DNA of 64,000 nt from Haloarchaeobius amylolyticus (GTDB taxonomy: Archaea; Halobacteriota; Halobacteria; Halobacteriales; Natrialbaceae), in the NCBI RefSeq assembly GCF_026616195.1, contig NZ_JANHDH010000001.1, positions 1,984,001 to 2,048,000 of the forward strand. The letters are read 5' to 3'. The notes beneath the pieces are model-generated. The model saw only the letters and a program-made list of their open reading frames with translations, ran no database searches and had not been told where the DNA came from. Of this stretch, positions 1 through 64,000 are shown one piece after another. Numbering within the stretch: the stretch's first letter is position 1; each line of letters starts with the position of its first letter. A program made the translations under genes and the position numbers.

Positions 1-1308
1 CACGGCTTCGCCCAGACAGCCGCGGGCGTGGGCACGTGGTTCGGGGACAACTTCCCGACGCTGCTCTCGCGCGACCTCATCCCGAACGACGGGTTCAAGC
101 CGCCCGCCGGTGCGACCGGCGAGTACCCGACCGGGCCGCTCGGCCCGTACCACGGGACCTTCCTCGGTCTCGCCCCGGCGTACGCCTGGGCCATCCGGAC
201 CGTGCTCATCTACGCGTACGCGTTCGTCTGGCTCGGCTGGCTCTGGTACGGCTACAAGACGTTCCGCCGCCACTACCGCTACGCCGACTGGACGCCCCGT
301 GACGACATGATCGACCGGCTGAGCACCCACCGCTGGGGCCAGTTCGGCTTCCTGATGGTCGTGATGTTCATCGTGATGGCGCTGTTCGCACCCGCGCTCG
401 GCCCGGTCACGACCCAGGAGAACATCTACGACCCGTACAGCTACACGTTCAACTACACGGAGAACGGTCAGGTCCAGGAGATCAGTCACGGCTCGGCGAA
501 CCTCGCGAGCCGCTCGCAGGGGAACCCGGACCGGAACGTCGGTCCGATGAGTTACGACGAGTTCGGACGGTTCCATCCATTCGGGACATTGACGACAGGG
601 AAAGACCTGTTCACGTTCATGGCTGACGGGGCCAGGGTGTCACTGTTCATCGGCCTCGTCTCCATCGTGTTGGGTGGGTTCATCGCGACCGCCCTGGCGA
701 TGGTGACCGCCTACTACAAGGGACTGGCCGACCTGCTGGTCGTCATCACCAGTGACTCCATCCAGGCGATGCCGGGGTTACTGATATACATCATGCTCTC
801 GGTCGTCTTCGGGAGCCACCCCATCTCGAACGTGTACAACGGTGGGTTGCTCCTGTCTCTCATCTTCGCGGCGACCGGCTGGCCGGGGCTGTGGCGCGCC
901 ATCCGTGGCCCGGCGTTCCAGGTCTCCGAGCAGGAGTGGATCGACGCCGCCCGCTCGTACGGGCAGCGCCCGACCGCGACCATGAAGAAGCACATGCTGC
1001 CGTACGTGGCCGGCTACCTGCTCGTCTACGGGTCGCTCATCCTCGGTGGCATCATCATCAGCGTCGCCGCACTGTCGTTCCTCGGCCTCGGCGTGACGCC
1101 GCCGACCCCCGAGTGGGGCCGCGCGGTGAACGCCGGCCGGACGTACGTGACGACGGTGTCGTGGCACATCTCCACGATCCCCGGCCTGATGGTCGTCTTC
1201 GTCGTCACCGGCTTCAACGCGTTCGGTGACGGTATCCGCGACGCCATCGACCCGCAGTCCGGCGGGGCGAGTGCTGACGAGGCCGCGGCCGCAGGAGGTG
1301 GTGGGTGA
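1..1308 (+). CDS. dppC: Dipeptide/oligopeptide ABC transporter permease (DppC type), 5' end cut off
   Basis: This is a membrane permease of a peptide-type ABC importer. The reading frame is open back to base 1, so the gene starts before the window and the GTG at 28 is probably internal. The visible 435 residues hold at least six hydrophobic segments. The family motif HPFGT...GKDLFTF precedes the transport domain, and the EAA loop that contacts the ATPase is visible as EWIDAARSYGQRP...MKKHMLP. The C-terminus ends in the typical GDGIRDAIDPQ. An external insertion of about 60 residues between the first C-half helix and HPFGT is longer than in bacterial DppC. Its stop codon overlaps the start of the ATPase gene by one base, so the genes form one operon. 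Substrate specificity cannot be read from the sequence. Confidence 0.93.
   Translation, partial: HGFAQTAAGVGTWFGDNFPTLLSRDLIPNDGFKPPAGATGEYPTGPLGPYHGTFLGLAPAYAWAIRTVLIYAYAFVWLGWLWYGYKTFRRHYRYADWTPRDDMIDRLSTHRWGQFGFLMVVMFIVMALFAPALGPVTTQENIYDPYSYTFNYTENGQVQEISHGSANLASRSQGNPDRNVGPMSYDEFGRFHPFGTLTTGKDLFTFMADGARVSLFIGLVSIVLGGFIATALAMVTAYYKGLADLLVVITSDSIQAMPGLLIYIMLSVVFGSHPISNVYNGGLLLSLIFAATGWPGLWRAIRGPAFQVSEQEWIDAARSYGQRPTATMKKHMLPYVAGYLLVYGSLILGGIIISVAALSFLGLGVTPPTPEWGRAVNAGRTYVTTVSWHISTIPGLMVVFVVTGFNAFGDGIRDAIDPQSGGASADEAAAAGGGG
1293..1299 (+). promoter_or_regulatory. Strong Shine-Dalgarno site for dppD
   Basis: AGGAGGT lies eight bases before the ATG at 1308, inside the end of the permease gene. 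It favours the ATG at 1308 over the GTG three bases earlier and fits internal operon genes of haloarchaea, which use Shine-Dalgarno sites while first genes are usually leaderless. A similar AAAGGAGGG lies at 2674-2682 before dppF. Confidence 0.6.
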
Positions 1309-2693
1309 TGTCGCTGCAACAGCAGCGCGAGGAGACCATCCTCCGCATCAAGAACCTGCAGACCTCCTTCTTCACGGACAAGGAGGTCATCCGCGCCGTC
1401 GACGGCGTCAACTTCGACATCCACGAGGGTGAGACGGTCGGTATCGTCGGCGAGTCCGGGTCCGGGAAGTCGGTGACGGCCCGCTCCATCATGGGCCTCG
1501 TCGAGAGCCCCGGCCGCACCCTGCGTGGGAGTTCCATCCAGTTCCGCGACACCGAGACGGTCGAGCGGTTCGCGAACACCTACCGGGGTCGGACCGTCGA
1601 CCTCACGAAGCTCGAACAGGAGCACGACCTCGCGACGGTCGTCGGCGACGCGATGGAGCAGTACGGTGCCACGCCCGCCGAGTTGACCCAGCACGAGAAG
1701 TACGCGAGCCTGCCGCCCGAGCGCGTCGACGCGGCCCAGATGGTCGCCGACGGCGCGGTCCACTGGGACGACCTCATCGCGTCGGGCTACGCCGACGAGC
1801 TGAACCTCGTCGAGGAGACGGACTTCGTCTTCGTCGAGGAGGGGACGTCCGACTCGAACGGGATCCGCGTCGACCGCGGCTACGTCGACGTGACACGCGC
1901 ACACGAGCGCGGCCTGCGACGCCTCCGCGGTGGCAACATCGCCATGGTGTTCCAGGACCCGCTCACGTCGCTGAACCCGGTGTACACCGTCGGGAACCAG
2001 ATCAAGGAGGCGCTCCGGCTCCACCAGGGGCTCCGGGGCTCCGAGGCGACCGAGGAGGCCGTCGAGCTGCTCGAGGCGGTCGGCATCCCGGACGCCCGTC
2101 GCCGCGTCGGGGAGTACCCCCACCAGTTCTCCGGTGGGATGCGCCAGCGCGCCGTCATCGCGATGGCCCTGGCGTGTGACCCCGAACTGCTCATCTGCGA
2201 CGAGCCGACGACCGCACTGGACGTGACCATCCAGGCACAGATCCTGGAACTCCTGCAAGAGCTGCAGGACGAGCGCGACCTCTCCATCATGTTCATCACC
2301 CACGACATGGGTGTCATCGCGGACATCGCGGACCGCGTGAACGTGATGTACGCCGGCGAGGTCATCGAGACCGCGCCGGTCGAGGAACTGTTCGGCAACC
2401 CGAAACACCCCTACACGGAGGGCCTGCTCCAGTCGATCCCCGGGAGACAGCAGGGCGACCGGCTCGTCACCATCGAGGGTGACGTGCCGACACCGAACGA
2501 GGAGCCGTCGTACTGTCGGTTCGCGCCGCGCTGTCCGAAGGCGTTCGACGAGTGCCAGGCCGTCCATCCCGAACCGGTACAGGTGAACGACGACGCCGAG
2601 GACCACAGAGCCGCCTGCCTCCTCTACCCCGAGGACCAGACGCAGTCCGAGGCTATCGAGCTTCACAAGGCCAAAGGAGGGAGCAACGAATGA
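1308..2693 (+). CDS. dppD: Peptide ABC transporter ATP-binding protein (DppD/OppD type)
   Basis: This is one of the two cytoplasmic ATPases that drive peptide import. Walker A is GESGSGKS (residues 48-55), the Q-loop is MVFQDP (Q217), the signature is FSGGMRQR (about 275), Walker B is [12 protein letters not shown], and the switch histidine lies in FITHDMG. The C-terminus has the oligopeptide-transporter cysteine motif ([14 protein letters not shown]). The protein is 461 residues against roughly 330 for the family, because about 110 residues are inserted between Walker A and the Q-loop; the same insertion occurs in the next gene. The start at 1308 overlaps the permease stop and the stop overlaps the next ATG (ATGA), so translation is coupled. 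Confidence 0.95.
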
Positions 2694-4354
2694 GCAAGCA
2701 AGCGATGTCCCACGCCCAGGAGTCAGTACAGGAAGAGTCCATGATCGAGATCCGCAACCTGAAGACGTACTACCCGGGTGGCGGACTCATCAGCGACGAA
2801 CCGGTGAAGGCAGTCGACGGCGTGAGCTTCGACATCCAGCGGGGTGAGACGCTCGGGCTGGTCGGCGAGTCGGGGTGTGGGAAGTCGACGCTCGGGCGGA
2901 CGCTGGTCCAGCTCGAAGACGCGACCGCGGGGGTCAGCCGCTTCCACAAGCCCGACGTGGTCGAGCGGATGGCCAACACGTTCGGTCGCCGGACGGTCAT
3001 GCTGGCGGAGATATACGACTCGAACGACCCGGTCGACCTCGTGACCAAGCTCTTCGCCGACGGCGTGGAGCCGGGCGCGGTCGCTCGCGAGACCGGCTAC
3101 GAGAACGTCAGCGCGGACGAGATCGACGCCGCACAGTTCGTCAACGAGCAGAACCTCACGGTGCAGGACATCGTCGACGAAGGGTTCGGTGCCCGACTCG
3201 GCCTGTTCGGCGAGAAGGACTTCGTGTTCGTCGAGGACGGCCACCGCGACGGGGACCAGATCCGCGTCGACGAGGGCTACATCGACGTGACGGCCGCACC
3301 CGGCCGGGCGCTGAAGAAGCTCCGTGGCCGCCAGCTCGGTATCGTCTTCCAGGACCCCGAGTCGAGCCTCAACGACCGCATGACGGTCGGGGAGATCATC
3401 CGCGAGCCCCTCGACGTCCACAACTGGGGCGACCCCCAGGAACGACGTCAGCGCGTCCGCGAACTGCTCGAGACCGTCGGGCTGCGCCCGGAGCACTACT
3501 ACCGCTACCCGCACCAGTTCTCCGGCGGGCAGCGCCAGCGCATCGGTATCGCCCGGTCGCTCGCGCTCGAACCGGACTTCCTGGTGCTGGACGAGCCGGT
3601 GTCGGCACTGGACGTGTCCGTGCAGGCGAAGATCCTCAACCTGCTGGAAGACCTCCAGCAGGAGTTCGGGCTCACCTACCTGTTCATCGCCCACGACCTC
3701 TCCGTCGTCCGGCACATCTGTGACCGGGTCGCCGTGATGTACCTCGGCAACATCATGGAGATCGGGCCGACCGACGGCCTGTTCGAGAACCCGGGGAACC
3801 CGTACACGCACTCGCTGCTGTCGGCCATCCCGGAACCGGACCCGACCTCGAAGAAGGACCGCATCACGCTGCGTGGCACGCCGCCGAGCCCGCGCGACCC
3901 GCCGGTCGGCTGTCCGTTCAGCACGCGCTGTCCGGTCAAGATCCGACCCGACGACTACGAGCACCTCGACGACGAGCTCTGGGAGCGCATCGAGATCTTC
4001 CGCGAGGTCGTCCGCGAGCGGACCCGGGCGGACCGGTCGCTCACCGACCGCGCGAAGGAGCTGCTCGGCCAGCAGACGCGGTTCTCCGACATCACGGAGA
4101 TCACCGACGAGCTGTTCGACGACGTGGACGTGCCCTCGGAGGTGTCCGAACACCTGCGACAGGCGTCGAACCACATCGAGAAGGGCCACGACAACAAGGC
4201 CCGCGAGTACCTCTTCGAGCAGTTCGGCAGCACGTGTGACACGGACAAGCCCAAGCACCACGTCGTCAGCGACGACGGGCGCACGAGCTTCTGTCACCGT
4301 CACCAGGACCGCTACGACGAACCTGCCGTCGCGTTCGACCAGCTCCACGACTGA
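2690..4354 (+). CDS. dppF: Peptide ABC transporter ATP-binding protein (DppF/OppF type)
   Basis: This is the second ATPase of the importer, 554 residues from an ATG that overlaps the dppD stop (ATGA) and follows AAAGGAGGG. Walker A is GESGCGKST (59-67), the Q-loop glutamine is Q221, the signature is FSGGQRQR, and Walker B is [12 protein letters not shown]. It carries the same insertion between Walker A and Q-loop as DppD, including the shared FVFVE...IRVD.GY.DVT stretch. A second insertion of roughly 95 residues splits the C-terminal cysteine motif (CPFSTRCP ... CDTDKP ... CHRH). The domain calls are secure; the role of the insertions is unknown. Confidence 0.95.
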
Positions 4355-4356
4355 GG

Positions 4357-4839
4357 ATGAGCGAGACGCCGCCCGAGATACTGGCCGTGAAACGGCTGGC
4401 ACGGAAGACCGTCGAAGCCGTCGTGTACGGCCTCGTGGTGACCCTGCTGGTCGCCGGGTCGTCGGCCTTCCTCGAGCTCTCCGGGCGGGGGACGCTCTAC
4501 ACCACCAAACACGTCCTGTTCTGGCTCGGGTTCGCCCTGCTCGCGTACGCCTCGTTCCAGCTCCGGCCACCCTCACCCAGGGGGTCGGACCAGCCGTACA
4601 GCGACCTGCTCACCGCGGGCGACGACCGCCAGCGGAAGGCCGACACGACCGTCGGTGGGCGACGCGAGACGCGCCTCGAACGGCTGGTCTCGTGGCTCCC
4701 GCCGGTCCGGTGGGTCGCGCTCCCGCCGGACGACCGCTTCTCGGTCAACGCGAAACTGCTGCTCGCGTCGGTGTTCATGCTGCTGCTGTCGATGGCGATG
4801 GAGTTCGTCTTCGGCATCGCACAGCCCGGCGCGGCCTGA
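4357..4839 (+). CDS. Small membrane protein of unknown function
   Basis: A 160-residue protein begins at an ATG two bases after the dppF stop. It has a hydrophobic helix near residues 21-41, a second near 50-68 and a third near 132-152, joined by a charged loop rich in R, D and P. No catalytic motif is visible. Its position suggests co-transcription with the peptide importer, but nothing in the sequence shows that it belongs to the complex. It may simply be a haloarchaeal conserved membrane protein. Confidence 0.75.
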   Translation: MSETPPEILAVKRLARKTVEAVVYGLVVTLLVAGSSAFLELSGRGTLYTTKHVLFWLGFALLAYASFQLRPPSPRGSDQPYSDLLTAGDDRQRKADTTVGGRRETRLERLVSWLPPVRWVALPPDDRFSVNAKLLLASVFMLLLSMAMEFVFGIAQPGAA

Positions 4840-4892
4840 GCCGCGGCAAATAAAGACACCCTTATCAGACTCCATACCCTGTGTGTGGACAT

Positions 4893-5477
4893 ATGCCAGA
4901 CGTGCCCGAGTCCGGTGAGGACGTGGATTACGCCGAGCGAATCGCGAGCAACGCGGACGTCCTCTCCAACGCGTGGGAACAGGCACTCGAGGAGATGGAG
5001 TTGCTGGCCGAGCAGCGCCGCGAGGAGGGGTGGGAGGCCGTCACGGTCATGGCGGCGAACACGGCTCCGCGGAACCGCCGGGCAGGTGACGACGACGACA
5101 ACCGCTTCGGGCTGGTGTTCGTCGTCCCCTCGAACATGGGCGAGGACTTCAGCGAGGCCTTCGAGGGCAAGGAGTTCCCGCAGTACGAGGTGTACCGCCG
5201 CGAGATGAACGGGAACGTCTTCCTCGTCGTCGAGTACATGGACCCCGAGACGGAGACGGCCATCTACATCGGCAGCCAGTACGAGCTGCGTCATGCGGCC
5301 GGGATGGTCCACGACGCCGAGGAGGAGGGCGAGTTCTACACCTACGTCCAGACGCTCCCGGGCGACATCCTGGGCGTGTTCAAGCACGACTCCCACGAGA
5401 AGTTCGTCCCGCACGCCGAGCGCATCGACGACTGGAGCCCGCCCGCCCCCGGTCCGGGCGACGTCGAGCAGAACTGA
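4893..5477 (+). CDS. Acidic cytoplasmic protein of unknown function
   Basis: The protein has 194 residues from the ATG at 4893. A GTG 12 bases upstream would add four residues, but CTTATCA at 4860-4867 sits at the right distance for a leaderless transcript starting at 4893. The protein is acidic and soluble with alternating helix and strand (residues 15-45 helical; FGLVFVVPSNMGEDF and VFLVVEYMDPET look like beta strands). I do not recognise the family. It has its own promoter and is followed by a 149-base gap, so it is probably monocistronic. Confidence 0.75.
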   Translation: MPDVPESGEDVDYAERIASNADVLSNAWEQALEEMELLAEQRREEGWEAVTVMAANTAPRNRRAGDDDDNRFGLVFVVPSNMGEDFSEAFEGKEFPQYEVYRREMNGNVFLVVEYMDPETETAIYIGSQYELRHAAGMVHDAEEEGEFYTYVQTLPGDILGVFKHDSHEKFVPHAERIDDWSPPAPGPGDVEQN

Positions 5478-5626
5478 GACGGGTGGTGGCGCCAGCAGCC
5501 GCCCAGCCGCCCCCGTAGCACCTGATATATCCTGTTCTCCATCACGTTCGTGACCGCGAGGGGAGTGGCACGCCCCCCGCATTCGAAACAGGGGCTTTAT
5601 GCGGAGAATGAACCTATACAGCCGAT

Positions 5627-6478
5627 ATGAACGTAGCCGACGCGATGACCCCCCGCTCCGAGCTGGTCACGGTCGAGTTGCCCGGTACCCGCGACGACGT
5701 GTTGTCGTACCTGCAGGAGCACGGGTTCTCTTCGGTCCCGGTCGTGAAACAGACCGAAGACGGCGAGGAGTACCGCGGTCTCGTCTCACGTGACAGCCTC
5801 ATTGAGCGACCCGACGAGGACCAGTTGGCGCTCCTGATGGAGGACGTGCCGACGACGACCGACGACACGAGCCTCGCGGACGTCGCCCGCCTGATGGTCG
5901 AGGAACGCGCCCGTCGCGTCCCGGTCGTCGACGGCGAACTGGAAGGCATCGTCACGGTCACCGACGTGGTCCACGCCATCGCCCGCGGCGACGCCGAGAC
6001 CGACGCCGTCGTCGGCGACCTCGCCACGAAGGACGTGAACACCACCTACACCGGCACGCCGCTCCCCGTCGCCGAGCGCGAGCTCTACTACGCGAACGTC
6101 CCCTACGCGGTCGTCCTCGACGACGAGTGCGACATGGCCGGCATGCTCACCGAGGTCGACATCATCGAGGTCGCCCGCATCGTCGAGGGCGAGGACGACA
6201 CCGGCGAGTCCATCGCCAACGAGGACGACGAGTGGATGTGGGAGGGCATCAAGGCGGTCGGCGGCCGCTACCTCCCGACCCGGAACGTCGAGATCCCCGC
6301 CGAGCCGGTCGAGGAGTTCATGACCGCGGACCTGGTGACGGTCTCGACGAAGAAGACCGCCGAGGAGACCGCCCAGTTGCTCATCCGTCACGACATCGAG
6401 CAGATTCCGATGGTCTCCGGCGACCAGCTGGTGGGCATCGTGCGCGACCTGAACCTGCTGGAGGCGCTGTATGACTGA
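5627..6478 (+). CDS. Protein with four CBS domains
   Basis: A 283-residue protein is made almost entirely of CBS motifs: DAMTPRSELVTVE at the start, ...RRVPVVDGELEGIVTVTDVV (about 100-120), ...VPYAVVLDDECDMAGMLTEVDII (about 155-185) and EFMTADLVTVS...IPMVSGDQLVGIVRDLN at the end. CBS pairs bind adenine nucleotides such as AMP, ATP or S-adenosylmethionine, so a regulatory or sensing role is likely. A TTTAT box at 5596-5600 gives a leaderless start. The last eight bases overlap the start of glyS, which suggests coupled expression with glycyl-tRNA synthetase; whether it regulates that enzyme is not shown. Confidence 0.9.
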   Translation: MNVADAMTPRSELVTVELPGTRDDVLSYLQEHGFSSVPVVKQTEDGEEYRGLVSRDSLIERPDEDQLALLMEDVPTTTDDTSLADVARLMVEERARRVPVVDGELEGIVTVTDVVHAIARGDAETDAVVGDLATKDVNTTYTGTPLPVAERELYYANVPYAVVLDDECDMAGMLTEVDIIEVARIVEGEDDTGESIANEDDEWMWEGIKAVGGRYLPTRNVEIPAEPVEEFMTADLVTVSTKKTAEETAQLLIRHDIEQIPMVSGDQLVGIVRDLNLLEALYD

Positions 6479-8201
6479 GACGGCGACCGTCGTCGAGCTC
6501 GCCAAGCGCCGCGGCTACTTCTTCCAGTCGAGCCGCGCCTACGGTGGCGTCTCCGGCTTCTACACGTACGGTCCGAAGGGCGCGGCCCTCAAGGAGAACA
6601 TCGAGGACACCTGGCGCGAGCGCTTCACGCTCAAGGAGGGTAACTTCGAGGTCGACGCGCCCATCGTGATGCCCGAGCCGGTGTTCGAGGCGTCCGGCCA
6701 CCTCGATGGCTTCGACGACATGCTCGTCGAGTGCCCGGAGTGCCACGCGAGCCACCGTGCCGACCACATCATCGAGGACAACACGGACATCGAGGAGGCC
6801 GAGAGCCTGCCGATTCCGGAGGTCGAGAACCTGCTCGCCGAACACGAGCTGACCTGTCCGAACTGCGGTGCGGACCTCGCGGGCCAGGCCATCGAGGAGT
6901 TCAACCTGATGTTCGAGACGAGCATCGGCCCCGGCTCCTCCCAGCCCGGCTACCTGCGCCCGGAGACGGCACAGGGCATCTTCGTGGAGTTCCCACAGCT
7001 CAAGGAGTACGCCCGCAACCAGCTCCCCTTCGGCGTGACACAGATCGGTCCGGCCTACCGCAACGAGATATCCCCGCGCAAGTCACTGCTCCGGCTGCGC
7101 GAGTTCACGCAGGCCGAACTCGAGCTGTTCATCGACCCCGAGGAGGACGAGCCGACGCTCGACGCGGTGCGCGACGTCGAGGCACCGCTGTACTCCGCCG
7201 AGATGCAGGAGGAAGACGGCGCCGAACCCGTCACGATGACCATCGGCGACGCGGTCGACGAGGGCATCATCGCGGACGCGTGGGTCGCGTACTACCTCGG
7301 CCTCGCCAAGCAGTGGTACGACCGCATCGGCATCGACATGGCGAAGTTCCGCTTCCGCCAGCACCTGCCGGGCGAACTCGCCCACTACGCGGCGGACTGC
7401 TGGGACGCCGAGGCGCTGGTCGACGACGACTGGATCGAACTCGCCGGCTTCGCGAACCGCGGCGACTACGACCTCTCGAAGCACGGCAGCTACAGCGACG
7501 ACGACTTCACGCTGTTCAAGCAGTACGACGAGCCCAGACACGTCGAGCGCGCGACGGTCGACCCCGACATGAGCTACCTCGGCCCCGAGTTCGGCGGCGC
7601 GGCCGGCGACATCGCCGAGGCACTGCAGACGCTCGCCGAGCGCGACCGGAGCGCCTTCGACGGCGACAGCGTCGAGGTCGAGGTCGACGGCGAGGCCTAC
7701 GAGGTGCCGACCGAGCACGTCAACTTCGACGTGAGCGAGGAGACCGAGGCCGGCGAGCACATCGTCCCGCACGTCATCGAGCCGTCGTTCGGCGTCGACC
7801 GGGCACTGTACACGGTCGTCCACCACGCCTACCGTGAGGACGAGGTCGAGGGCGAGGAGCGCAGCTACCTCGCGCTCGCCCCCGAGGTCGCCCCGACGTT
7901 CGTCGGCGTCTTCCCGCTGACGAGCAAGGACGGCCTGCCCGAGAAAGCGCAGTCGGTCGCGACCGACCTGCGCGAGCGCGGCCTCTCGGTCGCCTACGAC
8001 GACTCCGGCTCCATCGGTCGGCGCTACCGGCGGCAGGACGAGGTCGGCACCCCGTTCTGCGTGACGCTGGACGGCGACCCGACCGGTACGGCGACCATCC
8101 GCGAGCGCGACTCGACCGAGCAGGTCCGCGTCGACCTCGACGACCTCGGCGACGTGCTGACCGACCTCCGAACCGGCGCCCGGACCTTCGACGACCTCTG
8201 A
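6471..8201 (+). CDS. glyS: Glycyl-tRNA synthetase, class II homodimer type
   Basis: The enzyme joins glycine to tRNA-Gly. The 576-residue protein starts with the family's KRRGYFFQSS.AYGGVSGFYTYGP block. Class II motif 2 is seen in PAYRNEISPRKSLLRLREFTQ, and motif 3 in EPSFGVDRAL. Two CxxC pairs (CPECH near 86 and CPNCG near 127) form the zinc-like insertion of the archaeal/eukaryotic form. The C-terminal anticodon-binding domain ends in ...RVDLDDLGDVL. Length is normal for the family. The ATG lies inside the CBS gene, whose stop falls eight bases later. Confidence 0.97.
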   Translation: MTETATVVELAKRRGYFFQSSRAYGGVSGFYTYGPKGAALKENIEDTWRERFTLKEGNFEVDAPIVMPEPVFEASGHLDGFDDMLVECPECHASHRADHIIEDNTDIEEAESLPIPEVENLLAEHELTCPNCGADLAGQAIEEFNLMFETSIGPGSSQPGYLRPETAQGIFVEFPQLKEYARNQLPFGVTQIGPAYRNEISPRKSLLRLREFTQAELELFIDPEEDEPTLDAVRDVEAPLYSAEMQEEDGAEPVTMTIGDAVDEGIIADAWVAYYLGLAKQWYDRIGIDMAKFRFRQHLPGELAHYAADCWDAEALVDDDWIELAGFANRGDYDLSKHGSYSDDDFTLFKQYDEPRHVERATVDPDMSYLGPEFGGAAGDIAEALQTLAERDRSAFDGDSVEVEVDGEAYEVPTEHVNFDVSEETEAGEHIVPHVIEPSFGVDRALYTVVHHAYREDEVEGEERSYLALAPEVAPTFVGVFPLTSKDGLPEKAQSVATDLRERGLSVAYDDSGSIGRRYRRQDEVGTPFCVTLDGDPTGTATIRERDSTEQVRVDLDDLGDVLTDLRTGARTFDDL

Positions 8202-8202
8202 G

Positions 8203-8799
8203 ATGCGTGACGAGGTGGCCCGGCGACTGGTGCACGCGAGCGGTGCGGTCCTGCCGACCGCGTACCTCGTGAGCCAGCTCGACGGCGTGCCGACCATCGG
8301 CTGGCGCGCGGTCCAGGGGTTCCTGGTCCTCGCGGTGGTGGTCGCACTCGTCCTCGAAGCCGTACGGCTGTTCGTCGGACTCGACTGGGCCATCTTCGAC
8401 AAGCTCACCCGTGAGTACGAGCAGGACAACCTGGCGGGCTACGCCCTGTACATGCTCGGCGGAGCGTTCGCCGGGTTGCTGTTCCCGCCCGAGGTGGCCA
8501 TCCCCGCGATGTACATGCTGACCATCGGCGACCCCATCAGCGGCCTGCTCTCCTCGGGCGAGTTGCGGGCGGTCAAGCGCCCGCGGGTGCTGGTGGCGAT
8601 GTTCCTCGTCAGCCTCGCGTTCGCGCTCGCGTTCCTGCCGGCGGTCGCGGCCATCGCGGCCGCCGTCGCGGCGACGCTGGCCGACGGGGTGAAACCGGTC
8701 GTCGCGGGCTACGTCATCGACGACAACCTCACCATCCCCATCGCGGCCACGGTCACCGCCTGGGTGATGCTGGCACTGACGGGGACGGTGCCGGTCTGA
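8203..8799 (+). CDS. Dolichol-kinase-like CTP-dependent membrane kinase
   Basis: A 198-residue integral membrane protein with about six hydrophobic segments follows glyS by one base. It opens with RRLVHASGAVLP and closes with VIDDNLTIPIAATV; the DDN.TIP tail is characteristic of the SEC59/DGK1/VTE5 group of CTP-dependent lipid or polyprenol kinases. In haloarchaea such enzymes are thought to phosphorylate dolichol or other isoprenoid alcohols for N-glycosylation or lipid salvage. The substrate is an inference from the family. Co-transcription with glyS is likely from the spacing. Confidence 0.75.
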   Translation: MRDEVARRLVHASGAVLPTAYLVSQLDGVPTIGWRAVQGFLVLAVVVALVLEAVRLFVGLDWAIFDKLTREYEQDNLAGYALYMLGGAFAGLLFPPEVAIPAMYMLTIGDPISGLLSSGELRAVKRPRVLVAMFLVSLAFALAFLPAVAAIAAAVAATLADGVKPVVAGYVIDDNLTIPIAATVTAWVMLALTGTVPV

Positions 8800-8857
8800 G
8801 CCGACGGCTAGCTGTGTAGGCCCGAGATATTCCCGGTTTCCGCAGCGTCACTCGTGT

Positions 8858-8977
8858 ATGACACTGCTCGAACTGCTCGTGATCGCGCTCGTGGTCCTGG
8901 TGGTGCTCGCAATCATCGCGGCGGTCGTCGGCGAGGGCGAACTGGTGATGGAACTCGCGCTGGAGCTCATCGACTGA
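8858..8977 (+). CDS. Micro-protein with one membrane helix (39 aa)
   Basis: A 39-codon open frame starts at the ATG at 8858. Residues 4-24 form one very hydrophobic helix (LELLVIALVVLVVL...), followed by a short acidic amphipathic tail with E and L. A GATATT box about 30 bases upstream would support a leaderless mRNA. Codon choice shows the G/C third-position bias of the flanking genes. No function can be assigned; it resembles single-pass small proteins that attach to larger membrane complexes. Confidence 0.5.
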   Translation: MTLLELLVIALVVLVVLAIIAAVVGEGELVMELALELID

Positions 8978-9028
8978 GACGGCCAGACCGGTCGACGGAA
9001 CCATCCGTACGCTGTCTGACTCGGTGGA

Positions 9029-9035
9029 TTTATTA
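9029..9035 (+). promoter_or_regulatory. TATA box facing the structured region before hef
   Basis: TTTATTA is a good haloarchaeal TATA element. It lies 26-32 bases before 9061, the first base of a perfectly paired fold, and there is no credible start codon at the expected start site near 9057. Hef has a separate box at 9329-9333, so this promoter appears to serve the RNA candidate. Confidence 0.5.
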
Positions 9036-9056
9036 GGGCGCGCATACTTCAACCTG

Positions 9057-9290
9057 TCAGCCACGACGATACGCCGCTTGACGGCGTTCCGGCGACTTCG
9101 GTCGCCGGCAGTGTCGTGGTGATACGGACGACACCGCGCGGCGGACTCCCCCCAACTCTCCCCCCAACCCCCCGCCGTCTGTCGTCTCGTCGTGGCCGAC
9201 CGCGCCGTCTTCACTTTCATCGCGGTCGGCCTCCTCGTCGCCTGCAGCGACGGGTATCGACCCGGCTGGCCGGTTCCGCGACGAGGCCGA
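9057..9290 (+). ncRNA. Candidate structured RNA with a three-way junction
   Basis: No protein gene is convincing here, but the plus strand folds unusually well. CCACGAC (9061-9067) pairs with GTCGTGG (9113-9119) and encloses two perfect hairpins: ACGCCG/CGGCGT (9071-9076/9082-9087) and CCGGCGAC/GTCGCCGG (9089-9096/9101-9108), the second closed by the very stable C(TTCG)G tetraloop. Further on are an 11-bp perfect stem (9194-9204/9221-9231) and a 9-bp stem (9233-9241/9278-9286). GTGTCGT (9111-9117) can instead pair with ACGACAC (9128-9134), excluding the outer stem. A TATA box sits at the right distance upstream. I found no SRP, RNase P, tRNA or box C/D hallmarks. The 3' end is uncertain. High GC makes chance stems commoner, so this remains a candidate. 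Confidence 0.35.
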
Positions 9291-9323
9291 CACCGGGGAG
9301 CTTCACTTTCACCGTGGTCGGCG
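9210..9323 (+). repeat. Two-copy 22-base direct repeat upstream of hef
   Basis: The copies at 9210-9231 and 9302-9323 both begin TTCACTTTCA and end GGTCGGC, with only three differences in 22 bases and a 92-base period. The second copy lies directly before the hef TATA box; the first forms part of the 11-bp stem at 9194-9231. The core CACTTTCA(C/T) also occurs upstream of the PCNA gene in this window. Confidence 0.5.
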
Positions 9324-9358
9324 AAGTCTTAAACGACGGGAAGCCGAATTCTCGGGCG

Positions 9359-11866
9359 ATGGCTGCCACCGACGAGGCGTCCGTCGAGCACCCGCTGCTC
9401 GCGCCGAACTTCCTCCAGCGCCGGCTCTACCAGTTGCAACTCGCGGGCACGGCGACCGAGGACCACACCCTCGTCTGCCTGCCGACCGGGCTGGGCAAGA
9501 CGACCGTGAGCCTGCTCGTGACCGCGCGGCGACTCGACGAGGTCGGCGGGAAGTCGCTGATGCTCGCGCCGACGAAGCCCCTCGTGCAACAGCACGCGGA
9601 GTTCTACCGCGAGGCGCTGCAGATCCCGGACGACGAGGTCGTCGTGTTCACCGGCGACGTGCGCCCGGACGACCGCGCCGCGCTCTGGGAGGACGCGACC
9701 GTCGTCATGGCGACGCCGCAGGTCATCGAGAACGACCTCGTCGGTGGCAGAATCTCGCTGCGGGACGTGACACACATCACCTTCGACGAGTGCCACCGCG
9801 CGACCGGCGACTACGCCTACAACTACATCGCGGAACGCTACCACCAGGACGCCGCGGACCCCCTGGTGACCGGCATGAGCGCCTCGCCCGGTGGCGACGA
9901 GGAGGAGATACTGGAGGTGTGTGAGAACCTCGGGTTGCGCGAGGTCGAGGTGATGACCGAGGACGACGCCGACGTGGCGGAGTACACCCACGACACCGAG
10001 GTCGAGTGGAAGAAGATCCAACTTCCGGACGAGGTCCTCGAGATACGCGACGGGCTGAACGAGGTCATCGCCGACCGCCTCTCGAAGCTCAAGGAGATCG
10101 GCGTGACGAAGGCCACCTCGCCCGACCTCTCGGAGACCCAGATAAACAAGATATCGGCGCAGTTGCGCCAGATGATGGACAACGACCAGTCGGCGGGCTT
10201 CAAGGGTATGAGCCTGCTCGCGGAGATTCGCAAGCTCCGGACCGCGGTCACCTACGTCGAGACCCAGAGCGTCGAGGCGACCCGCCGGTACTTCGAGCGC
10301 CAGAAGAACGCCGCCCGCGCCTCCGGGGCGTCGAAGGCGAGCCAGCGCATGGTCTCGGAGCCGAAGGTCCGCGAGGCCATCCGGAAGGCCGAGTCCTTCG
10401 ACGACATCCACCCGAAGTACCGCGAGGCGCGCATCCTGCTCGCCCAGACGCTGGGCATCGAGGACGGCGAGCGCGTCATCGTCTTCACCGAATCGAGAGA
10501 CACAGCCGAGGCCCTCACCGAGTTCCTCTCGAACCACTTCGAGACGCGGCGGTTCGTCGGGCAGGGCGACAAGGAGGGCTCGGACGGGATGACCCAGAAA
10601 CAGCAACAGGAGGTCTTAGAGCAGTTCAAGGCCGGCGAGTTCGAGGTGCTGGTCTCGACCTCGGTCGCCGAGGAGGGCCTGGACGTGCCCGAGGTCGACC
10701 TCGTGCTGTTCTACGAGCCGGTCCCGACGGCCATCCGGTCCATCCAGCGCAAGGGCCGGACCGGCCGCCAGGACGAGGGGCGCGTGGTCGTGCTGATGGC
10801 CGAGGACACGCGCGACGAGGCGTACTTCTGGATCTCGCGGCGCAAGGAGAAGCAGATGGAGAACGAGCTCCGCAAGCTCAAGGGCGTCGCCGCGGACATG
10901 GAGGAACAGCTCGACGACTCCCAGCAGAGCCTCGACGCGTTCGCGGGCGGTGACGGGGGCGACGGAAGCGACGAGGCGGCGGCCGAAAGCGCCGCGAGCG
11001 CCGACGGCGGGACCAGCGCGGACACCCAGCCGGGGCTGCAGGAGTTCGGCGCGAGCGACAACGAGGCGGAGGGAGACGGCGAAGACGGCGGCGAGAAAGC
11101 CGACGACGCGGCCGAGACCGCGGCCCAGACCACCGATGCCGAACTCGCCGCGGCCGAACCCGACGAGCCAGACGACGGCGTCGTCGCGGCCGCGGAACCG
11201 CAGGAGGAGGACACGGTCGAGGTCGTCATCGACCAGCGCGAGATGGACTCCTCGATTCCACGGGACCTCTCGACCCGCGAGGACGTGACCACTCGCCTCG
11301 AAACGCTCGCGGTGGGCGACTACGTCCTCTCGGACCGCGTCGCCGTCGAGCGCAAGTCCGTCTCGGACTTCCTCGACACCCTCACCGGCAGCGACCGCTC
11401 CGTCTTCGAGCAGGTCCGGGACATGGCCGGGCACTACGCCCGGCCCATCCTCGTCATCGAGGGCGACGAGAGCCTGCTCGGCTCGCGGGACATCCACCCC
11501 AACGCCATCCGGGGCGCGCTCGCCTCGCTGGCGGTCGACTTCGGCGTGAGCGTCCTGCGGACCGAGGGCGAGGCAGACACCCGGGACCTGCTCGCGGTCA
11601 TCGCGACCAGAGAGCAAGAGAAGAGCGGCCGCGAGGTGTCGGTCCACGGCGAGAAGTCGAAGAAGACCCTGAGCGAACAGCAGGAGTACGTCGTCTCCGC
11701 CATCGCGGACATCGGGCCGGTGACCGCACGGTCGCTGCTGGCTCACTTCGGCACCGTCGAGGAAGTGATGTGCGCGAACGAGGACGACCTCCTGGAGGTC
11801 GACGGCGTCGGCCAGGTGACCGCCGAGCGCATCCGGGAGGTCATCGGGAGCCAGTACGAGCCGTGA
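9359..11866 (+). CDS. hef: Hef: archaeal XPF/FANCM-family helicase-nuclease
   Basis: Hef processes stalled forks and branched DNA. The 835-residue protein has an N-terminal SF2 helicase (Walker A LPTGLGKTT at 41-49; DECHRATG box; SASPGG motif III; QRKGRTGRQ motif VI). A long acidic, low-complexity linker rich in D, E, A and G follows (about 520-620). The C-terminal XPF nuclease has VAVERKSVSDFL (the ERKxxxD active site). The end carries tandem helix-hairpin-helix motifs (IADIGPVTARSLL, LLEVDGVGQVTAERI). The ATG at 9359 is chosen because TTAAA at 9329-9333 fits a leaderless start and the helicase fold begins directly after it. The acidic linker is typical of halophilic Hef. Confidence 0.96.
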   Translation: MAATDEASVEHPLLAPNFLQRRLYQLQLAGTATEDHTLVCLPTGLGKTTVSLLVTARRLDEVGGKSLMLAPTKPLVQQHAEFYREALQIPDDEVVVFTGDVRPDDRAALWEDATVVMATPQVIENDLVGGRISLRDVTHITFDECHRATGDYAYNYIAERYHQDAADPLVTGMSASPGGDEEEILEVCENLGLREVEVMTEDDADVAEYTHDTEVEWKKIQLPDEVLEIRDGLNEVIADRLSKLKEIGVTKATSPDLSETQINKISAQLRQMMDNDQSAGFKGMSLLAEIRKLRTAVTYVETQSVEATRRYFERQKNAARASGASKASQRMVSEPKVREAIRKAESFDDIHPKYREARILLAQTLGIEDGERVIVFTESRDTAEALTEFLSNHFETRRFVGQGDKEGSDGMTQKQQQEVLEQFKAGEFEVLVSTSVAEEGLDVPEVDLVLFYEPVPTAIRSIQRKGRTGRQDEGRVVVLMAEDTRDEAYFWISRRKEKQMENELRKLKGVAADMEEQLDDSQQSLDAFAGGDGGDGSDEAAAESAASADGGTSADTQPGLQEFGASDNEAEGDGEDGGEKADDAAETAAQTTDAELAAAEPDEPDDGVVAAAEPQEEDTVEVVIDQREMDSSIPRDLSTREDVTTRLETLAVGDYVLSDRVAVERKSVSDFLDTLTGSDRSVFEQVRDMAGHYARPILVIEGDESLLGSRDIHPNAIRGALASLAVDFGVSVLRTEGEADTRDLLAVIATREQEKSGREVSVHGEKSKKTLSEQQEYVVSAIADIGPVTARSLLAHFGTVEEVMCANEDDLLEVDGVGQVTAERIREVIGSQYEP

Positions 11867-12057
11867 GCGAGGCCGTTCGCGCCGCCGTCGGGAAGACCTT
11901 CCCGGGGCTGGTCGTCACGCTCCTCGTCCTCGTGGTCGGGCAGGTGTTCGACCTGCACTGGAGCGTGGGCTACGGCGCGGCACTGGTGGCGTTCACCCTC
12001 TGGATGCTCTGGTTCGTCGTGACGTTCGTGCGCTGGTGGGAGGAAGGCGAGACGTAG
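11863..12057 (+). CDS. Small two-helix membrane protein overlapping hef
   Basis: A 64-residue protein starts at a GTG that overlaps the hef stop (GTGA). Two hydrophobic helices (GLVVTLLVLVVGQVF and AALVAFTLWMLWFVVTFV) are followed by a short acidic tail. The start was chosen from the GTGA overlap, the usual coupled arrangement in this genome. No function is visible. The link to hef is positional only. Confidence 0.65.
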   Translation: MSEAVRAAVGKTFPGLVVTLLVLVVGQVFDLHWSVGYGAALVAFTLWMLWFVVTFVRWWEEGET

Positions 12058-12058
12058 A

Positions 12059-12715
12059 TTACCGGCGGAGGGTACTGAGCGCCTCGGCGGCCTCCTTCAC
12101 CGCGGCGAGGCACTCGCGGGCGCGGGCGGGGTCGTCCGTGTTCGCGGCGGCGTCGCTGAAGTAGCGGATGGTCTCGGCGATGCTGGCCTCGGCCTCGCCG
12201 AACTCGCCGGCGAGGGAGGCACCCGCGGCGGAGCGGTCGACCTGCCGGGGCTCGGCGCCTGTCGCCCCGGCACCGGCACCGACCGAACCGGCCTGCCGGC
12301 CGGGGGTGGCGCCGGTCGCGACCGGCTGCTGCGCGCTCGACTGGTCGGCGGTCGCAGGGTCGGCTACCGTCTCACCGTCGGCCTCGGAGACGTTTGCTTG
12401 CTGTGCGTCCTGTGCCTGCCCTGCACGCTGGGCCTGCTGGTCTGCGGCCTGCTGTTGCTGTGCTTGCTGCTGTGCCTGCTGTTGCTGGGCCTGCTGGCGC
12501 TGGGCCTCCTGGGCCGCGTTCTGGCAGCTCGGGCAGAACTCCTGGCCCTGGTAGCGGAAGATGGGGTCGCCGCAGGTGTCGCAGTGCTGGTTCGTCATCG
12601 TCGCACCCTGCAGGAGGAGTTCGCTCATCCGCTGTGTCGACTTGCGGTCCTCCTCGTCCTTGGCGAACTTCTCGCGCAACTTCTCTCGCTCTGCCTCCTT
12701 GTCGAACTCGCTCAT
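12059..12715 (-). CDS. Sjogren/scleroderma autoantigen 1 (p27)-like zinc-ribbon protein
   Basis: A 218-residue protein begins with a charged helix (MSEFDKEAEREKLREKFAKD). It then has a p27-type zinc ribbon (MSELLLQGATMTNQHCDTCG ... FCPSC; cysteines near residues 45-65). A striking linker of Q and A (about 65-105) leads to a second low-complexity A/G/T stretch. The C-terminal 50 residues form a helical region (EASIAETIRYFSDAAANT). The zinc ribbon matches the archaeal relatives of autoantigen p27; the molecular role is unknown. It is convergent with the hef operon and divergent from mdh, with a 257-base gap upstream. Confidence 0.85.
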   Translation of the reverse strand: MSEFDKEAEREKLREKFAKDEEDRKSTQRMSELLLQGATMTNQHCDTCGDPIFRYQGQEFCPSCQNAAQEAQRQQAQQQQAQQQAQQQQAADQQAQRAGQAQDAQQANVSEADGETVADPATADQSSAQQPVATGATPGRQAGSVGAGAGATGAEPRQVDRSAAGASLAGEFGEAEASIAETIRYFSDAAANTDDPARARECLAAVKEAAEALSTLRR

Positions 12716-12828
12716 GTCGGGAGGGAGGACCGTGAGAGAGGAAAGTCCTGCGGACCGTTCAGACGGGTACTATCGCGTGCAGGACGTCCCCGGCTCGCGC
12801 CCCGGGAGCATCGGAGTCCAACCCGGTG

Positions 12829-12842
12829 ACCGGATGTCCGGT
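12829..12842. promoter_or_regulatory. Perfect palindrome between divergent p27-like gene and mdh
   Basis: ACCGGA-TG-TCCGGT is a 6-bp inverted repeat with a two-base spacer, about 114 bases upstream of the p27-like start and 131 upstream of mdh. It is operator-like but far from both start sites, and GC-rich palindromes are common here, so it is only weakly supported. Confidence 0.25.
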
Positions 12843-12972
12843 TTCGTCTCGTCTCGGTCGGCTGGACTGCCCGAACGTCCCGGACAGCGCGGCGTGGAAC
12901 CGGTATCGGCGCGGGCGTAGCACTGCCGACTTCGACACGTTTAACCGGGAATCGAGAGCAGTTTCGAGTGTT

Positions 12973-13887
12973 ATGGCGAAAGTTAGCGTAGTCGGCGCGG
13001 CCGGCACCGTCGGGGCCGCCGCAGGCTACAACCTCGCGCTTCGTGACGTGGTCGACGAACTCGTCTTCGTGGACATCCCGGACAAGGAGGACGAGACGGT
13101 GGGCCAGGCCGCGGACGCCAACCACGGCATCGCGTACGACTCCAACACGACCGTCCGCCAGGGCACCTACGCGGACACGGCGGGCTCGGACGTCGTCGTC
13201 ATCACGGCCGGCATCCCGCGCCAGCCCGGCCAGACCCGCATCGACCTCGCGGGCGACAACGCGCCCATCATGGAGGACATCGGCTCCTCGCTCGCCGAGC
13301 ACAACGACGACTTCATCACGGTGACGACCTCGAACCCGGTCGACCTGCTCAACCGCCACCTCTACGAGGCCGGCGACCGCGACCGGAACAAGGTCATCGG
13401 CTTCGGTGGCCGACTCGACTCCGCGCGCTTCCGCTACGTGCTCTCCGAGCGCTTCGACACGCAGGTCCAGAACGTCGAGGCGACCATCCTGGGCGAGCAC
13501 GGCGACGCGCAGGTCCCGGTCTTCTCGAAGGTCCGCGTCGACGGCCGCGACCCCGAGTTCTCCGACGACGAGAAGGAGGAGATCCTCGGCGACCTGAAGG
13601 AGTCCGCGATGAACGTCATCGAGCGCAAGGGCGCGACCGAGTGGGGCCCGGCGACGGGCGTCGCCCACATGGTCGAGGCCATCCTGCGCGACACCGGCGA
13701 GGTCCTGCCGGCGTCGGTCAAGCTACAGGGCGAGTTCGGGCACGACGACGTCGGCCTGGGCGTCCCGGTCAAGCTCGGCAGCGACGGTGTCGAGGAGATC
13801 GTCGAGTGGGACCTCTCCCAGCTGGAGCGTGACCAGCTCGGTGAGGCCGCCGAGAAGCTCTCCGACCAGTACGAGAAGATCTCGTAA
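12973..13887 (+). CDS. mdh: Malate dehydrogenase, LDH-like halophilic type
   Basis: The enzyme interconverts malate and oxaloacetate with NAD. The 304-residue protein has the nucleotide-binding loop [17 protein letters not shown] at the N-terminus, the active-loop region [16 protein letters not shown], the TSNPVDLL block and the catalytic histidine in [14 protein letters not shown]. Acidic residues on the surface are typical of the tetrameric haloarchaeal enzyme. The ATG at 12973 matches the family length, and TTTAACC at 12940-12946 supports a leaderless mRNA. Longer in-frame starts read through promoter DNA and are rejected. Confidence 0.97.
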
Positions 13888-13897
13888 CGACGCGGTC

Positions 13898-14032
13898 TCA
13901 GTTCTCGCGTTCGCCGGGCGACCGCCGCTCGGCGATACTGCCGTTCGCACGCGTCTCGATAGCGTCCGGAACCTGTTCACCGACCAGTTCCGCCCACTCT
14001 CGGATGCGGGCCGTGCGGTTGTCTCCCGACAT
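13898..14032 (-). CDS. Putative 44-residue small protein
   Basis: An ATG-initiated frame of 44 codons (starts MSGDNRTARIREWAELVGEQ) lies between mdh and the Brp/Blh gene. The first half could form one amphipathic helix. A TTATG box at about 14064-14068 and an inverted repeat directly upstream of the ATG look like a small promoter with an operator. It is convergent with mdh, 10 bases apart. No family is recognised and the frame is short, so the call rests mainly on the promoter layout. Confidence 0.45.
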   Translation of the reverse strand: MSGDNRTARIREWAELVGEQVPDAIETRANGSIAERRSPGEREN

Positions 14033-14033
14033 G

Positions 14034-14048
14034 GTATCTACGAGATAC
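14034..14048. promoter_or_regulatory. Inverted repeat at the start of the 44-aa gene
   Basis: GTATCT-ACG-AGATAC is a perfect 6-bp inverted repeat that begins two bases before the ATG at 14032 on the minus strand and lies between the likely TATA box and the start codon. This is where haloarchaeal repressors commonly bind. Confidence 0.4.
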
Positions 14049-14101
14049 GTCAACATGGATGTGCATAACTTTTTTCTCGCTGCCGCGACACGTTCGCCGG
14101 G

Positions 14102-15118
14102 TCACCAGACGCCCTGCTGCCGGTCGAGCACCGAGACGACGACGACGTGGGGCAGCGTGAGCACGGCCAGGAGGACGAGGTAGACCGCGAGGGCCCCGTC
14201 GAGGCCGGCGGGGGTCCGCGGGACCGCGATGGCGATACCGGCCATGATGGCGATGGCGGCCGCGGTCGTCGGGAGCGCGTCGCGGGCGAAGCGACGGAAC
14301 GCGCCGACGAGGTCGTCCCGGGCGAGCGAGGCGACCGCGGTCTCGTCGAGGCCGACGACCCGGACGACGTGGCGCAGCGAGTGCCAGAGACAGAAGTACA
14401 GCCCGATGGCGAGGATGGGTGGCACGAGCGCGAAGAAGCCGGTGAGGAGCGCGATCTCGACGCCGTCTCGCTTCCAGGTGGTGGTGTCGGGCGAGCGCGC
14501 GCCGAGTACGAGCGAGGCGACGACGATGGCGGCGAAGCCGACGGCGACCCCGAGCCTGGCGTCGGCCGAGAACGCCCACGCGACGCTACTGGCGTCGGTC
14601 CCGAACAGTTCGACCGTGATGGCGACGACGCGCTGGTAGGCGTCCGGGAAGGCGACCAGCGGGACGAGCATCGGGAGCGCCCCGCGGACCGCGACCGTCA
14701 GGAGGCGGTGGAGCGGCGTGGTCGGGTACGCGCCCTCCGAGAGAACGTGCAGGCAGTAGAGGTCGCCCTGCCCCCAGTGGGCCCACGTCAGGAGGATGAA
14801 GAACGTGAACGCGGCGACCGGCGCGACGAACCAGGCGAGCAGGTAGAGACCGCCGAGGACGGCGTAGAGGGCGGAGACGGCGACGACGGACCGGCGGACC
14901 GAGATTCCGGTACCCAGCCGCGCCAGCACGAGGTGGTCGACCGCACCGTGTGGGAGGCCGAGGACGAGGACGCTCACCAGCAGCGGGAGGTACTCGGCCC
15001 ACGGCGGGACCGAGAGCCCGAGCGCGAACGGGACGGCCGCGAGCCCGAGCAGGAGCCACTCCGGGCGCAGGAGCCGGTCGACCGTCCGTCTGACCGGCTG
15101 GGGGACCGCTACAGCCAT
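14102..15118 (-). CDS. blh: Brp/Blh-type beta-carotene 15,15'-dioxygenase (retinal synthesis)
   Basis: This membrane enzyme is known to cleave beta-carotene into two retinals, the chromophore of bacteriorhodopsin. The 338-residue protein is strongly hydrophobic with about eight to nine helices. It has histidines typical of the Brp/Blh family in GLPHGAVDH (H57 and H62), LTWAHWGQGD (H114) and CLWHSLRHVVRV, likely ligands of the catalytic iron. The ATG at 15118 lies ten bases inside the end of the lycopene cyclase gene, so the two are translated together. The opsin and its activator lie just upstream on the same strand, which fixes its role. Brp versus Blh cannot be separated with certainty. Confidence 0.92.
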   Translation of the reverse strand: MAVAVPQPVRRTVDRLLRPEWLLLGLAAVPFALGLSVPPWAEYLPLLVSVLVLGLPHGAVDHLVLARLGTGISVRRSVVAVSALYAVLGGLYLLAWFVAPVAAFTFFILLTWAHWGQGDLYCLHVLSEGAYPTTPLHRLLTVAVRGALPMLVPLVAFPDAYQRVVAITVELFGTDASSVAWAFSADARLGVAVGFAAIVVASLVLGARSPDTTTWKRDGVEIALLTGFFALVPPILAIGLYFCLWHSLRHVVRVVGLDETAVASLARDDLVGAFRRFARDALPTTAAAIAIMAGIAIAVPRTPAGLDGALAVYLVLLAVLTLPHVVVVSVLDRQQGVW

Positions 15119-15834
15119 CGGTCGACCACCCAGTGATAGAGGACGATGCCCTGGACGACGAGCAGGGTCGTGACGAGGAAGAACAGCATCTCCTCGACAG
15201 GCAGGCCGAAGAGGCCGAGCCCGGTCGTGTGGTCGGGCGAGATGGTCCAGATGCCGAGCCGGATGGCGTACCAGTCGACCGCCCAGAGGTACGCCACGGG
15301 GAAGGCGACGACCGGCGCGAGGTCGCGCCGCGCCGCCCAGAGGTAGTGCCCGCCGACGGCCCACTGCAGGGCCAGGACGGGGGCGGCCCACGCGAGGATG
15401 GCGCCGAGGTAGTACGTCGACGGGACGGTCAGGGCGGCCGCGCCGAGTGCGGCGAGGACCAGCCAGCCGACGGTCCCCACGAGGCGTGCCCGTCGCGGCA
15501 GCGGTTCCTCGGGGTGGACCGGCGGCCAGCGGAGGGTGTAGAACCACAGGGCGGCGAGGACCGGCTGGAAGGCCATGAACAGGTACTCCTCGAGCGGGGC
15601 GAGGCCGATGGTGAGCACGACCGCGCCCTGGCCGTACCACCAGACGCCCTGCCCGATGAGGTAGTTGTCCCACGGTGTCGTGTATGCGAGTGCGACGACC
15701 ACCATGAGGACGGTGGGGACCAGCCCCTCGCGGGGGAGGGGCAGTCCCCGCCGCCACGACGCGACCGAGAGGCCGAAGATAGGTGCCACTACGAACAGCA
15801 GCAGGAAGGCCGCGTAGGTCAGGGTGGTCGTCAT
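15109..15834 (-). CDS. crtY: Lycopene cyclase, fused CrtYc-CrtYd membrane type
   Basis: The enzyme closes the rings of lycopene to give beta-carotene, the precursor of retinal. The 241-residue protein has about seven helices in two repeated halves. Each half holds family motifs: TTPWDNYL with LEEYLFM in the first, and VDWYAIRLGIW with VEEMLFF in the second. Fusion of the two half-domains is usual in haloarchaea. The stop codon overlaps the Brp/Blh gene by ten bases. The gene starts 132 bases beyond the opsin stop on the same strand, and its upstream DNA holds a weak partial likeness to the opsin activator site. Confidence 0.93.
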   Translation of the reverse strand: MTTTLTYAAFLLLFVVAPIFGLSVASWRRGLPLPREGLVPTVLMVVVALAYTTPWDNYLIGQGVWWYGQGAVVLTIGLAPLEEYLFMAFQPVLAALWFYTLRWPPVHPEEPLPRRARLVGTVGWLVLAALGAAALTVPSTYYLGAILAWAAPVLALQWAVGGHYLWAARRDLAPVVAFPVAYLWAVDWYAIRLGIWTISPDHTTGLGLFGLPVEEMLFFLVTTLLVVQGIVLYHWVVDRWL

Positions 15835-15889
15835 CGTCTGGATATAGGTGACGTTGGTAGTTGGCGTAGACGGTGCGAGCCGGTTGCCG

Positions 15890-15966
15890 TACTGTCGGAC
15901 GTACCTCGTGACGAGACTCGATCCCCTTCGGTGTCGAAATCCGTCATGGGCGTCCGTCCGACAGTA
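15890..15966. repeat. 12-bp inverted repeat between opsin and lycopene cyclase genes
   Basis: TACTGTCGGACG at 15890-15901 and its exact complement CGTCCGACAGTA at 15955-15966 enclose 53 bases. One arm begins at the base after the opsin stop codon on the minus strand, so opsin mRNA could end in, or be followed by, a long stem-loop. This may stabilise the abundant opsin message or limit read-through into crtY. Confidence 0.4.
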
Positions 15967-16686
15967 TCAGTCGCCTGCCGCGACTGCACCGGTCGTGACC
16001 TGGTCGAGGACGGTGTGGCTGCGCAGCAGCAGGAAGCCGAAGCCGACCTTGGCGCTCAGGTCGAGCACCATGAAGATGGCCGTCTCCGGATAGATACCGA
16101 CGAGCCCGAGGCCCTCGGTCCCGATGAGCCAGACGATCGGATACGCCGTCCAGAGCACCAGGGTCAGGTTCCGTAATGTCCCGAAGAGCTGGGCCACGTC
16201 TCCCGACTGTTCGGCCGCGGCGGCCGAGAGCTTCCCGACGAGGAAGTACAGGAGGACGAGGAAGAACCCACAGCTGATGCCCCACCAGGCGAGCCGGTAG
16301 GCCATCCCTTCGGTCGCCAGTGCGCCGCCCAGTCCGGTGACGATCATCGCCGCGTCGAGGCCGACGAGCGTGAAGATCGTGTTCCGGCTCGCGCCAGCGA
16401 GCAGCGCGAGGTCGAGCAACAGCAACGGTGTGGTGAACAGCCAGTCAGCGTACCGTGCCCAGTAGATGGGTTCCTCGTGATTGGGGATATTGATGACCCC
16501 GAACCCGGATGCCATCGAGAAGTACGACGTCGCGGCGATGGCCGCGATGAATATCGTCACGATGTAGTAGGTCTGTTTCTGTTCGTCCTGTTCGTTCCAT
16601 CCCATCGCGACGAACGCGAGGGTGCCAAGAGTCATACCGGCTGTGCCGAGCCACAGCCAGAGCGACTCGCTTTCTGGTACTGCCAT
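15967..16686 (-). CDS. bop: Bacteriorhodopsin-type light-driven proton pump
   Basis: This 239-residue seven-helix opsin uses retinal to pump protons outward. Helix C reads [19 protein letters not shown], so both proton-transfer carboxylates are kept: D81 (D85 in Halobacterium bacteriorhodopsin) and D92 (D96). The release group E191/E201, D209 and the Schiff-base lysine K213 in DLSAKVGFG are present. D96-type aspartate rules out a halorhodopsin or sensory rhodopsin. The leucine at the position that separates green from blue absorbers is a green-type residue. A Bat-type activator site lies 43-57 bases upstream of the ATG. The gene lies between bat and crtY/blh. Confidence 0.96.
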
Positions 16687-16728
16687 GACGCATGATACGT
16701 TCAGGATTGTTCATCAATGACCGCGGTG

Positions 16729-16743
16729 CCGAACTAGTTGGGC
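16729..16743 (-). promoter_or_regulatory. Bat-type upstream activator site of the opsin promoter
   Basis: On the minus strand the site reads GCCCAACTAGTTCGG. The upstream activator sequence known from Halobacterium bop-family promoters is roughly ACCcnactagTTnG, so 13 of 14 positions agree. It sits 43-57 bases upstream of the opsin start, as in bop. The TATA box behind it (around 16708-16718, TTGATGA-like) is poor, as expected for a promoter that depends on an activator. Confidence 0.75.
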
Positions 16744-16777
16744 ACCCCAGCCAGACCCATTATATAAAGGTATCCTG

Positions 16778-18751
16778 TTACGGTCTGTCAAAGAACTCGC
16801 CGACCAGTTTGCGCTCCGCGGCGCGCAGGTGCTGGTGGTAGGTCGACCGCGCGATACCCATCGAGTCCGCGAGGTCGTCGCCGCTGGTCGGGCGGGGCCA
16901 CTCGAAGAAGTCGCCGAAGTACGCGCGCTGGAGCGCCGTCAGCTGTCGCTCGGTGAGCTGGTCCTCCAGCGCCGCGATGAACTCCTGTTTGGTCGTCGCG
17001 GGGCGCTCGCGCTCGCGGTAGGAGGTGAGGTCGATGCCGTCGAACTCCGCCTCGACGTTCTCGACGACGGTCCGGGCGTTGGCGTCCCGGGGCAACTCCA
17101 CCTCGACGCTGGCGGTGCCGGGTCTGGCCGTGATGGCCTTCACGTCGGCGCCGTAGGCCGCGAGCGTCGAGAGCAGCCCCTCGTTGGCGACCGTGAACTC
17201 GATGAGGCTGACGCCCTCGTTCCGGGTGATGATCTTCGTGTCGAGGACCGTGTCGGACTCGCTCGCGATGGCGGTCACCTCGTCGGGGTCGTCGGCCTCG
17301 ACGGTGAAGAACATCCCCAGCGAGTCGTCGTCGCGGTACACCGACCCGGCGTAGGTGAGCGTCGCGTCCGCGCGCTCGGCCACGTCCACGAAGAACACCG
17401 ACCGGTCCGCGACGGTGAAGGAGAGCTGGACGATGTTGTCGGCGGTGAGCGTGCGCCGGGTCTCGGCGGCCGAGATGGCCGTCGCGACCATGCGCCCAAG
17501 CGCGGCGAGGATGGTCGCCTCGCGCTCGTCCAGGGCCGCCGGGTCGTCGGTGTAGACCGTCAGCACGCCGTACCGGGCGTCCCGGTACACCAGCGGGATG
17601 ACCGCGACCGTCGAGAAGGGCTCGTCGGTCCGGGCCTCGTGCCACTCGCGGTCCTCGAGGTCCGCGGCGGCGACGACCTGCACCTCGCCGGTCTCGACCG
17701 CGCGCTCGACCACGCCGCCGCTCCCGTCGAGCACCATCGCCTCGCCGTCTGCGGCGCCGCCGACGATGGCGTTCGGGCGGATGCTGTGGTCCGCGAGGTC
17801 CGGTTCGCCCGTCCACGCGCACGTGAAGGGCTCTGTCTCGGCGAGCAGGTCGCACATGTTGGACTCGATCTCGGACCGGCTGGTCGCCTCGACCAGCGCC
17901 CCCATCGTCTGCTGGATGAGCCCGTCGATGCGTTCGAGCAGGTGCTCGAGGCCCTCGCGCTCGGCCGCGAGCTGGGCCGCACGCTGCTCGGCGGTCCGCT
18001 CGGCCTGCACCCGGTCGGTCACGTCGGTCTGGAAGCCCACGTAGTGTGACACCTCGCCCGTCTCGTCGCGGATAGGCGCGATGTCGACCTTGTTCCAGAA
18101 GCGCTCGCCCGACTTGGTGTAGTTCACCAGTTCGACCGACACCGGCTCCTCGGCCTCGATGGCCTCGCGCATCTGCCGGACCGCGTCGGGGTCGGAGTCC
18201 TCGCCCTGCAGGAACCGGCAGTTACGCCCGATGACGTCCTCGCGGTCGTAGCCGGTCAGCTCCTCGAAGGAGTCGTTCGTGTAGATGAGGGGCATGTCCG
18301 GCGCGTTCGCGTCGGCGATGGTGATGCCGACCGGGGCCTCGTCGAGGGCGCGCTCTTTCAGTTGCTGGTCGGTCGGCCGGGCGGAATGGGACTCCCGGAC
18401 CCGTTCCAGCAGTCGTTCCTGCCAGTCCTCGCCCTCGCGGCGGACGTAGCCGTCGACGCCGGCCGCGACGGCCCGCTCCGCGACCGCTTCGCTCCCGTCA
18501 GCCGTACACAGCACGAACGGTACGTCACCGTGGACCGCCCGGACCGTCCGGAGGAGTTCGACACCCGTCACGTCGCCGACGTCGAACTCGCAGACGACAC
18601 AGTGGGGCACGTCCCGGCCGATGGCCGAGAGCGCCTCGTCGCCGTCTGCGACGACGTCGACGGCGAATCCATCGGTCGAGAGCGCGTCGGCCGTCTCGCC
18701 GGCACGGCCGTCGTCCCCGTCGACCAGGAGGACCCGCGTTGTGGAATCCAT
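16778..18751 (-). CDS. bat: Bat-family bacterio-opsin activator with receiver, LOV-like PAS, GAF and HTH domains
   Basis: This is the likely transcription activator of the neighbouring opsin. From the ATG at 18751 the 657-residue protein has a receiver-like domain (1-118; D57 in CEFDVGD at the phosphoacceptor position). A PAS domain (about 130-250) contains GRNCRFLQ, the LOV photoreaction motif, with C178, N210, N220 and Q241 at flavin-contact positions. A GAF domain follows (about 270-430), then the Bat-associated domain (about 440-590) and a C-terminal HTH_10 (ERQLTALQRAYFGDFFEWPR ... IARSTYHQHLRAAERKLV). The start is supported by TTATTA at 18775-18780. It lies 92 bases upstream of the opsin. 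Blue-light sensing is inferred from the motif. Confidence 0.93.
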   Translation of the reverse strand: MDSTTRVLLVDGDDGRAGETADALSTDGFAVDVVADGDEALSAIGRDVPHCVVCEFDVGDVTGVELLRTVRAVHGDVPFVLCTADGSEAVAERAVAAGVDGYVRREGEDWQERLLERVRESHSARPTDQQLKERALDEAPVGITIADANAPDMPLIYTNDSFEELTGYDREDVIGRNCRFLQGEDSDPDAVRQMREAIEAEEPVSVELVNYTKSGERFWNKVDIAPIRDETGEVSHYVGFQTDVTDRVQAERTAEQRAAQLAAEREGLEHLLERIDGLIQQTMGALVEATSRSEIESNMCDLLAETEPFTCAWTGEPDLADHSIRPNAIVGGAADGEAMVLDGSGGVVERAVETGEVQVVAAADLEDREWHEARTDEPFSTVAVIPLVYRDARYGVLTVYTDDPAALDEREATILAALGRMVATAISAAETRRTLTADNIVQLSFTVADRSVFFVDVAERADATLTYAGSVYRDDDSLGMFFTVEADDPDEVTAIASESDTVLDTKIITRNEGVSLIEFTVANEGLLSTLAAYGADVKAITARPGTASVEVELPRDANARTVVENVEAEFDGIDLTSYRERERPATTKQEFIAALEDQLTERQLTALQRAYFGDFFEWPRPTSGDDLADSMGIARSTYHQHLRAAERKLVGEFFDRP

Positions 18752-18836
18752 GGCTACTGATATAGACTGACAGGGTAATAAGGTTCCCACGTGCGCGAGG
18801 GTCGTTCGCCCCGGAGAATCAGGCTGGTCGTATAAT

Positions 18837-19085
18837 TCAGGGGACGAGTTGCTCGCCGTCGTCGTCGTAGACGCGGATGGCGTCGACGGGACAGACCCGG
18901 GCGGCGAACTTCGCGTCGAACTCGGCGTCCTCGGGCACCTCCCGGACGAAGACGTCCTCCTCGGTCTCCTCCCCGTCGACGAGGACGGCCTTGCCGGCGT
19001 CGCGGTCGGCCTCGAATCCCTCCTCCCACTCGGCGACGCACTGGAACATCCCGATGCAGGTGTCGCGGTCGTACTCGATCTTCAT
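18837..19085 (-). CDS. Small ferredoxin, single-cluster 3Fe-4S/4Fe-4S type
   Basis: An 82-residue acidic protein carries three cysteines in the pattern C10-x5-C16 ... C65-P, with VCPVDAI at the C-terminus. This matches single-cluster bacterial-type ferredoxins, most often 3Fe-4S when only three cysteines are present; such proteins commonly reduce P450s or other oxidoreductases. A GATATACA box (minus strand, about 19108-19115) gives a leaderless start at 19085. It lies 86 bases upstream of bat on the same strand. A role in the retinal module is suggested only by position. Confidence 0.88.
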   Translation of the reverse strand: MKIEYDRDTCIGMFQCVAEWEEGFEADRDAGKAVLVDGEETEEDVFVREVPEDAEFDAKFAARVCPVDAIRVYDDDGEQLVP

Positions 19086-19385
19086 ACTGCGGGGTTCGCT
19101 CGTGGGGTGTATATCGTTGACGGACGGGGGTGTGGTCGGTCGTGACGCGAGCTCGGTCGTCTCGGGTCGTTCAGGCCCGCCATCGGTGGTGTTTCGACGG
19201 ATGACCTTACTCTGTTGAACCCCTCCGTGGATGATCGTCGTTTCGTGTGAGAGACAGAGACTGCAGCCAGTATCTGGCCTTCGGTATCTTCCTCGGGTCC
19301 TCGAACTCACCGGCAGACCGAGAGTGCGCGCCGGTCGTGATGTCGGGTGAGTAGACCTGTCTGGAGACCGAAGAAGTTATGATTA
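19086..19385. other. Gene-free spacer between ferredoxin and siderophore-binding genes
   Basis: This divergent spacer of about 300 bases holds the ferredoxin TATA box on the minus strand (near 19110) and GTTATG at 19376-19381 on the plus strand. Between them there is no convincing gene, repeat or RNA fold. Base composition is slightly less GC-rich than in the coding DNA around it. Confidence 0.5.
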
Positions 19386-19401
19386 TTTAGGCTGGCCTAA
19401 A
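19386..19401. promoter_or_regulatory. Iron-box operator (DtxR/SirR/Idr type)
   Basis: TTTAGGC-TG-GCCTAAA is a perfect 7-bp inverted repeat and matches the TTAGG...CCTAA operators of the DtxR family of metal-dependent repressors, which include the haloarchaeal SirR/Idr proteins. It lies between the TATA box (19376-19381) and the ATG at 19406, covering the expected transcription start. Binding there would block transcription when iron is plentiful. Confidence 0.7.
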
Positions 19402-19405
19402 ACAC

Positions 19406-20623
19406 ATGTCCCGAGACGACTGTGGACGCGAAGCACCGACGCGGCGTGACTACATGAAGTACGGCAGTGCAGTCATCGGTAGCGGCGCTCTCGCTGGCTG
19501 TACCGGTATCTTCGCGTCCGACGACGACTCTGGGTCGACCGACACGTCGACGGCTCCGTCGACGGCGACCGACACTGAATCGGAGACGGCGGCCGGGGAG
19601 GACAGCTACTCGGTGACGATGGCCCCGATGGGAGAGGTCACGTTCGACTCCATCCCGGAGCAGTGGGTGCCCTACGGCGGTGACTACGCTGATATGGGTG
19701 TCGCACTGGGTCACGCGGACAGCATGACCGGCATCGGACAGGCCGGCGAATACTACACGTACGTTTACGACGAGCTACCGGGCGTGAGTGTCGACAAAGG
19801 TCGACTCGCAGAGAACGATCTGGTCGAAGCCGGGATGTCGAAGGAACTCTTCTACCAGATGGACAACGATGTCCACATCATCGACACCGGGATGCTGCGG
19901 AACTGGTTCGACTGGAGTGACGACGACATCGCGGAGATCAGCGAGAAGGTAGCGCCGTTCCTCGGTAACATGATATTCCGCCGCTCCGACAGCTGGCACG
20001 ACTACCGCTTCTACACGCTCTACGAGGCCTTCGAGAAGGTCGCCGAGTTGTTCCAGGAACGGGAACGGTACGAGGCATTCAAAGCGTACCACGACGAGTT
20101 CATCGCCGAGATCCAGTCTCGAATGCCACCGTCCGGCGAGCGTCCGAACGTGCTGCTCACGTACGAAGGAACCGACGAGCCCGAGACATTCTCGCCGTAC
20201 CGGCTCACCGACAAGGGCACGAGCAAGAAGCAGTGGAACGATCTCGGCGTGGCGGATGCCCTCGCCGGGACCGGCATCGAGAACCTCAGCACCGGTAACC
20301 GGAGCGAACTCGACTACGAGAACCTCCTCGAAGTCGACCCCGACGTGCTCCTGATTCGCGGCCACGAACAGAAGTCGCCGTCAGAGTTCCGCGACACCGT
20401 CCTCGCCTACATGAAGGACCATCCGGTCGGCAGCGAACTGACCGCCGTGCAGAACAGCCGCGTCTATCGCGGTGGCTACCTCCGCCAGGGGCCGATTCAC
20501 AACTTCTTCCTGACAGAGCGAGCGGCGAAGCAGCTCTATCCGGACGTCTTCGGGGACGTGACCAGCGACAGGGAACTCTTCGACCGTCAGCGCATCGCGG
20601 ACATCATCAACGGCGATATCTGA
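19406..20623 (+). CDS. Iron-siderophore ABC transporter substrate-binding lipoprotein
   Basis: A 405-residue surface lipoprotein probably captures Fe(III)-siderophores. The N-terminus has a twin-arginine signal (RRDYMKYG at 13-20) and a lipobox ending at C32 (ALAGC), followed by an S/T/D-rich tether as in other haloarchaeal lipoproteins. The rest fits the FecB/BtuF fold: a first domain with GDYADMGVALGHADSMTGIG, a long linking helix (FYTLYEAFEKVAELFQERER) and a second domain ending VYRGGYLRQGPIHNFFLTERAAKQLYPD. An iron-box operator covers its promoter. No permease or ATPase gene lies next to it, so partners must be elsewhere. Third-position GC is a little lower than its neighbours. Confidence 0.88.
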   Translation: MSRDDCGREAPTRRDYMKYGSAVIGSGALAGCTGIFASDDDSGSTDTSTAPSTATDTESETAAGEDSYSVTMAPMGEVTFDSIPEQWVPYGGDYADMGVALGHADSMTGIGQAGEYYTYVYDELPGVSVDKGRLAENDLVEAGMSKELFYQMDNDVHIIDTGMLRNWFDWSDDDIAEISEKVAPFLGNMIFRRSDSWHDYRFYTLYEAFEKVAELFQERERYEAFKAYHDEFIAEIQSRMPPSGERPNVLLTYEGTDEPETFSPYRLTDKGTSKKQWNDLGVADALAGTGIENLSTGNRSELDYENLLEVDPDVLLIRGHEQKSPSEFRDTVLAYMKDHPVGSELTAVQNSRVYRGGYLRQGPIHNFFLTERAAKQLYPDVFGDVTSDRELFDRQRIADIINGDI

Positions 20624-20699
20624 CGTCGGAACCGCGGCGCGATGCAGAGCCAGCACGCGCCGTGATGATTTATCGGGGTTCTGGCCGTATCCGGAGACG

Positions 20700-21155
20700 A
20701 TGACAGCCGACGCCGACCCGACCCCGAGGCTCGCGGAACGCCTCTTCTGGTCGGGCCACGCCAACCCCTGGAGCGTCTGGACGTTCGTCGCGACCTACCC
20801 CCTGCTGGTGCTGGCCATCTACCGGCGGGAGCGACGGTTGCTTGCCGCCATCCTCGTGTTCGTCGCGGTGAACCCGGTGCTGTCGCCCGAACCGGACGAC
20901 GACTCGGCGTGGGCGACGCGGGTCGTCCTCGGCGAACGAGTCTGGCTCGATGAGGGCCTGCTCTCGTCGGTGGCGGACCTGCTGTTCGTCGCCTGTTGCG
21001 CGCCGGTCCAGCTCTACACCCTCCGGGCCGCGGTGAAGCGCCGGCCGGTCCGGACCGCCGTCGGGACCGCCCTCTCGCTGGTCCTGATGTTCGTCTTCTT
21101 CGGGCGGATGGCCCAGCTGTACGAGGACCGGGCGCGGGAGATGACGACAGTTTAA
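20700..21155 (+). CDS. Conserved membrane protein (DUF6653-like)
   Basis: A 151-residue protein has about four hydrophobic segments. It starts with [15 protein letters not shown] and carries [22 protein letters not shown], features I associate with the DUF6653 family of haloarchaeal membrane proteins. A TTTATC box at 20669-20674 sets the ATG at 20700 as a leaderless start. The stop codon falls within the TATA-like TTTAAAC that precedes hel308. No function is known. Confidence 0.75.
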
Positions 21156-21181
21156 ACCGGAGCAGGCACCACTCTCCGTCA

Positions 21182-23599
21182 ATGAACACGGCGGACGTGC
21201 CCGGCATCCCTGCCCCCTTCGTCGACCAGTTGCAGGACCAGGGCATCGCAGAGCTGTACCCGCCACAGGCACAGGCGGTGGAGGCGGGCGTCACCGAGGG
21301 CCAGAGCGTCGTCGCCTCCATCCCCACCGCGAGCGGGAAGACGCTCATCGCGACGATGGCGATGCTCTCGGCGGTCGAGCGCGGCGGGAAGGCGCTCTAC
21401 ATCGTGCCCCTGCGGGCGCTGGCCTCCGAGAAGAAGGCGGAGTTCGAGAAGTTCGAGGAGTTCGGCGTGAGCGTCGGCGTCTCGACGGGCAACTACGAGT
21501 CCGAGGGCGGCTGGCTCGGCGAGAAGGACATCGTCGTCGCCACCTCGGAGAAGGTCGACTCCCTCGTCAGGAACGGCGCGCCCTGGATCGACGACCTGAC
21601 GTGCGTGGTCGCCGACGAGGTCCACCTCATCGACGACCGGAACCGTGGCCCCACGCTCGAGGTGACGCTGGCGAAGCTCCGGCAGGTCAACCCCCAGCTC
21701 CAGGTCGTCGCTCTCTCGGCGACGGTCGGGAACGCCGACGACATCGCGGACTGGCTCGACGCCGACCTCGTCGACGACGACTGGCGCCCCATCGAGTTGC
21801 GCAAGGGCGTCCACTACGGGAACGCGCTGTCGTTCGACGACGGGAGCCAGACCGAGGTGCCAGTGAGAGGTAGCGAGAAGCAGGAGGCCGCACTGGTCCG
21901 GGACGTGCTCGAAGACGGCGGCGCCTCGCTCGTCTTCGTGAACTCCCGGCGGAACGCGGAGGCCGCCGCGAGGCGGCTGGCCGACGTGGTCGAGCCGTTC
22001 CTGACGCCCGCCGAGGAGGACGACCTCGCGGACCTCGCCGAGGAGATACGCGGCGTGAGCGACTCCGAGACCAGCGACGACCTCGCCGACGTGGTCGCGA
22101 AGGGCGGCGCGTTCCACCACGCCGGATTGGCGAGAGAGCACCGCTCGCTGGTCGAGGACGCGTTCCGCGACCGCAAGCTCCGGGTCATCTGTGCGACGCC
22201 GACCCTCGCGGCCGGCGTGAACACGCCGAGTCGCCGGGTCATCGTCCGCGACTGGCAGCGCTACGACGGCACCGGGATGACGCCCCTGTCGGTGCTGGAG
22301 GTCCACCAGATGATGGGCCGGGCGGGCCGCCCCGGTCGGGACCCCTACGGCGAGGCGGTGCTGCTGGCGTCGAACCACGACGACCGCGAGGAGCTGTTCG
22401 ACCGCTACATCTACGCCGAGCCCGAACCCGTGCGGTCGAAGCTCGCCGCCGAGCCCGCGATGCGGACCCACGTGCTGGCGACCATCGCGTCCGGGTTCGC
22501 CCGCACCCGCAGTGGCCTCCAGTCGTTCCTCGAGGAGACGCTCTACGCCGCCCAGTCGACCGAGGAGGGCCGGCTGGCGCAGATGATGGACTCGATGCTC
22601 GACTACCTCGAACACAACGGGTTCGTCGAGGCCGACGGCGACGAACTCTCGGCGACCCCCATCGGCCACACCGTCTCGCAGCTCTACCTCGACCCGATGA
22701 GCGCCGCGACCATCATCGACGGCCTGCGGGCGTGGGCCGGTCAGGGGCCGGGAAGTGGAACATCGGCGAGCGACTTCGAGGCGAGCGACAGCGGTGCCGG
22801 GTTCCAGACGTACAGCATCGGCGACGACGATGCCGAGGAGACAGAGGGCGAGGCTGGCGAGCCGGACGAGGAATCCGGAACGGTCGAGAAACCGACCGCC
22901 CTCGGGCTGTACCACCTCGTCTCGCGCACCCCGGACATGTACGAACTCTACCTGAAGTCCGGGGACCGCGACGAGTACTCCGAACTGCACTACGAGCGCG
23001 AGGACGAACTGCTCGGGCGTGCGCCCTCCGAGTACGAGGAGCACCGCTGGGAGGACTGGCTGCAGGCCCTGAAGACCGCGCGCCTGCTGGAGGACTGGGC
23101 GAGCGAGGTCGACGAGGACCGCATCACCGCCGACTACGAGGTCGGGCCGGGCGACCTCCGCGGGAAGGTCGAGACCGCCCAGTGGCTGCTGGGCGCGGCC
23201 GAGCGCGTCGCCGGCGAACTCGACCTCCCCGGCACCGTCACCCGCGGTGTGCGGGACGCGAAGAAGCGGGTCGAGGACGGCGTCCACGAGGAACTCCTCG
23301 AACTCGTCGGGGTGCGCGGCGTGGGGCGCAAGCGCGCCAGACAGCTGTACGAGGCCGGTATCGAGACGCCCGCGGACATCCGCGAGGCCGACAAGCGCGT
23401 GGTGCTGGCCGCGCTCGAGGGCCGGCGCAAGACCGCCGAGAACATCCTCGAGAACGCCGGGCGGGAGGACCCCTCGATGGAGGGCGTCACCGCCGACCCC
23501 GAAGTCGAGGCCGCGGTCGAGCAAGCGAGTGATGGCGACGAGGCGGACGACCCGGCCGACGAGACCGAGCAGAGCCAGACCAGCCTGGGTGATTTCTGA
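21182..23599 (+). CDS. hel308: Hel308 (Hjm) DNA repair helicase
   Basis: This 3'-to-5' superfamily 2 helicase unwinds lagging strands at blocked forks. The 805-residue protein has Walker A IPTASGKT (about 47-54), DEVHLIDD (DExH box), the SAT motif in ALSATVGN and motif [15 protein letters not shown] ratchet/winged-helix region follows, and a C-terminal helix-hairpin-helix lies in [26 protein letters not shown]. An acidic insertion sits at about 520-580. The ATG at 21182 follows TTTAAAC at 21151-21157. A shorter distance to the N-terminal Q-like motif (LYPPQAQAV) rules out upstream starts. It overlaps the KEOPS gene by one base. Confidence 0.95.
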
Positions 23600-24120
23600 T
23601 GCGGGTCGTCGAGGGACTGGCGACGGTCGTGGACGTGGACGACTTCGTGGCTCGCATCGGGGACGTCGGCGACGAGCACGACTGCGTGGTGCAGGCGTTC
23701 GATGCCCGGTACGTCGTGGACCGGGCGCACCTCGAGACCGCGGTCCGGCAGGCCGCCCGGGCGTGGGAGCGCGACGAGGCGGTCGCCCGCGACCCCGCGG
23801 TCGAGGTGTTGCTCTACGCGGCGGGCCGGCGCCAGATCTCCGAGGCGCTGACGATGGGCGTCGGCGAGGGCGAGACGCCCGTCGTGGCGGTCGTCGTCTC
23901 CGGATTCCCGGACGACCCCCTCGCGACGGACGAGCCGGAGGCGGCTGCGGCCGAGGACCTCGCGGCGATGCTGGATTCCGCCGAGACGCTCGGCGAGGCC
24001 GCCGACGAGGACCGCATCTACGAGTTCTTCGAGGTCGGCGAGGCCGAGCGTGCAGCGACGGACGCGACGCTCTCGGACCTGGTCCGGGAACGAGCCGTGT
24101 TGCTGACCGTGAACAAGTAA
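23599..24120 (+). CDS. cgi121: KEOPS complex subunit Cgi121
   Basis: The KEOPS complex makes t6A at position 37 of ANN-decoding tRNAs; Cgi121 binds the tRNA 3' end and the Bud32 kinase. The 173-residue protein shows the family layout: QAFDARYVVDRAHLETAVRQAARAW, then VLLYAAGRRQISEALTMGVGEG, then a C-terminal hydrophobic strand. Its ATG overlaps the hel308 stop (TGATG). Pairing of cgi121 with hel308 is usual in haloarchaea. T-rich stretches just after the stop (CTTTTCTT near 24144 and ATTTTT near 24169) may act as terminators. Confidence 0.9.
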   Translation: MRVVEGLATVVDVDDFVARIGDVGDEHDCVVQAFDARYVVDRAHLETAVRQAARAWERDEAVARDPAVEVLLYAAGRRQISEALTMGVGEGETPVVAVVVSGFPDDPLATDEPEAAAAEDLAAMLDSAETLGEAADEDRIYEFFEVGEAERAATDATLSDLVRERAVLLTVNK

Positions 24121-24327
24121 CGGACTGGGCGCCACGAATCGGCTTTTCTTGCCGGTAATAGTGATATTTTTCAGCCATTAGCCTGCAAGCCCGACGCTGG
24201 AAAGTTCGTACAGCCAGTCTCTACCGGGTTTCTATCAGTCCTGTTCCCGGAGAATCGTGTCACAGATAGCGGAACTCCACGGCCCGAACCCGACGAGTTG
24301 ACCCCCATGCGAGTGATACCCTAGCAC

Positions 24328-25815
24328 ATGAGCGACGCCCATCAGTCCGACGACGACGCCCATACCGAGCACACCGAACACACGGGTCACGACCACCACG
24401 AGAGCCACGCCGGCCACGACCACCACGAGCACCGCGGGCCCGGGTACGCCACCCCGCAGGCCGCCATCGAGGAGGGCGACCGCGAGAAGCTGGCGTACGT
24501 CATGAGCCTGTACGTCGGGACCGACGTGGACGCTCCGGACTTCCTCGCCGTGGTCGACCTCGACCCCGACTCCGACACCTACCAGCAGGTCGTCAACCGG
24601 GTCGAGATGCCGAACAAGGGCGACGAACTCCACCACTTCGGGTGGAACGCCTGCTCCTCGTCGTGCCACATGGAGGGGCTGGAGCGCCGGCACCTGCTGG
24701 TGCCCGGCCAGCGCTCCTCGCGCCTGCACGTCATCGACGCCAAGGACCGCCTCAACCCCGAGTTACAGACGGTCATCGAGCCCGAGGAGGTGTTCGAACA
24801 CGACCTCTCGGCCCCGCACACGGTCCACTGCGTGCCCGAGGGGAAGATCCTCGTGAGCATGCTCGGCGACGCCGACGGCGAGCTGCCGGGCGGGTTCCTC
24901 GAGTTGAACCACGACTTCGAGATCGAGGGCCGGTGGGACCCGCCGGGCGAGATCGGGATGAACTACGACTACTGGTACCAGCCCCGCCAGAACGTCATGG
25001 TCTCCAGCGAGTGGGCCGCCCCGAAGACGTACTACCCGGGGTTCGACCTCGAGGACGTGGAGGCCGGGAAGTACGGCCGCAAGCTCCATTTCTGGGACTG
25101 GACCGAACGCGAGGTCGTCCAGACCATCGACCTCGGCGAGGAGGGCCAGATACCCCTCGAGGTGCGGTTCCTGCACACGCCCGTCTCGACCCACGGGTTC
25201 GTCGGTGCCGCGCTGTCGTCGAACATCTTCCACTTCTACCGCGAGGGGCCACGCTCCTCGGGACGGTCGAGCGGCGGTGAGCCGCGAGACGGGGAGTACC
25301 ACGCGGACAAGGTCATCGACGTGGAGGCCCGCGAGCACGAGGACTGGGACTTCCCGATGCCCGGCCTCGTCACCGACCTGCTGGTGTCGATGGACGACCG
25401 CTACCTGTTCTTCTCGAACTGGCTCCACGGCGAGGTGCGGATGTACGACATCTCGGACCCGGCGAACCCGCGCCACGTCGACAGCGTCTGGGCGGGCGGT
25501 AACTTCGGGCCGCGCCGGCCAACCGGCGCCGACGACCGTCCCGTCTTCGGCGGCCCCCAGATGCTCCAGCTCAGCCTCGACGGCGAGCGCCTCTACTGGA
25601 CCACCTCGCTGTTCTCTTCGTGGGACAACCAGTTCTTCCCCGACGAGGGCGAGCACGGGTCGGTGATGCTCAAGGCCGACGTGAACCCCCGCAAGGGCAC
25701 GATGGAGCTCGACACCGACTTCATGGTCGACTTCGGCGAGATGCCCCACGGTCCGGCCCGTGCCCACGAGATCCGCTGGCCCGACGGCGACTGCACCAGC
25801 GACGTTTGGTCGTGA
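24328..25815 (+). CDS. Selenium-binding protein 56 / methanethiol oxidase family
   Basis: Members of this family (SELENBP1/MtoX) oxidise methanethiol to formaldehyde, sulfide and peroxide with a metal centre. The 495-residue protein has the conserved LHHFGWNACSSCH-type block (here WNACSSSCH), HTVHCVPEGKI, STHGFVG and the C-terminal HDIS-like PHGPARAHEIRWPDGDCTSDVW. The first 45 residues are unusual: a tract with more than ten histidines among D, E and G, probably metal binding. It has no signal peptide. The stop overlaps a ferredoxin start (GTGA), which suggests an electron-transfer partner. The substrate is inferred from family. Confidence 0.88.
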   Translation: MSDAHQSDDDAHTEHTEHTGHDHHESHAGHDHHEHRGPGYATPQAAIEEGDREKLAYVMSLYVGTDVDAPDFLAVVDLDPDSDTYQQVVNRVEMPNKGDELHHFGWNACSSSCHMEGLERRHLLVPGQRSSRLHVIDAKDRLNPELQTVIEPEEVFEHDLSAPHTVHCVPEGKILVSMLGDADGELPGGFLELNHDFEIEGRWDPPGEIGMNYDYWYQPRQNVMVSSEWAAPKTYYPGFDLEDVEAGKYGRKLHFWDWTEREVVQTIDLGEEGQIPLEVRFLHTPVSTHGFVGAALSSNIFHFYREGPRSSGRSSGGEPRDGEYHADKVIDVEAREHEDWDFPMPGLVTDLLVSMDDRYLFFSNWLHGEVRMYDISDPANPRHVDSVWAGGNFGPRRPTGADDRPVFGGPQMLQLSLDGERLYWTTSLFSSWDNQFFPDEGEHGSVMLKADVNPRKGTMELDTDFMVDFGEMPHGPARAHEIRWPDGDCTSDVWS

Positions 25816-26138
25816 GCAGCGAGACGCACCGCGTCACCTTCGAGTGGGACGACGGGCGGGCGACCACCTGCGAGCTCCCGGCCGACGCGGACCTCGTCAC
25901 GGCCAGCGAGGAACTGGGCGTCGGCATCCCCTTCGGCTGCCGGACCGGGGCGTGTGCGACCTGTGCCGCCGAGTTACTGGCGGGCGAGGTCGAGCACGTC
26001 CGACCGCCTCGCGGGCTGAAGGAGAAGCATCTGGACGCCGGGTACGTGTTGCCCTGCGTCGCCCAGCCCCGGAGCGACTGTACCTTGCGGGTCGGGAGCG
26101 ACGTGCAGGCCGAACTCGTCCCGAACCCCTGGAAGTAG
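25812..26138 (+). CDS. [2Fe-2S] plant-type ferredoxin
   Basis: A 108-residue acidic ferredoxin starts at the GTG overlapping the previous stop. The cluster motif is CRTGACATC (C-x4-C-x2-C) with the fourth cysteine in LPCVAQP. It lacks the extra N-terminal domain seen in the main haloarchaeal ferredoxin, so it is the shorter form. The overlap suggests that it transfers electrons to or from the methanethiol-oxidase-like protein, although other partners are possible. The GTG start gives the expected distance to the cluster. Confidence 0.9.
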   Translation: MSSETHRVTFEWDDGRATTCELPADADLVTASEELGVGIPFGCRTGACATCAAELLAGEVEHVRPPRGLKEKHLDAGYVLPCVAQPRSDCTLRVGSDVQAELVPNPWK

Positions 26139-26222
26139 CGGGCCGGCGGCCGCCACTGCTCGGTGGTCGTCCGTCACGCACACCCCCGGAGCGTTTTTCC
26201 CGGCCAGTCGTCTGGCCCACGT

Positions 26223-26807
26223 ATGGAGAAGTTCCAGAACACGGGACAGCCCGACCGCGACTGGTGGGGAGCGCTCTGGCCCGACCCGGCCGGGACGCTC
26301 CGGGACCTCGGCCTCGAACCCGGCGACACCGTCGCCGACGTGGCCTCCGGAAACGGCTACTTCACCCTCCCGGCGGCCCGCATCACGGGCGAACCGGTGT
26401 ACGCTGTCGACATCGATTCGGAGCTACTGGCCGACCTCGCGTCCCGGGCCGACGCCGCCGGCCTCGACACCATCGCGACCATCGAGGGCGACGCGAGGGC
26501 CCTCCCCGCCCTCCTCCCGGAACCGGTCGACGTGGTCCTGTTCGCGAACACCCTCCACGGCGTCCCCGAGCCCGCCGCCTTCCTCGAAGGTGCCCGTGAG
26601 GTGTTGCGCGACGGCGGCCGGCTGGTCGTCGTGAACTGGCACGACCTGCCCCGCGAGGAGACGACGGTGCTGGACGAGGTCCGGGGGCCGCCGACCGACC
26701 TGCGGCTGTGCGAGGGCGACTGCCGCGACATCGTCCGCGCGGCCGGCTTCGAGGACGTGCAGGTCGTCGACCTGCCGCCGTACCACTACGGCCTCGTCTG
26801 CCGGTGA
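26223..26807 (+). CDS. Class I SAM-dependent methyltransferase
   Basis: A 194-residue protein has the Rossmann methyltransferase core: motif I VADVASGNGYFTLPAA, the acidic end of strand 2 in YAVDIDSE, a motif II-like IEGDARALP and the post-core LRDGGRLVVVNWHD. The C-terminal part contains CEGDCRDIVRAAGFEDVQV. The ATG at 26223 gives the normal N-terminus (MEKFQNTGQPDRDWW). The substrate cannot be told; relatives are often annotated as UbiE/Met-like methyltransferases. Confidence 0.85.
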   Translation: MEKFQNTGQPDRDWWGALWPDPAGTLRDLGLEPGDTVADVASGNGYFTLPAARITGEPVYAVDIDSELLADLASRADAAGLDTIATIEGDARALPALLPEPVDVVLFANTLHGVPEPAAFLEGAREVLRDGGRLVVVNWHDLPREETTVLDEVRGPPTDLRLCEGDCRDIVRAAGFEDVQVVDLPPYHYGLVCR

Positions 26808-26841
26808 CACCTTCTTTGCCGTCCCCTGCGAACTCCCCGAC

Positions 26842-28143
26842 ATGCCCCGGCTGGACGACCCCGTGACCATCGGCCCCTGCGAGGTACCGAACCGGCTGTA
26901 TCGCGCGCCGCTGCTCGAATGCGCCGGGAACGGCGAGGACGCGGTCGACATCCTCGTCGCAGACCTCGAACCGGCCGCCGCCTCCGGGGTCGGCCTCGTC
27001 TTCCAGGGCGCGACCATCGTCACCGAGTCGGGCGGCTGTGCCGCCCCCGGGATGACCCGCGTCCACGACCCCGAGTTCGTCGCCCGGCTGTCGGCACTCA
27101 CCGACGCCATCCACGCCCACGGCGGCACGATCTTCGTCCAGCTGGAACACGGCGGCCTGCGCAGCATGGAGACCTGGCACGCCGGCTACCGCGAGCAACA
27201 CCCCGACGAGCAGCAGCTGGCGGTGTCCGAGCCACCCTGGCAACTCCGCCTGCTGGACGGACTGGGGTTCCTCGACTTCGACCCGCACGTCATGAGCACG
27301 GGCGACGTGTACGACCTCGTCGAGTCTTTCGCCACCGCAGGCGAACACTGCGTCGAGGCGGGCTACGACGGCATCCACCTCGCCGGCGCGAACATGGGCA
27401 TCATCCAGCAGTTCCTGTCGCCCTTCTACAACCGTCGCGAGGACGAGTTCGGCGACGGCATCCGGTTCATGGAGTTGCTCCACGACGAGTTGCGCGAGCG
27501 CGTCGGGGACACCCCCATCGTCACGAAGGTCCCCTCCGAGGCGCCGGCCCCGCCCGTGGTCCGGCGGAGACTCGGCGACGACGACGCCGTCGCCATCGCG
27601 CGCCAGCTCGCCGACATCGGCTACGACGCGGTCGTCCCGGTCCGGACCTCGGTCGTCTGGGATATGAGCATCGTCCGCGGGGAGTACCCCGCCCGGGCGT
27701 GGCGCGACGAGTCGCTGCAGGAGGGGTACGCCGAGGCCTTCGGCGGGCGCCTGCGGACCCGCGGGGTCCGGTTCATGAACTGGCTCGAATCCTTCCAGTT
27801 CGACTTCGAGCCGGCCTGGAACGCCGACCTCGCCCGGCGGGTCCGGGAGGTGGTCGACGTGCCGGTCCTGCTCGAAGGTGGGGTACGAGAGCGCGGCCAG
27901 ATGGACCGCCTGCTCGGGGACGCCTGCGACATGGCGGGGATGGCCCGGCCCTTCTACGCCGAGCCGCGACTCGCCGCCCGACTGCTCGGCGCCGACGCCA
28001 GCGACGGGACCCGCGTCGTCTGCGAGAACTGCAACAACTGCACCGTCCCGCAGGTCACCGGCGCGGTCGGCCAGTGCCGCACCCCCTCGGTCCTGCGGCG
28101 ACGCGGGAAATTCGAGGAGGCAGGCGCCTACGACACCGATTGA
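26842..28143 (+). CDS. Old-yellow-enzyme-type NADH:flavin oxidoreductase
   Basis: A 433-residue TIM-barrel flavoenzyme is predicted to reduce activated C=C bonds using FMN. Family features include the N-terminal NRLYRAPLLECAGN, IFVQLEHGGLRS, the substrate-binding HLAGANMGIIQQFLSPFYNRREDEFG (the usual H.AHGYLL..FLSP.N.R.D.YGG position) and VLLEGGVRERGQMDRLLGD. The C-terminal CENCNNCTVPQ plus a later cysteine resembles the [4Fe-4S] motif of 2,4-dienoyl-CoA-reductase-like members, but the rest of that enzyme is absent. Substitutions in the active-site block (HLAGAN) suggest a divergent substrate. Confidence 0.85.
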   Translation: MPRLDDPVTIGPCEVPNRLYRAPLLECAGNGEDAVDILVADLEPAAASGVGLVFQGATIVTESGGCAAPGMTRVHDPEFVARLSALTDAIHAHGGTIFVQLEHGGLRSMETWHAGYREQHPDEQQLAVSEPPWQLRLLDGLGFLDFDPHVMSTGDVYDLVESFATAGEHCVEAGYDGIHLAGANMGIIQQFLSPFYNRREDEFGDGIRFMELLHDELRERVGDTPIVTKVPSEAPAPPVVRRRLGDDDAVAIARQLADIGYDAVVPVRTSVVWDMSIVRGEYPARAWRDESLQEGYAEAFGGRLRTRGVRFMNWLESFQFDFEPAWNADLARRVREVVDVPVLLEGGVRERGQMDRLLGDACDMAGMARPFYAEPRLAARLLGADASDGTRVVCENCNNCTVPQVTGAVGQCRTPSVLRRRGKFEEAGAYDTD

Positions 28144-28271
28144 ACTGACCCGAACCGGCGTGAACGGCCGACACTTCAATAGTCGATGACGTTCCAGATT
28201 CATGTGACCACACCGCATGGCGACGATGGGTCGCCCGATGCGGTCCGGGGGTCACCAGGGTGACACAACAC

Positions 28272-28424
28272 ATGCCGCAATGTAACGTCTGCATGGACGA
28301 CATCGACGAGGAAGAGGACACCCACATCGAGGTGGTCAAACCGATGGAGTTCAAGGGGGCGAAACAGGAGATACGACACTACTACTGTACGATATCGTGC
28401 CTGCTGGAACAGGCACGCGACTAG
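28272..28424 (+). CDS. Zinc-finger micro-protein (50 aa)
   Basis: A 50-residue protein begins MPQCNVCMDD and ends YYCTISCLLEQARD, so two cysteine pairs (C-x2-C and C-x3-C) bracket a 30-residue acidic middle. This pattern fits the small zinc-finger proteins that haloarchaea encode in numbers. No TATA box is obvious; an interrupted repeat GTCACC/GGTGAC lies just upstream. The strong cysteine pattern and codon bias support a real gene. Confidence 0.7.
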   Translation: MPQCNVCMDDIDEEEDTHIEVVKPMEFKGAKQEIRHYYCTISCLLEQARD

Positions 28425-28550
28425 CAGCCAGCATCGACACGACGACCACAGCAGGGGCACTTCTCGGGTAGTCGCGGTCCGCCCGCAGTCGCGCCGGCCA
28501 GAAATGGTAAATGGCGTGCCAGCAACGGTTAGTAATATAACATCATTTCG

Positions 28551-28563
28551 GTTACTGTGTAAC
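28551..28563. promoter_or_regulatory. Inverted repeat in an AT-rich upstream region
   Basis: GTTAC-TGT-GTAAC lies in an AT-rich stretch (28500-28620) about 140 bases upstream of the PhoX-like gene. The region is markedly richer in A and T than its surroundings and holds several TATA-like stretches, consistent with a regulated promoter. No phosphate-box consensus is recognised with confidence. Confidence 0.3.
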
Positions 28564-28698
28564 TATATTGGTGTAAATATCGGCCATTGCCAGTAGTTAT
28601 CAATATTATCTCTTGTGGCCGTTCCCGACCGATACAGCGCCGACGTGTTCGCTATTACAAACGTCTTTTGGCCGATGGGTCGCACTGCCAACTGCGTC

Positions 28699-30897
28699 AT
28701 GGAATTTACACGACGGCGGTTGATGGAAACGTCAGTGGCAGCAGCACTGGGCGCGAGCGTGACGGGCGTGGCCAGCGCGGCACCGGACGATCCCGACACT
28801 CCTGGGGCACCGAGCGTCAAGGGCGAGCTGAAGCGGTTCTCGACGACGGCACTGGGCGCCGAGGTCACGGGCCCGTACGTGTTCGCCGACGGGTCGCTGC
28901 TGTACAGCCTGCAGCACCCGAGCCGGGACAACGAGGCACCGTTCGACAGGGCGGGCGTCGGCTACTTCCGCGGCTTCCAGTTCGAGTTCGACGGCAGCAA
29001 CGATGACTTCGACGAACTGTCCATCCCCACGACCGAGGCCGAGAAGGGACAGGTCCGCGGGAGCGATAGCGAGTACGTGATGCTCGCCCGGGAGGAGGAC
29101 AGCATCAACGGCGGCACCGAACGCCTCGGCGTCTCGCAGACGCCCGACGGCGTCGACATCACACAGGAGAACTTCGCGGGCACGCAGTACGGGAACGCGG
29201 GCTACAACCCCGACTGCAACCAGTTCGTCGCCACCGACGAGGAGGGGACCGAGGGCTACCTCTTCACCAACTGGGAGAACAGCCCGGGTAACATCTCCCG
29301 TATCCCCCTCAGTCAGGACGACGACGGCGAGTGGGAGGCCGACCTCGAGAACGCGATGAACCTCGCGAACACCGAGGCGCTCCGTAGCCTCGGCGGCACC
29401 CGCATCAACTGCTACGGCGACCTGAGTCCGTGGGACACGATGGTCTCCTCCGAGGAGAACTATGCCCACCCGCGCGTCTCCCTCACCGCGACGGTCGGCG
29501 ACGTGGTCGAAGCCGGTTCGGGCAAGGGCCTCCTCGGTGCCTGCCAGTTCTGGAACCGCCCGAACCCGAGCGAGATACAGGGCGCGGTCGACGAGTACTA
29601 CGGCGACGACTCGTGGTACGTGCAGGGCTACTGGGCGATGACGGGCGTCGAGTTCCTCGCGTACTACCTCGGCGCCGACCGCGTCGACCAGGACGGCGAC
29701 GAGAACACCATCGAGCCCATCAGCGACGTCTACCCGAACCCGTACCGGTACGGCTACCACGTGGACTTCCGCGAACCGACGGCCGACGAACCCCAGCCCG
29801 TGAAGTACTACGTCATGGGTCGCGCCGCCTGGGAAGCCCCCGACTTCCAGCAGGACAGGAAGACCGTGTACGGCTGCTCGGACGGCGACAGCAAGGGCAT
29901 CTACAAGTTCGTCGCCGACCGCCCCATCCACAGCTACGACGACCCGATGGACATCGCCGGGACGCTGTACGCCCCGAAGGTCACGAACGACGCGGCCGAG
30001 GACGGCAGCAACTCGCCGGCGACCACGAACCTCGAGGTCGAGTGGGTCGCACTCGGGCACGCGACCAACCACGAGGTCGAGTCCTGGATCGCCCAGTACG
30101 ACGACGTGACCCAGGCCGACTACCTCGCTGCCCATACCGACTGGGAGGAGGGCGACGAGGTCACCGAGGAACTCCTCGAGGAGGCCGACAGGGCGGTCGT
30201 CGCGGACGGCAACCAGACCTACATCACGGACGAGGAGATCCTCGCGTGGGCCGAACAGTACGAGGGGGCCGGCCCCGACGAGGTCGACGAGGACCTCCGG
30301 AAGGTCCCCTTCCTCGAGACCCGCGCCGCCGCCAAGGAGATCGGTGCCTCCATCGAGTTCAACAAGGCCGAGGGCGTCGACAGCGTCGAGAACGCCACGC
30401 CCGGCGACTACGTCTACTTCGGCATCTCGGAGTTCAACGACGACCTCTCGAACGAGACCCCCGGGGGCGACGTCCAGATGCAACGCGTCGACGGCGGCCT
30501 CGTCTACCGCGGGACGCTCGAACCCGACTACAACGTCTCCACGCTCGAACCCGTCATCACCGGCCCGGACGGCTCCGACCCCGCCTCGGTCGCCGATGAC
30601 GCGCTCGTCAACGTCGACAACGTCTACGTGATGGACGACGGGCGAGTCCTGTGCTGTGAGGACGCCGACCAGTTCGGCCGTAGCTACAGCAACGACTGCC
30701 TGTACGTCTTCGAGCCCGAGGAGGAGTCGCCCGGAAAATGTCCGGAAAGCCCCGGTAACGGCCCGAAAAACTCTGGCAGTGACGAGAACCCCGGCAACGG
30801 CAAGGGCCCGCAGCAGGACCTCGGCCCGGTCGGTGACCGCTTCCAGACCCTCGGCCGCGGTAACGACCGGCCGCACTACGCCACCGACGACGACTGA
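28699..30897 (+). CDS. PhoX-like (DUF839) secreted phosphatase
   Basis: The protein is 732 residues and probably a Tat-exported beta-propeller phosphatase. The N-terminus MEFTRRRLMETSVAAALGASVTG is a twin-arginine signal, which is why the ATG at 28699 is preferred over a GTG 84 bases earlier. The DUF839 hallmarks LSPWDTMVSSEENYAHPR (about 253-270) and the later KFVADRPI and GDYVYFGISEFND segments are visible. PhoX enzymes release phosphate from esters using calcium and iron. The C-terminus is a low-complexity G/N/P/S tail (about 695-715). The AT-rich upstream DNA suggests regulation, perhaps by phosphate. Confidence 0.85.
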   Translation: MEFTRRRLMETSVAAALGASVTGVASAAPDDPDTPGAPSVKGELKRFSTTALGAEVTGPYVFADGSLLYSLQHPSRDNEAPFDRAGVGYFRGFQFEFDGSNDDFDELSIPTTEAEKGQVRGSDSEYVMLAREEDSINGGTERLGVSQTPDGVDITQENFAGTQYGNAGYNPDCNQFVATDEEGTEGYLFTNWENSPGNISRIPLSQDDDGEWEADLENAMNLANTEALRSLGGTRINCYGDLSPWDTMVSSEENYAHPRVSLTATVGDVVEAGSGKGLLGACQFWNRPNPSEIQGAVDEYYGDDSWYVQGYWAMTGVEFLAYYLGADRVDQDGDENTIEPISDVYPNPYRYGYHVDFREPTADEPQPVKYYVMGRAAWEAPDFQQDRKTVYGCSDGDSKGIYKFVADRPIHSYDDPMDIAGTLYAPKVTNDAAEDGSNSPATTNLEVEWVALGHATNHEVESWIAQYDDVTQADYLAAHTDWEEGDEVTEELLEEADRAVVADGNQTYITDEEILAWAEQYEGAGPDEVDEDLRKVPFLETRAAAKEIGASIEFNKAEGVDSVENATPGDYVYFGISEFNDDLSNETPGGDVQMQRVDGGLVYRGTLEPDYNVSTLEPVITGPDGSDPASVADDALVNVDNVYVMDDGRVLCCEDADQFGRSYSNDCLYVFEPEEESPGKCPESPGNGPKNSGSDENPGNGKGPQQDLGPVGDRFQTLGRGNDRPHYATDDD

Positions 30898-30950
30898 ACC
30901 GACGACAGCGACACCTCGCAGCCACCCACCATCTTTCCAGCACACGTCCC

Positions 30951-31376
30951 ATGTCACGCGCCGACGACACGACCACGACTCCGACCGAATCGACCCACCG
31001 CGAGTACATCCTCGACGTACGCATCGTCGAGTGCGAGTCCCCCGCCGACGACGGCCCTCGCTATCGCTTCGAGGCGCCCCAGCACCGGGGCGTCACCTTC
31101 GAGAACCCGGCCATGGCCGAACTCTACGCCGACGTCTACTTCGACGTGAACGGCTTCGAGGAGGCCGGCACCGGCGACCGCGGCGTCCCGCCGGAGATCA
31201 TCCAGGCCGGCCGTGACACCCTCGCCGCGTACTTCCTCACCCAGCCCTACACCGACCGCCACTGGGTCTCCTCGTTCTACGGGAAGGAGACCGAGGTCAT
31301 CGAGCGCTACGTCGCCCGGGTGCGCCACCGGGCAGAAGAGATACGCGAGGGCGCGAGAGAGCGCGGGATGGAGTAG
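30951..31376 (+). CDS. Conserved acidic protein of unknown function
   Basis: The 141-residue soluble protein starts 53 bases after the PhoX-like gene. It has a disordered T/S/D-rich N-terminus of about 15 residues, strands (YILDVRIVECES, RYRFEAP, GVTFENP) and a helical C-terminus (VIERYVARVRHRAEEIREGARERG). I do not recognise the family. It is convergent with the lactate operon, with a 24-base gap. Confidence 0.7.
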   Translation: MSRADDTTTTPTESTHREYILDVRIVECESPADDGPRYRFEAPQHRGVTFENPAMAELYADVYFDVNGFEEAGTGDRGVPPEIIQAGRDTLAAYFLTQPYTDRHWVSSFYGKETEVIERYVARVRHRAEEIREGARERGME

Positions 31377-31400
31377 CGAAGACGCGACGCGGCGAACGCC

Positions 31401-33611
31401 CTACTGCCCCGGCGCGAGCAGTTCGACCGGGTGCAGGGGTCGCTCGCCGAAGATATCGTCTATCTGGTCGGTGCAGGAGGTCCCCGAGGCGACGACGTGG
31501 TCGCCGTCGGCCTCCCGGAGCTGGCCCGCGAGGTCCTCGCCGAGGTCGACCGAGAGGTCGTAGTACTGCTCCTTGTAGCCGAAGCTCCCGGCCATGCCAC
31601 AGCACTCGACCTCGCTGGTGGTCACGTCGTAGCCACACTCCTCCAGCACGGCGATGGTGTGCTCTTCGAGGCCCATGCTGCGCTGCTGGCAGTGGCTGTG
31701 GTAGGCGACCGACTCCTCGCCGGTGGCGGTCGCGAGGACCGCGGGGTCGGCGCCGTTCGCCAGCATGCCGAAGGCGTACTCCAGCACCTCGTAGCTGTTC
31801 TCGGCCAGCGGTTCGAACGCGGGTTTCGGCAGCAGGTGCTCGTAGTCCTCGCGGAACATCGCGAGGTCGCTCGGTTCGATGACGACCACGTCCCAGCCGT
31901 CGTCGAGGTACGGCGCGAGGGTGGCCGCGACGCGTTCTGCCTTCTCGCCCGCGGTGTCGATCATCCCCTGCGAGAGCGGGGCGCGGCCGGCGCCCGGGAC
32001 GTCGGGGACCGCCACCTCGACGCCGAGGGCCTCGAGCAGGTGGACCGCGGCCTTCCCGCGCTCGACCAGCATGAAGTTCGTGTAGACGTCCGGGTAGAGG
32101 ACGGCCTTGCGGTCGGCGTGGTTCGGGGCCTGCGAGTCGCGGCGCTCGAACCACTCGACGAGCGTCTCGCGCTCGAAGCTCGGGAACTCGCGCCGGCGGT
32201 CCACGCCGGCGGTGCGTTCCAGCAGCGCCTTCGCGGGGGCGGAGTTCGCGACCCAGTTCGACAGCGGCGCGAAGGTGCTGCCGGTCTTCGCCAGCGTCTC
32301 GAAGTTGCCGAACAGGCGCTTCTGGAGTTCCGGGCCGTCGTCGCCCTCGGCGTCCGGGCTCAGGCCGTCGACGAGGAAGTCGAAGTTGCCATCCTCGCCC
32401 TCGCGGTTGATGCGGTCCCGGACGACCGTGTTGATCCACGGGATGTCGATCTCGACCGGGCAGGCGGGTTTACACCGCGAGCAGCCGGTACAGAGGTCGT
32501 TGAACTCGGCAGCCGTGTCGAGGCCCTCGATGCCGGCCTCCCAGCCGGTGGCGATGCCGCCGGAGTAGGTCTCGCCGCCGAAGCCGTGGCCGCCGACGGC
32601 CTGGAAGTTCGCACACGTGTTCGAGCAGGCCGAACACCGGATGCAGTACAGGGTCTCGCGGAGGTGCTCGTCCTGGCGCATGTCCATCCGGCCGTTGTCG
32701 ATGAGGACGAGGTGGAACTCTCGCTCCGAATCGCCCTCGGTGATGGGGGTCTCCGGGTCGTCGAAGTCGACCGGCGGGGAGTCCACCGGCGGCGTGAGCA
32801 GGGAGATGTAGCTCGTGATGTCCTGTCCGGTGCCGGAGCGGCCGATGAGTTCGACGAAGGGCTGGAGGTCCTCGACGCTGGGGATGACCTTCTCGACGCC
32901 GGCGACGGCGACCTGGGTGTCGGGCACCGTCACCGTCTTGCGGGCGTTGCCCTCGCTGGTGACCAGCGCCATCGTCCCCGAGTCGGCCGCCAGGAAGTTC
33001 GCGCCGGTCATGCCCACGTCGGCCGCCTTGATGTCCTCCAGGAGCTTCTCGCGGGCGAACATCGTCAGCTCCTCGGCGGTCTCGAGGTCCTCCTCGGGCT
33101 CGAACACCGCGTTGAACAGGTCGGCGATCTCCGCCCTCGATTTGTGGATGGCGGGTGCGACGATGTGGCTCGGGGCCTCGTCGGCGACCTGCAGCACCCA
33201 CTCGCCGAGGTCGGTCTCGGTGACGCCGACGCCCCGCGATTCGAGGTGTTCGTTGACCTCGATCTCCTCGCTGGTCATCGACTTGCTCTTGACGACGCGC
33301 TCCGCGTCCTGTTCGGCGCACACCTCGGCGATGTACTCGTTGGCGTCCGCCGCGTCGTCGGCGATGTAGACCGTGCCGCCGTTCGCTTCGACCGTCTCGG
33401 TGAGCTGGTCGATGAGCTCGGGGAGGCGCTCGATGGCGTCCTCCTTGATGGCGCGGGCCTCCGACTTGAGCTGCTCGTAGTCGTCGAGCTTCCCCACTGA
33501 ATCGTACCGGCCCTGGTTGAAGCCGCGGGCGTTCTCGCCGACGGCGTCGCCCTCGGTCTGGAGGAGGTGGCGGATGTGGGCCGCCTTCGACTCGCGCGAG
33601 CCCGAACTCAT
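31401..33611 (-). CDS. lutB: Lactate utilisation protein, LutB-LutA fusion (LUD + ferredoxin + CCG domains)
   Basis: This is the iron-sulfur component of the L-lactate oxidation complex. In bacteria LutA and LutB are separate; here one 736-residue protein joins them. An N-terminal LUD domain (to about 320; AADVGMTGANFLAADSGTMALVTSEGN) is followed by two [4Fe-4S] motifs (CIRCSACSNTC and CTGCSRCKPACP) and a C-terminal half with CCG-type motifs (HSHCQQRSMG, VECCGMAGSFGYKEQYY). The ATG at 33611 overlaps the lutC stop (ATGA). A fused form is common in haloarchaea. Genomic context with LctP confirms lactate as the likely substrate. Confidence 0.92.
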   Translation of the reverse strand: MSSGSRESKAAHIRHLLQTEGDAVGENARGFNQGRYDSVGKLDDYEQLKSEARAIKEDAIERLPELIDQLTETVEANGGTVYIADDAADANEYIAEVCAEQDAERVVKSKSMTSEEIEVNEHLESRGVGVTETDLGEWVLQVADEAPSHIVAPAIHKSRAEIADLFNAVFEPEEDLETAEELTMFAREKLLEDIKAADVGMTGANFLAADSGTMALVTSEGNARKTVTVPDTQVAVAGVEKVIPSVEDLQPFVELIGRSGTGQDITSYISLLTPPVDSPPVDFDDPETPITEGDSEREFHLVLIDNGRMDMRQDEHLRETLYCIRCSACSNTCANFQAVGGHGFGGETYSGGIATGWEAGIEGLDTAAEFNDLCTGCSRCKPACPVEIDIPWINTVVRDRINREGEDGNFDFLVDGLSPDAEGDDGPELQKRLFGNFETLAKTGSTFAPLSNWVANSAPAKALLERTAGVDRRREFPSFERETLVEWFERRDSQAPNHADRKAVLYPDVYTNFMLVERGKAAVHLLEALGVEVAVPDVPGAGRAPLSQGMIDTAGEKAERVAATLAPYLDDGWDVVVIEPSDLAMFREDYEHLLPKPAFEPLAENSYEVLEYAFGMLANGADPAVLATATGEESVAYHSHCQQRSMGLEEHTIAVLEECGYDVTTSEVECCGMAGSFGYKEQYYDLSVDLGEDLAGQLREADGDHVVASGTSCTDQIDDIFGERPLHPVELLAPGQ

Positions 33612-34117
33612 CGAATCACCACCACGTGGACCGCCTTCGGGCCGTGTGCCCCCTTCACGAGCGCGCCCATGTCGGCCGTCGCGGAGGGTCCGGTCGCGAG
33701 GATGGCCGAGTCGCGCGTCTCGCGGAACTCGTCGCCGAGCCAGTCGAACGCCGCCGCCATGTCCGGGACGACGTCGTCCTCGCGGAGGACCGCGACGTGG
33801 AGGTCGGGGAAGAGGCTGGCCGGTTCGCGCCCGTCGGGCGTCTGCCTGAGCAGGAGACTGCCGTACTCGGCGACGGCGAGGTCGGCCGCCGTGACACCCG
33901 TCGTCGCGGCATCGAGGGCGGCGGGCGTCGGGTCGGTCTGGACGGTCTCGGGGAGGGACACGTCGTCCCAGAGCAGCGGCGCGCCGACCGCCGGCTCGTC
34001 GACGAGGGCGGCGATGGCGTCGGTCGCCTCCCCGGGCGCGGTCCAGGTCACCTCGACGCCGAAGTCCCCGGCGCGCGTGGCCCACTGTTCGGCCACGTCG
34101 GTGCTGGCACCGCTCAT
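33608..34117 (-). CDS. lutC: Lactate utilisation protein C (LUD domain)
   Basis: The protein is 169 residues with a single LUD domain. The C-terminal signature AILATGPSATADMGALVKGAHGPKAVHVVVI fits LutC/YkgG, a subunit of the lactate-oxidising iron-sulfur complex. The ATG at 34117 overlaps the end of a 15-codon open frame, and the stop overlaps the LutB start (ATGA). It lies between LctP and LutB on one strand. Confidence 0.92.
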   Translation of the reverse strand: MSGASTDVAEQWATRAGDFGVEVTWTAPGEATDAIAALVDEPAVGAPLLWDDVSLPETVQTDPTPAALDAATTGVTAADLAVAEYGSLLLRQTPDGREPASLFPDLHVAVLREDDVVPDMAAAFDWLGDEFRETRDSAILATGPSATADMGALVKGAHGPKAVHVVVIR

Positions 34118-34161
34118 CGGTCATCACCCGTGTGAATCGGGTCGTGCATGTGGTATCTCAT
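34114..34161 (-). CDS. Possible 15-codon leader peptide before lutC
   Basis: An ATG at 34161 opens a frame reading MRYHMHDPIHTGDDR that ends in an ATGA overlap with lutC. The precise coupling suggests it could help ribosomes enter lutC or act as an attenuator-type leader. With only 15 codons it may also be chance, and no homologue is known to me. Confidence 0.3.
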   Translation of the reverse strand: MRYHMHDPIHTGDDR

Positions 34162-34174
34162 GGTTGAAGGTACG

Positions 34175-34180
34175 AAAAAA
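34175..34180 (-). terminator. Oligo-T terminator after lctP
   Basis: TTTTTT on the minus strand begins 11 bases after the lctP stop codon. Archaeal RNA polymerase terminates at such T runs. It lies between lctP and lutC, so part of the transcripts may stop here and give more permease than Lut proteins. Confidence 0.45.
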
Positions 34181-34190
34181 CGGCCCTCGG

Positions 34191-35915
34191 TCAGAAGGCG
34201 CCGGGTGCGACGACGTAGGCGAACAGCAACGTCAGGAACCCGGTCATCGCGGCGTAGTACGCCAGCGGAATCAGTTCGAGGCGGATGACGCGACCCTCCT
34301 CGCCGACGAGGCCGACGACGGCCAGTGCCGCGACGACGTTGTGGATGGCGACGAGGTTCCCGATGGCCCCGCCGACGGCCTGTGCGCCGACGAGGATCTG
34401 GGTCGGGACGCCGATGTTCTGTGCCGCGTTGAACTGGAACGTCCCGAACAGGATGTCGCTGACCGTGTTCGAGCCGGCGATGAACGCGCCGAACGCGCCG
34501 ACCAGCGCCGAGAAGAACGGGTAGACCCCGCCCGCGAGGTTCGCGGTGAAGTCCGAGAGGATGACGAGCATGCTCCCGGTGTCCGCCGACTGCCCGGAGT
34601 TGATCATGATCTGGACGGTCGCGACCGCGAACCACAGCGCGATGACCGCCGGCAGGATCTTCTGGCCGGTCTCCTGCCAGGAGTCCTTGATCTCCTGACC
34701 GTCCATCCCGTGCAGCAGGTACGTGACGACGCTGACGAACACGAAGATGGCGCCGGGCAGGTACAGGGTGCGGAACGACCCGTCGAGGCCGGTCCCGAGG
34801 ATGTTGCTCCACGCGATGACGAGGTTCTCGTTCAGGAAGTTCTGGAGCGGGCTCCAGACGCGGGTGACGACCAGCAGCGCGGCCGTCAGGATGTACGGCG
34901 CCCACGCCATGCCCAGGGACATGTCGCGGCTCTGCTGGACGACACCGCCATCCGCGGCGACAGACTGGTCACCGCCGGTGACGCTCTCGCCGGGTTCGAT
35001 GTCGCCGACCCAGTGGGACGGCCACTGCTCGCGCGGCGCGAAGTCCCACTCCTCGTCGGGGAGCAGGAAGCCCGCCTTGAGCGTGCCCGCGGTGATGAAC
35101 AGCCCGACCATCGCGCCCAGCAGGGCGGGGAACGTCGGGCCGAGGAAGTACGCGGTGAGCCAGTACGGGACCGCGAAGGACGCCCACGCGAAGATGGTCA
35201 GCGGGAGCACCTCGAGTGCCGGCTTGATGGAGCGCTCCTCGCCGAAGAACTTGGTCATCATCGCGACCCCGATGAACGGGAGGACGATGCCGACGATGGC
35301 GTGGATGGAGGCCGCCCAGACCGCCGCGTCGGCGACGTACTGGGTGACCGTCATGCCCTCCGCGTTGATGCTCTCCTGTATCGCCGTGTTCTGGCTGAAG
35401 ACCTCCTCCAGCCCGATGATGAGCGGCGTGCCGACCGCCCCGAACGTGATGGCCATGATGTTCCCCGTCAGGGCAACCACGACGGCCGCCAGCGGCGGGA
35501 AGCCGAGGCCGACGAGGAGCGGGCCGACGATGGCCGCGGGCGTCCCGAAGCCGGCCGCGCCCTCGATGAACGAGCCCATCAGGAACACGAGCAGGACGAC
35601 CTGGACGCGGCGGTCGTCGCTGATCGAGGAGAACCCGGCGTTGATGACGTCGAACGCGCCGGACTGCTTCAGCGTGTACAGGAGCAAGATGGCCCCGAAG
35701 ACGATCCACAGGATCTCGGTGGCGGTGAACACGCCCGCGATGGTCGCCGCCGCGAGGAGCTCGGGCGACATGCTCCAGCCGACGACGCCGACCGCCGCGG
35801 CCGTCACCCACGCGATGGGCATGGTGGTCGTCGCGGGCTGGTAGAGGCCGACCATCAGTACGGTGATGGCGACCAGCGGCAGGACCGCCAACAGTATCAT
35901 CAGCGGGTCAGCCAT
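34191..35915 (-). CDS. lctP: L-lactate permease (LctP family)
   Basis: This 574-residue integral membrane protein imports lactate, probably with protons. It has more than twelve hydrophobic segments and family stretches such as FLMGSFIEGAAGFGTPAAIVGPLLVGLGFPP and NSGQSADTGSMLVILSDF...AGSNTVSDILFG near the C-terminus. Upstream on the minus strand TTTATC (about 36005-36010) and GAGGTGA just before the ATG imply a leader of roughly 65 bases with a Shine-Dalgarno site. It is followed by lutC and lutB and is divergent from an HTH regulator. Confidence 0.95.
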   Translation of the reverse strand: MADPLMILLAVLPLVAITVLMVGLYQPATTTMPIAWVTAAAVGVVGWSMSPELLAAATIAGVFTATEILWIVFGAILLLYTLKQSGAFDVINAGFSSISDDRRVQVVLLVFLMGSFIEGAAGFGTPAAIVGPLLVGLGFPPLAAVVVALTGNIMAITFGAVGTPLIIGLEEVFSQNTAIQESINAEGMTVTQYVADAAVWAASIHAIVGIVLPFIGVAMMTKFFGEERSIKPALEVLPLTIFAWASFAVPYWLTAYFLGPTFPALLGAMVGLFITAGTLKAGFLLPDEEWDFAPREQWPSHWVGDIEPGESVTGGDQSVAADGGVVQQSRDMSLGMAWAPYILTAALLVVTRVWSPLQNFLNENLVIAWSNILGTGLDGSFRTLYLPGAIFVFVSVVTYLLHGMDGQEIKDSWQETGQKILPAVIALWFAVATVQIMINSGQSADTGSMLVILSDFTANLAGGVYPFFSALVGAFGAFIAGSNTVSDILFGTFQFNAAQNIGVPTQILVGAQAVGGAIGNLVAIHNVVAALAVVGLVGEEGRVIRLELIPLAYYAAMTGFLTLLFAYVVAPGAF

Positions 35916-36157
35916 CGTGGCTCACCTCACTCGAACGGTGCGTCGGTGCAATCGCAGGTTCGTCTGTGCCTGACTCTGGCATGAGAAGAACACGAGTTTA
36001 CTGGGATAAAGAATCACCGTAGATTGGCAATTCTTACGAATACCCGAATAGTTCATATAGGATGAGGCCGGCCGTATCGCCTTCTTGCGACCGATTGACG
36101 TGTGTGGCCGGTTACACGAGGGGGGAGTTCGGCGATGAGAACCGGTTCTCACTCCAG
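35916..36157. other. AT-rich divergent promoter region of the lactate locus
   Basis: There is no gene here. This spacer holds the lctP leader and its TATA box (minus strand, about 36003-36010), an AT-rich stretch (35990-36060) and a lone TTCATA at 36052 that resembles the start of the three direct repeats which follow. Its composition differs clearly from the coding DNA. Confidence 0.5.
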
Positions 36158-36212
36158 TTCATACGACTGAATCACCTCTTCATACAACTGTAACATCGTG
36201 TTCATACGACTG
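36158..36212 (+). repeat. Three phased 12-base direct repeats at the lactate locus
   Basis: TTCATACGACTG occurs at 36158-36169 and 36201-36212, and TTCATACAACTG at 36179-36190. The starts are 21 and 22 bases apart, so all three face the same side of the helix. They lie between the divergent lctP operon and the HTH regulator, about 155-208 bases before the regulator and 243 from lctP. This layout is typical of sites for a regulator that binds as an oligomer. Confidence 0.65.
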
Positions 36213-36365
36213 CATAGGAACGGGTTCGAGTGGAAGCGAAGGGGTCGGCGACGGCGGCCGGTCGGGTGGGCACCCTCGCGAGTGTCGATGTTCGTCATTC
36301 GCCAACTCCTGGGCGAGGACCTCCCGGACCAACGGCCTTATTTGGCGATAGCCGAATCCTGTGCC

Positions 36366-37133
36366 ATGCGCGAGTTCGCGTTCACCATCGAGTACGAGCG
36401 GGGGGCCGACCCACTCATGGACGTCTTCATCGAGCATCCGGAGGCCCACGCCCGGACCATCAACTGCCACGTCTCGCCCAACAGCATGTGGCGCATCGAC
36501 CGCATCGCCGGCCCGAAGGAGGCTCTCGAACGCATCGACGACATCTACATGGCGCCCGAGCACTGCAACGAGTGCATCGGCTCCCGGCACTGCCACACCG
36601 ACTGGGAGCACGAGTTCCTCGAGCGCGCGCCCTCGCGCCGGACCATCTACACCTTCCGGCCCTCGCCCGGCGACTGTTACTCCATCCCGCAACTGGCCTG
36701 CATGTACCTCGGCGAGGGCTACCTCTGTGCCGCCGAGCGCCGCGAGAACCGCTACGAGTGGCGCATCCTCATGCGCGACGACGGCGACGCGATGGGGCTG
36801 CACGAGGCCCTGAGCGAGGAGTTGCGCGACGGCCTCTCGCTCTCCTTCCGGCAGATCGGCGGTCCCTCCTACTGGGCCGAGGAGGCCATCACGCTCGCGG
36901 AGCTCCCCTACGAGCAGCGCGAGGCCATCGAGACGGCGGTCCGGATGGGCTACTACCAGACCCCCCGGGACACCTCGATGGCCGAGGTCGCCGAGGAACT
37001 GGACGTGCCGCGGTCGACGCTACAGTACCGGCTCCAGCAGGCCGAGTCGTGGATCATCGGCTGTTTCGTCTCTCGCGCGGTGTCCGACCTCGGCGAGCAG
37101 TGCTCGCGCGAACCGGTCGCGAAGAAGGTCTGA
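36366..37133 (+). CDS. Bat-type HTH_10 transcription regulator next to lactate genes
   Basis: A 255-residue regulator has a Bat-associated N-terminal domain and a C-terminal HTH_10: YEQREAIETAVRMGYYQTPRDTSMAEVAEELDVPRSTLQYRLQQAESWII. The middle has a cysteine/histidine cluster (CNECIGSRHCHTDWEH, about 59-74) that might bind metal. The ATG at 36366 follows TTATTT at 36335-36341 and is preferred to upstream in-frame starts that run through the promoter. Divergent placement from lctP suggests that it controls lactate uptake and oxidation; this is inference from position. Confidence 0.88.
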   Translation: MREFAFTIEYERGADPLMDVFIEHPEAHARTINCHVSPNSMWRIDRIAGPKEALERIDDIYMAPEHCNECIGSRHCHTDWEHEFLERAPSRRTIYTFRPSPGDCYSIPQLACMYLGEGYLCAAERRENRYEWRILMRDDGDAMGLHEALSEELRDGLSLSFRQIGGPSYWAEEAITLAELPYEQREAIETAVRMGYYQTPRDTSMAEVAEELDVPRSTLQYRLQQAESWIIGCFVSRAVSDLGEQCSREPVAKKV

Positions 37134-37196
37134 ACTCCCCAGAACGGCCCTGCCCACAGCTCCCAGTTTATCTTTCTGCGGTCCCCAGAGGCGCCC

Positions 37197-37364
37197 GTGC
37201 TCGGCTTGCGCTACTTCGCCTGTGCCGGTTGCGAGACCGTCTTCGCGCTCCCGGAGGCGGAATCGCGGTGCCCGCGCTGTGACGCGGCAGGACTCGAAGA
37301 GATCACGGACCGGCTCGACGGTGACGTCTACTTCACTCGGTCGACGGCACCCGGCACTCGCTAG
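37197..37364 (+). CDS. Zinc-ribbon micro-protein (55 aa)
   Basis: The 55-residue protein begins at a GTG and has two CxxC pairs (YFACAGCETVF and SRCPRCDAAGL), the classic zinc-ribbon pattern, followed by a short acidic and then basic tail. GTTTATC at 37166-37172 lies 25-31 bases upstream, so a leaderless GTG start is well supported. Function is unknown; such proteins often bind nucleic acid or partner proteins. Confidence 0.75.
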   Translation: MLGLRYFACAGCETVFALPEAESRCPRCDAAGLEEITDRLDGDVYFTRSTAPGTR

Positions 37365-37397
37365 TCGGGGTCTCGACGCATCGGCAGGAACAGCGAC

Positions 37398-37745
37398 TCA
37401 GTACTCGCAGGGACACGTCCGGTTCGTCCGGGTGCGCCGGGACCGAACCACGCGGCCCGGCAGGCGCGCGAGCCGTGCTTTCGACCACCCGACGAGTGCG
37501 GCGAATGCGGAGAGACGACCCGACTCGTGTTCGCCAGCGCCGACCTCCCGCAGATAGAGGTACGCCGACGCGGGAAACAGCGCGCCCCCGTAGATGGCGC
37601 CGACCGCCACGGCGGCCTGTCCGGGATGCCCCGGTGGCAGGACCAGCCACGCCGCCGCGACCACCAGACAGAGCGCGAGCCCGGCGCGGACGCTCTCGCG
37701 CCACGTTGCGTCCGCGGGCGCGACCCGACCGCCTTCAGTCGCCAT
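37398..37745 (-). CDS. Small membrane protein downstream of tfb
   Basis: The protein is 115 residues with two or three hydrophobic segments (about 18-37 and 43-66) and a strongly basic C-terminus (SRRTRTNRTC). Its ATG lies 11 bases inside the end of the TFB gene, so the two are co-transcribed. No family is recognised. Confidence 0.65.
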   Translation of the reverse strand: MATEGGRVAPADATWRESVRAGLALCLVVAAAWLVLPPGHPGQAAVAVGAIYGGALFPASAYLYLREVGAGEHESGRLSAFAALVGWSKARLARLPGRVVRSRRTRTNRTCPCEY

Positions 37746-38739
37746 CCTCGACGCGCAGGTTCGAGAGGCGCTCCTGCCCGACGACCTCGAACAGCTCCTG
37801 ATAGCGGTTACGGATGGTGACCTCGCTGATGTCCGTCACTTCGCTGACCTCGTCCTGTGTCAGCCCGGCGTTCGCCAGCAGGCCACCGGCGTAGATGGCG
37901 GCCGCGGCGAGCCCGACCGGGCTCTTCCCGCTGTGGGCGCCCTGCTGCTTGGCCGCCTGGAGCAGCCGCCGGGCGGGTCGTTCGACCGTGGCGCCGGCGT
38001 CGAGTTCCGAGAGGAACCGCGGGAGGTACTGCTCGGGGTCGGCGGGTTCGACGGCGAGGCCGAGTTCGCGGACGACGTAGCGGTAGGTCCGGCTGAGCTC
38101 CTGCTTGTCGACGCGCGAGACCTCCCCGACCTCGTCGAGACTACGGGGCACGCCGGCCTGTCGAGCCGCGGCGTAGAGCGAGGCAGTCGAGACGCCCTCG
38201 ATGGACCGGCCCGGGAGCAGGTCCTCCTCGAGGGCGCGGCGGTAGACGACGCTGCCCGTCTCGCGGACGTTCTTCGGCAGGCCCAGCGCGCTGCCCATGC
38301 GCTCGATCTCGCCGAGCGCCTGCTTCAGGTTGCGCTCCCTCGAGTCGCGGGTCCGGAAGCGTTCGTTCCAGGTCCGCAGGCGCGACATCTTCTTCCGCTG
38401 GCTCGACGAGAGCGAGTTCCCGTAGGCGTCCTTGTTCTGCCAGCCGATGCTGGTCGAGAGCCCCTCGTCGTGCATCAACTTGGTCGTCGGGGCGCCGACG
38501 CGGGACTTCTGGTCGCGCTCGCTCGCGTCGAAGGCGCGCCACTCCGGCCCGCGGTCGATGGCGTCCTCGTGGACGACCTCGCCGGTCTCCTCGTCGACCC
38601 ACTCGCCGTGTCGTTCGTCGTAGACGAGGTCCTCGCGGCTGCGCTCACCCGTCTCGTCGGTGGTCTCGGGCTGTTCCTCCTCGGTGGTCCCGACGCCGGT
38701 GGAAGCCGCGCGCCAGGTGGTTCGGGTTGTCTCCGACAT
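37735..38739 (-). CDS. tfb: Transcription initiation factor TFB lacking its zinc-ribbon cysteines
   Basis: TFB bridges TBP and RNA polymerase. This 334-residue paralogue keeps the B-reader/linker (PEWRAFDASERDQKSRVGAPTTKLMHDEGLSTSIGW, about 65-100) and two cyclin repeats with DNA-contact helices (YAAARQAGVPRSLDEV; YAGGLLANAGLTQDEVSEVTDISEVTIRNRY). The N-terminal ribbon is recognisable (EDLVYDERHGEWVDEETGEVVHEDAIDRG), but all four zinc-binding cysteines are gone and the whole protein has none. The ATG at 38739 is the natural N-terminus; earlier starts are possible. A 294-base spacer to fhs holds no gene that I can see. Confidence 0.92.
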   Translation of the reverse strand: MSETTRTTWRAASTGVGTTEEEQPETTDETGERSREDLVYDERHGEWVDEETGEVVHEDAIDRGPEWRAFDASERDQKSRVGAPTTKLMHDEGLSTSIGWQNKDAYGNSLSSSQRKKMSRLRTWNERFRTRDSRERNLKQALGEIERMGSALGLPKNVRETGSVVYRRALEEDLLPGRSIEGVSTASLYAAARQAGVPRSLDEVGEVSRVDKQELSRTYRYVVRELGLAVEPADPEQYLPRFLSELDAGATVERPARRLLQAAKQQGAHSGKSPVGLAAAAIYAGGLLANAGLTQDEVSEVTDISEVTIRNRYQELFEVVGQERLSNLRVEDGD

Positions 38740-39033
38740 CGATCGAGTATGCACTCGTTGCGGTCCGTCCCCCTTGGGACCTCGCTTGGCATATGACGAA
38801 TACTGTGTGAACGCCATCGGTGTTGACGGTGGGGTTTTACCCCGCAAACCGGCCTATTCCGACCTCAAGAGCCGAATACGCCTGCTTCAGTCCGGTTCGT
38901 CGGTCCCCCACCTAGATTCGTCTATCACCAATCACTTTTCGGCCCGAGCCACCTGTCAGCCAGCCCGTCACTACCAGAACCTGAGAACCGACTGCCGAGT
39001 TTACCCCCTCGGTGGCCGTATCTTCGACCGAGC

Positions 39034-40731
39034 ATGAGCAGTCACCAGTCAGCCACACAGCGGGAGGTACCGCCCGACATCGACATCGCGCGCGAGGCGT
39101 CGCGCCGGCCCATCGAGGCCGTCGCCGGCGACCTCGGGCTGGACGCCGCGGCCCTGGAGCCGCGGGGCGACGAGGTGGCGAAGCTCACGTGGGACGCCAT
39201 CGACCGGGTCATGCAGCGACCCGCCGACGGGAAACTGGTGCTGGTCACCGCGATGACGCCGACGCGCCGCGGCGCGGGCAAGACGGTCACCACGGTCGGG
39301 CTCGGGCAGGCGCTCGGCCAGCTCGGCGTGTCGAACGCGGTCGCGGTCCGCGAGCCCTCGCAGGGGCCGGTCTTCGGCATCAAGGGCGGCGCGGCCGGCG
39401 GGGGCTACAGCCAGGTGCTCCCGATGGAGGCCATCAACCTGCACTTCACGGGGGACATCCACGCCGTCACCGCGGCACACAATCTCGTCGCGGCGACGGT
39501 CGACGCCAGCCGGCACCACGGCAACCCACTCGACGTCGACCCCGACCGGGTGGTCTGGGGCCGCGCACTGGACATGAACGACCGGGCGCTCCGGGAGACC
39601 GTCGTTGGCCTCGGCGGCTCGACCAACGGCCCGCCGCGGGAGGACTCCTTCAGCATCACCGCCGCCTCCGAGCTGATGGCGGTGCTCTGTCTCGCCACCG
39701 ACATCGCCGACCTGAAGGACAGGATCGGCCGCATCATCGTCGCCTACGACACCGACGGCGACCCAATCACGGTCGCGGACCTCGACATCGTCGGGGCGGT
39801 GACCGCCCTGCTGACGGACGCGCTGCGCCCGAACCTCGTCCAGACCATCGAGGGCACGCCCGCGTTCGTCCACGGCGGCCCCTTCGCCAACATCGCGACC
39901 GGGACGAACTCGGTGCTGGCGGACCACGTCGGCCTCCGGCTGGCCGACTACCTCGTCACCGAGGCCGGCTTCGGCGCGGACCTCGGCGCCGAGAAGTTCG
40001 TCGACATCGTCTCGCGCGAGGGCGTCGCACCCGACGCGACGGTCGTCGTCGCCACGGTCGAGGCGCTGAAGAAGCACGGCGCACCCTCGGTCGGGGACGA
40101 GGATTCCATCGAGGCGCTGCGGGCCGGCTTCCCGAACCTCGACCACCACGTCGACAACCTGCGGGCGATGGGCCTGCCGGTGGTCGTCGCCATCAACCGC
40201 TTCCCGTCGGACGACGACGCCGAAATCGACGCGGTCCTCGAGCACTGCGAGGCTCGCGGGGTCCTGACCGCGGTCTCGACGGTCTACCAGCAGGGCGGCG
40301 AGGGTGGCGTCGAACTCGCCCGGCTGGTCCAGGCGGCGGCCGAGTCCGGGGAGGCCGACCTCCAGCCGACCTACCCGCTCGACGCGCCCCTAGACGAGAA
40401 GATCCGGGCGGTCGCGACGCAGGTGTACGGCGCCGACGGCGTCGAGTTCACCCCCTCCGCCCGGAAGGACCTGGCGCGCATCGAGGAACTGGGGCTCGAC
40501 GACCTGCCGGTGTGCATCTCGAAGACGCCCGCGTCGCTCTCGGACGACCCCGCCCGCGCCGGGGTCCCCCACGGCTGGGACCTCACGGTCCGGGAGCTCT
40601 ACCCCTCGGCCGGGGCCGGGTTCGTCGTCGCGCTGACCGGCGACGTGCTGACGATGCCGGGGCTGCCCGCCGAGCCGGCCGCGTGTGACATCGAGGTCGA
40701 CGACGACGGGACCATCAGCGGCCTCTTCTGA
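39034..40731 (+). CDS. fhs: Formate-tetrahydrofolate ligase
   Basis: The enzyme makes 10-formyl-tetrahydrofolate from formate with ATP. The 565-residue protein has the ATP loop TPTRRGAGKTVTTVGL (about 70-85), SQGPVFGIKGGAAGGGYSQV, the FTGDIHAV block and VVATVEALKKHGA. The length is normal. TTTACC near 39000 serves as TATA box. In haloarchaea Fhs supplies one-carbon units for purines, which fits purO at the other end of the window, though the two genes are not linked in an operon. Confidence 0.96.
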   Translation: MSSHQSATQREVPPDIDIAREASRRPIEAVAGDLGLDAAALEPRGDEVAKLTWDAIDRVMQRPADGKLVLVTAMTPTRRGAGKTVTTVGLGQALGQLGVSNAVAVREPSQGPVFGIKGGAAGGGYSQVLPMEAINLHFTGDIHAVTAAHNLVAATVDASRHHGNPLDVDPDRVVWGRALDMNDRALRETVVGLGGSTNGPPREDSFSITAASELMAVLCLATDIADLKDRIGRIIVAYDTDGDPITVADLDIVGAVTALLTDALRPNLVQTIEGTPAFVHGGPFANIATGTNSVLADHVGLRLADYLVTEAGFGADLGAEKFVDIVSREGVAPDATVVVATVEALKKHGAPSVGDEDSIEALRAGFPNLDHHVDNLRAMGLPVVVAINRFPSDDDAEIDAVLEHCEARGVLTAVSTVYQQGGEGGVELARLVQAAAESGEADLQPTYPLDAPLDEKIRAVATQVYGADGVEFTPSARKDLARIEELGLDDLPVCISKTPASLSDDPARAGVPHGWDLTVRELYPSAGAGFVVALTGDVLTMPGLPAEPAACDIEVDDDGTISGLF

Positions 40732-40814
40732 GCGGTGGGGCGGCCTCCGCACCTCGGGCGGCCGACCCGTCGCCGACCCCAACCTACACGGCGGCGCCCG
40801 CCGTGGCTCCAGCC

Positions 40815-41093
40815 ATGTCACCGACCGTCCACGCGCTCCGCAACGAGATCCGGGTCTCCGTCGACCGATACGAGCGCCAGACGTCGACCGCCTTCACCAA
40901 GGAGTCGCTGGCCGCCATCTGCGAGGCCGTCGGCTACGACGTCGACACGGACAGCCTGCCCTCGAAACCACAGATGCGGGCCGGCATCCTCTGGCGCCTC
41001 GGCGAACTGGACGACGACGACCCCGCGAGCACGCAGGGCGCGTTCCGGAAGGGCGAACTCCAGACCATCGCGGCCGCCCTCCGGGACGAGTAA
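40815..41093 (+). CDS. Small haloarchaeal protein of unknown function (92 aa)
   Basis: The protein has 92 residues from the ATG at 40815 (MSPTVHALRNEIRVSVDRYERQ). It is predicted to be helical, with a central LAAICEAVGYDVDTDSLPSKPQMRAGILWRLGEL segment that resembles a small DNA- or protein-binding helical bundle. The first Met of the longer frame (40803) adds only four residues. I do not recognise a named domain. Confidence 0.7.
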   Translation: MSPTVHALRNEIRVSVDRYERQTSTAFTKESLAAICEAVGYDVDTDSLPSKPQMRAGILWRLGELDDDDPASTQGAFRKGELQTIAAALRDE

Positions 41094-41195
41094 GAAGTCG
41101 TCGTTGACAAGTCCGTTGGGGCACCAGCCCGCAACACCTGCTTACCGGACTACCGCCTCCGACACGCACATACTCGTCCGGGCGTATATTCTTAC

Positions 41196-42587
41196 ATGTC
41201 ACAGTCGCTCCCGCGACCACCGGACGCCGGCGTCATCAACGCCGTCCGGTTCGGCACCGACACGTTCCGTTTCATCGAGGCGATGCAGTCGCGGTTCCCG
41301 GACATCGTCGGCATCCCGATCCCGGGCCGTGCCCCGCTCGTGCAGGTCACGAACCCCGACCTCATCCACGACGCCCTCTCGCGCCCCGAGGACTTCCCGC
41401 GCGTCCCGGTGAGTGGGCCAGCCGCCCTCATCGCCGAACAGGGCCTCGTCCAAAGCGAGGGCCAGCTCTGGCGCCAGCAGCGCAACGTCATGGGCTCGGC
41501 CTTCGCGGGCGACCAGGTCCGGGCGTACGCCGACACGGTCGGCGAGCGCGTCGAGGCACTCTGCGGCGAGTGGCGCGACCGGCTCGCGGGCACCACGACC
41601 GGCGCGGGGCGGGCGACCGCCGCCGACGGCGCGTCGAGCTTCGAGACGAACCTCCACTTCGACATGACCGCGCTGACGGTCCGGGTCGCCTCCGAGATAC
41701 TCCTCGGGGAGGACATCGGGCTCGACCGCGCCGAGCAGTTCTCCGAGTGGATGCAGGTCGCCGGCGACGAGTTCGAGTTCGGCATCGAGGCGGTCCTGCC
41801 CGAGTGGGTCCCGACGCGCACCTCGCCCCGGTTCCGCGAGGCGGCTTCGGGCATCCGCGAGCTCTCCGAGGAACTCATCGAGCGCCGCCGCGAGGCCCTC
41901 GCGGCCGGCGAGACCGAGGGGCCGCCGGACATGCTCTCGATGCTCATCCGGGCCGAGTCCAACCCCGAGGTCGACTTCCCCGAGAACCAGATCCGCGACG
42001 AGGTCGCCACCTTCCTCATCGCCGGCCACGAGACGACCGCGCTCAGCCTCACCTACGCCCAGAGCCTCCTCGCCTGGCACCCCGAGGTCCGCGAGCGCGT
42101 CCGCGCGGAGGCCGAAGCCGTCATCGGCGACGAGACGCCGACGCACGACCACGTCGACGACCTCGCGTACACGGGCCGGGTGTTCACCGAGGCGCTGCGG
42201 CTCTACCCCGCCGCCTGGGCCGTCTTCCGGCAGGCGAAGGGCGACGTGCAACTGGGCGACTACGTCGTCCCCGACGGTTCGGCCGTCGTCATGCCGCAGT
42301 ACGCGGTCCACCGGGACGGGCGGTACTTCGAGAACCCACACGAGTTCGACCCGGACCGCTGGCTCGACCGGAAACCCGACACGGTCCCGGCGTACTTCCC
42401 GTTCTCCAGCGGCCCCCACGCCTGCATCGGCCGGCAGTTCTCGCTCACCGGGGCGCGGCTGGTCCTGGCCCGCATCGCGCAGGAGTTCGACGTCGACGTC
42501 CCCGAAGACGGCCTCGACGACCTCCGGGCGACGCCGACGCTCCGCCCGGGGAACGGGGTCGACGCGACCGTCAGCGTGGTGGAGTAG
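41196..42587 (+). CDS. Cytochrome P450
   Basis: A 463-residue haem monooxygenase has the I-helix oxygen-binding FLIAGHETTALSLTYA (about 268-283), the K-helix ExxR in FTEALRLYPAAW and the haem-cysteine loop FPFSSGPHACIGRQFSLTGARL (about 405-426). There is no membrane anchor, so it is a soluble, bacterial-type P450. A redox partner is not adjacent; either ferredoxin in the window could serve. The substrate is unknown. Confidence 0.95.
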   Translation: MSQSLPRPPDAGVINAVRFGTDTFRFIEAMQSRFPDIVGIPIPGRAPLVQVTNPDLIHDALSRPEDFPRVPVSGPAALIAEQGLVQSEGQLWRQQRNVMGSAFAGDQVRAYADTVGERVEALCGEWRDRLAGTTTGAGRATAADGASSFETNLHFDMTALTVRVASEILLGEDIGLDRAEQFSEWMQVAGDEFEFGIEAVLPEWVPTRTSPRFREAASGIRELSEELIERRREALAAGETEGPPDMLSMLIRAESNPEVDFPENQIRDEVATFLIAGHETTALSLTYAQSLLAWHPEVRERVRAEAEAVIGDETPTHDHVDDLAYTGRVFTEALRLYPAAWAVFRQAKGDVQLGDYVVPDGSAVVMPQYAVHRDGRYFENPHEFDPDRWLDRKPDTVPAYFPFSSGPHACIGRQFSLTGARLVLARIAQEFDVDVPEDGLDDLRATPTLRPGNGVDATVSVVE

Positions 42588-42724
42588 CCGCGTGTCGACA
42601 CCAGACCTCGCCGGGGCCGACGGGTCCTGCCCCGAATATATTAGGTCATGAGTTCCCGGGACCGAATCGTTGAGGCGGTACTGCCTACAAGGAGTCTCAC
42701 AGAGTACGGATACGAACCGCAGCT

Positions 42725-45076
42725 ATGCCCGAACCCCTCCCTGCTCTCGCACCGATAGACGTGCTTGTCGTGGGCGACTCGCTGGTTCCCGACGACCTCG
42801 TCGCGGCCCTCCAGGCCGAGCAGCCAGCCGTCAAGGTCCGGACCGCGACAGCCGTCGCAGGCGCCCGGGAACAGGTCACCTCGAACCCGCCGGAGATGGT
42901 CCTCCTGGGCGTCGGCAGTGTCGACGGTGCGTGGCGCTCGCTGGCCGGCCGCCTCCGCGACCTCGACGTCCCCTTCGTCCTCGTGGACCCGGCCGGCGAC
43001 CTCTCGCCGGCGACGGCTGCCGACGCGGGCGCCGCCGACTACCTCGACCGACTCGACGGCGGCCGGCTCCAGCTGGCCGCGACGCGCCTCCTGAAGCTCG
43101 CAGAGCGCCGGCCCGCCGACGACCACCGCGACGTCCCGCTGTCGGTCGGACTCGCCGGCCTCGACAGCGTCGACGACCTGGTCTACCTGTTCGACACCGA
43201 CGGGAGCCTCCGCTGGTGGAACGAACGGCTCGAAGCCGAGGCGCCCTACGACGGGGCGGCGCTGCAGGGGATGCGCCCCGACGCCTTCTTCGAGGGCGAC
43301 GACCGCGACCGGGTGGCCGACGCGTTCGCCCGGGCGGTCGACGGCGAGCGCGTGAAGGTCGAGGCGGCGTTCGTCCTCGGGGAGGGCCGAACCCGACCGT
43401 ACGAGTTCACGGCGACGCGTCTCGACTACCCGGGCAGCACCCGGTCCTACGTCTGCGGTATCGGCCGCGACATCGCCGAGCGGACCCGGACCGTCGAGGA
43501 GCTCGAACTCCTCCGGCAGACGATCAGTATCGCCGTCACCGCCGACACCTTCGAGGACGCCCTGTCGCGGGTCCTCGCGGCCGTCTGCTCGCGGGCCGAG
43601 CCCGACTACGCCGAGGCGTGGGTGCCCGGAGACGACGGGTTGCGCTGCTCTACCACCCACACGACCGCGGCGCTCACGGGTGACCTCGCGTCGGCGTTCG
43701 TCACGAAGACCGAGCAGATGCGTTTCGGGTACGAGGAGGGGCTGCCGGGTCGGGTCTGGGCGACAGCCGAACCGGAGTGGCTCGCCGACCTGACCCGGGC
43801 CGGCAGGGAGACGTTCGTCCGGCAGGACGTCGTCGCCCGGACCGGTCTGCGGTCCGCCGTCGGGGTCCCCATCGTCGCGGCCGGTGAGGTCGTCGCCGTC
43901 CTGACGTTCTTCCTGTCCCGGCCGACGGGGCGGGACACGCGGGTCATCGACCTCATCTCGACCATCGCGGCGGAGCTGGGGACGGTGCTGGTCCGCCAGC
44001 GGACCGCGGACTCGCTCTCGCACGAACAGGACCTCCAGCAGCGTATCTTCCGGACGAGCCCGGTCGGCATCGCGGTCACCGACGCGCAGGGCGACATCGT
44101 CCGGACCAACGAGCGCCTTGAGGAGATCCTCGATATCCCCGCCGCGGAGATCACCAACCGGACCTACTGGGCGAACGAGTGGGAGATCGAGGACATGGAC
44201 GGCAACCCCATCTCGATGGCCGAGCTCCCCGTCGGCACGGTGTTGACCACCGGCGAGCCCGTCTACGGCTTCGAACACGGCGTCGTCACGGGTGACGGCG
44301 ACCGGGCGTGGGTGCGCGTGAACGCCACCCCGCTGCTCGACGACGATGGGTCGGTGGAGTACGTCGTCACGACTGTCGAGGACATCACCAGGCAGCGACT
44401 GAACGACCGCCAGCTACAGCGCCAGCGCGAGCAGCTCTCGGTGGTCGGTCGGGTCCTCAGACACGACCTCCGCACCAACAGCAGCCTGGTGCTCGGCTAC
44501 ACCGAGTTGCTGGAGCAGGGCGACGCGTCGACGGCGGAGGCGACCGAGAACATCCACGCCGCGGTCTCGAACCTGCTCTCGACCGCCGAGAAGACCCGCC
44601 TCGTCCTCGACCACTTCGACTCCGGCGAGCGCGTACCGACGCCCGTCGGGCGGTTCCTCGAGCACTGCCGGGACACCCTGCAGCGCCGGCTCCCGGAGAG
44701 TAGTGTCGAACTCCCGACCGGGGACGCTCCCGGGTCCCGGATCGAGGCGACGAAGGGCCTCCGGCTCGCGGTCATCGAACTCCTCGAGAACGCGGTGCGC
44801 TACGCCGACGGCCCCGAGGTCGCCGTCACGGGAACCGGCGAGGACGACGGCCGGGTCGTCATCCGCATCCGCGACGACGGCCCCGGCATCCCCGAGAGCG
44901 AGCTCGCGGTCCTCGACGCCGGCGTCGAGATGCCCCTCCAGCACACCAGCGGGGTCGGCCTCTGGATCGCCCGGTGGATGGTCGACACCCACGGTGGCTC
45001 GCTGACCGTCGACTCCGGCGACGAGGGGACGGTCTGCCGGGTCGAACTGCCCGTGGTCGCCGACGACGGGTCGTAG
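42725..45076 (+). CDS. Sensor histidine kinase with PAS and GAF domains
   Basis: This is a 783-residue soluble histidine kinase. The N-terminus (1-125) is a receiver-like fold that has lost clear phosphorylation residues. A PAS domain (about 145-258), a GAF domain (about 260-435) and a second PAS (about 440-560) follow. The kinase core has H580 in VLRHDLRTNSS, the N-box LLENAVRYADG, the G1 box DDGPGIP and the G2 box GVGLWIARW. No transmembrane segment is seen, so it senses a cytoplasmic signal. AATATATTA at 42635-42643 may be its TATA box, giving a leader of about 60 bases. It follows the P450 gene by 137 bases. Confidence 0.92.
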   Translation: MPEPLPALAPIDVLVVGDSLVPDDLVAALQAEQPAVKVRTATAVAGAREQVTSNPPEMVLLGVGSVDGAWRSLAGRLRDLDVPFVLVDPAGDLSPATAADAGAADYLDRLDGGRLQLAATRLLKLAERRPADDHRDVPLSVGLAGLDSVDDLVYLFDTDGSLRWWNERLEAEAPYDGAALQGMRPDAFFEGDDRDRVADAFARAVDGERVKVEAAFVLGEGRTRPYEFTATRLDYPGSTRSYVCGIGRDIAERTRTVEELELLRQTISIAVTADTFEDALSRVLAAVCSRAEPDYAEAWVPGDDGLRCSTTHTTAALTGDLASAFVTKTEQMRFGYEEGLPGRVWATAEPEWLADLTRAGRETFVRQDVVARTGLRSAVGVPIVAAGEVVAVLTFFLSRPTGRDTRVIDLISTIAAELGTVLVRQRTADSLSHEQDLQQRIFRTSPVGIAVTDAQGDIVRTNERLEEILDIPAAEITNRTYWANEWEIEDMDGNPISMAELPVGTVLTTGEPVYGFEHGVVTGDGDRAWVRVNATPLLDDDGSVEYVVTTVEDITRQRLNDRQLQRQREQLSVVGRVLRHDLRTNSSLVLGYTELLEQGDASTAEATENIHAAVSNLLSTAEKTRLVLDHFDSGERVPTPVGRFLEHCRDTLQRRLPESSVELPTGDAPGSRIEATKGLRLAVIELLENAVRYADGPEVAVTGTGEDDGRVVIRIRDDGPGIPESELAVLDAGVEMPLQHTSGVGLWIARWMVDTHGGSLTVDSGDEGTVCRVELPVVADDGS

Positions 45077-45168
45077 AGAGACACCGGGCGACCGGGCGAT
45101 TCTGTCCTGCGGCGGAACACCGTTCCGCCCGGTGCTGGCGTCGGTTCCGCGGTGGAATATTCAGCCAG

Positions 45169-46560
45169 ATGATTGATGTGGGTCTGCCGACTCCAGAGCG
45201 TATGCCGAAACTTCTCGACGAGTTCTCCGGGTACGATTTCGAGGAGCTGATGGTCGACGTCTTCCGGAAGCTCGGCTACGAGAACCCGCGCGTCCACAAA
45301 CAGGGGGCCGACGAGGGGCGCGACATCGTGATGGAAGAACGGGTCGACGGCCAGACACGCGCGGTCGTCGTCGAGTGTAAACACCGCGAGACGGTCAGCC
45401 GACCGGTCGTCCAGAAACTGCACAGCGCGGTGACGACCTACGACTACGACGGACCGAAACGGGGGATGGTCGTCACCTCCGGCCGGTTCACACAGCCGGC
45501 GCGGGAGTACGCACGGAAGGTCGAGCAGAACGGGACGGGGCCGGGCATCCAGCTCATCGACGGGAAGAAACTGCGGGAGATCGCGGACCGGATCGGCCTC
45601 GACCTGTACAACGGCCGCATCGAGATCCTCTGTGACCAGACGCTCCAGCCGTACGAGCCGACGGCCGGGCTGGACAGACCCCTGCTGAGCGCGTTCGAAC
45701 CCATCGAGAACCTGCCGCGGTCGCAGGTCGAGGCGAGCAGCCGCACTGCCGAGTTCGTGCCGATGCTCCGCATCGTGGCGTCGGTACAGGCGACGTTCGA
45801 GACGTCCGTCGGCGTCATCCACCGGGTGAACGAGACCGACCAGTTCGTCGTCAGGGCCGACCGACACGGCCCGACGGTCCCGGCCCGGGCGTTCCAGCGC
45901 CTCGTCTCGGAACACGTCGGCGAGGCCATCCAGTTCGACGAGTCGACGTTCGAACGCGACTTCGACACGGTCGAGGTGGGCCGGTTCGAGCGAACCGAGA
46001 CGGAGTACAACGACTGGCTCGTCGACCGCGTCCGGGACGCGCACACGACCACGGTCCACTACACCGGCGGGAACAACGTCGACTACTCGAAGGAGTGCAG
46101 ACCGAAGCAGAGCGACGTCCAGATACGCTCCGTGACACCGGTGTACCTGCCACAGGTCACCCAGGTCGTCTCGCTCGGCGAATACGACCACCCGGTGGAG
46201 TACGCGGCCGCCGGTGCCGCCCGGGAGACCATCACGAGTCCGGCACGCTGTGTCCACTGCGGCGAGGACGCCGGGGGCGAGACCTACACCCACTGCGCGA
46301 ACTGCGGGTCGATCAACTGCACCAGCCACACGAAGACCGAACGGCTCGAAGGGACCCCCATCTGCACCGGGTGTGCCGTCACCGAATCGTTCGTGTGGTC
46401 GACGAAGTACTTCTACGACGAGGAGAACCTGGAGACGTTCGAGACGGCGTACGAGGCGATGCCTGTCTACCGGAAGCCGATGGAGAACCCGCCACTCGTC
46501 GCCGGCGTCGTCGTCGCGCTCCTCACCGCACTCCTCGCTGCCGGTTTCGTCTTCATCTGA
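45169..46560 (+). CDS. Membrane-anchored Mrr-type nuclease with zinc-ribbon domain
   Basis: The protein has 463 residues from the ATG at 45169; 45202 is an alternative start that suits the GAATATTC box at 45156 better. Residues 12-125 form an Mrr-type restriction-endonuclease domain with the PD-(D/E)xK residues D52 (EGRDIVME), E69 and K71 (VVECKHR), and Q82. The middle (about 150-350) is unassigned. Seven cysteines at 361-402 (CVHC, CANC, CTGC pairs) form a double zinc ribbon, and residues 441-463 are one membrane helix. Mrr nucleases usually cut modified DNA; anchoring in the membrane is unusual. A defence role is inference only. Confidence 0.8.
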   Translation: MIDVGLPTPERMPKLLDEFSGYDFEELMVDVFRKLGYENPRVHKQGADEGRDIVMEERVDGQTRAVVVECKHRETVSRPVVQKLHSAVTTYDYDGPKRGMVVTSGRFTQPAREYARKVEQNGTGPGIQLIDGKKLREIADRIGLDLYNGRIEILCDQTLQPYEPTAGLDRPLLSAFEPIENLPRSQVEASSRTAEFVPMLRIVASVQATFETSVGVIHRVNETDQFVVRADRHGPTVPARAFQRLVSEHVGEAIQFDESTFERDFDTVEVGRFERTETEYNDWLVDRVRDAHTTTVHYTGGNNVDYSKECRPKQSDVQIRSVTPVYLPQVTQVVSLGEYDHPVEYAAAGAARETITSPARCVHCGEDAGGETYTHCANCGSINCTSHTKTERLEGTPICTGCAVTESFVWSTKYFYDEENLETFETAYEAMPVYRKPMENPPLVAGVVVALLTALLAAGFVFI

Positions 46561-46579
46561 CCGCGGTGGTTCCGCCCGC

Positions 46580-47308
46580 TTACCGGACGAAGTTCTCCGT
46601 CACGACCTGCCCCGTCAGTGCACCGAGCGTCGTCTCCACCTCGTAGTCCGGCGCCTCCAGCGAGACGGGCGAGTCCGCGGTGACCCCGCTGAAGTGGACG
46701 GTCATCGCGTAGGAGCCGTCGTCCGCGACCAGTGCGGCCTCGAGCGGTTCGACCCCCTCGTCGGTCTGCAGCCAGAGCTTGACCATCTCGCCGGCGTGGG
46801 ACGGGTCGGTCCGTCCCTGGACCTCGAACTCCTTCTTCGCCTTCGACCCGACCACCGGGTAGCCCCGCTCGACCCACTCGTAGAACCCCTCGTCGATGAC
46901 GTAGACGTTCGTGTAGCCCGCCTTCTGGAGCTCCGACGCCCGGAGCGACGACAGGTGGTGCGGACAGCCGCAGTACGCAACGACCAGGGCGTCCTTCGAG
47001 ACACCCTCGACGGGTTCGGCCTCGATGGGGTTCTGGACCGGGCTGCTGATTGCCCCCTCGATGTGGCCCTGGTCGTACGCCGAACTCCCGCGTGAGTCCA
47101 CGAACGTCGCCTCGTCGTTCTTGAACCACTGGTAGGTGTCCTCAATGGGGGCCAGTGCGACCTGTTCACCCTCGACAGAGAGGGTCTCGTAGCCCTCGTC
47201 GGAGGTGCCACCACTCTGCGTGTCGCCGGACCCGGTGAGGCCGCCGATGCAGCCCGCCAGGGCCGTCATCGAGAGGCCGACACCGGAGAGGAACGCCCGT
47301 CGTTTCAT
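46580..47308 (-). CDS. Rhodanese-domain surface lipoprotein
   Basis: The 242-residue lipoprotein has MKRRAFLSGVGLSMTALAGC as signal and lipobox (C20). A rhodanese domain (about 45-150) shows FVDSRGSSAYDQGHIEGAI and the active-site loop VAYCGCPHHLSS, where the first cysteine is at the catalytic position. The C-terminal 90 residues form a beta-rich domain (KLWLQTDEGVEPLEAALVADDGSYAMTVHFSGV) of unknown role. A TATTTTGG box at about 47331-47338 supports the ATG at 47308. Sulfur transfer or thiol handling outside the cell is possible. The gene is convergent with the Mrr-type nuclease. Confidence 0.85.
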   Translation of the reverse strand: MKRRAFLSGVGLSMTALAGCIGGLTGSGDTQSGGTSDEGYETLSVEGEQVALAPIEDTYQWFKNDEATFVDSRGSSAYDQGHIEGAISSPVQNPIEAEPVEGVSKDALVVAYCGCPHHLSSLRASELQKAGYTNVYVIDEGFYEWVERGYPVVGSKAKKEFEVQGRTDPSHAGEMVKLWLQTDEGVEPLEAALVADDGSYAMTVHFSGVTADSPVSLEAPDYEVETTLGALTGQVVTENFVR

Positions 47309-47431
47309 GTGCGAGGTGCTATGGGGTGAACCAAAATAGGGGTGTTGGTAACGGGTGAACCCCCTTCGTTTCGACTGGAGAACGCGCGACAGCGCAACTG
47401 CTCGCGTCCAGATGAAACGTCGAGAGGAAGT

Positions 47432-47503
47432 AGTTCCACCAGGATTCGAACCTGGGTCGTTGCCCCCAGAAGGCAACAGGATTGGCCACTACCCCATGGA
47501 ACT
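47432..47503 (-). tRNA. tRNA-Gln (anticodon CUG)
   Basis: The 72-base minus-strand sequence folds as a full cloverleaf. The acceptor stem is AGTTCCA/TGGAACT, the anticodon stem TTGCC/GGCAA holds the loop TTCTGGG with anticodon CTG, and the T arm is CCAGG-TTCGAAT-CCTGG. CCA is not encoded and there is no intron. It decodes CAG, the dominant glutamine codon in this GC-rich genome. Confidence 0.96.
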
Positions 47504-47546
47504 TCGTCGTCGGGTCTCCCCGATTCCATCAGACTGTACTGCGCTT

Positions 47547-47556
47547 GGATATTTGA
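47547..47556 (-). promoter_or_regulatory. TATA box of the tRNA-Gln gene
   Basis: TCAAATATCC on the minus strand lies about 44 bases upstream of the mature tRNA 5' end. This allows a short leader that RNase P would remove. Confidence 0.5.
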
Positions 47557-47658
47557 GTGTTGCGAAACCGTAGAGGGGTGCGACGCTGTGACGCGAACTG
47601 GGTGGTACAGGGTGACCGCCCGCACCGACGCGCCGCGACGACCTCTGGCAGGTAGCAC

Positions 47659-48294
47659 TCAGGCGACCCGGCCCTGCTCCAGCAGTTCCCGGATCCGCCG
47701 GAGTTCGGTGAGCACGTCGGCTGAGTCGGCGTCTTCCGCGGCCTGTACCGGGGGAGACGCGGCCACGCTCGCGGCCTCGGTCGCCTCTGGCTCGCGGCCC
47801 CGGACCTTCGCGAGGACCTGCTCTTTGATGGCTTCGAAGTCGCTGACGCCGTCGATGGTGAGTTCGGCGCCGGTCTGGCCGCCGAAGCCGGCGGTGTGGA
47901 TCTGGACCGTGCCCGCGTCGAGGCGGCGCTGGACGGGTCCCTGGACCGAGTCGACGTTGGTGATGCGGTTGTAGGGGACGGTGGTCCGCTGCTGGAAGAA
48001 GACGCCCCGGCGGTACTCGAGTTCGTCCTCGGTGAGGCGGTAGGCGGCGCTCCGGGTGAACGCGGGAATCCACCACGTGACGAAGGCGACCGGGAGGAGC
48101 ACCGCGGCGGCGCCGACGGCGACGGCCCAGGGCTCGACCTCGAAGAGGATGCCACTCAGTGCGAGTCCGCCGGCGACGGCCAGGAGGATGGCGACGACGA
48201 TGGCCTCGAGTGCGTAGTAGTAGACGGTGAGCCGCTCAGGTTCGAACCACTCGTTCTGGGGTCTCATGGCTGCAGAGACGCGGGCCGTCGTCAT
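47659..48294 (-). CDS. Bacterial-type PH-domain membrane protein
   Basis: A 211-residue protein (202 if it starts at the ATG at 48267, MRPQNEWFEPERL) has two membrane helices near residues 30-75. A bPH2 domain follows, with YRLTEDELEYRRGVFFQQRTTVPYNRITNVDSVQGPVQRRLDAGTVQIHT and a sheet ending in ISDF-like VSDFEAI. The C-terminal 50 residues are A/E-rich and end in a leucine-rich helix (VLTELRRIRELLEQG). YdbS/YdbT-like proteins of this fold are membrane proteins of unclear role. The next minus gene is the tRNA. Confidence 0.82.
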   Translation of the reverse strand: MTTARVSAAMRPQNEWFEPERLTVYYYALEAIVVAILLAVAGGLALSGILFEVEPWAVAVGAAAVLLPVAFVTWWIPAFTRSAAYRLTEDELEYRRGVFFQQRTTVPYNRITNVDSVQGPVQRRLDAGTVQIHTAGFGGQTGAELTIDGVSDFEAIKEQVLAKVRGREPEATEAASVAASPPVQAAEDADSADVLTELRRIRELLEQGRVA

Positions 48295-48362
48295 CTACAG
48301 GTGACACGGTTCTCGGCGGGAGAGAACCACCAGCGACGCCGCTGGCAGCCCGCGAGGTGGGG

Positions 48363-48899
48363 CTACGCCGAGTCCGGGCGGTTCGTGACGACCTTCGCGT
48401 GCATCGTGCTCGCGTAGCCGACGGCCAGGGCGGTGTCGACACCGCGCATCTCGGCGGCGGTGCTCTTCAGGATGGTGTAGGAGACCCGGCCGAGCGTGTC
48501 GCGGTCGCGGAACCAGACGACGGCCACGTTCGTCCGCGGCGTGGCGACGAAGGCGTCGTCGGCGAGGTCGAGGAGGTCGGGGTTAGCGTCCTCGCGGGCC
48601 CGGTCCAGCTCCTCGCCGAAGCGGCCGATGGCGGTCGCGATGGACTCGTAGCGTTCGACGGCGGAGTCGAGGACGTGGACGTAGTCGCCGTCGACGCGTT
48701 CGAACCGGGTCGATTCGGGCTCGGGCGCCGAGACCTGGGTCCAGCCGTCCTCGGTGAGGTCGGCCAGCGCGAGCAGCGCCACGTCCTGGTACCCGTCCAC
48801 GAAGCCGCCCTCTTCGGAGTCAGACCGGACGGTGAACGCACCGAGACAGCCGGCCAGGAGGGCTGTCCCGGTCGCTGCGAGCATCGCACGTCGTTTCAT
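48363..48899 (-). CDS. Haloarchaeal lipoprotein of unknown function
   Basis: The 178-residue lipoprotein has the signal MKRRAMLAATGTALLAGC (lipobox cysteine C18). The mature part is mixed alpha/beta, with FVDGYQDVALLALADLTEDGWTQV and NVAVVWFRDRDTLGRVSY. TTAATACC at about 48920-48927 is its TATA box on the minus strand. No family is recognised. Confidence 0.75.
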   Translation of the reverse strand: MKRRAMLAATGTALLAGCLGAFTVRSDSEEGGFVDGYQDVALLALADLTEDGWTQVSAPEPESTRFERVDGDYVHVLDSAVERYESIATAIGRFGEELDRAREDANPDLLDLADDAFVATPRTNVAVVWFRDRDTLGRVSYTILKSTAAEMRGVDTALAVGYASTMHAKVVTNRPDSA

Positions 48900-48982
48900 G
48901 CGGGAGATACGCGCCCGCCGGTATTAACAGGATAGTGATACGAGTGCGCACGGGTGGGGGGCGGCCGAGAGGGCCGTCGCAC

Positions 48983-50200
48983 TCACATCGTCGGGAGCTT
49001 CGCGACCCGCCCGCGGTCGAGGTTCGAGACGAACACCGAACCGGATGCCCGGACGACGGCGAGTCGGCCGCCCTCGCCGGGGTCGTAGGTCCAGCGCGTC
49101 TCACCGGTCTCCCGGTCGAGGGCGGCCAGCGACCGCTTGCTCACGGCCACGACCGAGTCGCCGGAGACGACGACGTCCTCCATCGTCGGCCGCTCCGTGA
49201 CCGTCGTCCAGCGCTGGGTTCCGTCCGGACCGAAGCAGTCGACGCGGGCGAGCGTCCCGCCGTCGGGGTCGTCGACCGAACTCCCGACGAAGACGGCGTC
49301 GTCGGTCGGTTCGATGGCCTCGACGCGGTAGCCGGCGGTCCGTCGCCACCGGACGTGGCCGGTGTCTCGCTCGAGTGCGACCACCTCGTCCTCCGGGCCG
49401 GAGTATGACGGGCGCAGGTAGACCAGCGAGCCGAGCTCGACGCCGTGGAACGCCTCCATGCCGGCGACCGAGCCCGTCCACCGGACGGTCCCGTCGGCCG
49501 GGTCGTAGCCCGTCACGTCCGGGCCGCGGGTCGCCACGAGGAGGCGGCTGTCGGCCCCGACGTTCGGATAGAGCCGCGAGGGCTCGGTCTGCCACTGGAC
49601 GCTGCCGTCCTGTGCGAGGACGACGAGACGGTGCTCGTCGGTCTCGGCGGGTTGCTGGAGCGCGATGTGGTCACCGACACCCTCCGGTGGCAGGTACAGG
49701 TCGCTCTCGCGTTCGAACCGGCGCTCGCCGGAGCCCGCGTCGTAGCCGCGGAGCACGTCGTCGGTGAGGTCGATGTCGACGACGAGCGAGCCGTACCGGC
49801 CGAGGACGCCGCGTTCGTGCAGCCCCTCGGTGTGCCAGCGGCGGGCGCCCGACGGGTCGACGGTGTAGAGGTCGCCGTCGGTGCTGTGGACGTGGTAGGG
49901 GCCGCCGGCGTCGGGTGCGACGGGGCGGGCCTCGATGGGGCCGCCGGTCTCGACGCGGAACTGGGTCTCGCCGTCGGCGACGCCGAGTCCGTACAGGGCC
50001 TTGTCCTGCCCGCCGACGAGGACCTGGTCGTCGCCCATCGCCGGGGGCGAGGCGCCGGTCGCCTGGTCGAGGTCGTGGCGCCAGACCGGGTCGACGCTGT
50101 TGCCGGGCAGGACCGAGGAGACACAGCCCGCGAGCGCGAGCGACCCGGCACCCGCGATGGCGCCGAACGCCTCGCGGCGGGAGATCGGGTTACGCGACAT
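48983..50200 (-). CDS. PQQ-type beta-propeller lipoprotein (downstream copy)
   Basis: The 405-residue protein has a twin-arginine signal (SRREAFGAIAGAGSLALAGC, lipobox C26) and repeated WD/PQQ-like blades such as YDPADGTVRWTG, LERDTGHVRWRR and LDRETGETRWTYDPG. The tryptophan docking motifs fit a seven- or eight-bladed propeller of the PQQ/BamB group. No active-site calcium residues can be assigned, so it is more likely a scaffold or binding protein than a dehydrogenase. Its start overlaps the end of the upstream paralogue by 11 bases. Confidence 0.85.
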   Translation of the reverse strand: MSRNPISRREAFGAIAGAGSLALAGCVSSVLPGNSVDPVWRHDLDQATGASPPAMGDDQVLVGGQDKALYGLGVADGETQFRVETGGPIEARPVAPDAGGPYHVHSTDGDLYTVDPSGARRWHTEGLHERGVLGRYGSLVVDIDLTDDVLRGYDAGSGERRFERESDLYLPPEGVGDHIALQQPAETDEHRLVVLAQDGSVQWQTEPSRLYPNVGADSRLLVATRGPDVTGYDPADGTVRWTGSVAGMEAFHGVELGSLVYLRPSYSGPEDEVVALERDTGHVRWRRTAGYRVEAIEPTDDAVFVGSSVDDPDGGTLARVDCFGPDGTQRWTTVTERPTMEDVVVSGDSVVAVSKRSLAALDRETGETRWTYDPGEGGRLAVVRASGSVFVSNLDRGRVAKLPTM

Positions 50201-51362
50201 CGGTCACCTCCGGGCCAGCCTTCGAGAGCGACCACTCCTGCCCGACGTAGACCGCGTCGCCCATGACGGCGACCCACATCGGGCTGCCACCCTCGTGGTA
50301 GCCCTCGAAGCGGTACTCGGCGACCTCGGTCCCGTCGGTATCGTGGACGTACACCGCCTCGGGGGTGAACGGGACCGTCCCGCTCGGGCCGCGCTGTGTG
50401 ATCTGCCCGCCGACCATGCTCACGAGCAGGCCGTCGACCAGTTCTGGGCCGGAGGTGAACGCGCTGAGGGTCTCGGTCCGCCAGCGTCGCTCGCCGGTCG
50501 CGGCGTCGATGCCGTAGAGGTAGTAGTCCGCGGCGGCGACGTAGACGCGGCCGTCGGCGACCAGCGGGCGGGTGAAGACGGTGTTCTCCAGTGGGGAGCG
50601 CCACTGCACCTCGCCGGTGTCGGCGTCGACCGCGAGCAGTTCCTCGGTCGCGCTGCCGACGTAGACCGTGCCGTCGGCGACCGCCACGTCGGACATCGCG
50701 GCGCCGACCTCAAGGCGCCAGTCCTCGGTCCCGTCGGCGGTGACGCGGCGGAGCGTCCCGTCCAAAAGCGGGGCCACGAGGCCGGCGCGGTCGCGGGCCG
50801 GGGCGCCCGAGAGCGAGGCCGGCAGGTCGAGCACGAACTGCACGCTCCCGTCCGCCGTCGCGAGGGCTTCGACCCGGTCGGGCACGTCGTCCTCGGTGCC
50901 GGAGATGGGGACGTACACCTGCTCGCCGGCGGGAATCGGGGCGAACTCGACGACGCCGGGGTCGGCCTCGTCGACCGGGGCGACGCTGGTCTCCCAGGTG
51001 ATCTCGCCGGTCGAATAGTCGACGGCGAACGCGGTCTCGGCCTTCGAGAAGACGTAGGCGTGCCGGTCGTCGGCGGCCACGGGTGACCCGCGGCCCTTGC
51101 CGCCGCCGATGGACCACCGTTCCTCGCCGGTCTCGGGGTCGACGGCGGCCAGCATCGCGTCGTCACGGAAGGGGCTGCGGGACCCGACGATGAGTGGGCC
51201 GCCCTCGGGGTGGGCGCCCGGCGTCGGGTCGAACCGCTTGGTCTGCCACGCGGTCGGGACGGGGCTCTCGTGGTCCTCCTCGGCCAGGGCGGTACACCCG
51301 GCGAGGCCGACCGCGAGGGCGGGGAGGGACTTCAGGGCGTCTCGTCGTGAGAGGGAGGGCAT
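50190..51362 (-). CDS. PQQ-type beta-propeller lipoprotein (upstream copy)
   Basis: The 390-residue protein has the signal LSRRDALKSLPALAVGLAGC (Tat, lipobox C23) and propeller blades such as VDPETGEERWSIGGG, VDYSTGEITWET, VDADTGEVQWRS and IDAATGERRWRTE. It is a paralogue of the next gene and overlaps it by 11 bases, so the pair arose by tandem duplication and is one operon. It probably sits on the outer face of the membrane. The ligand is unknown. Confidence 0.86.
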   Translation of the reverse strand: MPSLSRRDALKSLPALAVGLAGCTALAEEDHESPVPTAWQTKRFDPTPGAHPEGGPLIVGSRSPFRDDAMLAAVDPETGEERWSIGGGKGRGSPVAADDRHAYVFSKAETAFAVDYSTGEITWETSVAPVDEADPGVVEFAPIPAGEQVYVPISGTEDDVPDRVEALATADGSVQFVLDLPASLSGAPARDRAGLVAPLLDGTLRRVTADGTEDWRLEVGAAMSDVAVADGTVYVGSATEELLAVDADTGEVQWRSPLENTVFTRPLVADGRVYVAAADYYLYGIDAATGERRWRTETLSAFTSGPELVDGLLVSMVGGQITQRGPSGTVPFTPEAVYVHDTDGTEVAEYRFEGYHEGGSPMWVAVMGDAVYVGQEWSLSKAGPEVTDVA

Positions 51363-51457
51363 CGGTTCGGGCTTCCCGGTCGAGCCGTATCAGTTTTGTC
51401 ACGCTTCCCGACCGGTTCGCATGGACAGTGGTCACCTCGCCTGTTCCGGAATCGTCG

Positions 51458-51841
51458 TCACCGCGTGAACAGCGCCCACGCGCCGACGAGGGTGCCGAGC
51501 AGTGGGGTGACGGCGACGCCCACCGCGCTCACCTGGAACGCCAGGCGCCACTGCCCGGCGGGAATCGCGTGGACGTGGTCCGGCCCCTCGACGACGAAGT
51601 GCAGTGAGACGCCCAGAACGAGGGCACAGGCCATCGAGGCCGTGAACACCGGGAGGCCGAGCGGGTGGTTCCGCACCGCCAGCGCGGCCCCGACGACCGG
51701 CCCGACGAAGACCGTCGCGAGGACGAGGGCGTTCTGCCACGGCGGGAGGGGGACCGGCACCAGCCCGTGGGTGGCGCCGTGGCCGAGGGCGACCGCCAGG
51801 TGCAGGCCGAGGACGGCCAGCAGGACCGTCTGTCGCTGCAT
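51458..51841 (-). CDS. Small membrane protein with four helices
   Basis: A 127-residue protein has four hydrophobic segments (about 5-22, 38-57, 64-85, 101-123). Histidines lie near helix ends (HGATHG, GPDHVHAIP). The ATG overlaps the stop of the epimerase gene (TGATG), so the two are co-expressed. Function is unknown. Confidence 0.72.
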   Translation of the reverse strand: MQRQTVLLAVLGLHLAVALGHGATHGLVPVPLPPWQNALVLATVFVGPVVGAALAVRNHPLGLPVFTASMACALVLGVSLHFVVEGPDHVHAIPAGQWRLAFQVSAVGVAVTPLLGTLVGAWALFTR

Positions 51842-52809
51842 CAGTGGCTCGCCTCGGCGATGGGTGGGTCGTCGGCCGCCCGCCAGCGGTCGACGACCTG
51901 GTCGAGGCCCTCCTCGATGGTCGGGTACCGCGGTTCCCAGTCGAAGGCCCGGCGGAGCCGGTCGTTCGTCGTCGGCATCGGCCGGGTGAGCAGGCGTACG
52001 AAGTTGTCGTCGATGAGCAGCCGGGCGAGCCAGGCGGGGACCCGTCTCGGCTCAGGCGCGTCCAGCCGGTGGGCGAACGCGCGCAGGAAGTCGGCGAAGG
52101 TCCTCGGCTCGTCGTCGACCACGTGGAAGGTCCCGGTCGCGTCCCCCTCGACCGCCGCGGCGAAGGCCCGGGCCGCGTCGTCGACGTGGACGAACGAGAG
52201 CTCCGCGTCCTCTCTGCCCAGGAGCCCCCGCCCGATGATGGGGAGCCGGCGGTTCCGCAGTCGCTCGGCGAACAGCCGGGTGTGGGCGGTGTCGTGGGCG
52301 TAGAAGTAGCCGCCCCGGAGGACGACCGGGTCGAAGCCGTGGTCCTCGGCTCCCTGCTCGACGATTCGTTCGGCGTCGAGGGCGGATTGCGTCGACCGGT
52401 CCGGGTGCGGGGCCGCCGACTCGTCGAAGACCGACCCGTCGGGCTGGCGGGCCACCCAGACGATGCTCTGCAGGACCAGCCGGTCGGCGTCGACATCGCG
52501 GGCCGCCGCGACCAGGTTCTCGGCACCCTCGCGGCGGACCCGGTCGTTCAGCGCCCAGTCCGCCTCGTCGGCGTCGTCGATGGGGATCTTCGTCGCGGCG
52601 TGGACCAGCACGTCGGCTCCGGCCGCACCCGCGACAAGGGAGTCGCGGTCGAACACGTCGCCGCGGTGGGGTTCGCCGCCGCGCTCCCTGACGATGGCGT
52701 CCCCCCGGTCGTCGCGGGTCAGCCCGACCACCTCATGCCCGCGGTCGGTACACGACTCGACCAGGCGACGACCGAGCACCCCGGTCGCGCCAGCGATGAA
52801 CACTCGCAT
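51841..52809 (-). CDS. NAD-dependent epimerase/dehydratase (extended SDR)
   Basis: The protein has 322 residues from the ATG at 52809. The N-terminal nucleotide loop is IAGATGVLGRRLVESC (GxxGxxG). Extended-SDR features follow: strand 4 VLVHAATKIP, the catalytic region around SIVWVARQPDG, and VLRGGYFYA in place of the usual YxxxK, which is not clearly present. This resembles the complex I NDUFA9-like or isoflavone-reductase-like branch. The C-terminus (LLTRPMPTTNDRLRRAFDWEPRYPTIEEGLDQVV) is typical for sugar-nucleotide-type epimerases. The promoter is shared with the divergent HTH gene. Confidence 0.85.
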   Translation of the reverse strand: MRVFIAGATGVLGRRLVESCTDRGHEVVGLTRDDRGDAIVRERGGEPHRGDVFDRDSLVAGAAGADVLVHAATKIPIDDADEADWALNDRVRREGAENLVAAARDVDADRLVLQSIVWVARQPDGSVFDESAAPHPDRSTQSALDAERIVEQGAEDHGFDPVVLRGGYFYAHDTAHTRLFAERLRNRRLPIIGRGLLGREDAELSFVHVDDAARAFAAAVEGDATGTFHVVDDEPRTFADFLRAFAHRLDAPEPRRVPAWLARLLIDDNFVRLLTRPMPTTNDRLRRAFDWEPRYPTIEEGLDQVVDRWRAADDPPIAEASH

Positions 52810-52897
52810 ACCGGCTAGTTCGGCCGGTCGGCGCAAACTGCTGGTGCCGACGATGGTCGGGGTATTCTTATACTCGGTCGGCGCCACGGGTCGGGTG

Positions 52898-53563
52898 ATG
52901 CGCTACCTGCACGTCCGGCTCGCCAGCGACGAGGCGCTCCTCCACCCCCTGGTCCCGACGCTGACCGACCCCGAGGTGTTCCGGGCGGCCCAGATGGTCG
53001 ACTGGGCGCCCTCGTTCGACCCGCCCCGGGCGACCGTCCTGCTCTACCTCGACGGCGACCTCGACCACTTCGAGACCGTGCTGCAGGAGACCGACATCGT
53101 CCTCGAGTCCGACGTGACCCGGTTCGGCGACGGTCGCGGCTACGCCTACGTCCACTCGGAGCCCCACCCCATCGAGTGGGAGCTGTTCGCCGCCGGGGCG
53201 ATGGAGGGCCTCATCCCCGTCTTCCCCATCGAGTACAACCACGACGGGTCGCTGGAGGCCCGGCTCGTCGGTCCCCCGGCCCGGTTGCAGGACGCGATGG
53301 CGGCGCTCCCGGAGGCGGTGGACGCGACCATCGAACGCGTCGGCGAGTACGACCTCGGCCGGCCCCCGATTCCGCCGTCGTTGCCACCGCGACAGCAGGC
53401 GGCGCTCGACGTGGCCCTCGACCTCGGCTACTACGACGTCCCGCGCCGGGCGACCCGGGACGAGGTCGCCGAGCGACTGGGCTGTGCGCCCAGTACGGCC
53501 TCCGAGCACCTGCAGAAGGCCGAGGGCGCCATCGTCCGGACGTACCTGAACCGGCAGGGGTGA
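52898..53563 (+). CDS. Bat-type HTH_10 transcription regulator
   Basis: A 221-residue regulator has a Bat-associated beta-rich N-terminal domain (VLLYLDGDLDHFETVLQETDIV ... YVHSEPHPIEWELFA). The C-terminal HTH_10 reads LPPRQQAALDVALDLGYYDVPRRATRDEVAERLGCAPSTASEHLQKAEGAIVRTYL. CTTATAC at 52866-52872 lies 26-32 bases before the ATG at 52898. It is divergent from the epimerase and may regulate it; the effector is unknown. Confidence 0.88.
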   Translation: MRYLHVRLASDEALLHPLVPTLTDPEVFRAAQMVDWAPSFDPPRATVLLYLDGDLDHFETVLQETDIVLESDVTRFGDGRGYAYVHSEPHPIEWELFAAGAMEGLIPVFPIEYNHDGSLEARLVGPPARLQDAMAALPEAVDATIERVGEYDLGRPPIPPSLPPRQQAALDVALDLGYYDVPRRATRDEVAERLGCAPSTASEHLQKAEGAIVRTYLNRQG

Positions 53564-53591
53564 CGGGGCGGGCAGACGAGATGCGTCGGCG

Positions 53592-54719
53592 CTAGGGCTC
53601 GGCCGCGAGGACGACGTGCTCCGAACCGGTGGCCCGGCGCTCGACGCGGTCGAATCGGGCCAGATGCGGGCGGAGGTCCAGTTCGCGGTGGTGGACGAGC
53701 AGCAGACTCCCGTCCGGCGCGAGCACGTCGTGCGCCCCGTCGAACAGGTCGCGGAGGACCCCCGCCCCGGCGTGGGTCGGCGGGTTGCAGAGCACCCGGT
53801 CGAAGGTCCGGTCGGCGACGCCCGAAGTGCAGTCCGCGGTAACGACGGTCCCGTCGACACCGGAGGCGGCAAGGCTCCGGTCGGCGCAGGCCGTCGCCAC
53901 CGCGTCGTCGTCGGTGAGCCAGACCTCGCAGTCGGCGGCGAGCCCCGCGCAGGTCCCGACGGGGCCGTAGCCACAGCAGAGGTCGAGGACGCGGTCGCCG
54001 TCCTGTACCTGGGCGGTCTCGACGAGCAGTCGGGTGCCGTGGTCGACCGACGCGGCCGAGAACAGCCCCGGCCGGGTGACGAAGGTGCAGTCGTGGCCGT
54101 CGAGGGTCGCGTCGAGGCGGCTGGCTTGTGCGTACTCGGGCGGGTCGAGACTGGGTGGGCGGGTCACCCGGAGGAGCCGGAACTCGCCCCGGCTGCCGAC
54201 CGTCTCGACGCTGCCCGCGAGGGCATTCAGACAGTCCTCGTAGCGCGAGAGGCCGGTCCGCGTGGCTGCGGCGAGGTAGAGGCGCCCGCCGGGGCGGAGC
54301 AGTGAGAGGCCGGCGGCGATTCGGCGCTTGCCCATCGCGATGGCGGTGTACGGTTTCGGGGCGTAGGCGACGGTGTCGAACCGGGCGTCGAGGTCGGCCG
54401 GGTCGGCCAGACAGTCGACGCCCGCGTCGACCCCGTGCTCCCGGCAGTTGCGCTCACAGAGGCGGGCGGCCCGGGCACTCGATTCGGTCACCTGGACCGA
54501 CCCGGCGCGGCTTGCGAGCACGACGGGCGCGACGCCGTAGTTCGCCTCGAGACAGCAGAGGGCCCCGAGGTCGGCGTCCCACAGGTGGTCGAGGAGGAGC
54601 AGGTCGGGGTCGCGGAAGGACGCGGGCGAGTGGACCCCGTCGGCGGTCCGGAAGCGGTAGCGGTCCGGGCCCGCCGCGACCCGGGATTCGAGGGCGAGGG
54701 TCTCGGCGGGCCGGCTCAT
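53592..54719 (-). CDS. RsmC-like methyltransferase (tandem Rossmann domains)
   Basis: A 375-residue protein has two methyltransferase-like halves. The C-terminal half has motif I VLDLCCGYGPVG (about 245-256), the acidic LTDDDAVA and the catalytic CNPPTH (NPPxH) of MTS-domain enzymes that methylate exocyclic amines of guanine. The N-terminal half keeps a worn copy (LGALCCLEANYGVAPVVLA). This is the architecture of RsmC/RlmG, so an rRNA guanine methyltransferase is plausible, though a small-molecule enzyme cannot be excluded. Confidence 0.82.
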   Translation of the reverse strand: MSRPAETLALESRVAAGPDRYRFRTADGVHSPASFRDPDLLLLDHLWDADLGALCCLEANYGVAPVVLASRAGSVQVTESSARAARLCERNCREHGVDAGVDCLADPADLDARFDTVAYAPKPYTAIAMGKRRIAAGLSLLRPGGRLYLAAATRTGLSRYEDCLNALAGSVETVGSRGEFRLLRVTRPPSLDPPEYAQASRLDATLDGHDCTFVTRPGLFSAASVDHGTRLLVETAQVQDGDRVLDLCCGYGPVGTCAGLAADCEVWLTDDDAVATACADRSLAASGVDGTVVTADCTSGVADRTFDRVLCNPPTHAGAGVLRDLFDGAHDVLAPDGSLLLVHHRELDLRPHLARFDRVERRATGSEHVVLAAEP

Positions 54720-55149
54720 GGCCGGAGCCCTCCGGTTCGGCCGGTGTTCGGGAGACGGTACTGTCCAGTCGTATTCGGGAGGCGGTGCTGCTGGTCGGAC
54801 GTCGAACGAGTCGACGGTGTGTGCGGCATTGACGTGGGTTCGGCGGCTGCTGGCGGTCTGAGAACGGGACGACCCACGCCTCGCTAGCGGTGTGCAGAGA
54901 GCGAGAGAAACGGCTCACACGCACCGCAGCGCAGGCGTGAACCGGGTGCCGAACAGCGTGACCGCGCAGCGGGAACCGACCGAGCGCGATTCCGGTCGGG
55001 CCGCCGGGCAGCCCACAGTCGGCGAGCCGGCCGAACCGCGTCCCGGGTTACCGGAGAGACGCCGCGTCCGACCTCGAGCTCGTGTTCAATCTGGGCCGAG
55101 GTTCATCGTGGAGTGACAAAACGCTATCGCCGCGGCCCGGGACAGGCCA
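54720..55149. other. Gene-poor 430-base spacer
   Basis: No convincing gene lies here. A 74-codon frame at 54892-55116 has atypical composition for this genome and no recognisable features. On the minus strand GAATACGAC near 54769-54777 may be the methyltransferase promoter. Short palindromes such as CGGTTCGGCCGG are present but do not form a coherent fold. No tRNA, SRP or RNase P hallmark was found. Confidence 0.45.
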
Positions 55150-55485
55150 TCAGGTCAGCGCCAGCAGCACCCAGTGCTGCCAGACGCCCCAGCAGAGCCA
55201 GCACAGGCCCCCCAGCGCGAGGATCCGGGTCCGGTATCGCGGGGCGACCCGGGCGGCGACGAGCCACGGGACGAGCACGACGAGCAGGCGCGCCACGACC
55301 AGCGCCGGGATGCCGACCTCGAGGAGCAGCCCCGCGCCCGGCAGGAGCGTCACGGGTCGTTCGCCCATGAACAGGGCCGTCTGCGCGCCGCGGGTCGAGA
55401 CCGCGAGGCCGACGAGCAACAGCCCGGCGGCGAGGGCGTCCCGCCAGCCGCCGAGTCGCCGGGTGCGCCACATGGCGGTGTTCAC
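55150..55485 (-). CDS. Small membrane protein
   Basis: The protein has 111 residues from a GTG that overlaps the stop of the upstream lipoprotein gene (GTGA); an ATG at 55473 would shorten it by four. Three hydrophobic segments (about 16-32, 47-74, 88-108) make up most of the protein, with a W/C-rich last helix (GGLCWLCWGVWQHWVLLAL). It forms a two-gene operon with the lipoprotein. Function is unknown. Confidence 0.65.
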   Translation of the reverse strand: MNTAMWRTRRLGGWRDALAAGLLLVGLAVSTRGAQTALFMGERPVTLLPGAGLLLEVGIPALVVARLLVVLVPWLVAARVAPRYRTRILALGGLCWLCWGVWQHWVLLALT

Positions 55486-55997
55486 GCCGATTCCGTCCCG
55501 GTGCTGCCCGCGGGCTCGATGTGCATCACCGTCAGGTCGAACTCGTCGGGCGAGTCGTGCGGGAGCGTCACGACGACCTCGTAGGGCACGTGGCCGCCGT
55601 CGGCACAGGGTGCGGGCGCCGCGTCCGCGATGGGTTCGCTGGCGACGAACAGGACGTACCGACCCGGTTCGGGTTCGGCGAGGACCGCAGGGGTGACCCG
55701 GCTGCTGGCGTCGGTGACGGCGAGCTGGCCGGTGACGGTCACGGTGACGCCCGGGTCGCTGGCGGCCGTCGACAGCGCGATGCTGGTCGGGTCGGTGACC
55801 GGGGCGCAGACGCCGACCTGCGTGGTCGTCTGCATCGGCACGTCCGCGACGACGTGGTCGGGGTACGTGAACGGGAGGCCGGGGCCTTTCGCCCCGTCGT
55901 CTGGCTGGCGGTCGGCCGCCGCGGTGCCGAGGCACCCGGCGGTGAGCAGGAGCGCCGCGACGGCGAGCGCCGCGAGCGCGTCGGTGTGGAGTCTCAT
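55482..55997 (-). CDS. Lipoprotein of unknown function
   Basis: A 171-residue protein has a signal and lipobox LAVAALLLTAGC (C22). No twin arginine precedes the hydrophobic core, so it probably uses Sec, which is less common in haloarchaea. The mature part is beta-rich, with two cysteines (VGVCAPVTD and APCADGG) that could form a disulfide. No family is recognised. Confidence 0.7.
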   Translation of the reverse strand: MRLHTDALAALAVAALLLTAGCLGTAAADRQPDDGAKGPGLPFTYPDHVVADVPMQTTTQVGVCAPVTDPTSIALSTAASDPGVTVTVTGQLAVTDASSRVTPAVLAEPEPGRYVLFVASEPIADAAPAPCADGGHVPYEVVVTLPHDSPDEFDLTVMHIEPAGSTGTESA

Positions 55998-56153
55998 CGG
56001 TAGGAGACAGGTCGCCGCCGGAGATAACGCGATGCTGAACGAACTTTCTGCCAGTCGGGCAGAACGTCAGGGCGGAACCGGTAGCCGGCACCCTACCTCG
56101 TCGTCTCAGGGTCCCGGTACAGTTTTGTCGGGAGAGAGCAACAATCTGACACG

Positions 56154-56366
56154 ATGGCGCCCTCCCTGCTTGCCGACCACGACCCGACCGAGGTGTACAT
56201 GATGCTGTTGCCTGTCGCGATGGGGCTGTTCACCACCGTGCTGGTCCTCGCCGAGGACCGGACCGCGATGGTCGCGGGCGTCAGCGTCGGCGTCGTGCTG
56301 GTGGGGCTCGCCGGGCTCGTCGGGGTGGTTTCGGCACAGGAGGACGAGTCGAACACTGGCGACTAG
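56154..56366 (+). CDS. Small two-helix membrane protein
   Basis: The 70-residue protein has two hydrophobic helices (about 15-33 and 38-60) and an acidic tail (SAQEDESNTGD). A GTTTTGT stretch at about 56118-56124 may be the promoter. Starting at the Met-Met at residues 16-17 would remove the cytoplasmic head. No function is known. Confidence 0.65.
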   Translation: MAPSLLADHDPTEVYMMLLPVAMGLFTTVLVLAEDRTAMVAGVSVGVVLVGLAGLVGVVSAQEDESNTGD

Positions 56367-56412
56367 GCAGTGGATATCACTCCGGAGAACCGGTCGATTC
56401 TCGCGGTGTCGG

Positions 56413-56598
56413 TCACCGCGACTGCTCGTTCCGGCGCAGTTCCGCCTCGAGTTCCGCCACCCGCGTCTCCAGTTCCTCGACCCGGCCGCTGCGGTTGCGC
56501 AGGAGCACGACGACGGCCGCGACGATGGCGAGCGGGATGGCCAGGACGAGCAGCATCACCAGTATCTCAGGGCCGCCCGGGACCTGTAAGGGTATCAT
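56413..56598 (-). CDS. Single-helix membrane protein with coiled coil (61 aa)
   Basis: The protein has one membrane helix (about 11-34) followed by a regular heptad coiled coil (VEELETRVAELEAELRRNEQ). This layout resembles short membrane-tethered coiled-coil proteins, sometimes loosely annotated as TatA-like in haloarchaea, but the TatA amphipathic helix is not evident. TATA-like GAATACTGG lies near 56635-56643 on the minus strand. Confidence 0.65.
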   Translation of the reverse strand: MIPLQVPGGPEILVMLLVLAIPLAIVAAVVVLLRNRSGRVEELETRVAELEAELRRNEQSR

Positions 56599-56729
56599 AG
56601 CGAGTGGAGATACGCCGGGCACGGGCAATACCATTACCAGTATTCTTACTAATCGAGAACGGAACGTCCCGGTATCCCACGTTATCTTGGCCCGGTACCT
56701 TCCACGGATGCCCACGAAGCCGTTCCCGT

Positions 56730-56873
56730 ATGCTCGACGCAGAATTCGAGGTCTGTACGGAGTGCGGGAACCTGCACATGGAAGGCGGCAAAGCCCCGAA
56801 ACACGTCGACGAGTGCGCGGCCTGCGGTGGCCGCGTGACCGACGTCGAACTCGACGACCTGGTCGGCCTGTAG
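56730..56873 (+). CDS. Zinc-ribbon micro-protein (47 aa)
   Basis: The 47-residue protein has two CxxC pairs (EVCTECGNLH and DECAACGGRV), with an acidic C-terminus. TTATCTT at 56681-56687 would give a leader of about 20 bases. It resembles the rubredoxin-like or rubrerythrin-like single ribbons of other small haloarchaeal proteins. It is the first of three zinc-ribbon micro-genes in 680 bases. Confidence 0.7.
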   Translation: MLDAEFEVCTECGNLHMEGGKAPKHVDECAACGGRVTDVELDDLVGL

Positions 56874-57011
56874 GTGGCCCGTCGGGGCCGCCTCGTCGCG
56901 GCCAGCCACAGCCAGCCAGCCAGCCGCAGCCCATCGCGGCCAGTCAGCCGCAGCAGTATAGAGCCGGAACCGACCCACAGATGTTTGTCGCTGGACACGA
57001 AACGGGCGGGT

Positions 57012-57200
57012 ATGGTCCACTGCCCCGCCTGCGAGACCACGCTCTCCGACGCATCGGACGTCGCGTTCACCGAGGCCGACGCCACCACCGGCATCATCGC
57101 CGCCTCCAAGCGGTTCTACGTGGCGAGCTGTGCCGAGTGCGGCGAGACGCTCGGCAGCGGCGTCGCCGGCGCGAAGGCCGGTGGCGGCGGCGCCACCTGA
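57012..57200 (+). CDS. Zinc-ribbon micro-protein, tandem copy 1 (62 aa)
   Basis: The 62-residue protein starts MVHCPACETTL and has a second pair SCAECGET, followed by the conserved GSGVAGAKA and a glycine tail. TTTGTCGC near 56982 is in the TATA position. It is clearly a paralogue of the next gene, sharing the ATTG..AASKRFY core and the C-terminus. Confidence 0.75.
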   Translation: MVHCPACETTLSDASDVAFTEADATTGIIAASKRFYVASCAECGETLGSGVAGAKAGGGGAT

Positions 57201-57238
57201 GAACAAGACATTTGTCGCACCAGTCAGAACGGTGAGAC

Positions 57239-57409
57239 ATGGCACACTGCCCTGAATGTGACACGGACCTCTCCGCAAAGGACGACGTCGAGTTCGTCGA
57301 GATGGACGCCACCACCGGCTTCTTCGCGGCCTCCAAGCGGTTCTACCTCGTGGCCTGCAACCACTGCGGCGCCGCCATCGGGAGCGGGGTCGCCGGCGCG
57401 AAGGCCTGA
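57239..57409 (+). CDS. Zinc-ribbon micro-protein, tandem copy 2 (56 aa)
   Basis: The 56-residue protein starts MAHCPECDTDL and has a second pair ACNHCGAA, then ends GSGVAGAKA. It aligns with the previous gene over its whole length at roughly 60 percent identity. TTTGTCGC at 57211-57218 repeats the upstream copy's promoter element, so gene and promoter were duplicated together. It is too short for many gene finders. Function is unknown. Confidence 0.75.
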   Translation: MAHCPECDTDLSAKDDVEFVEMDATTGFFAASKRFYLVACNHCGAAIGSGVAGAKA

Positions 57410-57417
57410 GGGTCCGG

Positions 57418-57792
57418 ATGGACGAGACAGCGAAGCGGATCGTCGCGGTCGACCTCTTCGTCGCGCTCTCGAACGTCGGCACCGGCCTCGTGATCGCCGA
57501 CACGTTCCCGGCCGCCGCCGAGTACGCCTGGGTCGGCGTCGCGGTCGCCGTCCTCGCCACCGTCCTCGTGGCCGCCTCCGACCGGAGCCGGGCCGGGATG
57601 TGGGTGCTGGTCGGCGTCGGGACGTTCGGCATCCTCGCCCTCCTCGTCGGGTGGGCGACCGACACGATGCCGATGAGCGCCGCACCACCCATGATGGTCG
57701 GCATGGGCGTCGGCCTCGGTCTCCACCGACTCGTCTTCGGGGTCCTCGGACCGGTCCCCGACGTCCGGCGGGCGCGCCAGCAGTCAGGCTGA
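57418..57792 (+). CDS. Small membrane protein with four helices
   Basis: A 124-residue protein has four hydrophobic segments (about 8-28, 33-53, 60-80, 88-110) and a basic tail. It starts nine bases after the second zinc-ribbon gene, so it is probably in the same transcript. A methionine-rich stretch (TMPMSAAPPMMVGMGVG) joins helices 3 and 4. No family is recognised. Confidence 0.68.
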   Translation: MDETAKRIVAVDLFVALSNVGTGLVIADTFPAAAEYAWVGVAVAVLATVLVAASDRSRAGMWVLVGVGTFGILALLVGWATDTMPMSAAPPMMVGMGVGLGLHRLVFGVLGPVPDVRRARQQSG

Positions 57793-57796
57793 GCGC

Positions 57797-58558
57797 TCAG
57801 CCCCGGACGAACCGGGGCGCGATCACGTTCTTCACCGCGATGCCGTCACGCTCGTACTCGAAGAAGGCCGGTTTCTCCTCGCCGAGGTGGAGCGTGACCT
57901 CGCCGGCCATCTCCGAGACGATGCGGTTGGTGTAGTCCAGCGAGAGGATGGTCTCGGTCGCTGCGGTCGCGTCGAGGGAGGAGAGACGGTCTTGGTCGTA
58001 GGTGAACGCCAGGTCGTCCACGTCGGCCTCGGCCCGGAAACTGACGGTCTCGGCGTCGGGGTCGACCGTGACGTGGACCGTGTTCGCCAGCCGGTCACAG
58101 GCGCCGACGGCCCGTTGCAGGTCGGCGGCCGCGATGGTGAGCTCGTTCGGGAGGTCGGCCGTCGGCACGTCCGGGACCTGCCGGACGCTGTCGGGGTGCA
58201 GTGGCGCGATGGCGTACGAGAAGTCCGCCCCCTCGACGGTGAGCTTGCGCGCCTCCGCGTCGAGTTCCAGCGAGAGGAGCGGGTCGTCGGTGTCGGCCAG
58301 CCCGACCGCCTCCGCGAGCGTGGCGACGTCGAAACCGAGGACGCCCCCGTCGCTCTCGTAGTGCTCGAACGCGCTGGCGGGGAGGTCGGTCTCGACCATC
58401 GCCACCTCGGCGGGGTCGATGACCCGGACGAACAGGCCGTCTTCGCGCAACTGGAACAGCGCCTCGTCGGCGACGGCGTCGACGAGCTGGAGCTTCGCGT
58501 CGAGGACGGTCGCGTCGACGATGGCCTCGAAACGGGCCACCTGGGCGGTCTCTTGCAT
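57797..58558 (-). CDS. pcna: Divergent PCNA sliding clamp
   Basis: The protein is 253 residues, the length of archaeal PCNA, with both clamp domains. RFEAIVDATVLDAKLQLVDAVADEALFQLREDGLFVRVIDPAEVAMVE matches the N-terminal fold, and ...EVTLHLGEEKPAFFEYERDGIAVKNVIAPRFVRG matches the C-terminal clamp strand and tail. Compared with the usual haloarchaeal PCNA the sequence is clearly divergent, including the N-terminus (no MFKAIV) and the C-terminal tail. GGTTTACC at 58583-58590 gives a leaderless start at 58558. It may be the sole clamp or a second paralogue; the window cannot decide. Confidence 0.85.
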   Translation of the reverse strand: MQETAQVARFEAIVDATVLDAKLQLVDAVADEALFQLREDGLFVRVIDPAEVAMVETDLPASAFEHYESDGGVLGFDVATLAEAVGLADTDDPLLSLELDAEARKLTVEGADFSYAIAPLHPDSVRQVPDVPTADLPNELTIAAADLQRAVGACDRLANTVHVTVDPDAETVSFRAEADVDDLAFTYDQDRLSSLDATAATETILSLDYTNRIVSEMAGEVTLHLGEEKPAFFEYERDGIAVKNVIAPRFVRG

Positions 58559-58582
58559 ACCAGAATCGACACCCGCCCGCCG

Positions 58583-58620
58583 GGTAAACCCGAGCCATGG
58601 GCGGAGTGGAAGTGAAAGTG
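58583..58620 (-). promoter_or_regulatory. PCNA promoter: TATA box plus CACTTTCAC upstream element
   Basis: On the minus strand GGTTTACC (58583-58590) is at -25 to -32 from the PCNA ATG. CACTTTCAC (58612-58620) lies about 24 bases further upstream. The same nonamer occurs upstream of the hef TATA box at 9304-9312 in the same orientation. Confidence 0.5.
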
Positions 58621-58724
58621 GATCGGAGACGGTGTCCCCGGTATCTCTGGGCGGCGTGCCCCCCGACACGCCGGTTCGTGCCGGCCGTCGTGGCCGGCTG
58701 TACGGTCGTCCCTGCGGCCTGTCG

Positions 58725-58910
58725 TCAGTCCTCTTCGGGCGTGGGCAAGGTGTCTGCCAGGCCGTTCTCGACGGCCGCCTTCAGGTCGGCCGTGAGGTCG
58801 TCCGAGAGTCCCTCGTTGCTCGTGACGACCTGGCGTTCGGTGATGGTGGTCTCGCCCGTGAGTTCGACGAACAGCGCAGCGACTGGGTCGGTGATGTTTC
58901 CTGCAGTCAT
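58725..58910 (-). CDS. Small acidic protein (61 aa)
   Basis: The 61-residue protein starts MTAGNITDPVAALFVELTGE, has a short TTITERQVVTSNEGL strand-like centre and a helical acidic end (LTADLKAAVENGLADTLPTPEED). CTTTATGC near 58947-58954 is a good TATA box that would give a leader of about 10-15 bases with GGGGAG before the ATG. It has no cysteine or membrane helix. Function is unknown. Confidence 0.6.
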   Translation of the reverse strand: MTAGNITDPVAALFVELTGETTITERQVVTSNEGLSDDLTADLKAAVENGLADTLPTPEED

Positions 58911-59128
58911 CGGTTACTCCCCGGACACCTGTTCACATCACTCAGGCATAAAGATTTGTTTCGCAATACTTCTGGCCCGAATAGAGATGACTGTCGTTCT
59001 CTATCGGCCACAATAGCTCGCTGTGGGGATTCACAGCCCGCCTCAGTTTCCTCCCCGGGGAGTCTGTTCTTTCTCCGGGAGTGATACGTCGGCGGCAGAA
59101 GGGACGGTTCGGCAGGGCGGACCCGGCG

Positions 59129-59470
59129 TCAGAACCGCCCGTACAGCGAGTACGCGATGGCCACCAGCCCGCCGAGTTCGGCCACGTTCGTCGCGGCGAC
59201 GACGAGCGACCCCGGCAGGCCTGTGAACGTCGAGAGCCCGACCGAGAGCAGGGCCGGGACCGCGGTCAGGAGGACGATACCGATGGCGAGAAAGAGCATC
59301 GGCCCGCTGTCGTTGCGGCGGTAGCCCTGGTACGCCTTCCGGGCGATGAACAGGCCGAGCAGCGTCGAGAGGACGAACGTCGCGAGGACGACCGCGGCCT
59401 GGAGTTCGGTGCCGGGCTGGCTGACCTGCATGGGGAGCAGGGTCGGCAATGGTGCGATGGTCGGGCTCAT
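59129..59470 (-). CDS. Three-helix membrane protein coupled to an ArsR-type regulator (DUF7521-like)
   Basis: The 113-residue protein has three hydrophobic segments (about 24-42, 56-78, 85-108), with KAYQGYRRNDSGPMLFLAIGIVLL in the middle. Its ATG overlaps the regulator stop (ATGA). Small membrane proteins of this shape paired with a winged-helix gene recur in haloarchaea and resemble the family named DUF7521. The pair probably forms a sensor or effector with its own repressor; no function is proven. Confidence 0.7.
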   Translation of the reverse strand: MSPTIAPLPTLLPMQVSQPGTELQAAVVLATFVLSTLLGLFIARKAYQGYRRNDSGPMLFLAIGIVLLTAVPALLSVGLSTFTGLPGSLVVAATNVAELGGLVAIAYSLYGRF

Positions 59471-59814
59471 CGCATCCCCTCGTACAGGCGCGTGAAGCGG
59501 TCGGCGACCGCCTCCTCCTCGCGGGCCACCTCGACGGTCACGTCGCCGTCGTCGAAGGAGACGGTGACGTGGTCGACGGTCGCGTGGTAGACCGCGTAGT
59601 GGTGGCCCGATTCCTCGACCTGGGTCTCCTCGGCGAGCAGCCCGCACTCCTGCAGGCGCTCGACCCGGCGGTAGACCGTGGGCGGTGACATCTCGCACGT
59701 GTCGGCAAGTTCGGTGGCGGACATCGGTGCTGTACTCGTGGCCGTGAGGATGGCGCGAGCGTACTCGTCGTGGAGCAGGGCGAGCAGTTCCGCCTCGTCG
59801 CACTCCTCACTCAC
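59467..59814 (-). CDS. ArsR-type winged-helix regulator
   Basis: The 115-residue protein has a winged helix at residues 8-65: LLALLHDEYARAILTATSTAPMSATELADTCEMSPPTVYRRVERLQECGLL. A beta-rich C-terminus follows (HHYAVYHATVDHVTVSFDDGDVTVEV). The GTG start at 59814 fits CTTTATAT (minus strand, 59839-59846), at the right distance for a leaderless mRNA. A palindrome sits directly between TATA box and start, which suggests autoregulation. The next gene overlaps by four bases. Confidence 0.88.
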   Translation of the reverse strand: MSEECDEAELLALLHDEYARAILTATSTAPMSATELADTCEMSPPTVYRRVERLQECGLLAEETQVEESGHHYAVYHATVDHVTVSFDDGDVTVEVAREEEAVADRFTRLYEGMR

Positions 59815-59824
59815 AGTGGAAGAC

Positions 59825-59838
59825 GTTGCGCAGGCAAC
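59825..59838. promoter_or_regulatory. Operator of the ArsR-type regulator
   Basis: GTTGC-GCAG-GCAAC is a perfect 5-bp inverted repeat that abuts the regulator's TATA box and ends ten bases before its GTG. A regulator bound there would block transcription, so it is probably the autoregulatory site. Confidence 0.5.
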
Positions 59839-59915
59839 ATATAAAGAGGCGGCGAGTTTCTGGACCGGAAAGTCGGCTCCCGACTTTATTGGTTCCGCAC
59901 CGGTATCATGAACCG

Positions 59916-60668
59916 ATGAGCCAGACCGAATCCCGCATCGCGACCGACCCCGCCGCCCTCCTCTGGCAGCTCGTCGGCGTGCCCGTCCGCCTCCAGACGT
60001 ACAAGAACCTCCTGTACCTGGCCCTGGCGTTCCCGCTCGGCCTGTTCTACTTCGTGGCGCTCGTCTCGGGCGTATCGGCCGGGACGGGGACCCTCGTGGT
60101 CGTCGTCGGCGTCCCGATACTGCTCGTGACGCTGGTCGTCGGGACCGCCTTCATGCGCATCGAGACCGAGCTGGCGAGGCACCTGCTCGGCTTCGACGTG
60201 CCCACCCGGACCGGTGACGCGACCCTCGAAGACGGCGTCCTCGAGTACGTGAAGGACCTCCTCACCGACTACGGGACCTACGTCAGCCTCGTGGTCACCT
60301 TCGCGAAGTTCTGGGTCGGCGTCGGCTCGTTCGTCGCCCTCGTCGTCTGGAGCGTCGTCTCAACCGTGTTCATGGCCGCCCCGTTCTACTACGACCGCCC
60401 CGGCGTCTCCCTCACCTTCGGCCCCGAGGGGAGCGTGACGCTGCTGCCCGCCCTCCAGTTCACCGAGGACTTCTGGACCATCACCCTCACCGGCCCCGTC
60501 GAGTTCGCGACCGGCGAGGTCACCACCCTCCAGGGCGCGCTGGTGGTCTCCGCCATCGGCGTCGTCCTGCTGTTCCTCGGCTTCCACCTGCTCAACGCCG
60601 CGGCGTGGCTGCTCGGGTACGCGACGAAGCTCCTCGGCCCCCACGCCCGGGTCATCGGGTCCGACTGA
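59916..60668 (+). CDS. Putative sensor-domain membrane protein
   Basis: The protein has 250 residues from the ATG at 59916, set by ACTTTATT at 59883-59890. It has the putative-sensor domain: helices YLALAFPLGLFYFVALVSGVSAG and TLVVVVGVPILLVTLVVG, then AFMRIETELARHLLGFDVP, a soluble loop, a second helical pair and the short linker AAPFYYDRP. In bacteria this domain is joined to histidine kinases; here it stands alone, as is common in haloarchaea. The signal is unknown. Confidence 0.85.
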   Translation: MSQTESRIATDPAALLWQLVGVPVRLQTYKNLLYLALAFPLGLFYFVALVSGVSAGTGTLVVVVGVPILLVTLVVGTAFMRIETELARHLLGFDVPTRTGDATLEDGVLEYVKDLLTDYGTYVSLVVTFAKFWVGVGSFVALVVWSVVSTVFMAAPFYYDRPGVSLTFGPEGSVTLLPALQFTEDFWTITLTGPVEFATGEVTTLQGALVVSAIGVVLLFLGFHLLNAAAWLLGYATKLLGPHARVIGSD

Positions 60669-60777
60669 CGGCACACCCCTGTTCGCACCGACGCACCGCC
60701 AGACCGCCCGTTCTCACCGGTGAACACGTCAGAACCCGCACCGATATAGTTATGATTCCAACACTTGTTCGTGTGAT

Positions 60778-61452
60778 ATGAACACCATCGAATCGGTCGT
60801 CCTCGGCGTCCACATCGTCGCCGGCTTCGTCGCGCTGTTCGCCGGCGCGGGCGCCATCGTCACCGAGAAAGGTGGCACCCGTCACCGCAGACTCGGCCGG
60901 ACCTACGTCTATGGGATGGCCGTCGTCTCCACCACCGCACTGGGGTTGCTCGCCATCGAGCAGTCCGTCGGCCGCATCTTCCTCGGCCTCGTCGCCATCT
61001 TCAGTTTCTACTTCGCCTACTCGGGCTACCGGGTGCTCTCGCGCAAGCGCCCCGCCGACCGGGCCGAGACCGAGGACTGGGTCGCGGTCGCCCTGTTCGG
61101 CCTCTCGGGCGTCGGCCTGCTCGCCATGGGCGGCTGGTTCTCCCTCGCAGGCGAGGCGTTCGCGGTCGTGATGTTCGTCTTCGGCGCAATCGCGACCGTC
61201 ATCGCCGGTCAGGACGTCCAGCGTTTCCGGGCCGCCACGACCGAGCCCCGTGAGTGGTTCTTCGAGCACCTCCAGCGCATGGGCGGCGCGTACATCGCCA
61301 CCGTGACCGCCTTCGGCACGGTCAACTTCACGTTCCTGCCCCAGATCGCCCGGTGGCTCGCCCCGACGCTGGTCGGTGGCATCGCCATCTGGTACGCGGC
61401 CCGCCGGTACAGACAGCAGTTCGCGGCCGGCGCGGCACCGACCACCGACTGA
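60778..61452 (+). CDS. DUF2306-type membrane protein
   Basis: A 224-residue protein has six or seven hydrophobic helices. HIVAGFVALFAGAGAIVTEKGGTRHRRLGRTYVYGMAVVS fits the start of DUF2306 proteins, with conserved H and K-G-x-x-HR residues. The C-terminus has FFEHLQRMGGAYIATVTAFGTVN. TAGTTATG at about 60746-60753 is the promoter. Family function is not established. Confidence 0.82.
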   Translation: MNTIESVVLGVHIVAGFVALFAGAGAIVTEKGGTRHRRLGRTYVYGMAVVSTTALGLLAIEQSVGRIFLGLVAIFSFYFAYSGYRVLSRKRPADRAETEDWVAVALFGLSGVGLLAMGGWFSLAGEAFAVVMFVFGAIATVIAGQDVQRFRAATTEPREWFFEHLQRMGGAYIATVTAFGTVNFTFLPQIARWLAPTLVGGIAIWYAARRYRQQFAAGAAPTTD

Positions 61453-61518
61453 GCCCGACATACCCCCTACCGTGCATACATCGACACCTTCTTACCCCGA
61501 ATGTGTGCACACTCGTGT

Positions 61519-62100
61519 ATGTACATCGGACGGTTCATCGTCGTCGGCCCGGACGTCAGCGCGTATCGAGTCTCCTCCCGGTCGTTCCCGAACCGGCAGG
61601 TCACGGCGCGTGGCGAGGACACCCTCACGGTCGGCCCGACAGAAGACGCCCCGGAGACGGACAACCCCTACATCGCCTACAACTGCGTTCGCGTGACCGA
61701 CAACGGCGCCGTGCTGGGCAACGGCTCGCACGTCGACCCGGCCGCCGAGAAGCTCGCGATGGGCTACCCGGCCCGCGACGCCCTGGCGCAGTCGCTGCTC
61801 GCGCTCGACTACGAGAAGGACGACTACGACACCCCCCGCATCGCCGGCATCATGACCGACGACGGGCAGGCGTTCATCGGCATCGTCCGCAAGGACGCCC
61901 TCCTGGTCGAGCAGGTCGCGGAGCCGACGCTGGTCGCGACCTACGAGGAGGACGCCCCGACCGCCTTCGACCTCGATTCCGCGACCGCCGCCGAGGCCGC
62001 GGCCGCGGTGTACGACGCGGACTACGAGCACGCGGTCTGTGCGGCCGGTCTCTCGCGTGACGGCGACGGCTTCGAGCTGGCCGTCGAGAACGGGGAGTAA
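61519..62100 (+). CDS. purO: Archaeal IMP cyclohydrolase
   Basis: PurO closes the purine ring of FAICAR to give IMP, the last step of purine synthesis in many archaea. The 193-residue protein has the family start [10 protein letters not shown] and the blocks [34 protein letters not shown] and [29 protein letters not shown]. The ATG at 61519 is chosen over an ATG 18 bases earlier because TTCTTACC (61488-61495) lies 24-31 bases upstream. It depends on formyl groups that Fhs can supply. Confidence 0.95.
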
Positions 62101-62101
62101 C

Positions 62102-63061
62102 TCAGCTCTCGCGGCGCTGCTCGCAGAACGCCTTCGCCTTCTCGTGCCCGCGGCGCTCCAGTTCCGCGATGAAGTCGGGCGAGCGGTCCAGTTTCGAGGA
62201 GGCGAAGAACTGCTCGTCGATGCTGATGCGGTGTATCTCCGTCTTCTGGAAGTCGCTCTCGGGCAGGTGGCCCTCGTCGATCCAGGTGTTCACCTTCTCG
62301 ATGAAGTGCAGTTGCTCGTTCAGGGAGATGTTCCCAGAGAGTTCGTTGCGCCGGTCGTATATCTCGCGCAGGCTCCTGGGCTCCTCCTCGATGCGCTGGG
62401 GGTTTATCTGGACGATCCACAGCTCCTCGGGCTTGCGCTCGGCCGGGAGGTGGAAGAGGTCACGGATGGGCGGGTTGTGCGAGAACAGGCCGTCCCAGTG
62501 GGTGTGGCCGTGGATCTCGACCGCCGGATAGAGGTCCGGAATCGCGGAGGAGGCGAGGATGGCCCTCGCGGTGACCTCGTCGTCACAGAAGGTCTCGAAC
62601 TCGCCCGCGGTGACGTTGACCGTCCCGACCGCGAGCCGGGGGGCGTCGTCGGTGGCGAGGTCGGGGAGGCGGTCGAAGTCGATGTGGCGTTCGAGCAGGC
62701 GCTGGAACTGCCGCTGACCGGCCCGGGCCATCGGGTTCTGGTAGGGGCTGATTCGCGCGGTGGGGAAGCCGCTGGTCTCGACGGCCGAACTCATGACGAC
62801 CCAGTCGTTGACGAACCGGTCGGCCACGGAGTCGGCGGTCAGGTCGGCCCAGATGTCGTCGAGCAACCCCTGTGGCGTGTGCTCGTCGGAGAGGAGGCCG
62901 TACCACGCGGCGGTGGCACAGACCGCGCCGCCGGAGGTTCCCGAGAGCCCGACGACCTCGTACTCGTCCGCGGCCTCGGTGAGCAGGCACTTCAGCGCCC
63001 CCGCGGTGAACGCGGTGTGGCTGCCACCGCCCTGGCAGGCGATGGCGACGCGGGTCCCCAT
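62102..63061 (-). CDS. phaZh1: Patatin-like phospholipase / PHA depolymerase
   Basis: The 319-residue hydrolase has the patatin oxyanion loop QGGGSHTAF, the nucleophile elbow GTSGG (S44) and the catalytic aspartate in HWDGLFSHNPPI. In Haloferax mediterranei a patatin-like protein, PhaZh1, is a polyhydroxyalkanoate depolymerase encoded beside the 3-hydroxybutyrate dehydrogenase gene bdhA. The same pair occurs here with overlapping genes, which supports that role over a lipid hydrolase. No signal peptide is seen, so it acts inside the cell on granules. Confidence 0.88.
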   Translation of the reverse strand: MGTRVAIACQGGGSHTAFTAGALKCLLTEAADEYEVVGLSGTSGGAVCATAAWYGLLSDEHTPQGLLDDIWADLTADSVADRFVNDWVVMSSAVETSGFPTARISPYQNPMARAGQRQFQRLLERHIDFDRLPDLATDDAPRLAVGTVNVTAGEFETFCDDEVTARAILASSAIPDLYPAVEIHGHTHWDGLFSHNPPIRDLFHLPAERKPEELWIVQINPQRIEEEPRSLREIYDRRNELSGNISLNEQLHFIEKVNTWIDEGHLPESDFQKTEIHRISIDEQFFASSKLDRSPDFIAELERRGHEKAKAFCEQRRES

Positions 63062-63915
63062 CAGTAGGTGGTGAGGTGCCCGCCGTCCCAGGTGAGGTCA
63101 CCGCCGTCGAGGTGACGGCCGTGCTTCGAGAACCCGAGGACGAACAGGTTCGCGACCTCGACCGGCTCCATCATCTCCTTGACCATCGCGTCGCCGAGCA
63201 TCACGTCCTCGACGACCTCGCGCTCCGAGATGCCGCGTTCCGCCGCCGTGTCGGGAATCTGGTCCGTGACGAGGGGCGTCTTCACGTAGCCCGTCGAGAT
63301 GGTGAACGCCCGGAGGGTACCCGCGCCCTCGGCCGCGATGGACTGCGTGAGCCCCCGCAGGCCGAACTTCGAGGTGATGTACCCTGCCTTGTCCTGCGTG
63401 GCGATGTGGCCGTGGATCGAGGCCATGTTCCCGATGGCGCCGACCTGGTCGTCGGTGTCCTCGATGTGGGGCATGACGAGTTTCGAGAGGTAGAACGGCG
63501 CCCGGAGCATCACCTGGTGCATCAGGTCGTACTTCTCCATGGGGAACTCCGGAAGCGGGTCGATGTGCTGGAGCCCCGCGATGTTGGCGAGGTAGCGGAT
63601 CTGCCCGAACTCCGCCGACTCGGCCACGATGCGCTCGATGTCGTCGTCGTCGGTCAGGTTCCCCGCCACCGTCTCGACCGTCCCCTCGACCTCGCACTCC
63701 TCGGCCGTCTCGACCGTCCCCGCCAGCCCCTCCTCGTCGAGGTCGGTCGCGACGACCGTGAGGCCGTTCGCCGCGAGCGCGACCGCCGTCGCCCGGCCGA
63801 TGCCGGAGCCGCCACCGGTCACGATGGCGACGGAATCCGTCGTGAAGTGGTCGTCGTCGACTGTCAGGACGTCCTCGCGACGCAACTCTGCCGGTTGAAT
63901 GGAATCATCAGCCAT
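63061..63915 (-). CDS. bdhA: 3-hydroxybutyrate dehydrogenase (SDR family)
   Basis: A 284-residue short-chain dehydrogenase has the cofactor loop VTGGGSGIGRA, the aspartate of ATDLDEE that selects NAD, the NIAG strand (LANIAGLQH) and the active site serine NMASIHGH with YITSK. The C-terminus fits BdhA/PhbB-like enzymes (STGYVKTPLVTDQI). It would oxidise 3-hydroxybutyrate released by the depolymerase. The patatin ATG overlaps its stop by one base (TGATG), so it is the first gene of the operon. Confidence 0.9.
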   Translation of the reverse strand: MADDSIQPAELRREDVLTVDDDHFTTDSVAIVTGGGSGIGRATAVALAANGLTVVATDLDEEGLAGTVETAEECEVEGTVETVAGNLTDDDDIERIVAESAEFGQIRYLANIAGLQHIDPLPEFPMEKYDLMHQVMLRAPFYLSKLVMPHIEDTDDQVGAIGNMASIHGHIATQDKAGYITSKFGLRGLTQSIAAEGAGTLRAFTISTGYVKTPLVTDQIPDTAAERGISEREVVEDVMLGDAMVKEMMEPVEVANLFVLGFSKHGRHLDGGDLTWDGGHLTTY

Positions 63916-64000
63916 CGACCAGATGTGCGCACCGAGTTACCAAGAAACTAGGTCCGGGTCCCACGGGGAGAACTAAACCGCTGGGGGTCCTGTCATACGA

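Follow-up and report, generated by a model that had tools for sequence, protein, structure and literature searches.

A candidate structured small RNA upstream of hef and a second C-rich RNA gene candidate in haloarchaea

Does the gap upstream of hef in Haloarchaeobius amylolyticus contain a gene for a structured RNA, and if so, what might that RNA do? An earlier note on the window (the 64-kb stretch of DNA analyzed here) had proposed a TATA promoter and a new, possibly switch-like haloarchaeal RNA in a gap of about 380 bases. We measured this intergenic gap at 381 nt, from the stop codon of a small ORF (8975-8977) to the hef ATG at 9359. hef itself (9359-11866, + strand; DEAD/helicase C, ERCC4 and HhH domains by Pfam) is a neighbor and lies outside the element. 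The upstream neighbor (8858-8977, + strand) encodes 39 hydrophobic amino acids with an acidic C-terminus. It has no Pfam match. Homologues occupy the corresponding position before hef in G005, G003 and G001, making at least four species of the genus in all. Below, G000 is the genome that holds the window and G005 is one other species of the same genus.

A TATA box and three folded modules

The TATA box of the candidate RNA gene, TTTATTA, is at 9029-9035 on the + strand, where the earlier note had placed it, and the G005 orthologue has the identical sequence. Some 25 nt downstream of it, the fold begins. The expected start, at about 9057-9060, is at the foot of the first stem.

We found three predicted modules, all on the + strand. 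The first (9060-9120) is a three-way junction with an outer stem (9061-9068/9112-9119, plus a G9060-U9120 pair) and two inner stems (9071-9076/9082-9087, and 9089-9096/9101-9108 with a TTCG loop). The three stems described earlier, with the outer one drawn as 9061-9067/9113-9119, are exactly as given there. The second module (9127-9186) is a C-rich hairpin with an outer stem (9127-9133/9180-9186), an inner stem (9138-9144/9172-9178) and a 27-nt loop (9145-9171). This hairpin was absent from the earlier list of stems, yet it holds the best conserved part of the element. The third module (9194-9231) is a hairpin of 11 bp (9194-9204/9221-9231). It is one of two further stems that had been proposed, and is as described there. 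The other, a stem of 9 bp, was not upheld: the stretch that holds it, 9232-9297, folds no more stably than shuffled sequence (z -1.3) and lacks conservation in G005.

We compared the modules to dinucleotide shuffles. The junction (9058-9120) folded at -36.4 kcal/mol, compared to -23.9 +/- 3.1 for 1000 shuffles (z -4.1), and none of the shuffles was as good. In G005, the junction had a z of -3.3. The C-rich hairpin had a z of -3.65 in G000 and -4.4 in G005, and the third hairpin (folded as 9188-9235) had a z of -4.2 in G000 and -3.3 in G005. That is, all three modules scored about -3.3 to -4.4 in both carrier genomes, and the idea of a fold stood up to shuffled controls. The whole region, 9058-9235, had a z of -4.5 in G000. 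Its absolute energy was ordinary: 277 of 1064 other 178-nt stretches of the window fold at least as low. Because such an energy is ordinary for GC-rich DNA, it is the dinucleotide-controlled scores that count.

There is no U-run terminator after the element. The third hairpin could be the 3' domain of the RNA, or it could be a separate element or a duplicated piece of the hef promoter. The hef promoter lies outside the RNA (9302-9333, + strand) and consists of a box, TTCACTTTCACCGTGGTCG, at 9302-9320 and a TATA-like CTTAAA at 9328-9333, with a leaderless start. In 29 genomes of the family (L146-L175), the box TTCACTTTCACCnnGGTA lies about 10 nt before TTAA, also with a leaderless start, and the distance of both box and TTAA from the hef ATG is fixed. 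Boxes like it also precede a few other promoters (L201, L202, L207 and L218). An extra hef promoter box, TTCACTTTCATCGCGGTCG, without a TATA box, overlaps the third hairpin, in its loop and 3' arm (9210-9228, + strand), and is conserved in G005. With at most one mismatch, the G000 genome has only two matches to this box (TTCACTTTCAYCNNGGTCG); the other is the promoter box upstream of hef.

The element does not belong to an Rfam family that we could recognize. With Rfam 15, only one tRNA in the whole window exceeded its gathering cut-off, and the four matches in the region 8980-9370 at E up to 5 were all far below gathering. This agrees with the earlier statement that known RNAs do not match. 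A hammerhead-type ribozyme was considered and rejected, as Rfam gave no match and the junction has no conserved core.

Conservation and distribution of the element

We compared the element in G000 and G005. There are eight substitutions on paired positions and none of the 47 pairs is broken. (One symmetric U-C mismatch, present in stem 3 of G005, is not included in the alignment, A4, or in the count of 47 pairs.) If substitutions were placed at random, 3.6 to 5 broken pairs would be expected on average, and the chance of keeping all pairs is 0.01 if all are transitions and 0.0005 at 67% transitions. Two pairs changed on both sides (C-G to U-A in stem 3, and G-C to A-U at 9127-9186) and four changed by wobble. 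The junction has one compensatory pair and one G-U/G-C change, the C-rich hairpin has a G-U/G-C change at 9138-9178, and in G005 two pairs of the third hairpin have changed from C-G to U-G. Stem 2 itself is identical in G005, with its loop wholly replaced. Thus, the search for compensatory changes that had been proposed gave a positive result. With just two carrier genomes the covariation is thin, and a structure cannot be proved from two sequences.

The same changes bear on the strand. On the - strand, each genome would have two A-C mismatches among these pairs, which makes the + strand the likely RNA.

The element appears to be constrained. In the junction and the C-rich hairpin, 91-93% of aligned positions are identical, compared to 72% at fourfold sites of hef, and the 31 nt from 9138 to 9168 are 100% identical. 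The spacer at 9232-9297 could not be aligned between the two genomes. No reading frame is kept across the element, which has frame-changing indels between G000 and G005. The hef frame is open through the element in both genomes; a conserved extension of hef is excluded because there are indels of 1-4 nt and because the third hairpin is read in different frames.

Two parts of the earlier proposal fared less well. It had suggested that one strand of the outer stem could pair elsewhere, so that the element might switch like a riboswitch. The alternative pairing (9111-9117/9128-9134) drops from 7 pairs to 5 in G005, while the junction stem is kept, and the idea of a switch is therefore without support. 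The element had also been described as an RNA before hef, and a link to hef is not supported: hef has its own conserved leaderless promoter immediately upstream, and four congeners have hef without the element. The central claim, a possible new haloarchaeal RNA transcribed from the TATA box, is supported by the z-scores in two genomes, the compensatory and wobble changes on the + strand and the conserved TATA box, and is further backed by the lack of a conserved reading frame and of an Rfam match.

The element has a narrow distribution. Among the six genomes of the genus, it is found only in G000 and G005, at the same place upstream of hef. It is absent from the hef upstream regions of the four congeners, all of which have an intact hef; in G003, for example, the small ORF is followed by about 45 nt and then the hef promoter. 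A covariance model (R1) searched against 391 genomes of the class recovered only G000 (158 bits) and G005 (134 bits). Thus, the search of relatives that had been suggested earlier found the element at the same site in G005 but nowhere else in these genomes. The remaining R1 matches (32 bits or less; L052-L079) were rejected, since none has the C-rich loop and the best is in an open frame. We also rejected the family-wide DNA matches (L042-L047), which are chance matches, five of them in coding sequence, and a match to the loop with 3 mismatches in G178, which is in coding sequence. Similarity searches of plasmids and phages found no relatives, and a search with the exact C-motif pattern against GTDB and IMG/VR viral contigs gave no haloarchaeon among the matches. 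Because these searches find only G000 and G005, the element was gained in this species pair or kept only by it. Many matches of the contig search in Burkholderiales (L081, L084, L085, L107, L110, L111, L124 and L135) are tandem ACTCCCCCCAA/ACTCCCCTCATTTG repeats, which can be read in frame as DSPQ/DSPH-like units and are unrelated to the haloarchaeal RNA.

A second C-rich RNA gene candidate linked to a Bat-type regulator

The conserved loop, ACUCCCCCCAACUCUCCCCCCAA (9145-9167, + strand; 100% identical in G005), is predicted to be single-stranded. It consists of two copies of CUCCCCCCAA, at 9146-9155 and 9158-9167, and its mean pairing probability is 0.001-0.008 in folds of 133-138 nt from both genomes. 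The C motif of the genus, ACTCCCCCCAAC, is at 9145-9156, inside a hairpin downstream of the 5' structured domain. The GGGGGG opposite 9168-9173, beside the loop, is changed in G005.

The exact complement of the motif, TTGGGGGGAG, has five sites in G000. Two are in the element, and two of the only three sites outside it are in C-rich RNA gene candidates, on the opposite strand. We rejected the idea that these sites are mRNA targets (an ATG beside a G-rich stretch) because there is a conserved promoter on the opposite, C-rich strand.

The loop motif thus led to a second C-rich RNA gene candidate, with a TATA box, a hairpin, C-tracts and two CTAA-N4-TTAG palindromes. G000 has two copies, both on the - strand (C2:105437-105525, locus L230, and C1:518041-518127, locus L179). 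The order of the unit on the C-rich strand is CTCTAATTAATTAG, about 19 nt, CTAAACAGTTAGAAA, TATA/TTAA, CATACGATTAG, a hairpin TGGCGA...TCGCCA and CCCCC tracts, which are CCCCCATACTCCCCCCAACCCCCCCTTCC in the genus of the window. There are two or three C-tracts at variable spacing. The hairpin stem is conserved and has no covariation support because it never varies. The first palindrome is near-invariant, and both are present in both G000 copies. These palindromes are likely operators.

This RNA gene candidate is spread through the family. A covariance model of five copies (R2) found it in 71 genomes, all of the family of the window, at 27-113 bits. A sequence model (R3) detected it, at 1e-10 to 1e-30 apart from weak second copies, in 87 of the 101 family genomes, a count that is partly circular in that R3 was built from 24 of the R2 matches in the same genomes. 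Outside the family, R3 gave just two matches, both weak (2e-5 and 5e-4 per genome) and both in a single other family. These sites (G178:C1:553475-553622 and G218:C1:785241-785388) are possible distant members. In 29 of the 32 loci examined, the main copy lies directly behind a gene for a GAF-BAT-HTH_10 (Bat-type) regulator on the same strand, mostly with a fixed 43 nt from the stop codon to TTAA. A second, unlinked copy is present in the genus of the window; in other genera, tandem pairs occur 320-510 bp apart. The Bat-type protein may control the RNA. The Bat-linked RNA has no Rfam match, a full-text literature search with three pieces of its sequence returned nothing on archaea, and we found no literature on the sequence of either RNA. 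The Bat-linked gene is, on these searches, previously undescribed.

How are the two RNAs related? Both have the layout of a TATA box, a 5' folded domain and exposed C-tracts, and the 16 nt at 9158-9173 (CUCCCCCCAACCCCCC) are identical to part of the Bat-linked copy at C2:105437-105525 (CTCCCCCCAACCCCCC). R2 scored only 11.4 bits on the hef region, all of it from the C-tract, and the hef element is absent from the R3 matches. There are no CTAA-N4-TTAG palindromes upstream of 9029. Because the score comes from the C-tract alone and the palindromes are absent, we did not place the hef element in the Bat-linked family. The two share a design and a C motif, without demonstrable homology. The simplest reason for the shared motif would be a common partner, either a G-rich RNA or a C-binding protein. 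It is also possible that two C-rich stretches resemble each other by chance.

What the C-rich loops may do

Several known systems offer analogies. In Gram-positive bacteria, UCCC loops base-pair with G-rich regions close to start codons; these loops are often redundant, and the RNAs that carry them are often multicopy (PMC3861533, PMC4132741). LhrC of Listeria monocytogenes is a multicopy sRNA with redundant UCCC sites (PMC4132741). Like LhrC, the RNAs described here have several exposed C-rich sites in loops or single strands after stable hairpins, and the Bat-linked family is multicopy, both tandem and dispersed, with a conserved promoter that has predicted regulator sites. Unlike LhrC, they have archaeal TATA promoters and longer C-runs (C5-C6), and there is no sequence relation. 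The unpaired C-rich motif of the LhrC class is present here in predicted folds. As in RNAIII and the Rsa sRNAs of Staphylococcus aureus (PMC3861533), C-rich apical loops are the presumed seeds and the motif is common to unrelated RNAs of one genome. Those RNAs block Shine-Dalgarno sites, unlike what we envision here, and are not homologous. sRNA132 of Haloferax volcanii (PMC6560208) is also an intergenic haloarchaeal sRNA with its own promoter, found in one genus between the same flanking genes. The text of that paper describes no C-run, and of the two only sRNA132 is known from experiments, in which it pairs with the 3'-UTR of a phosphate-transporter mRNA. Denitrification promoters of Haloferax have a CGAA-N4-TTCG semi-palindrome (PMC10062603), and there, Bat-type regulators, NarO among them, have been proposed to read anaerobic promoters (PMC11218638). 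The CTAA-N4-TTAG sites at the Bat-linked RNA resemble NarO/DmsR operators in being paired palindromes with the same spacing. They differ in the half-site, and the regulator here keeps a GAF domain that NarO and DmsR lack.

We think it quite probable, from the folds and their conservation, that a real structured RNA gene extends from 9057 to about 9190, perhaps to 9235. If so, the C-rich loop is likely the functional site, and pairing with G-rich mRNA, by analogy with the systems above, seems somewhat more plausible than protein binding. The hef-linked RNA would be about 130-180 nt long, transcribed on the + strand from its own TATA promoter, with a 3' end at about 9190 or 9235. The 5' three-way junction would confer stability. 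The second hairpin, whose structure is supported by the data, would present two exposed CUCCCCCCAA stretches as seeds, and the loop would act in trans by pairing with G-rich stretches of mRNAs and so change their translation or stability. By its design, rather than by proven descent, we group it with the Bat-linked RNA gene candidate, in which a 5' hairpin precedes the same C motif. Most haloarchaeal mRNAs are leaderless, and Shine-Dalgarno sites matter little in them. Thus, blocking of Shine-Dalgarno sites is unlikely to be the usual route, and the targets may lie elsewhere. The 3'-UTR target of sRNA132 (PMC6560208) is one such case. By analogy, the most likely reading is that both RNAs are trans-acting C-rich small RNAs like LhrC or RNAIII that pair with G-rich mRNA. 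The explanation in full, a trans-acting sRNA with a C-rich seed, is our best but a tentative one, and we hold it at less than an even chance.

Other explanations have to be weighed against it. The C-loops of both RNAs might instead bind a pyrimidine-preferring protein of the KH, cold-shock or Sm type and serve as sponges or scaffolds like CsrB/RsmZ. The two identical tandem motifs in the hef-linked loop would suit repeated sites, the Bat-linked RNA has its two or three variably spaced C-tracts, and the motif is kept at 100% while the tract lengths vary in that family. However, we identified no candidate C-binding protein and, to our knowledge, archaea do not have a CsrA system, which counts against such a sponge; we consider protein binding unlikely. 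That the region is functionless intergenic DNA, its structure and similarity due to GC richness and recent common ancestry, we find rather improbable. Only two species carry it, and GC-rich DNA does fold well, as the 277 equally low stretches attest, but each module has a dinucleotide-controlled z of about -4 in both genomes, identity exceeds that at synonymous sites of hef next to a spacer that cannot be aligned, and eight substitutions in stems cost no pairs.

Two readings tie the element to hef, and we regard each as very unlikely. It could be a long 5' leader of hef, made from the distal promoter and regulating in cis as a riboswitch or attenuator. It is on the same strand, directly upstream and with no terminator seen, and the extra box at 9210-9228 connects it physically to the hef promoter. 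Against this are hef's own leaderless promoter, with a box conserved through the family, the four congeners with an intact hef and no element, the alternative pairing that is not conserved, and the spacer at 9232-9297, which is neither conserved nor structured. Alternatively, the element could work as DNA, with G-quadruplex or i-motif tracts, cruciforms or operators that modulate the hef promoter, given its G6 tracts on the - strand, its inverted repeats and the duplicate box. Changes of the G-U type in the stems keep pairing only in an RNA of the + strand, though; the TATA box is at the right distance from the first stem, and the GGGGGG opposite 9168-9173 is not kept in G005. Least probable is a coding function, whether as extra N-terminal sequence of hef or as a short peptide (GTG 9116 frame, ..GGLPPTLPP..). 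In G000 the open hef frame reaches back to about 9020 (948 aa), and the LPPTLPP stretch is kept in G005. Past that stretch the conserved DNA of the third hairpin is read in different frames in the two genomes, the junction has indels of 1-4 nt, the product would be Arg-rich, unlike haloarchaeal proteins, and congeners have no extension (open frames of 808-818 aa).

If both RNAs are indeed trans-acting C-rich small RNAs, they might be parts of one network in haloarchaea of the family. Acting through twin CTAA-N4-TTAG operators, a Bat-type sensor-regulator would drive a conserved C-rich RNA present in one or two copies, the hef-linked RNA would be a younger member with the same seeds and another promoter, and both would control G-rich mRNAs with no need for Shine-Dalgarno sites. 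All three parts together make a doubtful proposition.

The mechanism is understood for only a few small RNAs of archaea, and what is known of most haloarchaeal candidates comes solely from transcript data. In this case, comparative evidence provides a well-supported candidate sRNA gene of narrow distribution, folded and with a defined exposed seed, and the clue from its C-rich loop leads to a broader RNA family: a family-wide RNA gene candidate with the same seed, a likely adjoining regulator gene and likely operators. These findings suggest a system of small-RNA control that is new for these microbes. They also allow a direct test of whether, and with which pairing partners, archaea whose mRNAs are mostly leaderless employ RNAs with C-rich seeds as Gram-positive bacteria do.

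Follow-up and report, generated by a model that had tools for sequence, protein, structure and literature searches.

A predicted tail-anchored Mrr-type nuclease of haloarchaea, apparently carried mainly by plasmids

The classical Mrr protein places its nuclease domain behind an N-terminal DNA-binding domain, Mrr_N, and Zorya systems combine membrane-bound ZorAB with an Mrr-like nuclease. In the sections of the source on which we draw, the Mrr of H. volcanii reduces transformation by GATC-methylated plasmids (PMC6471742). Here we describe a gene in the window (the whole 64,000-nucleotide stretch of Haloarchaeobius amylolyticus DNA that was analysed), whose product carries an Mrr-type nuclease, a middle domain, a zinc module and a C-terminal hydrophobic helix on one chain. 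Our open-access literature search found no study of this nuclease-zinc-tail architecture, and archaeal tail-anchored proteins as a topic likewise yielded no paper; the available portions of six papers on the classical Mrr of Haloferax, archaeal restriction-modification (RM) surveys, haloarchaeal plasmid defence genes and McrBC-type systems do not describe it (PMC6471742, PMC5867850, PMC10609329, PMC10818511, PMC7159879, PMC11090510). Judged from sequence comparison, the Mrr-membrane nuclease is widespread, mobile and conserved, and it is apparently unstudied. We favour, tentatively and at somewhat less than an even chance, the reading that it is a tail-anchored, cytoplasm-facing Mrr_cat endonuclease which would cut incoming foreign DNA and would have spread mainly by plasmids.

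Gene, domain order and membrane tail

The open reading frame at 45169-46560 on the forward strand is real and coding, open throughout and translated into 463 amino acids. The sequence-only reading had taken all 463 residues as the protein; the frame holds, whereas the start is probably the ATG at 45202, giving 452 amino acids, since the alignments of most relatives begin at query residues 4-15, mostly 11-15, and M12 of the query is the position of most aligned relatives' own start codons. By eye, the TATA-like element in Table 1 suits a short-leader start at 45202 better than one at 45169; a promoter and terminator scan, whose coverage excludes archaeal promoters, gave no signal. Also by eye, a perfect 7-base inverted repeat (GCGGAAC-ACC-GTTCCGC) lies at 45112-45128, between the stop of the histidine kinase gene and the nuclease gene, a possible operator or terminator.

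Table 1. Positions of the nuclease gene, its parts and nearby features within the window
Feature	Position	Strand	Basis or remark
Segment of ~4.0 kb (histidine kinase gene and nuclease gene)	42572..46596		Missing between P450 and rhodanese-like genes in sister species G002
TATA-like GAATATTC, possible archaeal promoter element	45155..45162	+	By eye; putative
Probable coding sequence, 452 aa	45202..46560	+	ATG 45169 adds 11 residues mostly missing in relatives
Mrr_cat PD-(D/E)xK nuclease domain, residues 16-138	45214..45582	+	Pfam
Active-site codons D52 (45322-45324), E69 (45373-45375), K71 (45379-45381), Q82 (45412-45414)	45322..45414	+	Alignment
Middle domain, residues ~151-360, long beta-hairpins and helices	45619..46248	+	AlphaFold2
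Eight-ligand zinc module C361 C364 C376 C379 C384 H387 C399 C402	46249..46374	+	FYVE-like spacing
C-terminal hydrophobic helix (tail anchor), residues ~441-463	46489..46557	+	Alignment

The nuclease domain matches Pfam Mrr_cat with E=1.4e-26 and 93 bits against a cut-off of 21, and the whole genome holds no second Mrr_cat match. Profile score and motifs (D, ExK, Q) are thus those of a PD-(D/E)xK nuclease of the Mrr_cat family. Conservation was read from an alignment of 92 full-length rows, 83 of them distinct, drawn from the window and the fetched loci; alignment A3 had misplaced row L026, which includes the nuclease part but no zinc part, row L023 starts late and some rows stop a few residues short, and A5 and A6 carry the corrected coordinates. 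D52 is kept in 92/92 rows and E69, K71 and Q82 each in 91/92, so the intact active site claimed earlier stands. The one row with all three changed is L021, the same gene as L142. This gene (L142:9028-10515, forward strand) is full-length and keeps the active-site D, the zinc ligands and the tail, with E replaced by A and both K and Q replaced by E; it is likely a natural dead nuclease. Over 150 non-independent pairs at 75-95% identity, pooled dN/dS rose from 0.054 in the nuclease to 0.116 in the middle domain, 0.127 in the zinc part and 0.294 in the tail; the nuclease, having the lowest value, is the most constrained part. These comparisons support the view that the protein is under purifying selection and conserved well outside this genome. 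In the whole-protein model, for which 45 close relatives served as input, pLDDT was mostly 30-50 across the first 90 residues; this poor modelling leaves the pocket without structural confirmation and was counted against the favoured reading.

The middle and C-terminal parts, modelled separately with AlphaFold2, reached a mean pLDDT of 83 and stood at ~90 across most of residues 151-350. For the middle domain, neither Foldseek nor VIA-align retrieved a convincing PDB match; the best Z of 6.5, obtained with the whole model, was to ribosomal protein chains over 66-77 residues, and it was only 3.2 with the C-terminal part modelled separately. The domain is possibly a sensor with a new fold, of which a missing PDB match is no proof. 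The zinc part had been described as a double zinc ribbon with seven cysteines. The cysteines stand, and an eighth ligand, H387, together with the spacing CxxC-x11-CxxC-x4-CxxH-x11-CxxC argues against a double ribbon. This pattern is present in 91/92 rows, and its first gap is x11 in 74 of these 91. FYVE-type zinc fingers have an eight-ligand cross-brace spacing, which the module matches apart from the variable first gap. FYVE fingers were also among the top matches in a profile search of PDB sequences, though weakly (EEA1, E=0.0054); direct comparison with FYVE gave a weak Pfam E of 0.84 and, by VIA-align, Z 3.1 and rmsd 3.0 over 59 aligned residues.

The C-terminal hydrophobic helix is found in 92/92 rows, with 0-6 residues beyond it, and none of the 92 rows has a hydrophobic N-terminal stretch. 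A single C-terminal helix, a short remainder and an absent signal peptide are the sequence features of a tail-anchored protein, a topology that is predicted to leave the nuclease on the cytoplasmic side. The proposed fusion of Mrr-type nuclease, zinc module and C-terminal helix is borne out.

Genomic setting and spread among haloarchaea

The window copy belongs to the main contig and has a PAS/GAF histidine kinase gene (by Pfam) on one side and a rhodanese-like gene (by eye) on the other; thus no methyltransferase is adjacent, as the sequence-only reading had it. In sister species G002, the gap between the P450 and rhodanese-like genes is ~110 bp, and a comparison of this stretch showed neither the histidine kinase nor the nuclease gene. 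Around the ~4.0-kb insertion there are no clear direct repeats, the longest common word being 9 bases, and a search for tRNA-like patterns was unproductive. A tRNA-Gln (CTG) gene at 47430-47503 lies less than 1 kb from the nuclease gene. Past it, a bPH-like gene (47659-48294) and a lipoprotein-like gene (48363-48899) are unmatched at the same place in G002, so the far side of the tRNA is likewise variable. Within the same genus, G004 has a relative on a 121-kb contig.

Of the sampled haloarchaeal genomes, 193/391 have the C-terminal module, broken copies included. Seventy-one plasmid records cover at least 80% of the protein, and every one of the 40 listed is haloarchaeal. By our own criteria, 61 of the 75 genome-contig loci are intact and full-length; the remaining 14 are interrupted, incomplete or truncated at a contig end. 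Pairs from different genera that are at least 97% identical number 28 among the 2145 pairs of 66 genus-labelled loci, four of them at 100%, which points to recent horizontal transfer. A phage collection of 50,697 records yielded one partial match and viral contigs yielded zero; no NCBIfam family is assigned, and PHROGs gave weak matches to the nuclease part only. The best reading of these sequence data is that the nuclease gene is patchy and mobile, and carried mainly by plasmids.

Neighbours were compared at 63 haloarchaeal loci with long flanks, the genes being called by a custom-made acidic-protein picker, adopted because frame-shadow ORFs had spoilt the first neighbour clustering; the neighbour counts depend on this picker. 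Both adjacent genes point in the opposite direction at 30 of the 63 loci, so the nuclease gene looks monocistronic. The search for co-conserved neighbours turned up plasmid backbone families (DUF6166, DUF6735, DUF7567, DUF7568, a marginal ArdC-like family and others), at least two of them shared at 36/63 loci, but no partner gene conserved beside every locus. The haloarchaeal copies are single and stand in plasmid DNA close to ParA, Orc1/Cdc6 and ArdC-like genes, and several carrier plasmids are typed MPF_T. One carrier, pJ7-1, has BREX-5 and further defence-like genes elsewhere on the plasmid.

This setting raises the possibility of a plasmid housekeeping nuclease, processing DNA at the membrane in replication, partition or conjugation without any part in defence. 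The plasmid records, the backbone families, the ParA and Cdc6 genes near other loci and the MPF_T types all fit such a role. Against it, backbone families are missing at 26/63 loci, the window copy is chromosomal, the broken, incomplete or contig-end-cut loci make up 14/75, and the methanogen relatives described below sit in defence neighbourhoods. We consider housekeeping rather unlikely.

The 26 backbone-less loci were scanned for defence genes, with 150 of their 152 listed neighbours covered and no control set. PADLOC at E<=1e-10 found nine families among the 150, the commonest having five members, and Pfam assigned many of the genes to regulators, along with seven ParA-type ATPases, six nucleotidyltransferases and three Cdc6. 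These few PADLOC matches among 150 neighbours of 26 loci, read without a control, give no backing to known defence islands as the haloarchaeal setting, and a classical defence-island setting is disfavoured by them and by the many regulator, ParA and Cdc6 genes. Being largely plasmid-borne in haloarchaea, and having few known defence genes around it in the part scanned, the nuclease may serve the plasmid and not the cell.

Methanogen relatives and possible roles

Outside Halobacteria, the profile of the C-terminal part was found in 8/237 genomes of one class and 14/232 of another in the same phylum, the hosts being called methanogens from their gene content. Relatives at ~30% identity have an unchanged domain order. 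Nine loci (L134-L138, L143-L145 and L155) show the same part order or fragments of it, with L137 split between frames and L144 cut by a contig end. Pfam confirmed Mrr_cat in L134, L135, L136, L138 and L145; L138 has extra TPR repeats, and the A5 rows of L134, L135, L136 and L138 end, or nearly end, in a hydrophobic segment. Another 12 loci gave a partial profile match only and appear to form a second family of longer proteins, ~540-566 aa. In the four of them that were read (L146, L149, L151 and L152), the chain opens with a zinc ribbon and also includes a zinc array and a portion of the middle domain. L151, the only one tested with Pfam, has Mrr_cat and lacks the membrane helix while keeping middle and zinc parts; a membrane anchor is thus not shared by every member of the wider group.

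HMM-confirmed defence neighbours occur at three of the nine loci of the same architecture. L134 lies between HsdM, a type I methylase, and an HsdS fragment; at L135 the gene follows McrB and McrC in the same orientation, starting ~55 bp behind them, and BREX PglZ and BrxL are close by; and L138 adjoins the Cas10 and Csm5 genes of a type III CRISPR system. By eye, L136 and L137 have HEPN or nucleotidyltransferase-like genes close by, no RM, BREX or CRISPR genes were seen near L143, L145 and L155, and the neighbourhood of L144 is visible on one side only. The L135 stretch at 8065-16325 (reverse strand) is an operon-like run of a UvrD-like helicase, McrC, a McrB-like protein and the Mrr-membrane protein; at its start, the McrB-like protein corresponds to the N-terminal part of the PDC-S02 proteins of PADLOC, in which an Mrr domain makes up the remaining half. 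Beside Cas10 and Csm5, L138:5664-6448 has repeated LFLWNPLCN reading frames resembling a CRISPR array. The defence role suggested by the sequence-only reading is thus supported by methanogen relatives adjoining RM, BREX/McrBC and CRISPR genes; counted against it are the mere 3/9 loci and the few known defence neighbours in the scanned haloarchaeal part.

We propose the following for the cutting of incoming DNA. The C-terminal helix would fix the protein in the cell membrane and leave the nuclease on the cytoplasmic side, the middle domain and zinc module may recognise a substrate or partner, and the nuclease would cut virus or rival plasmid DNA arriving at or near the membrane. A more specific form, which we regard as unlikely though not negligibly so, is a plasmid-borne membrane gatekeeper: the tail-anchored nuclease and its sensor would destroy rival plasmid or virus DNA on entry, and methanogens would keep the same architecture in defence islands. 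A suicide effector, in which the membrane or zinc part would sense infection and free the nuclease onto the cell's own DNA, appears very unlikely. In its favour, one membrane protein carries everything, a possible sensor domain included, broken copies exist, and the L142 gene lost the active-site E, K and Q and kept the rest; 61/75 copies are nonetheless intact, and a universally conserved adjacent partner is lacking.

The protein had also been described as a type IV-like Mrr system. A classical modification-dependent type IV restriction enzyme, with the membrane helix incidental, would agree with the Mrr_cat domain, the absence of an adjacent methyltransferase, the methanogen relative directly behind McrBC and the effect of H. 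volcanii Mrr on GATC-methylated plasmids, as given in part of PMC6471742. The Mrr_cat assignment holds, but Mrr_N gave no Pfam match up to E=1, and there is no upstream room for it because Mrr_cat begins at residue 16; no recognised modified-base reader domain was found in the window protein. Dam avoidance is missing too. Across the 391 genomes, 60 have both the nuclease gene and Dam, 133 the nuclease gene only, 35 Dam only and 163 neither, and Dam has no match in the window genome; Dam-family genes are thus commoner, not rarer, in carriers (60/193 versus 35/198; odds ratio 2.1, P=0.002, uncorrected for kinship). A nuclease cutting Dam-methylated DNA would be expected in genomes that lack Dam; carriers do not show this, so GATC m6A is disfavoured as the target, although modification dependence in general is not decided by it. 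Nor is CTAG-m4C a likely target, since, in the part of the survey that we use, the CTAG m4C methylase is near-universal in Halobacteria, at 163/181 (PMC10609329). We give the type IV explanation a low probability.

If incoming DNA is indeed cut at the membrane, archaea would have in this protein an entry barrier encoded by one gene. This would bear on which plasmids and viruses are able to coexist in one cell and could explain some failed transformations of haloarchaea, the module being plasmid-mobile and present in about half of the sampled haloarchaeal genomes.

Comparison with known systems

With Mrr of E. coli and of H. volcanii (HVO_0682), the window protein has in common Mrr_cat with an intact active site and no methyltransferase partner; it differs in its N-terminal nuclease and in the added middle domain, zinc module and membrane tail. 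Of the PADLOC mREase_IV profile it matches positions 171-289 of 317 only. Type II and III restriction-modification systems differ in having a cognate methyltransferase beside the nuclease, which is missing at the window locus. The zinc-array methanogen Mrr proteins (L149, L151) share Mrr_cat (L151), zinc motifs and some of the middle domain, and differ by an N-terminal zinc ribbon, several zinc units and the missing membrane helix (L151).

Zorya is similar in concept through its coupling of a nuclease to the membrane, and ZorD1 shares the Mrr-like nuclease domain (E=1.3e-6). In contrast to Zorya, the window protein has no helicase and carries anchor and nuclease on one chain, and no ZorAB-like genes were recognised by eye beside its gene. 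The PDC-S02 candidate defence genes of PADLOC are alike in the Mrr_cat part, with a best E of 1.4e-14. Only the C-terminal half of their profiles is matched; the N-terminal half, missing in the window protein, resembles the start of the McrB-like neighbour at L135.
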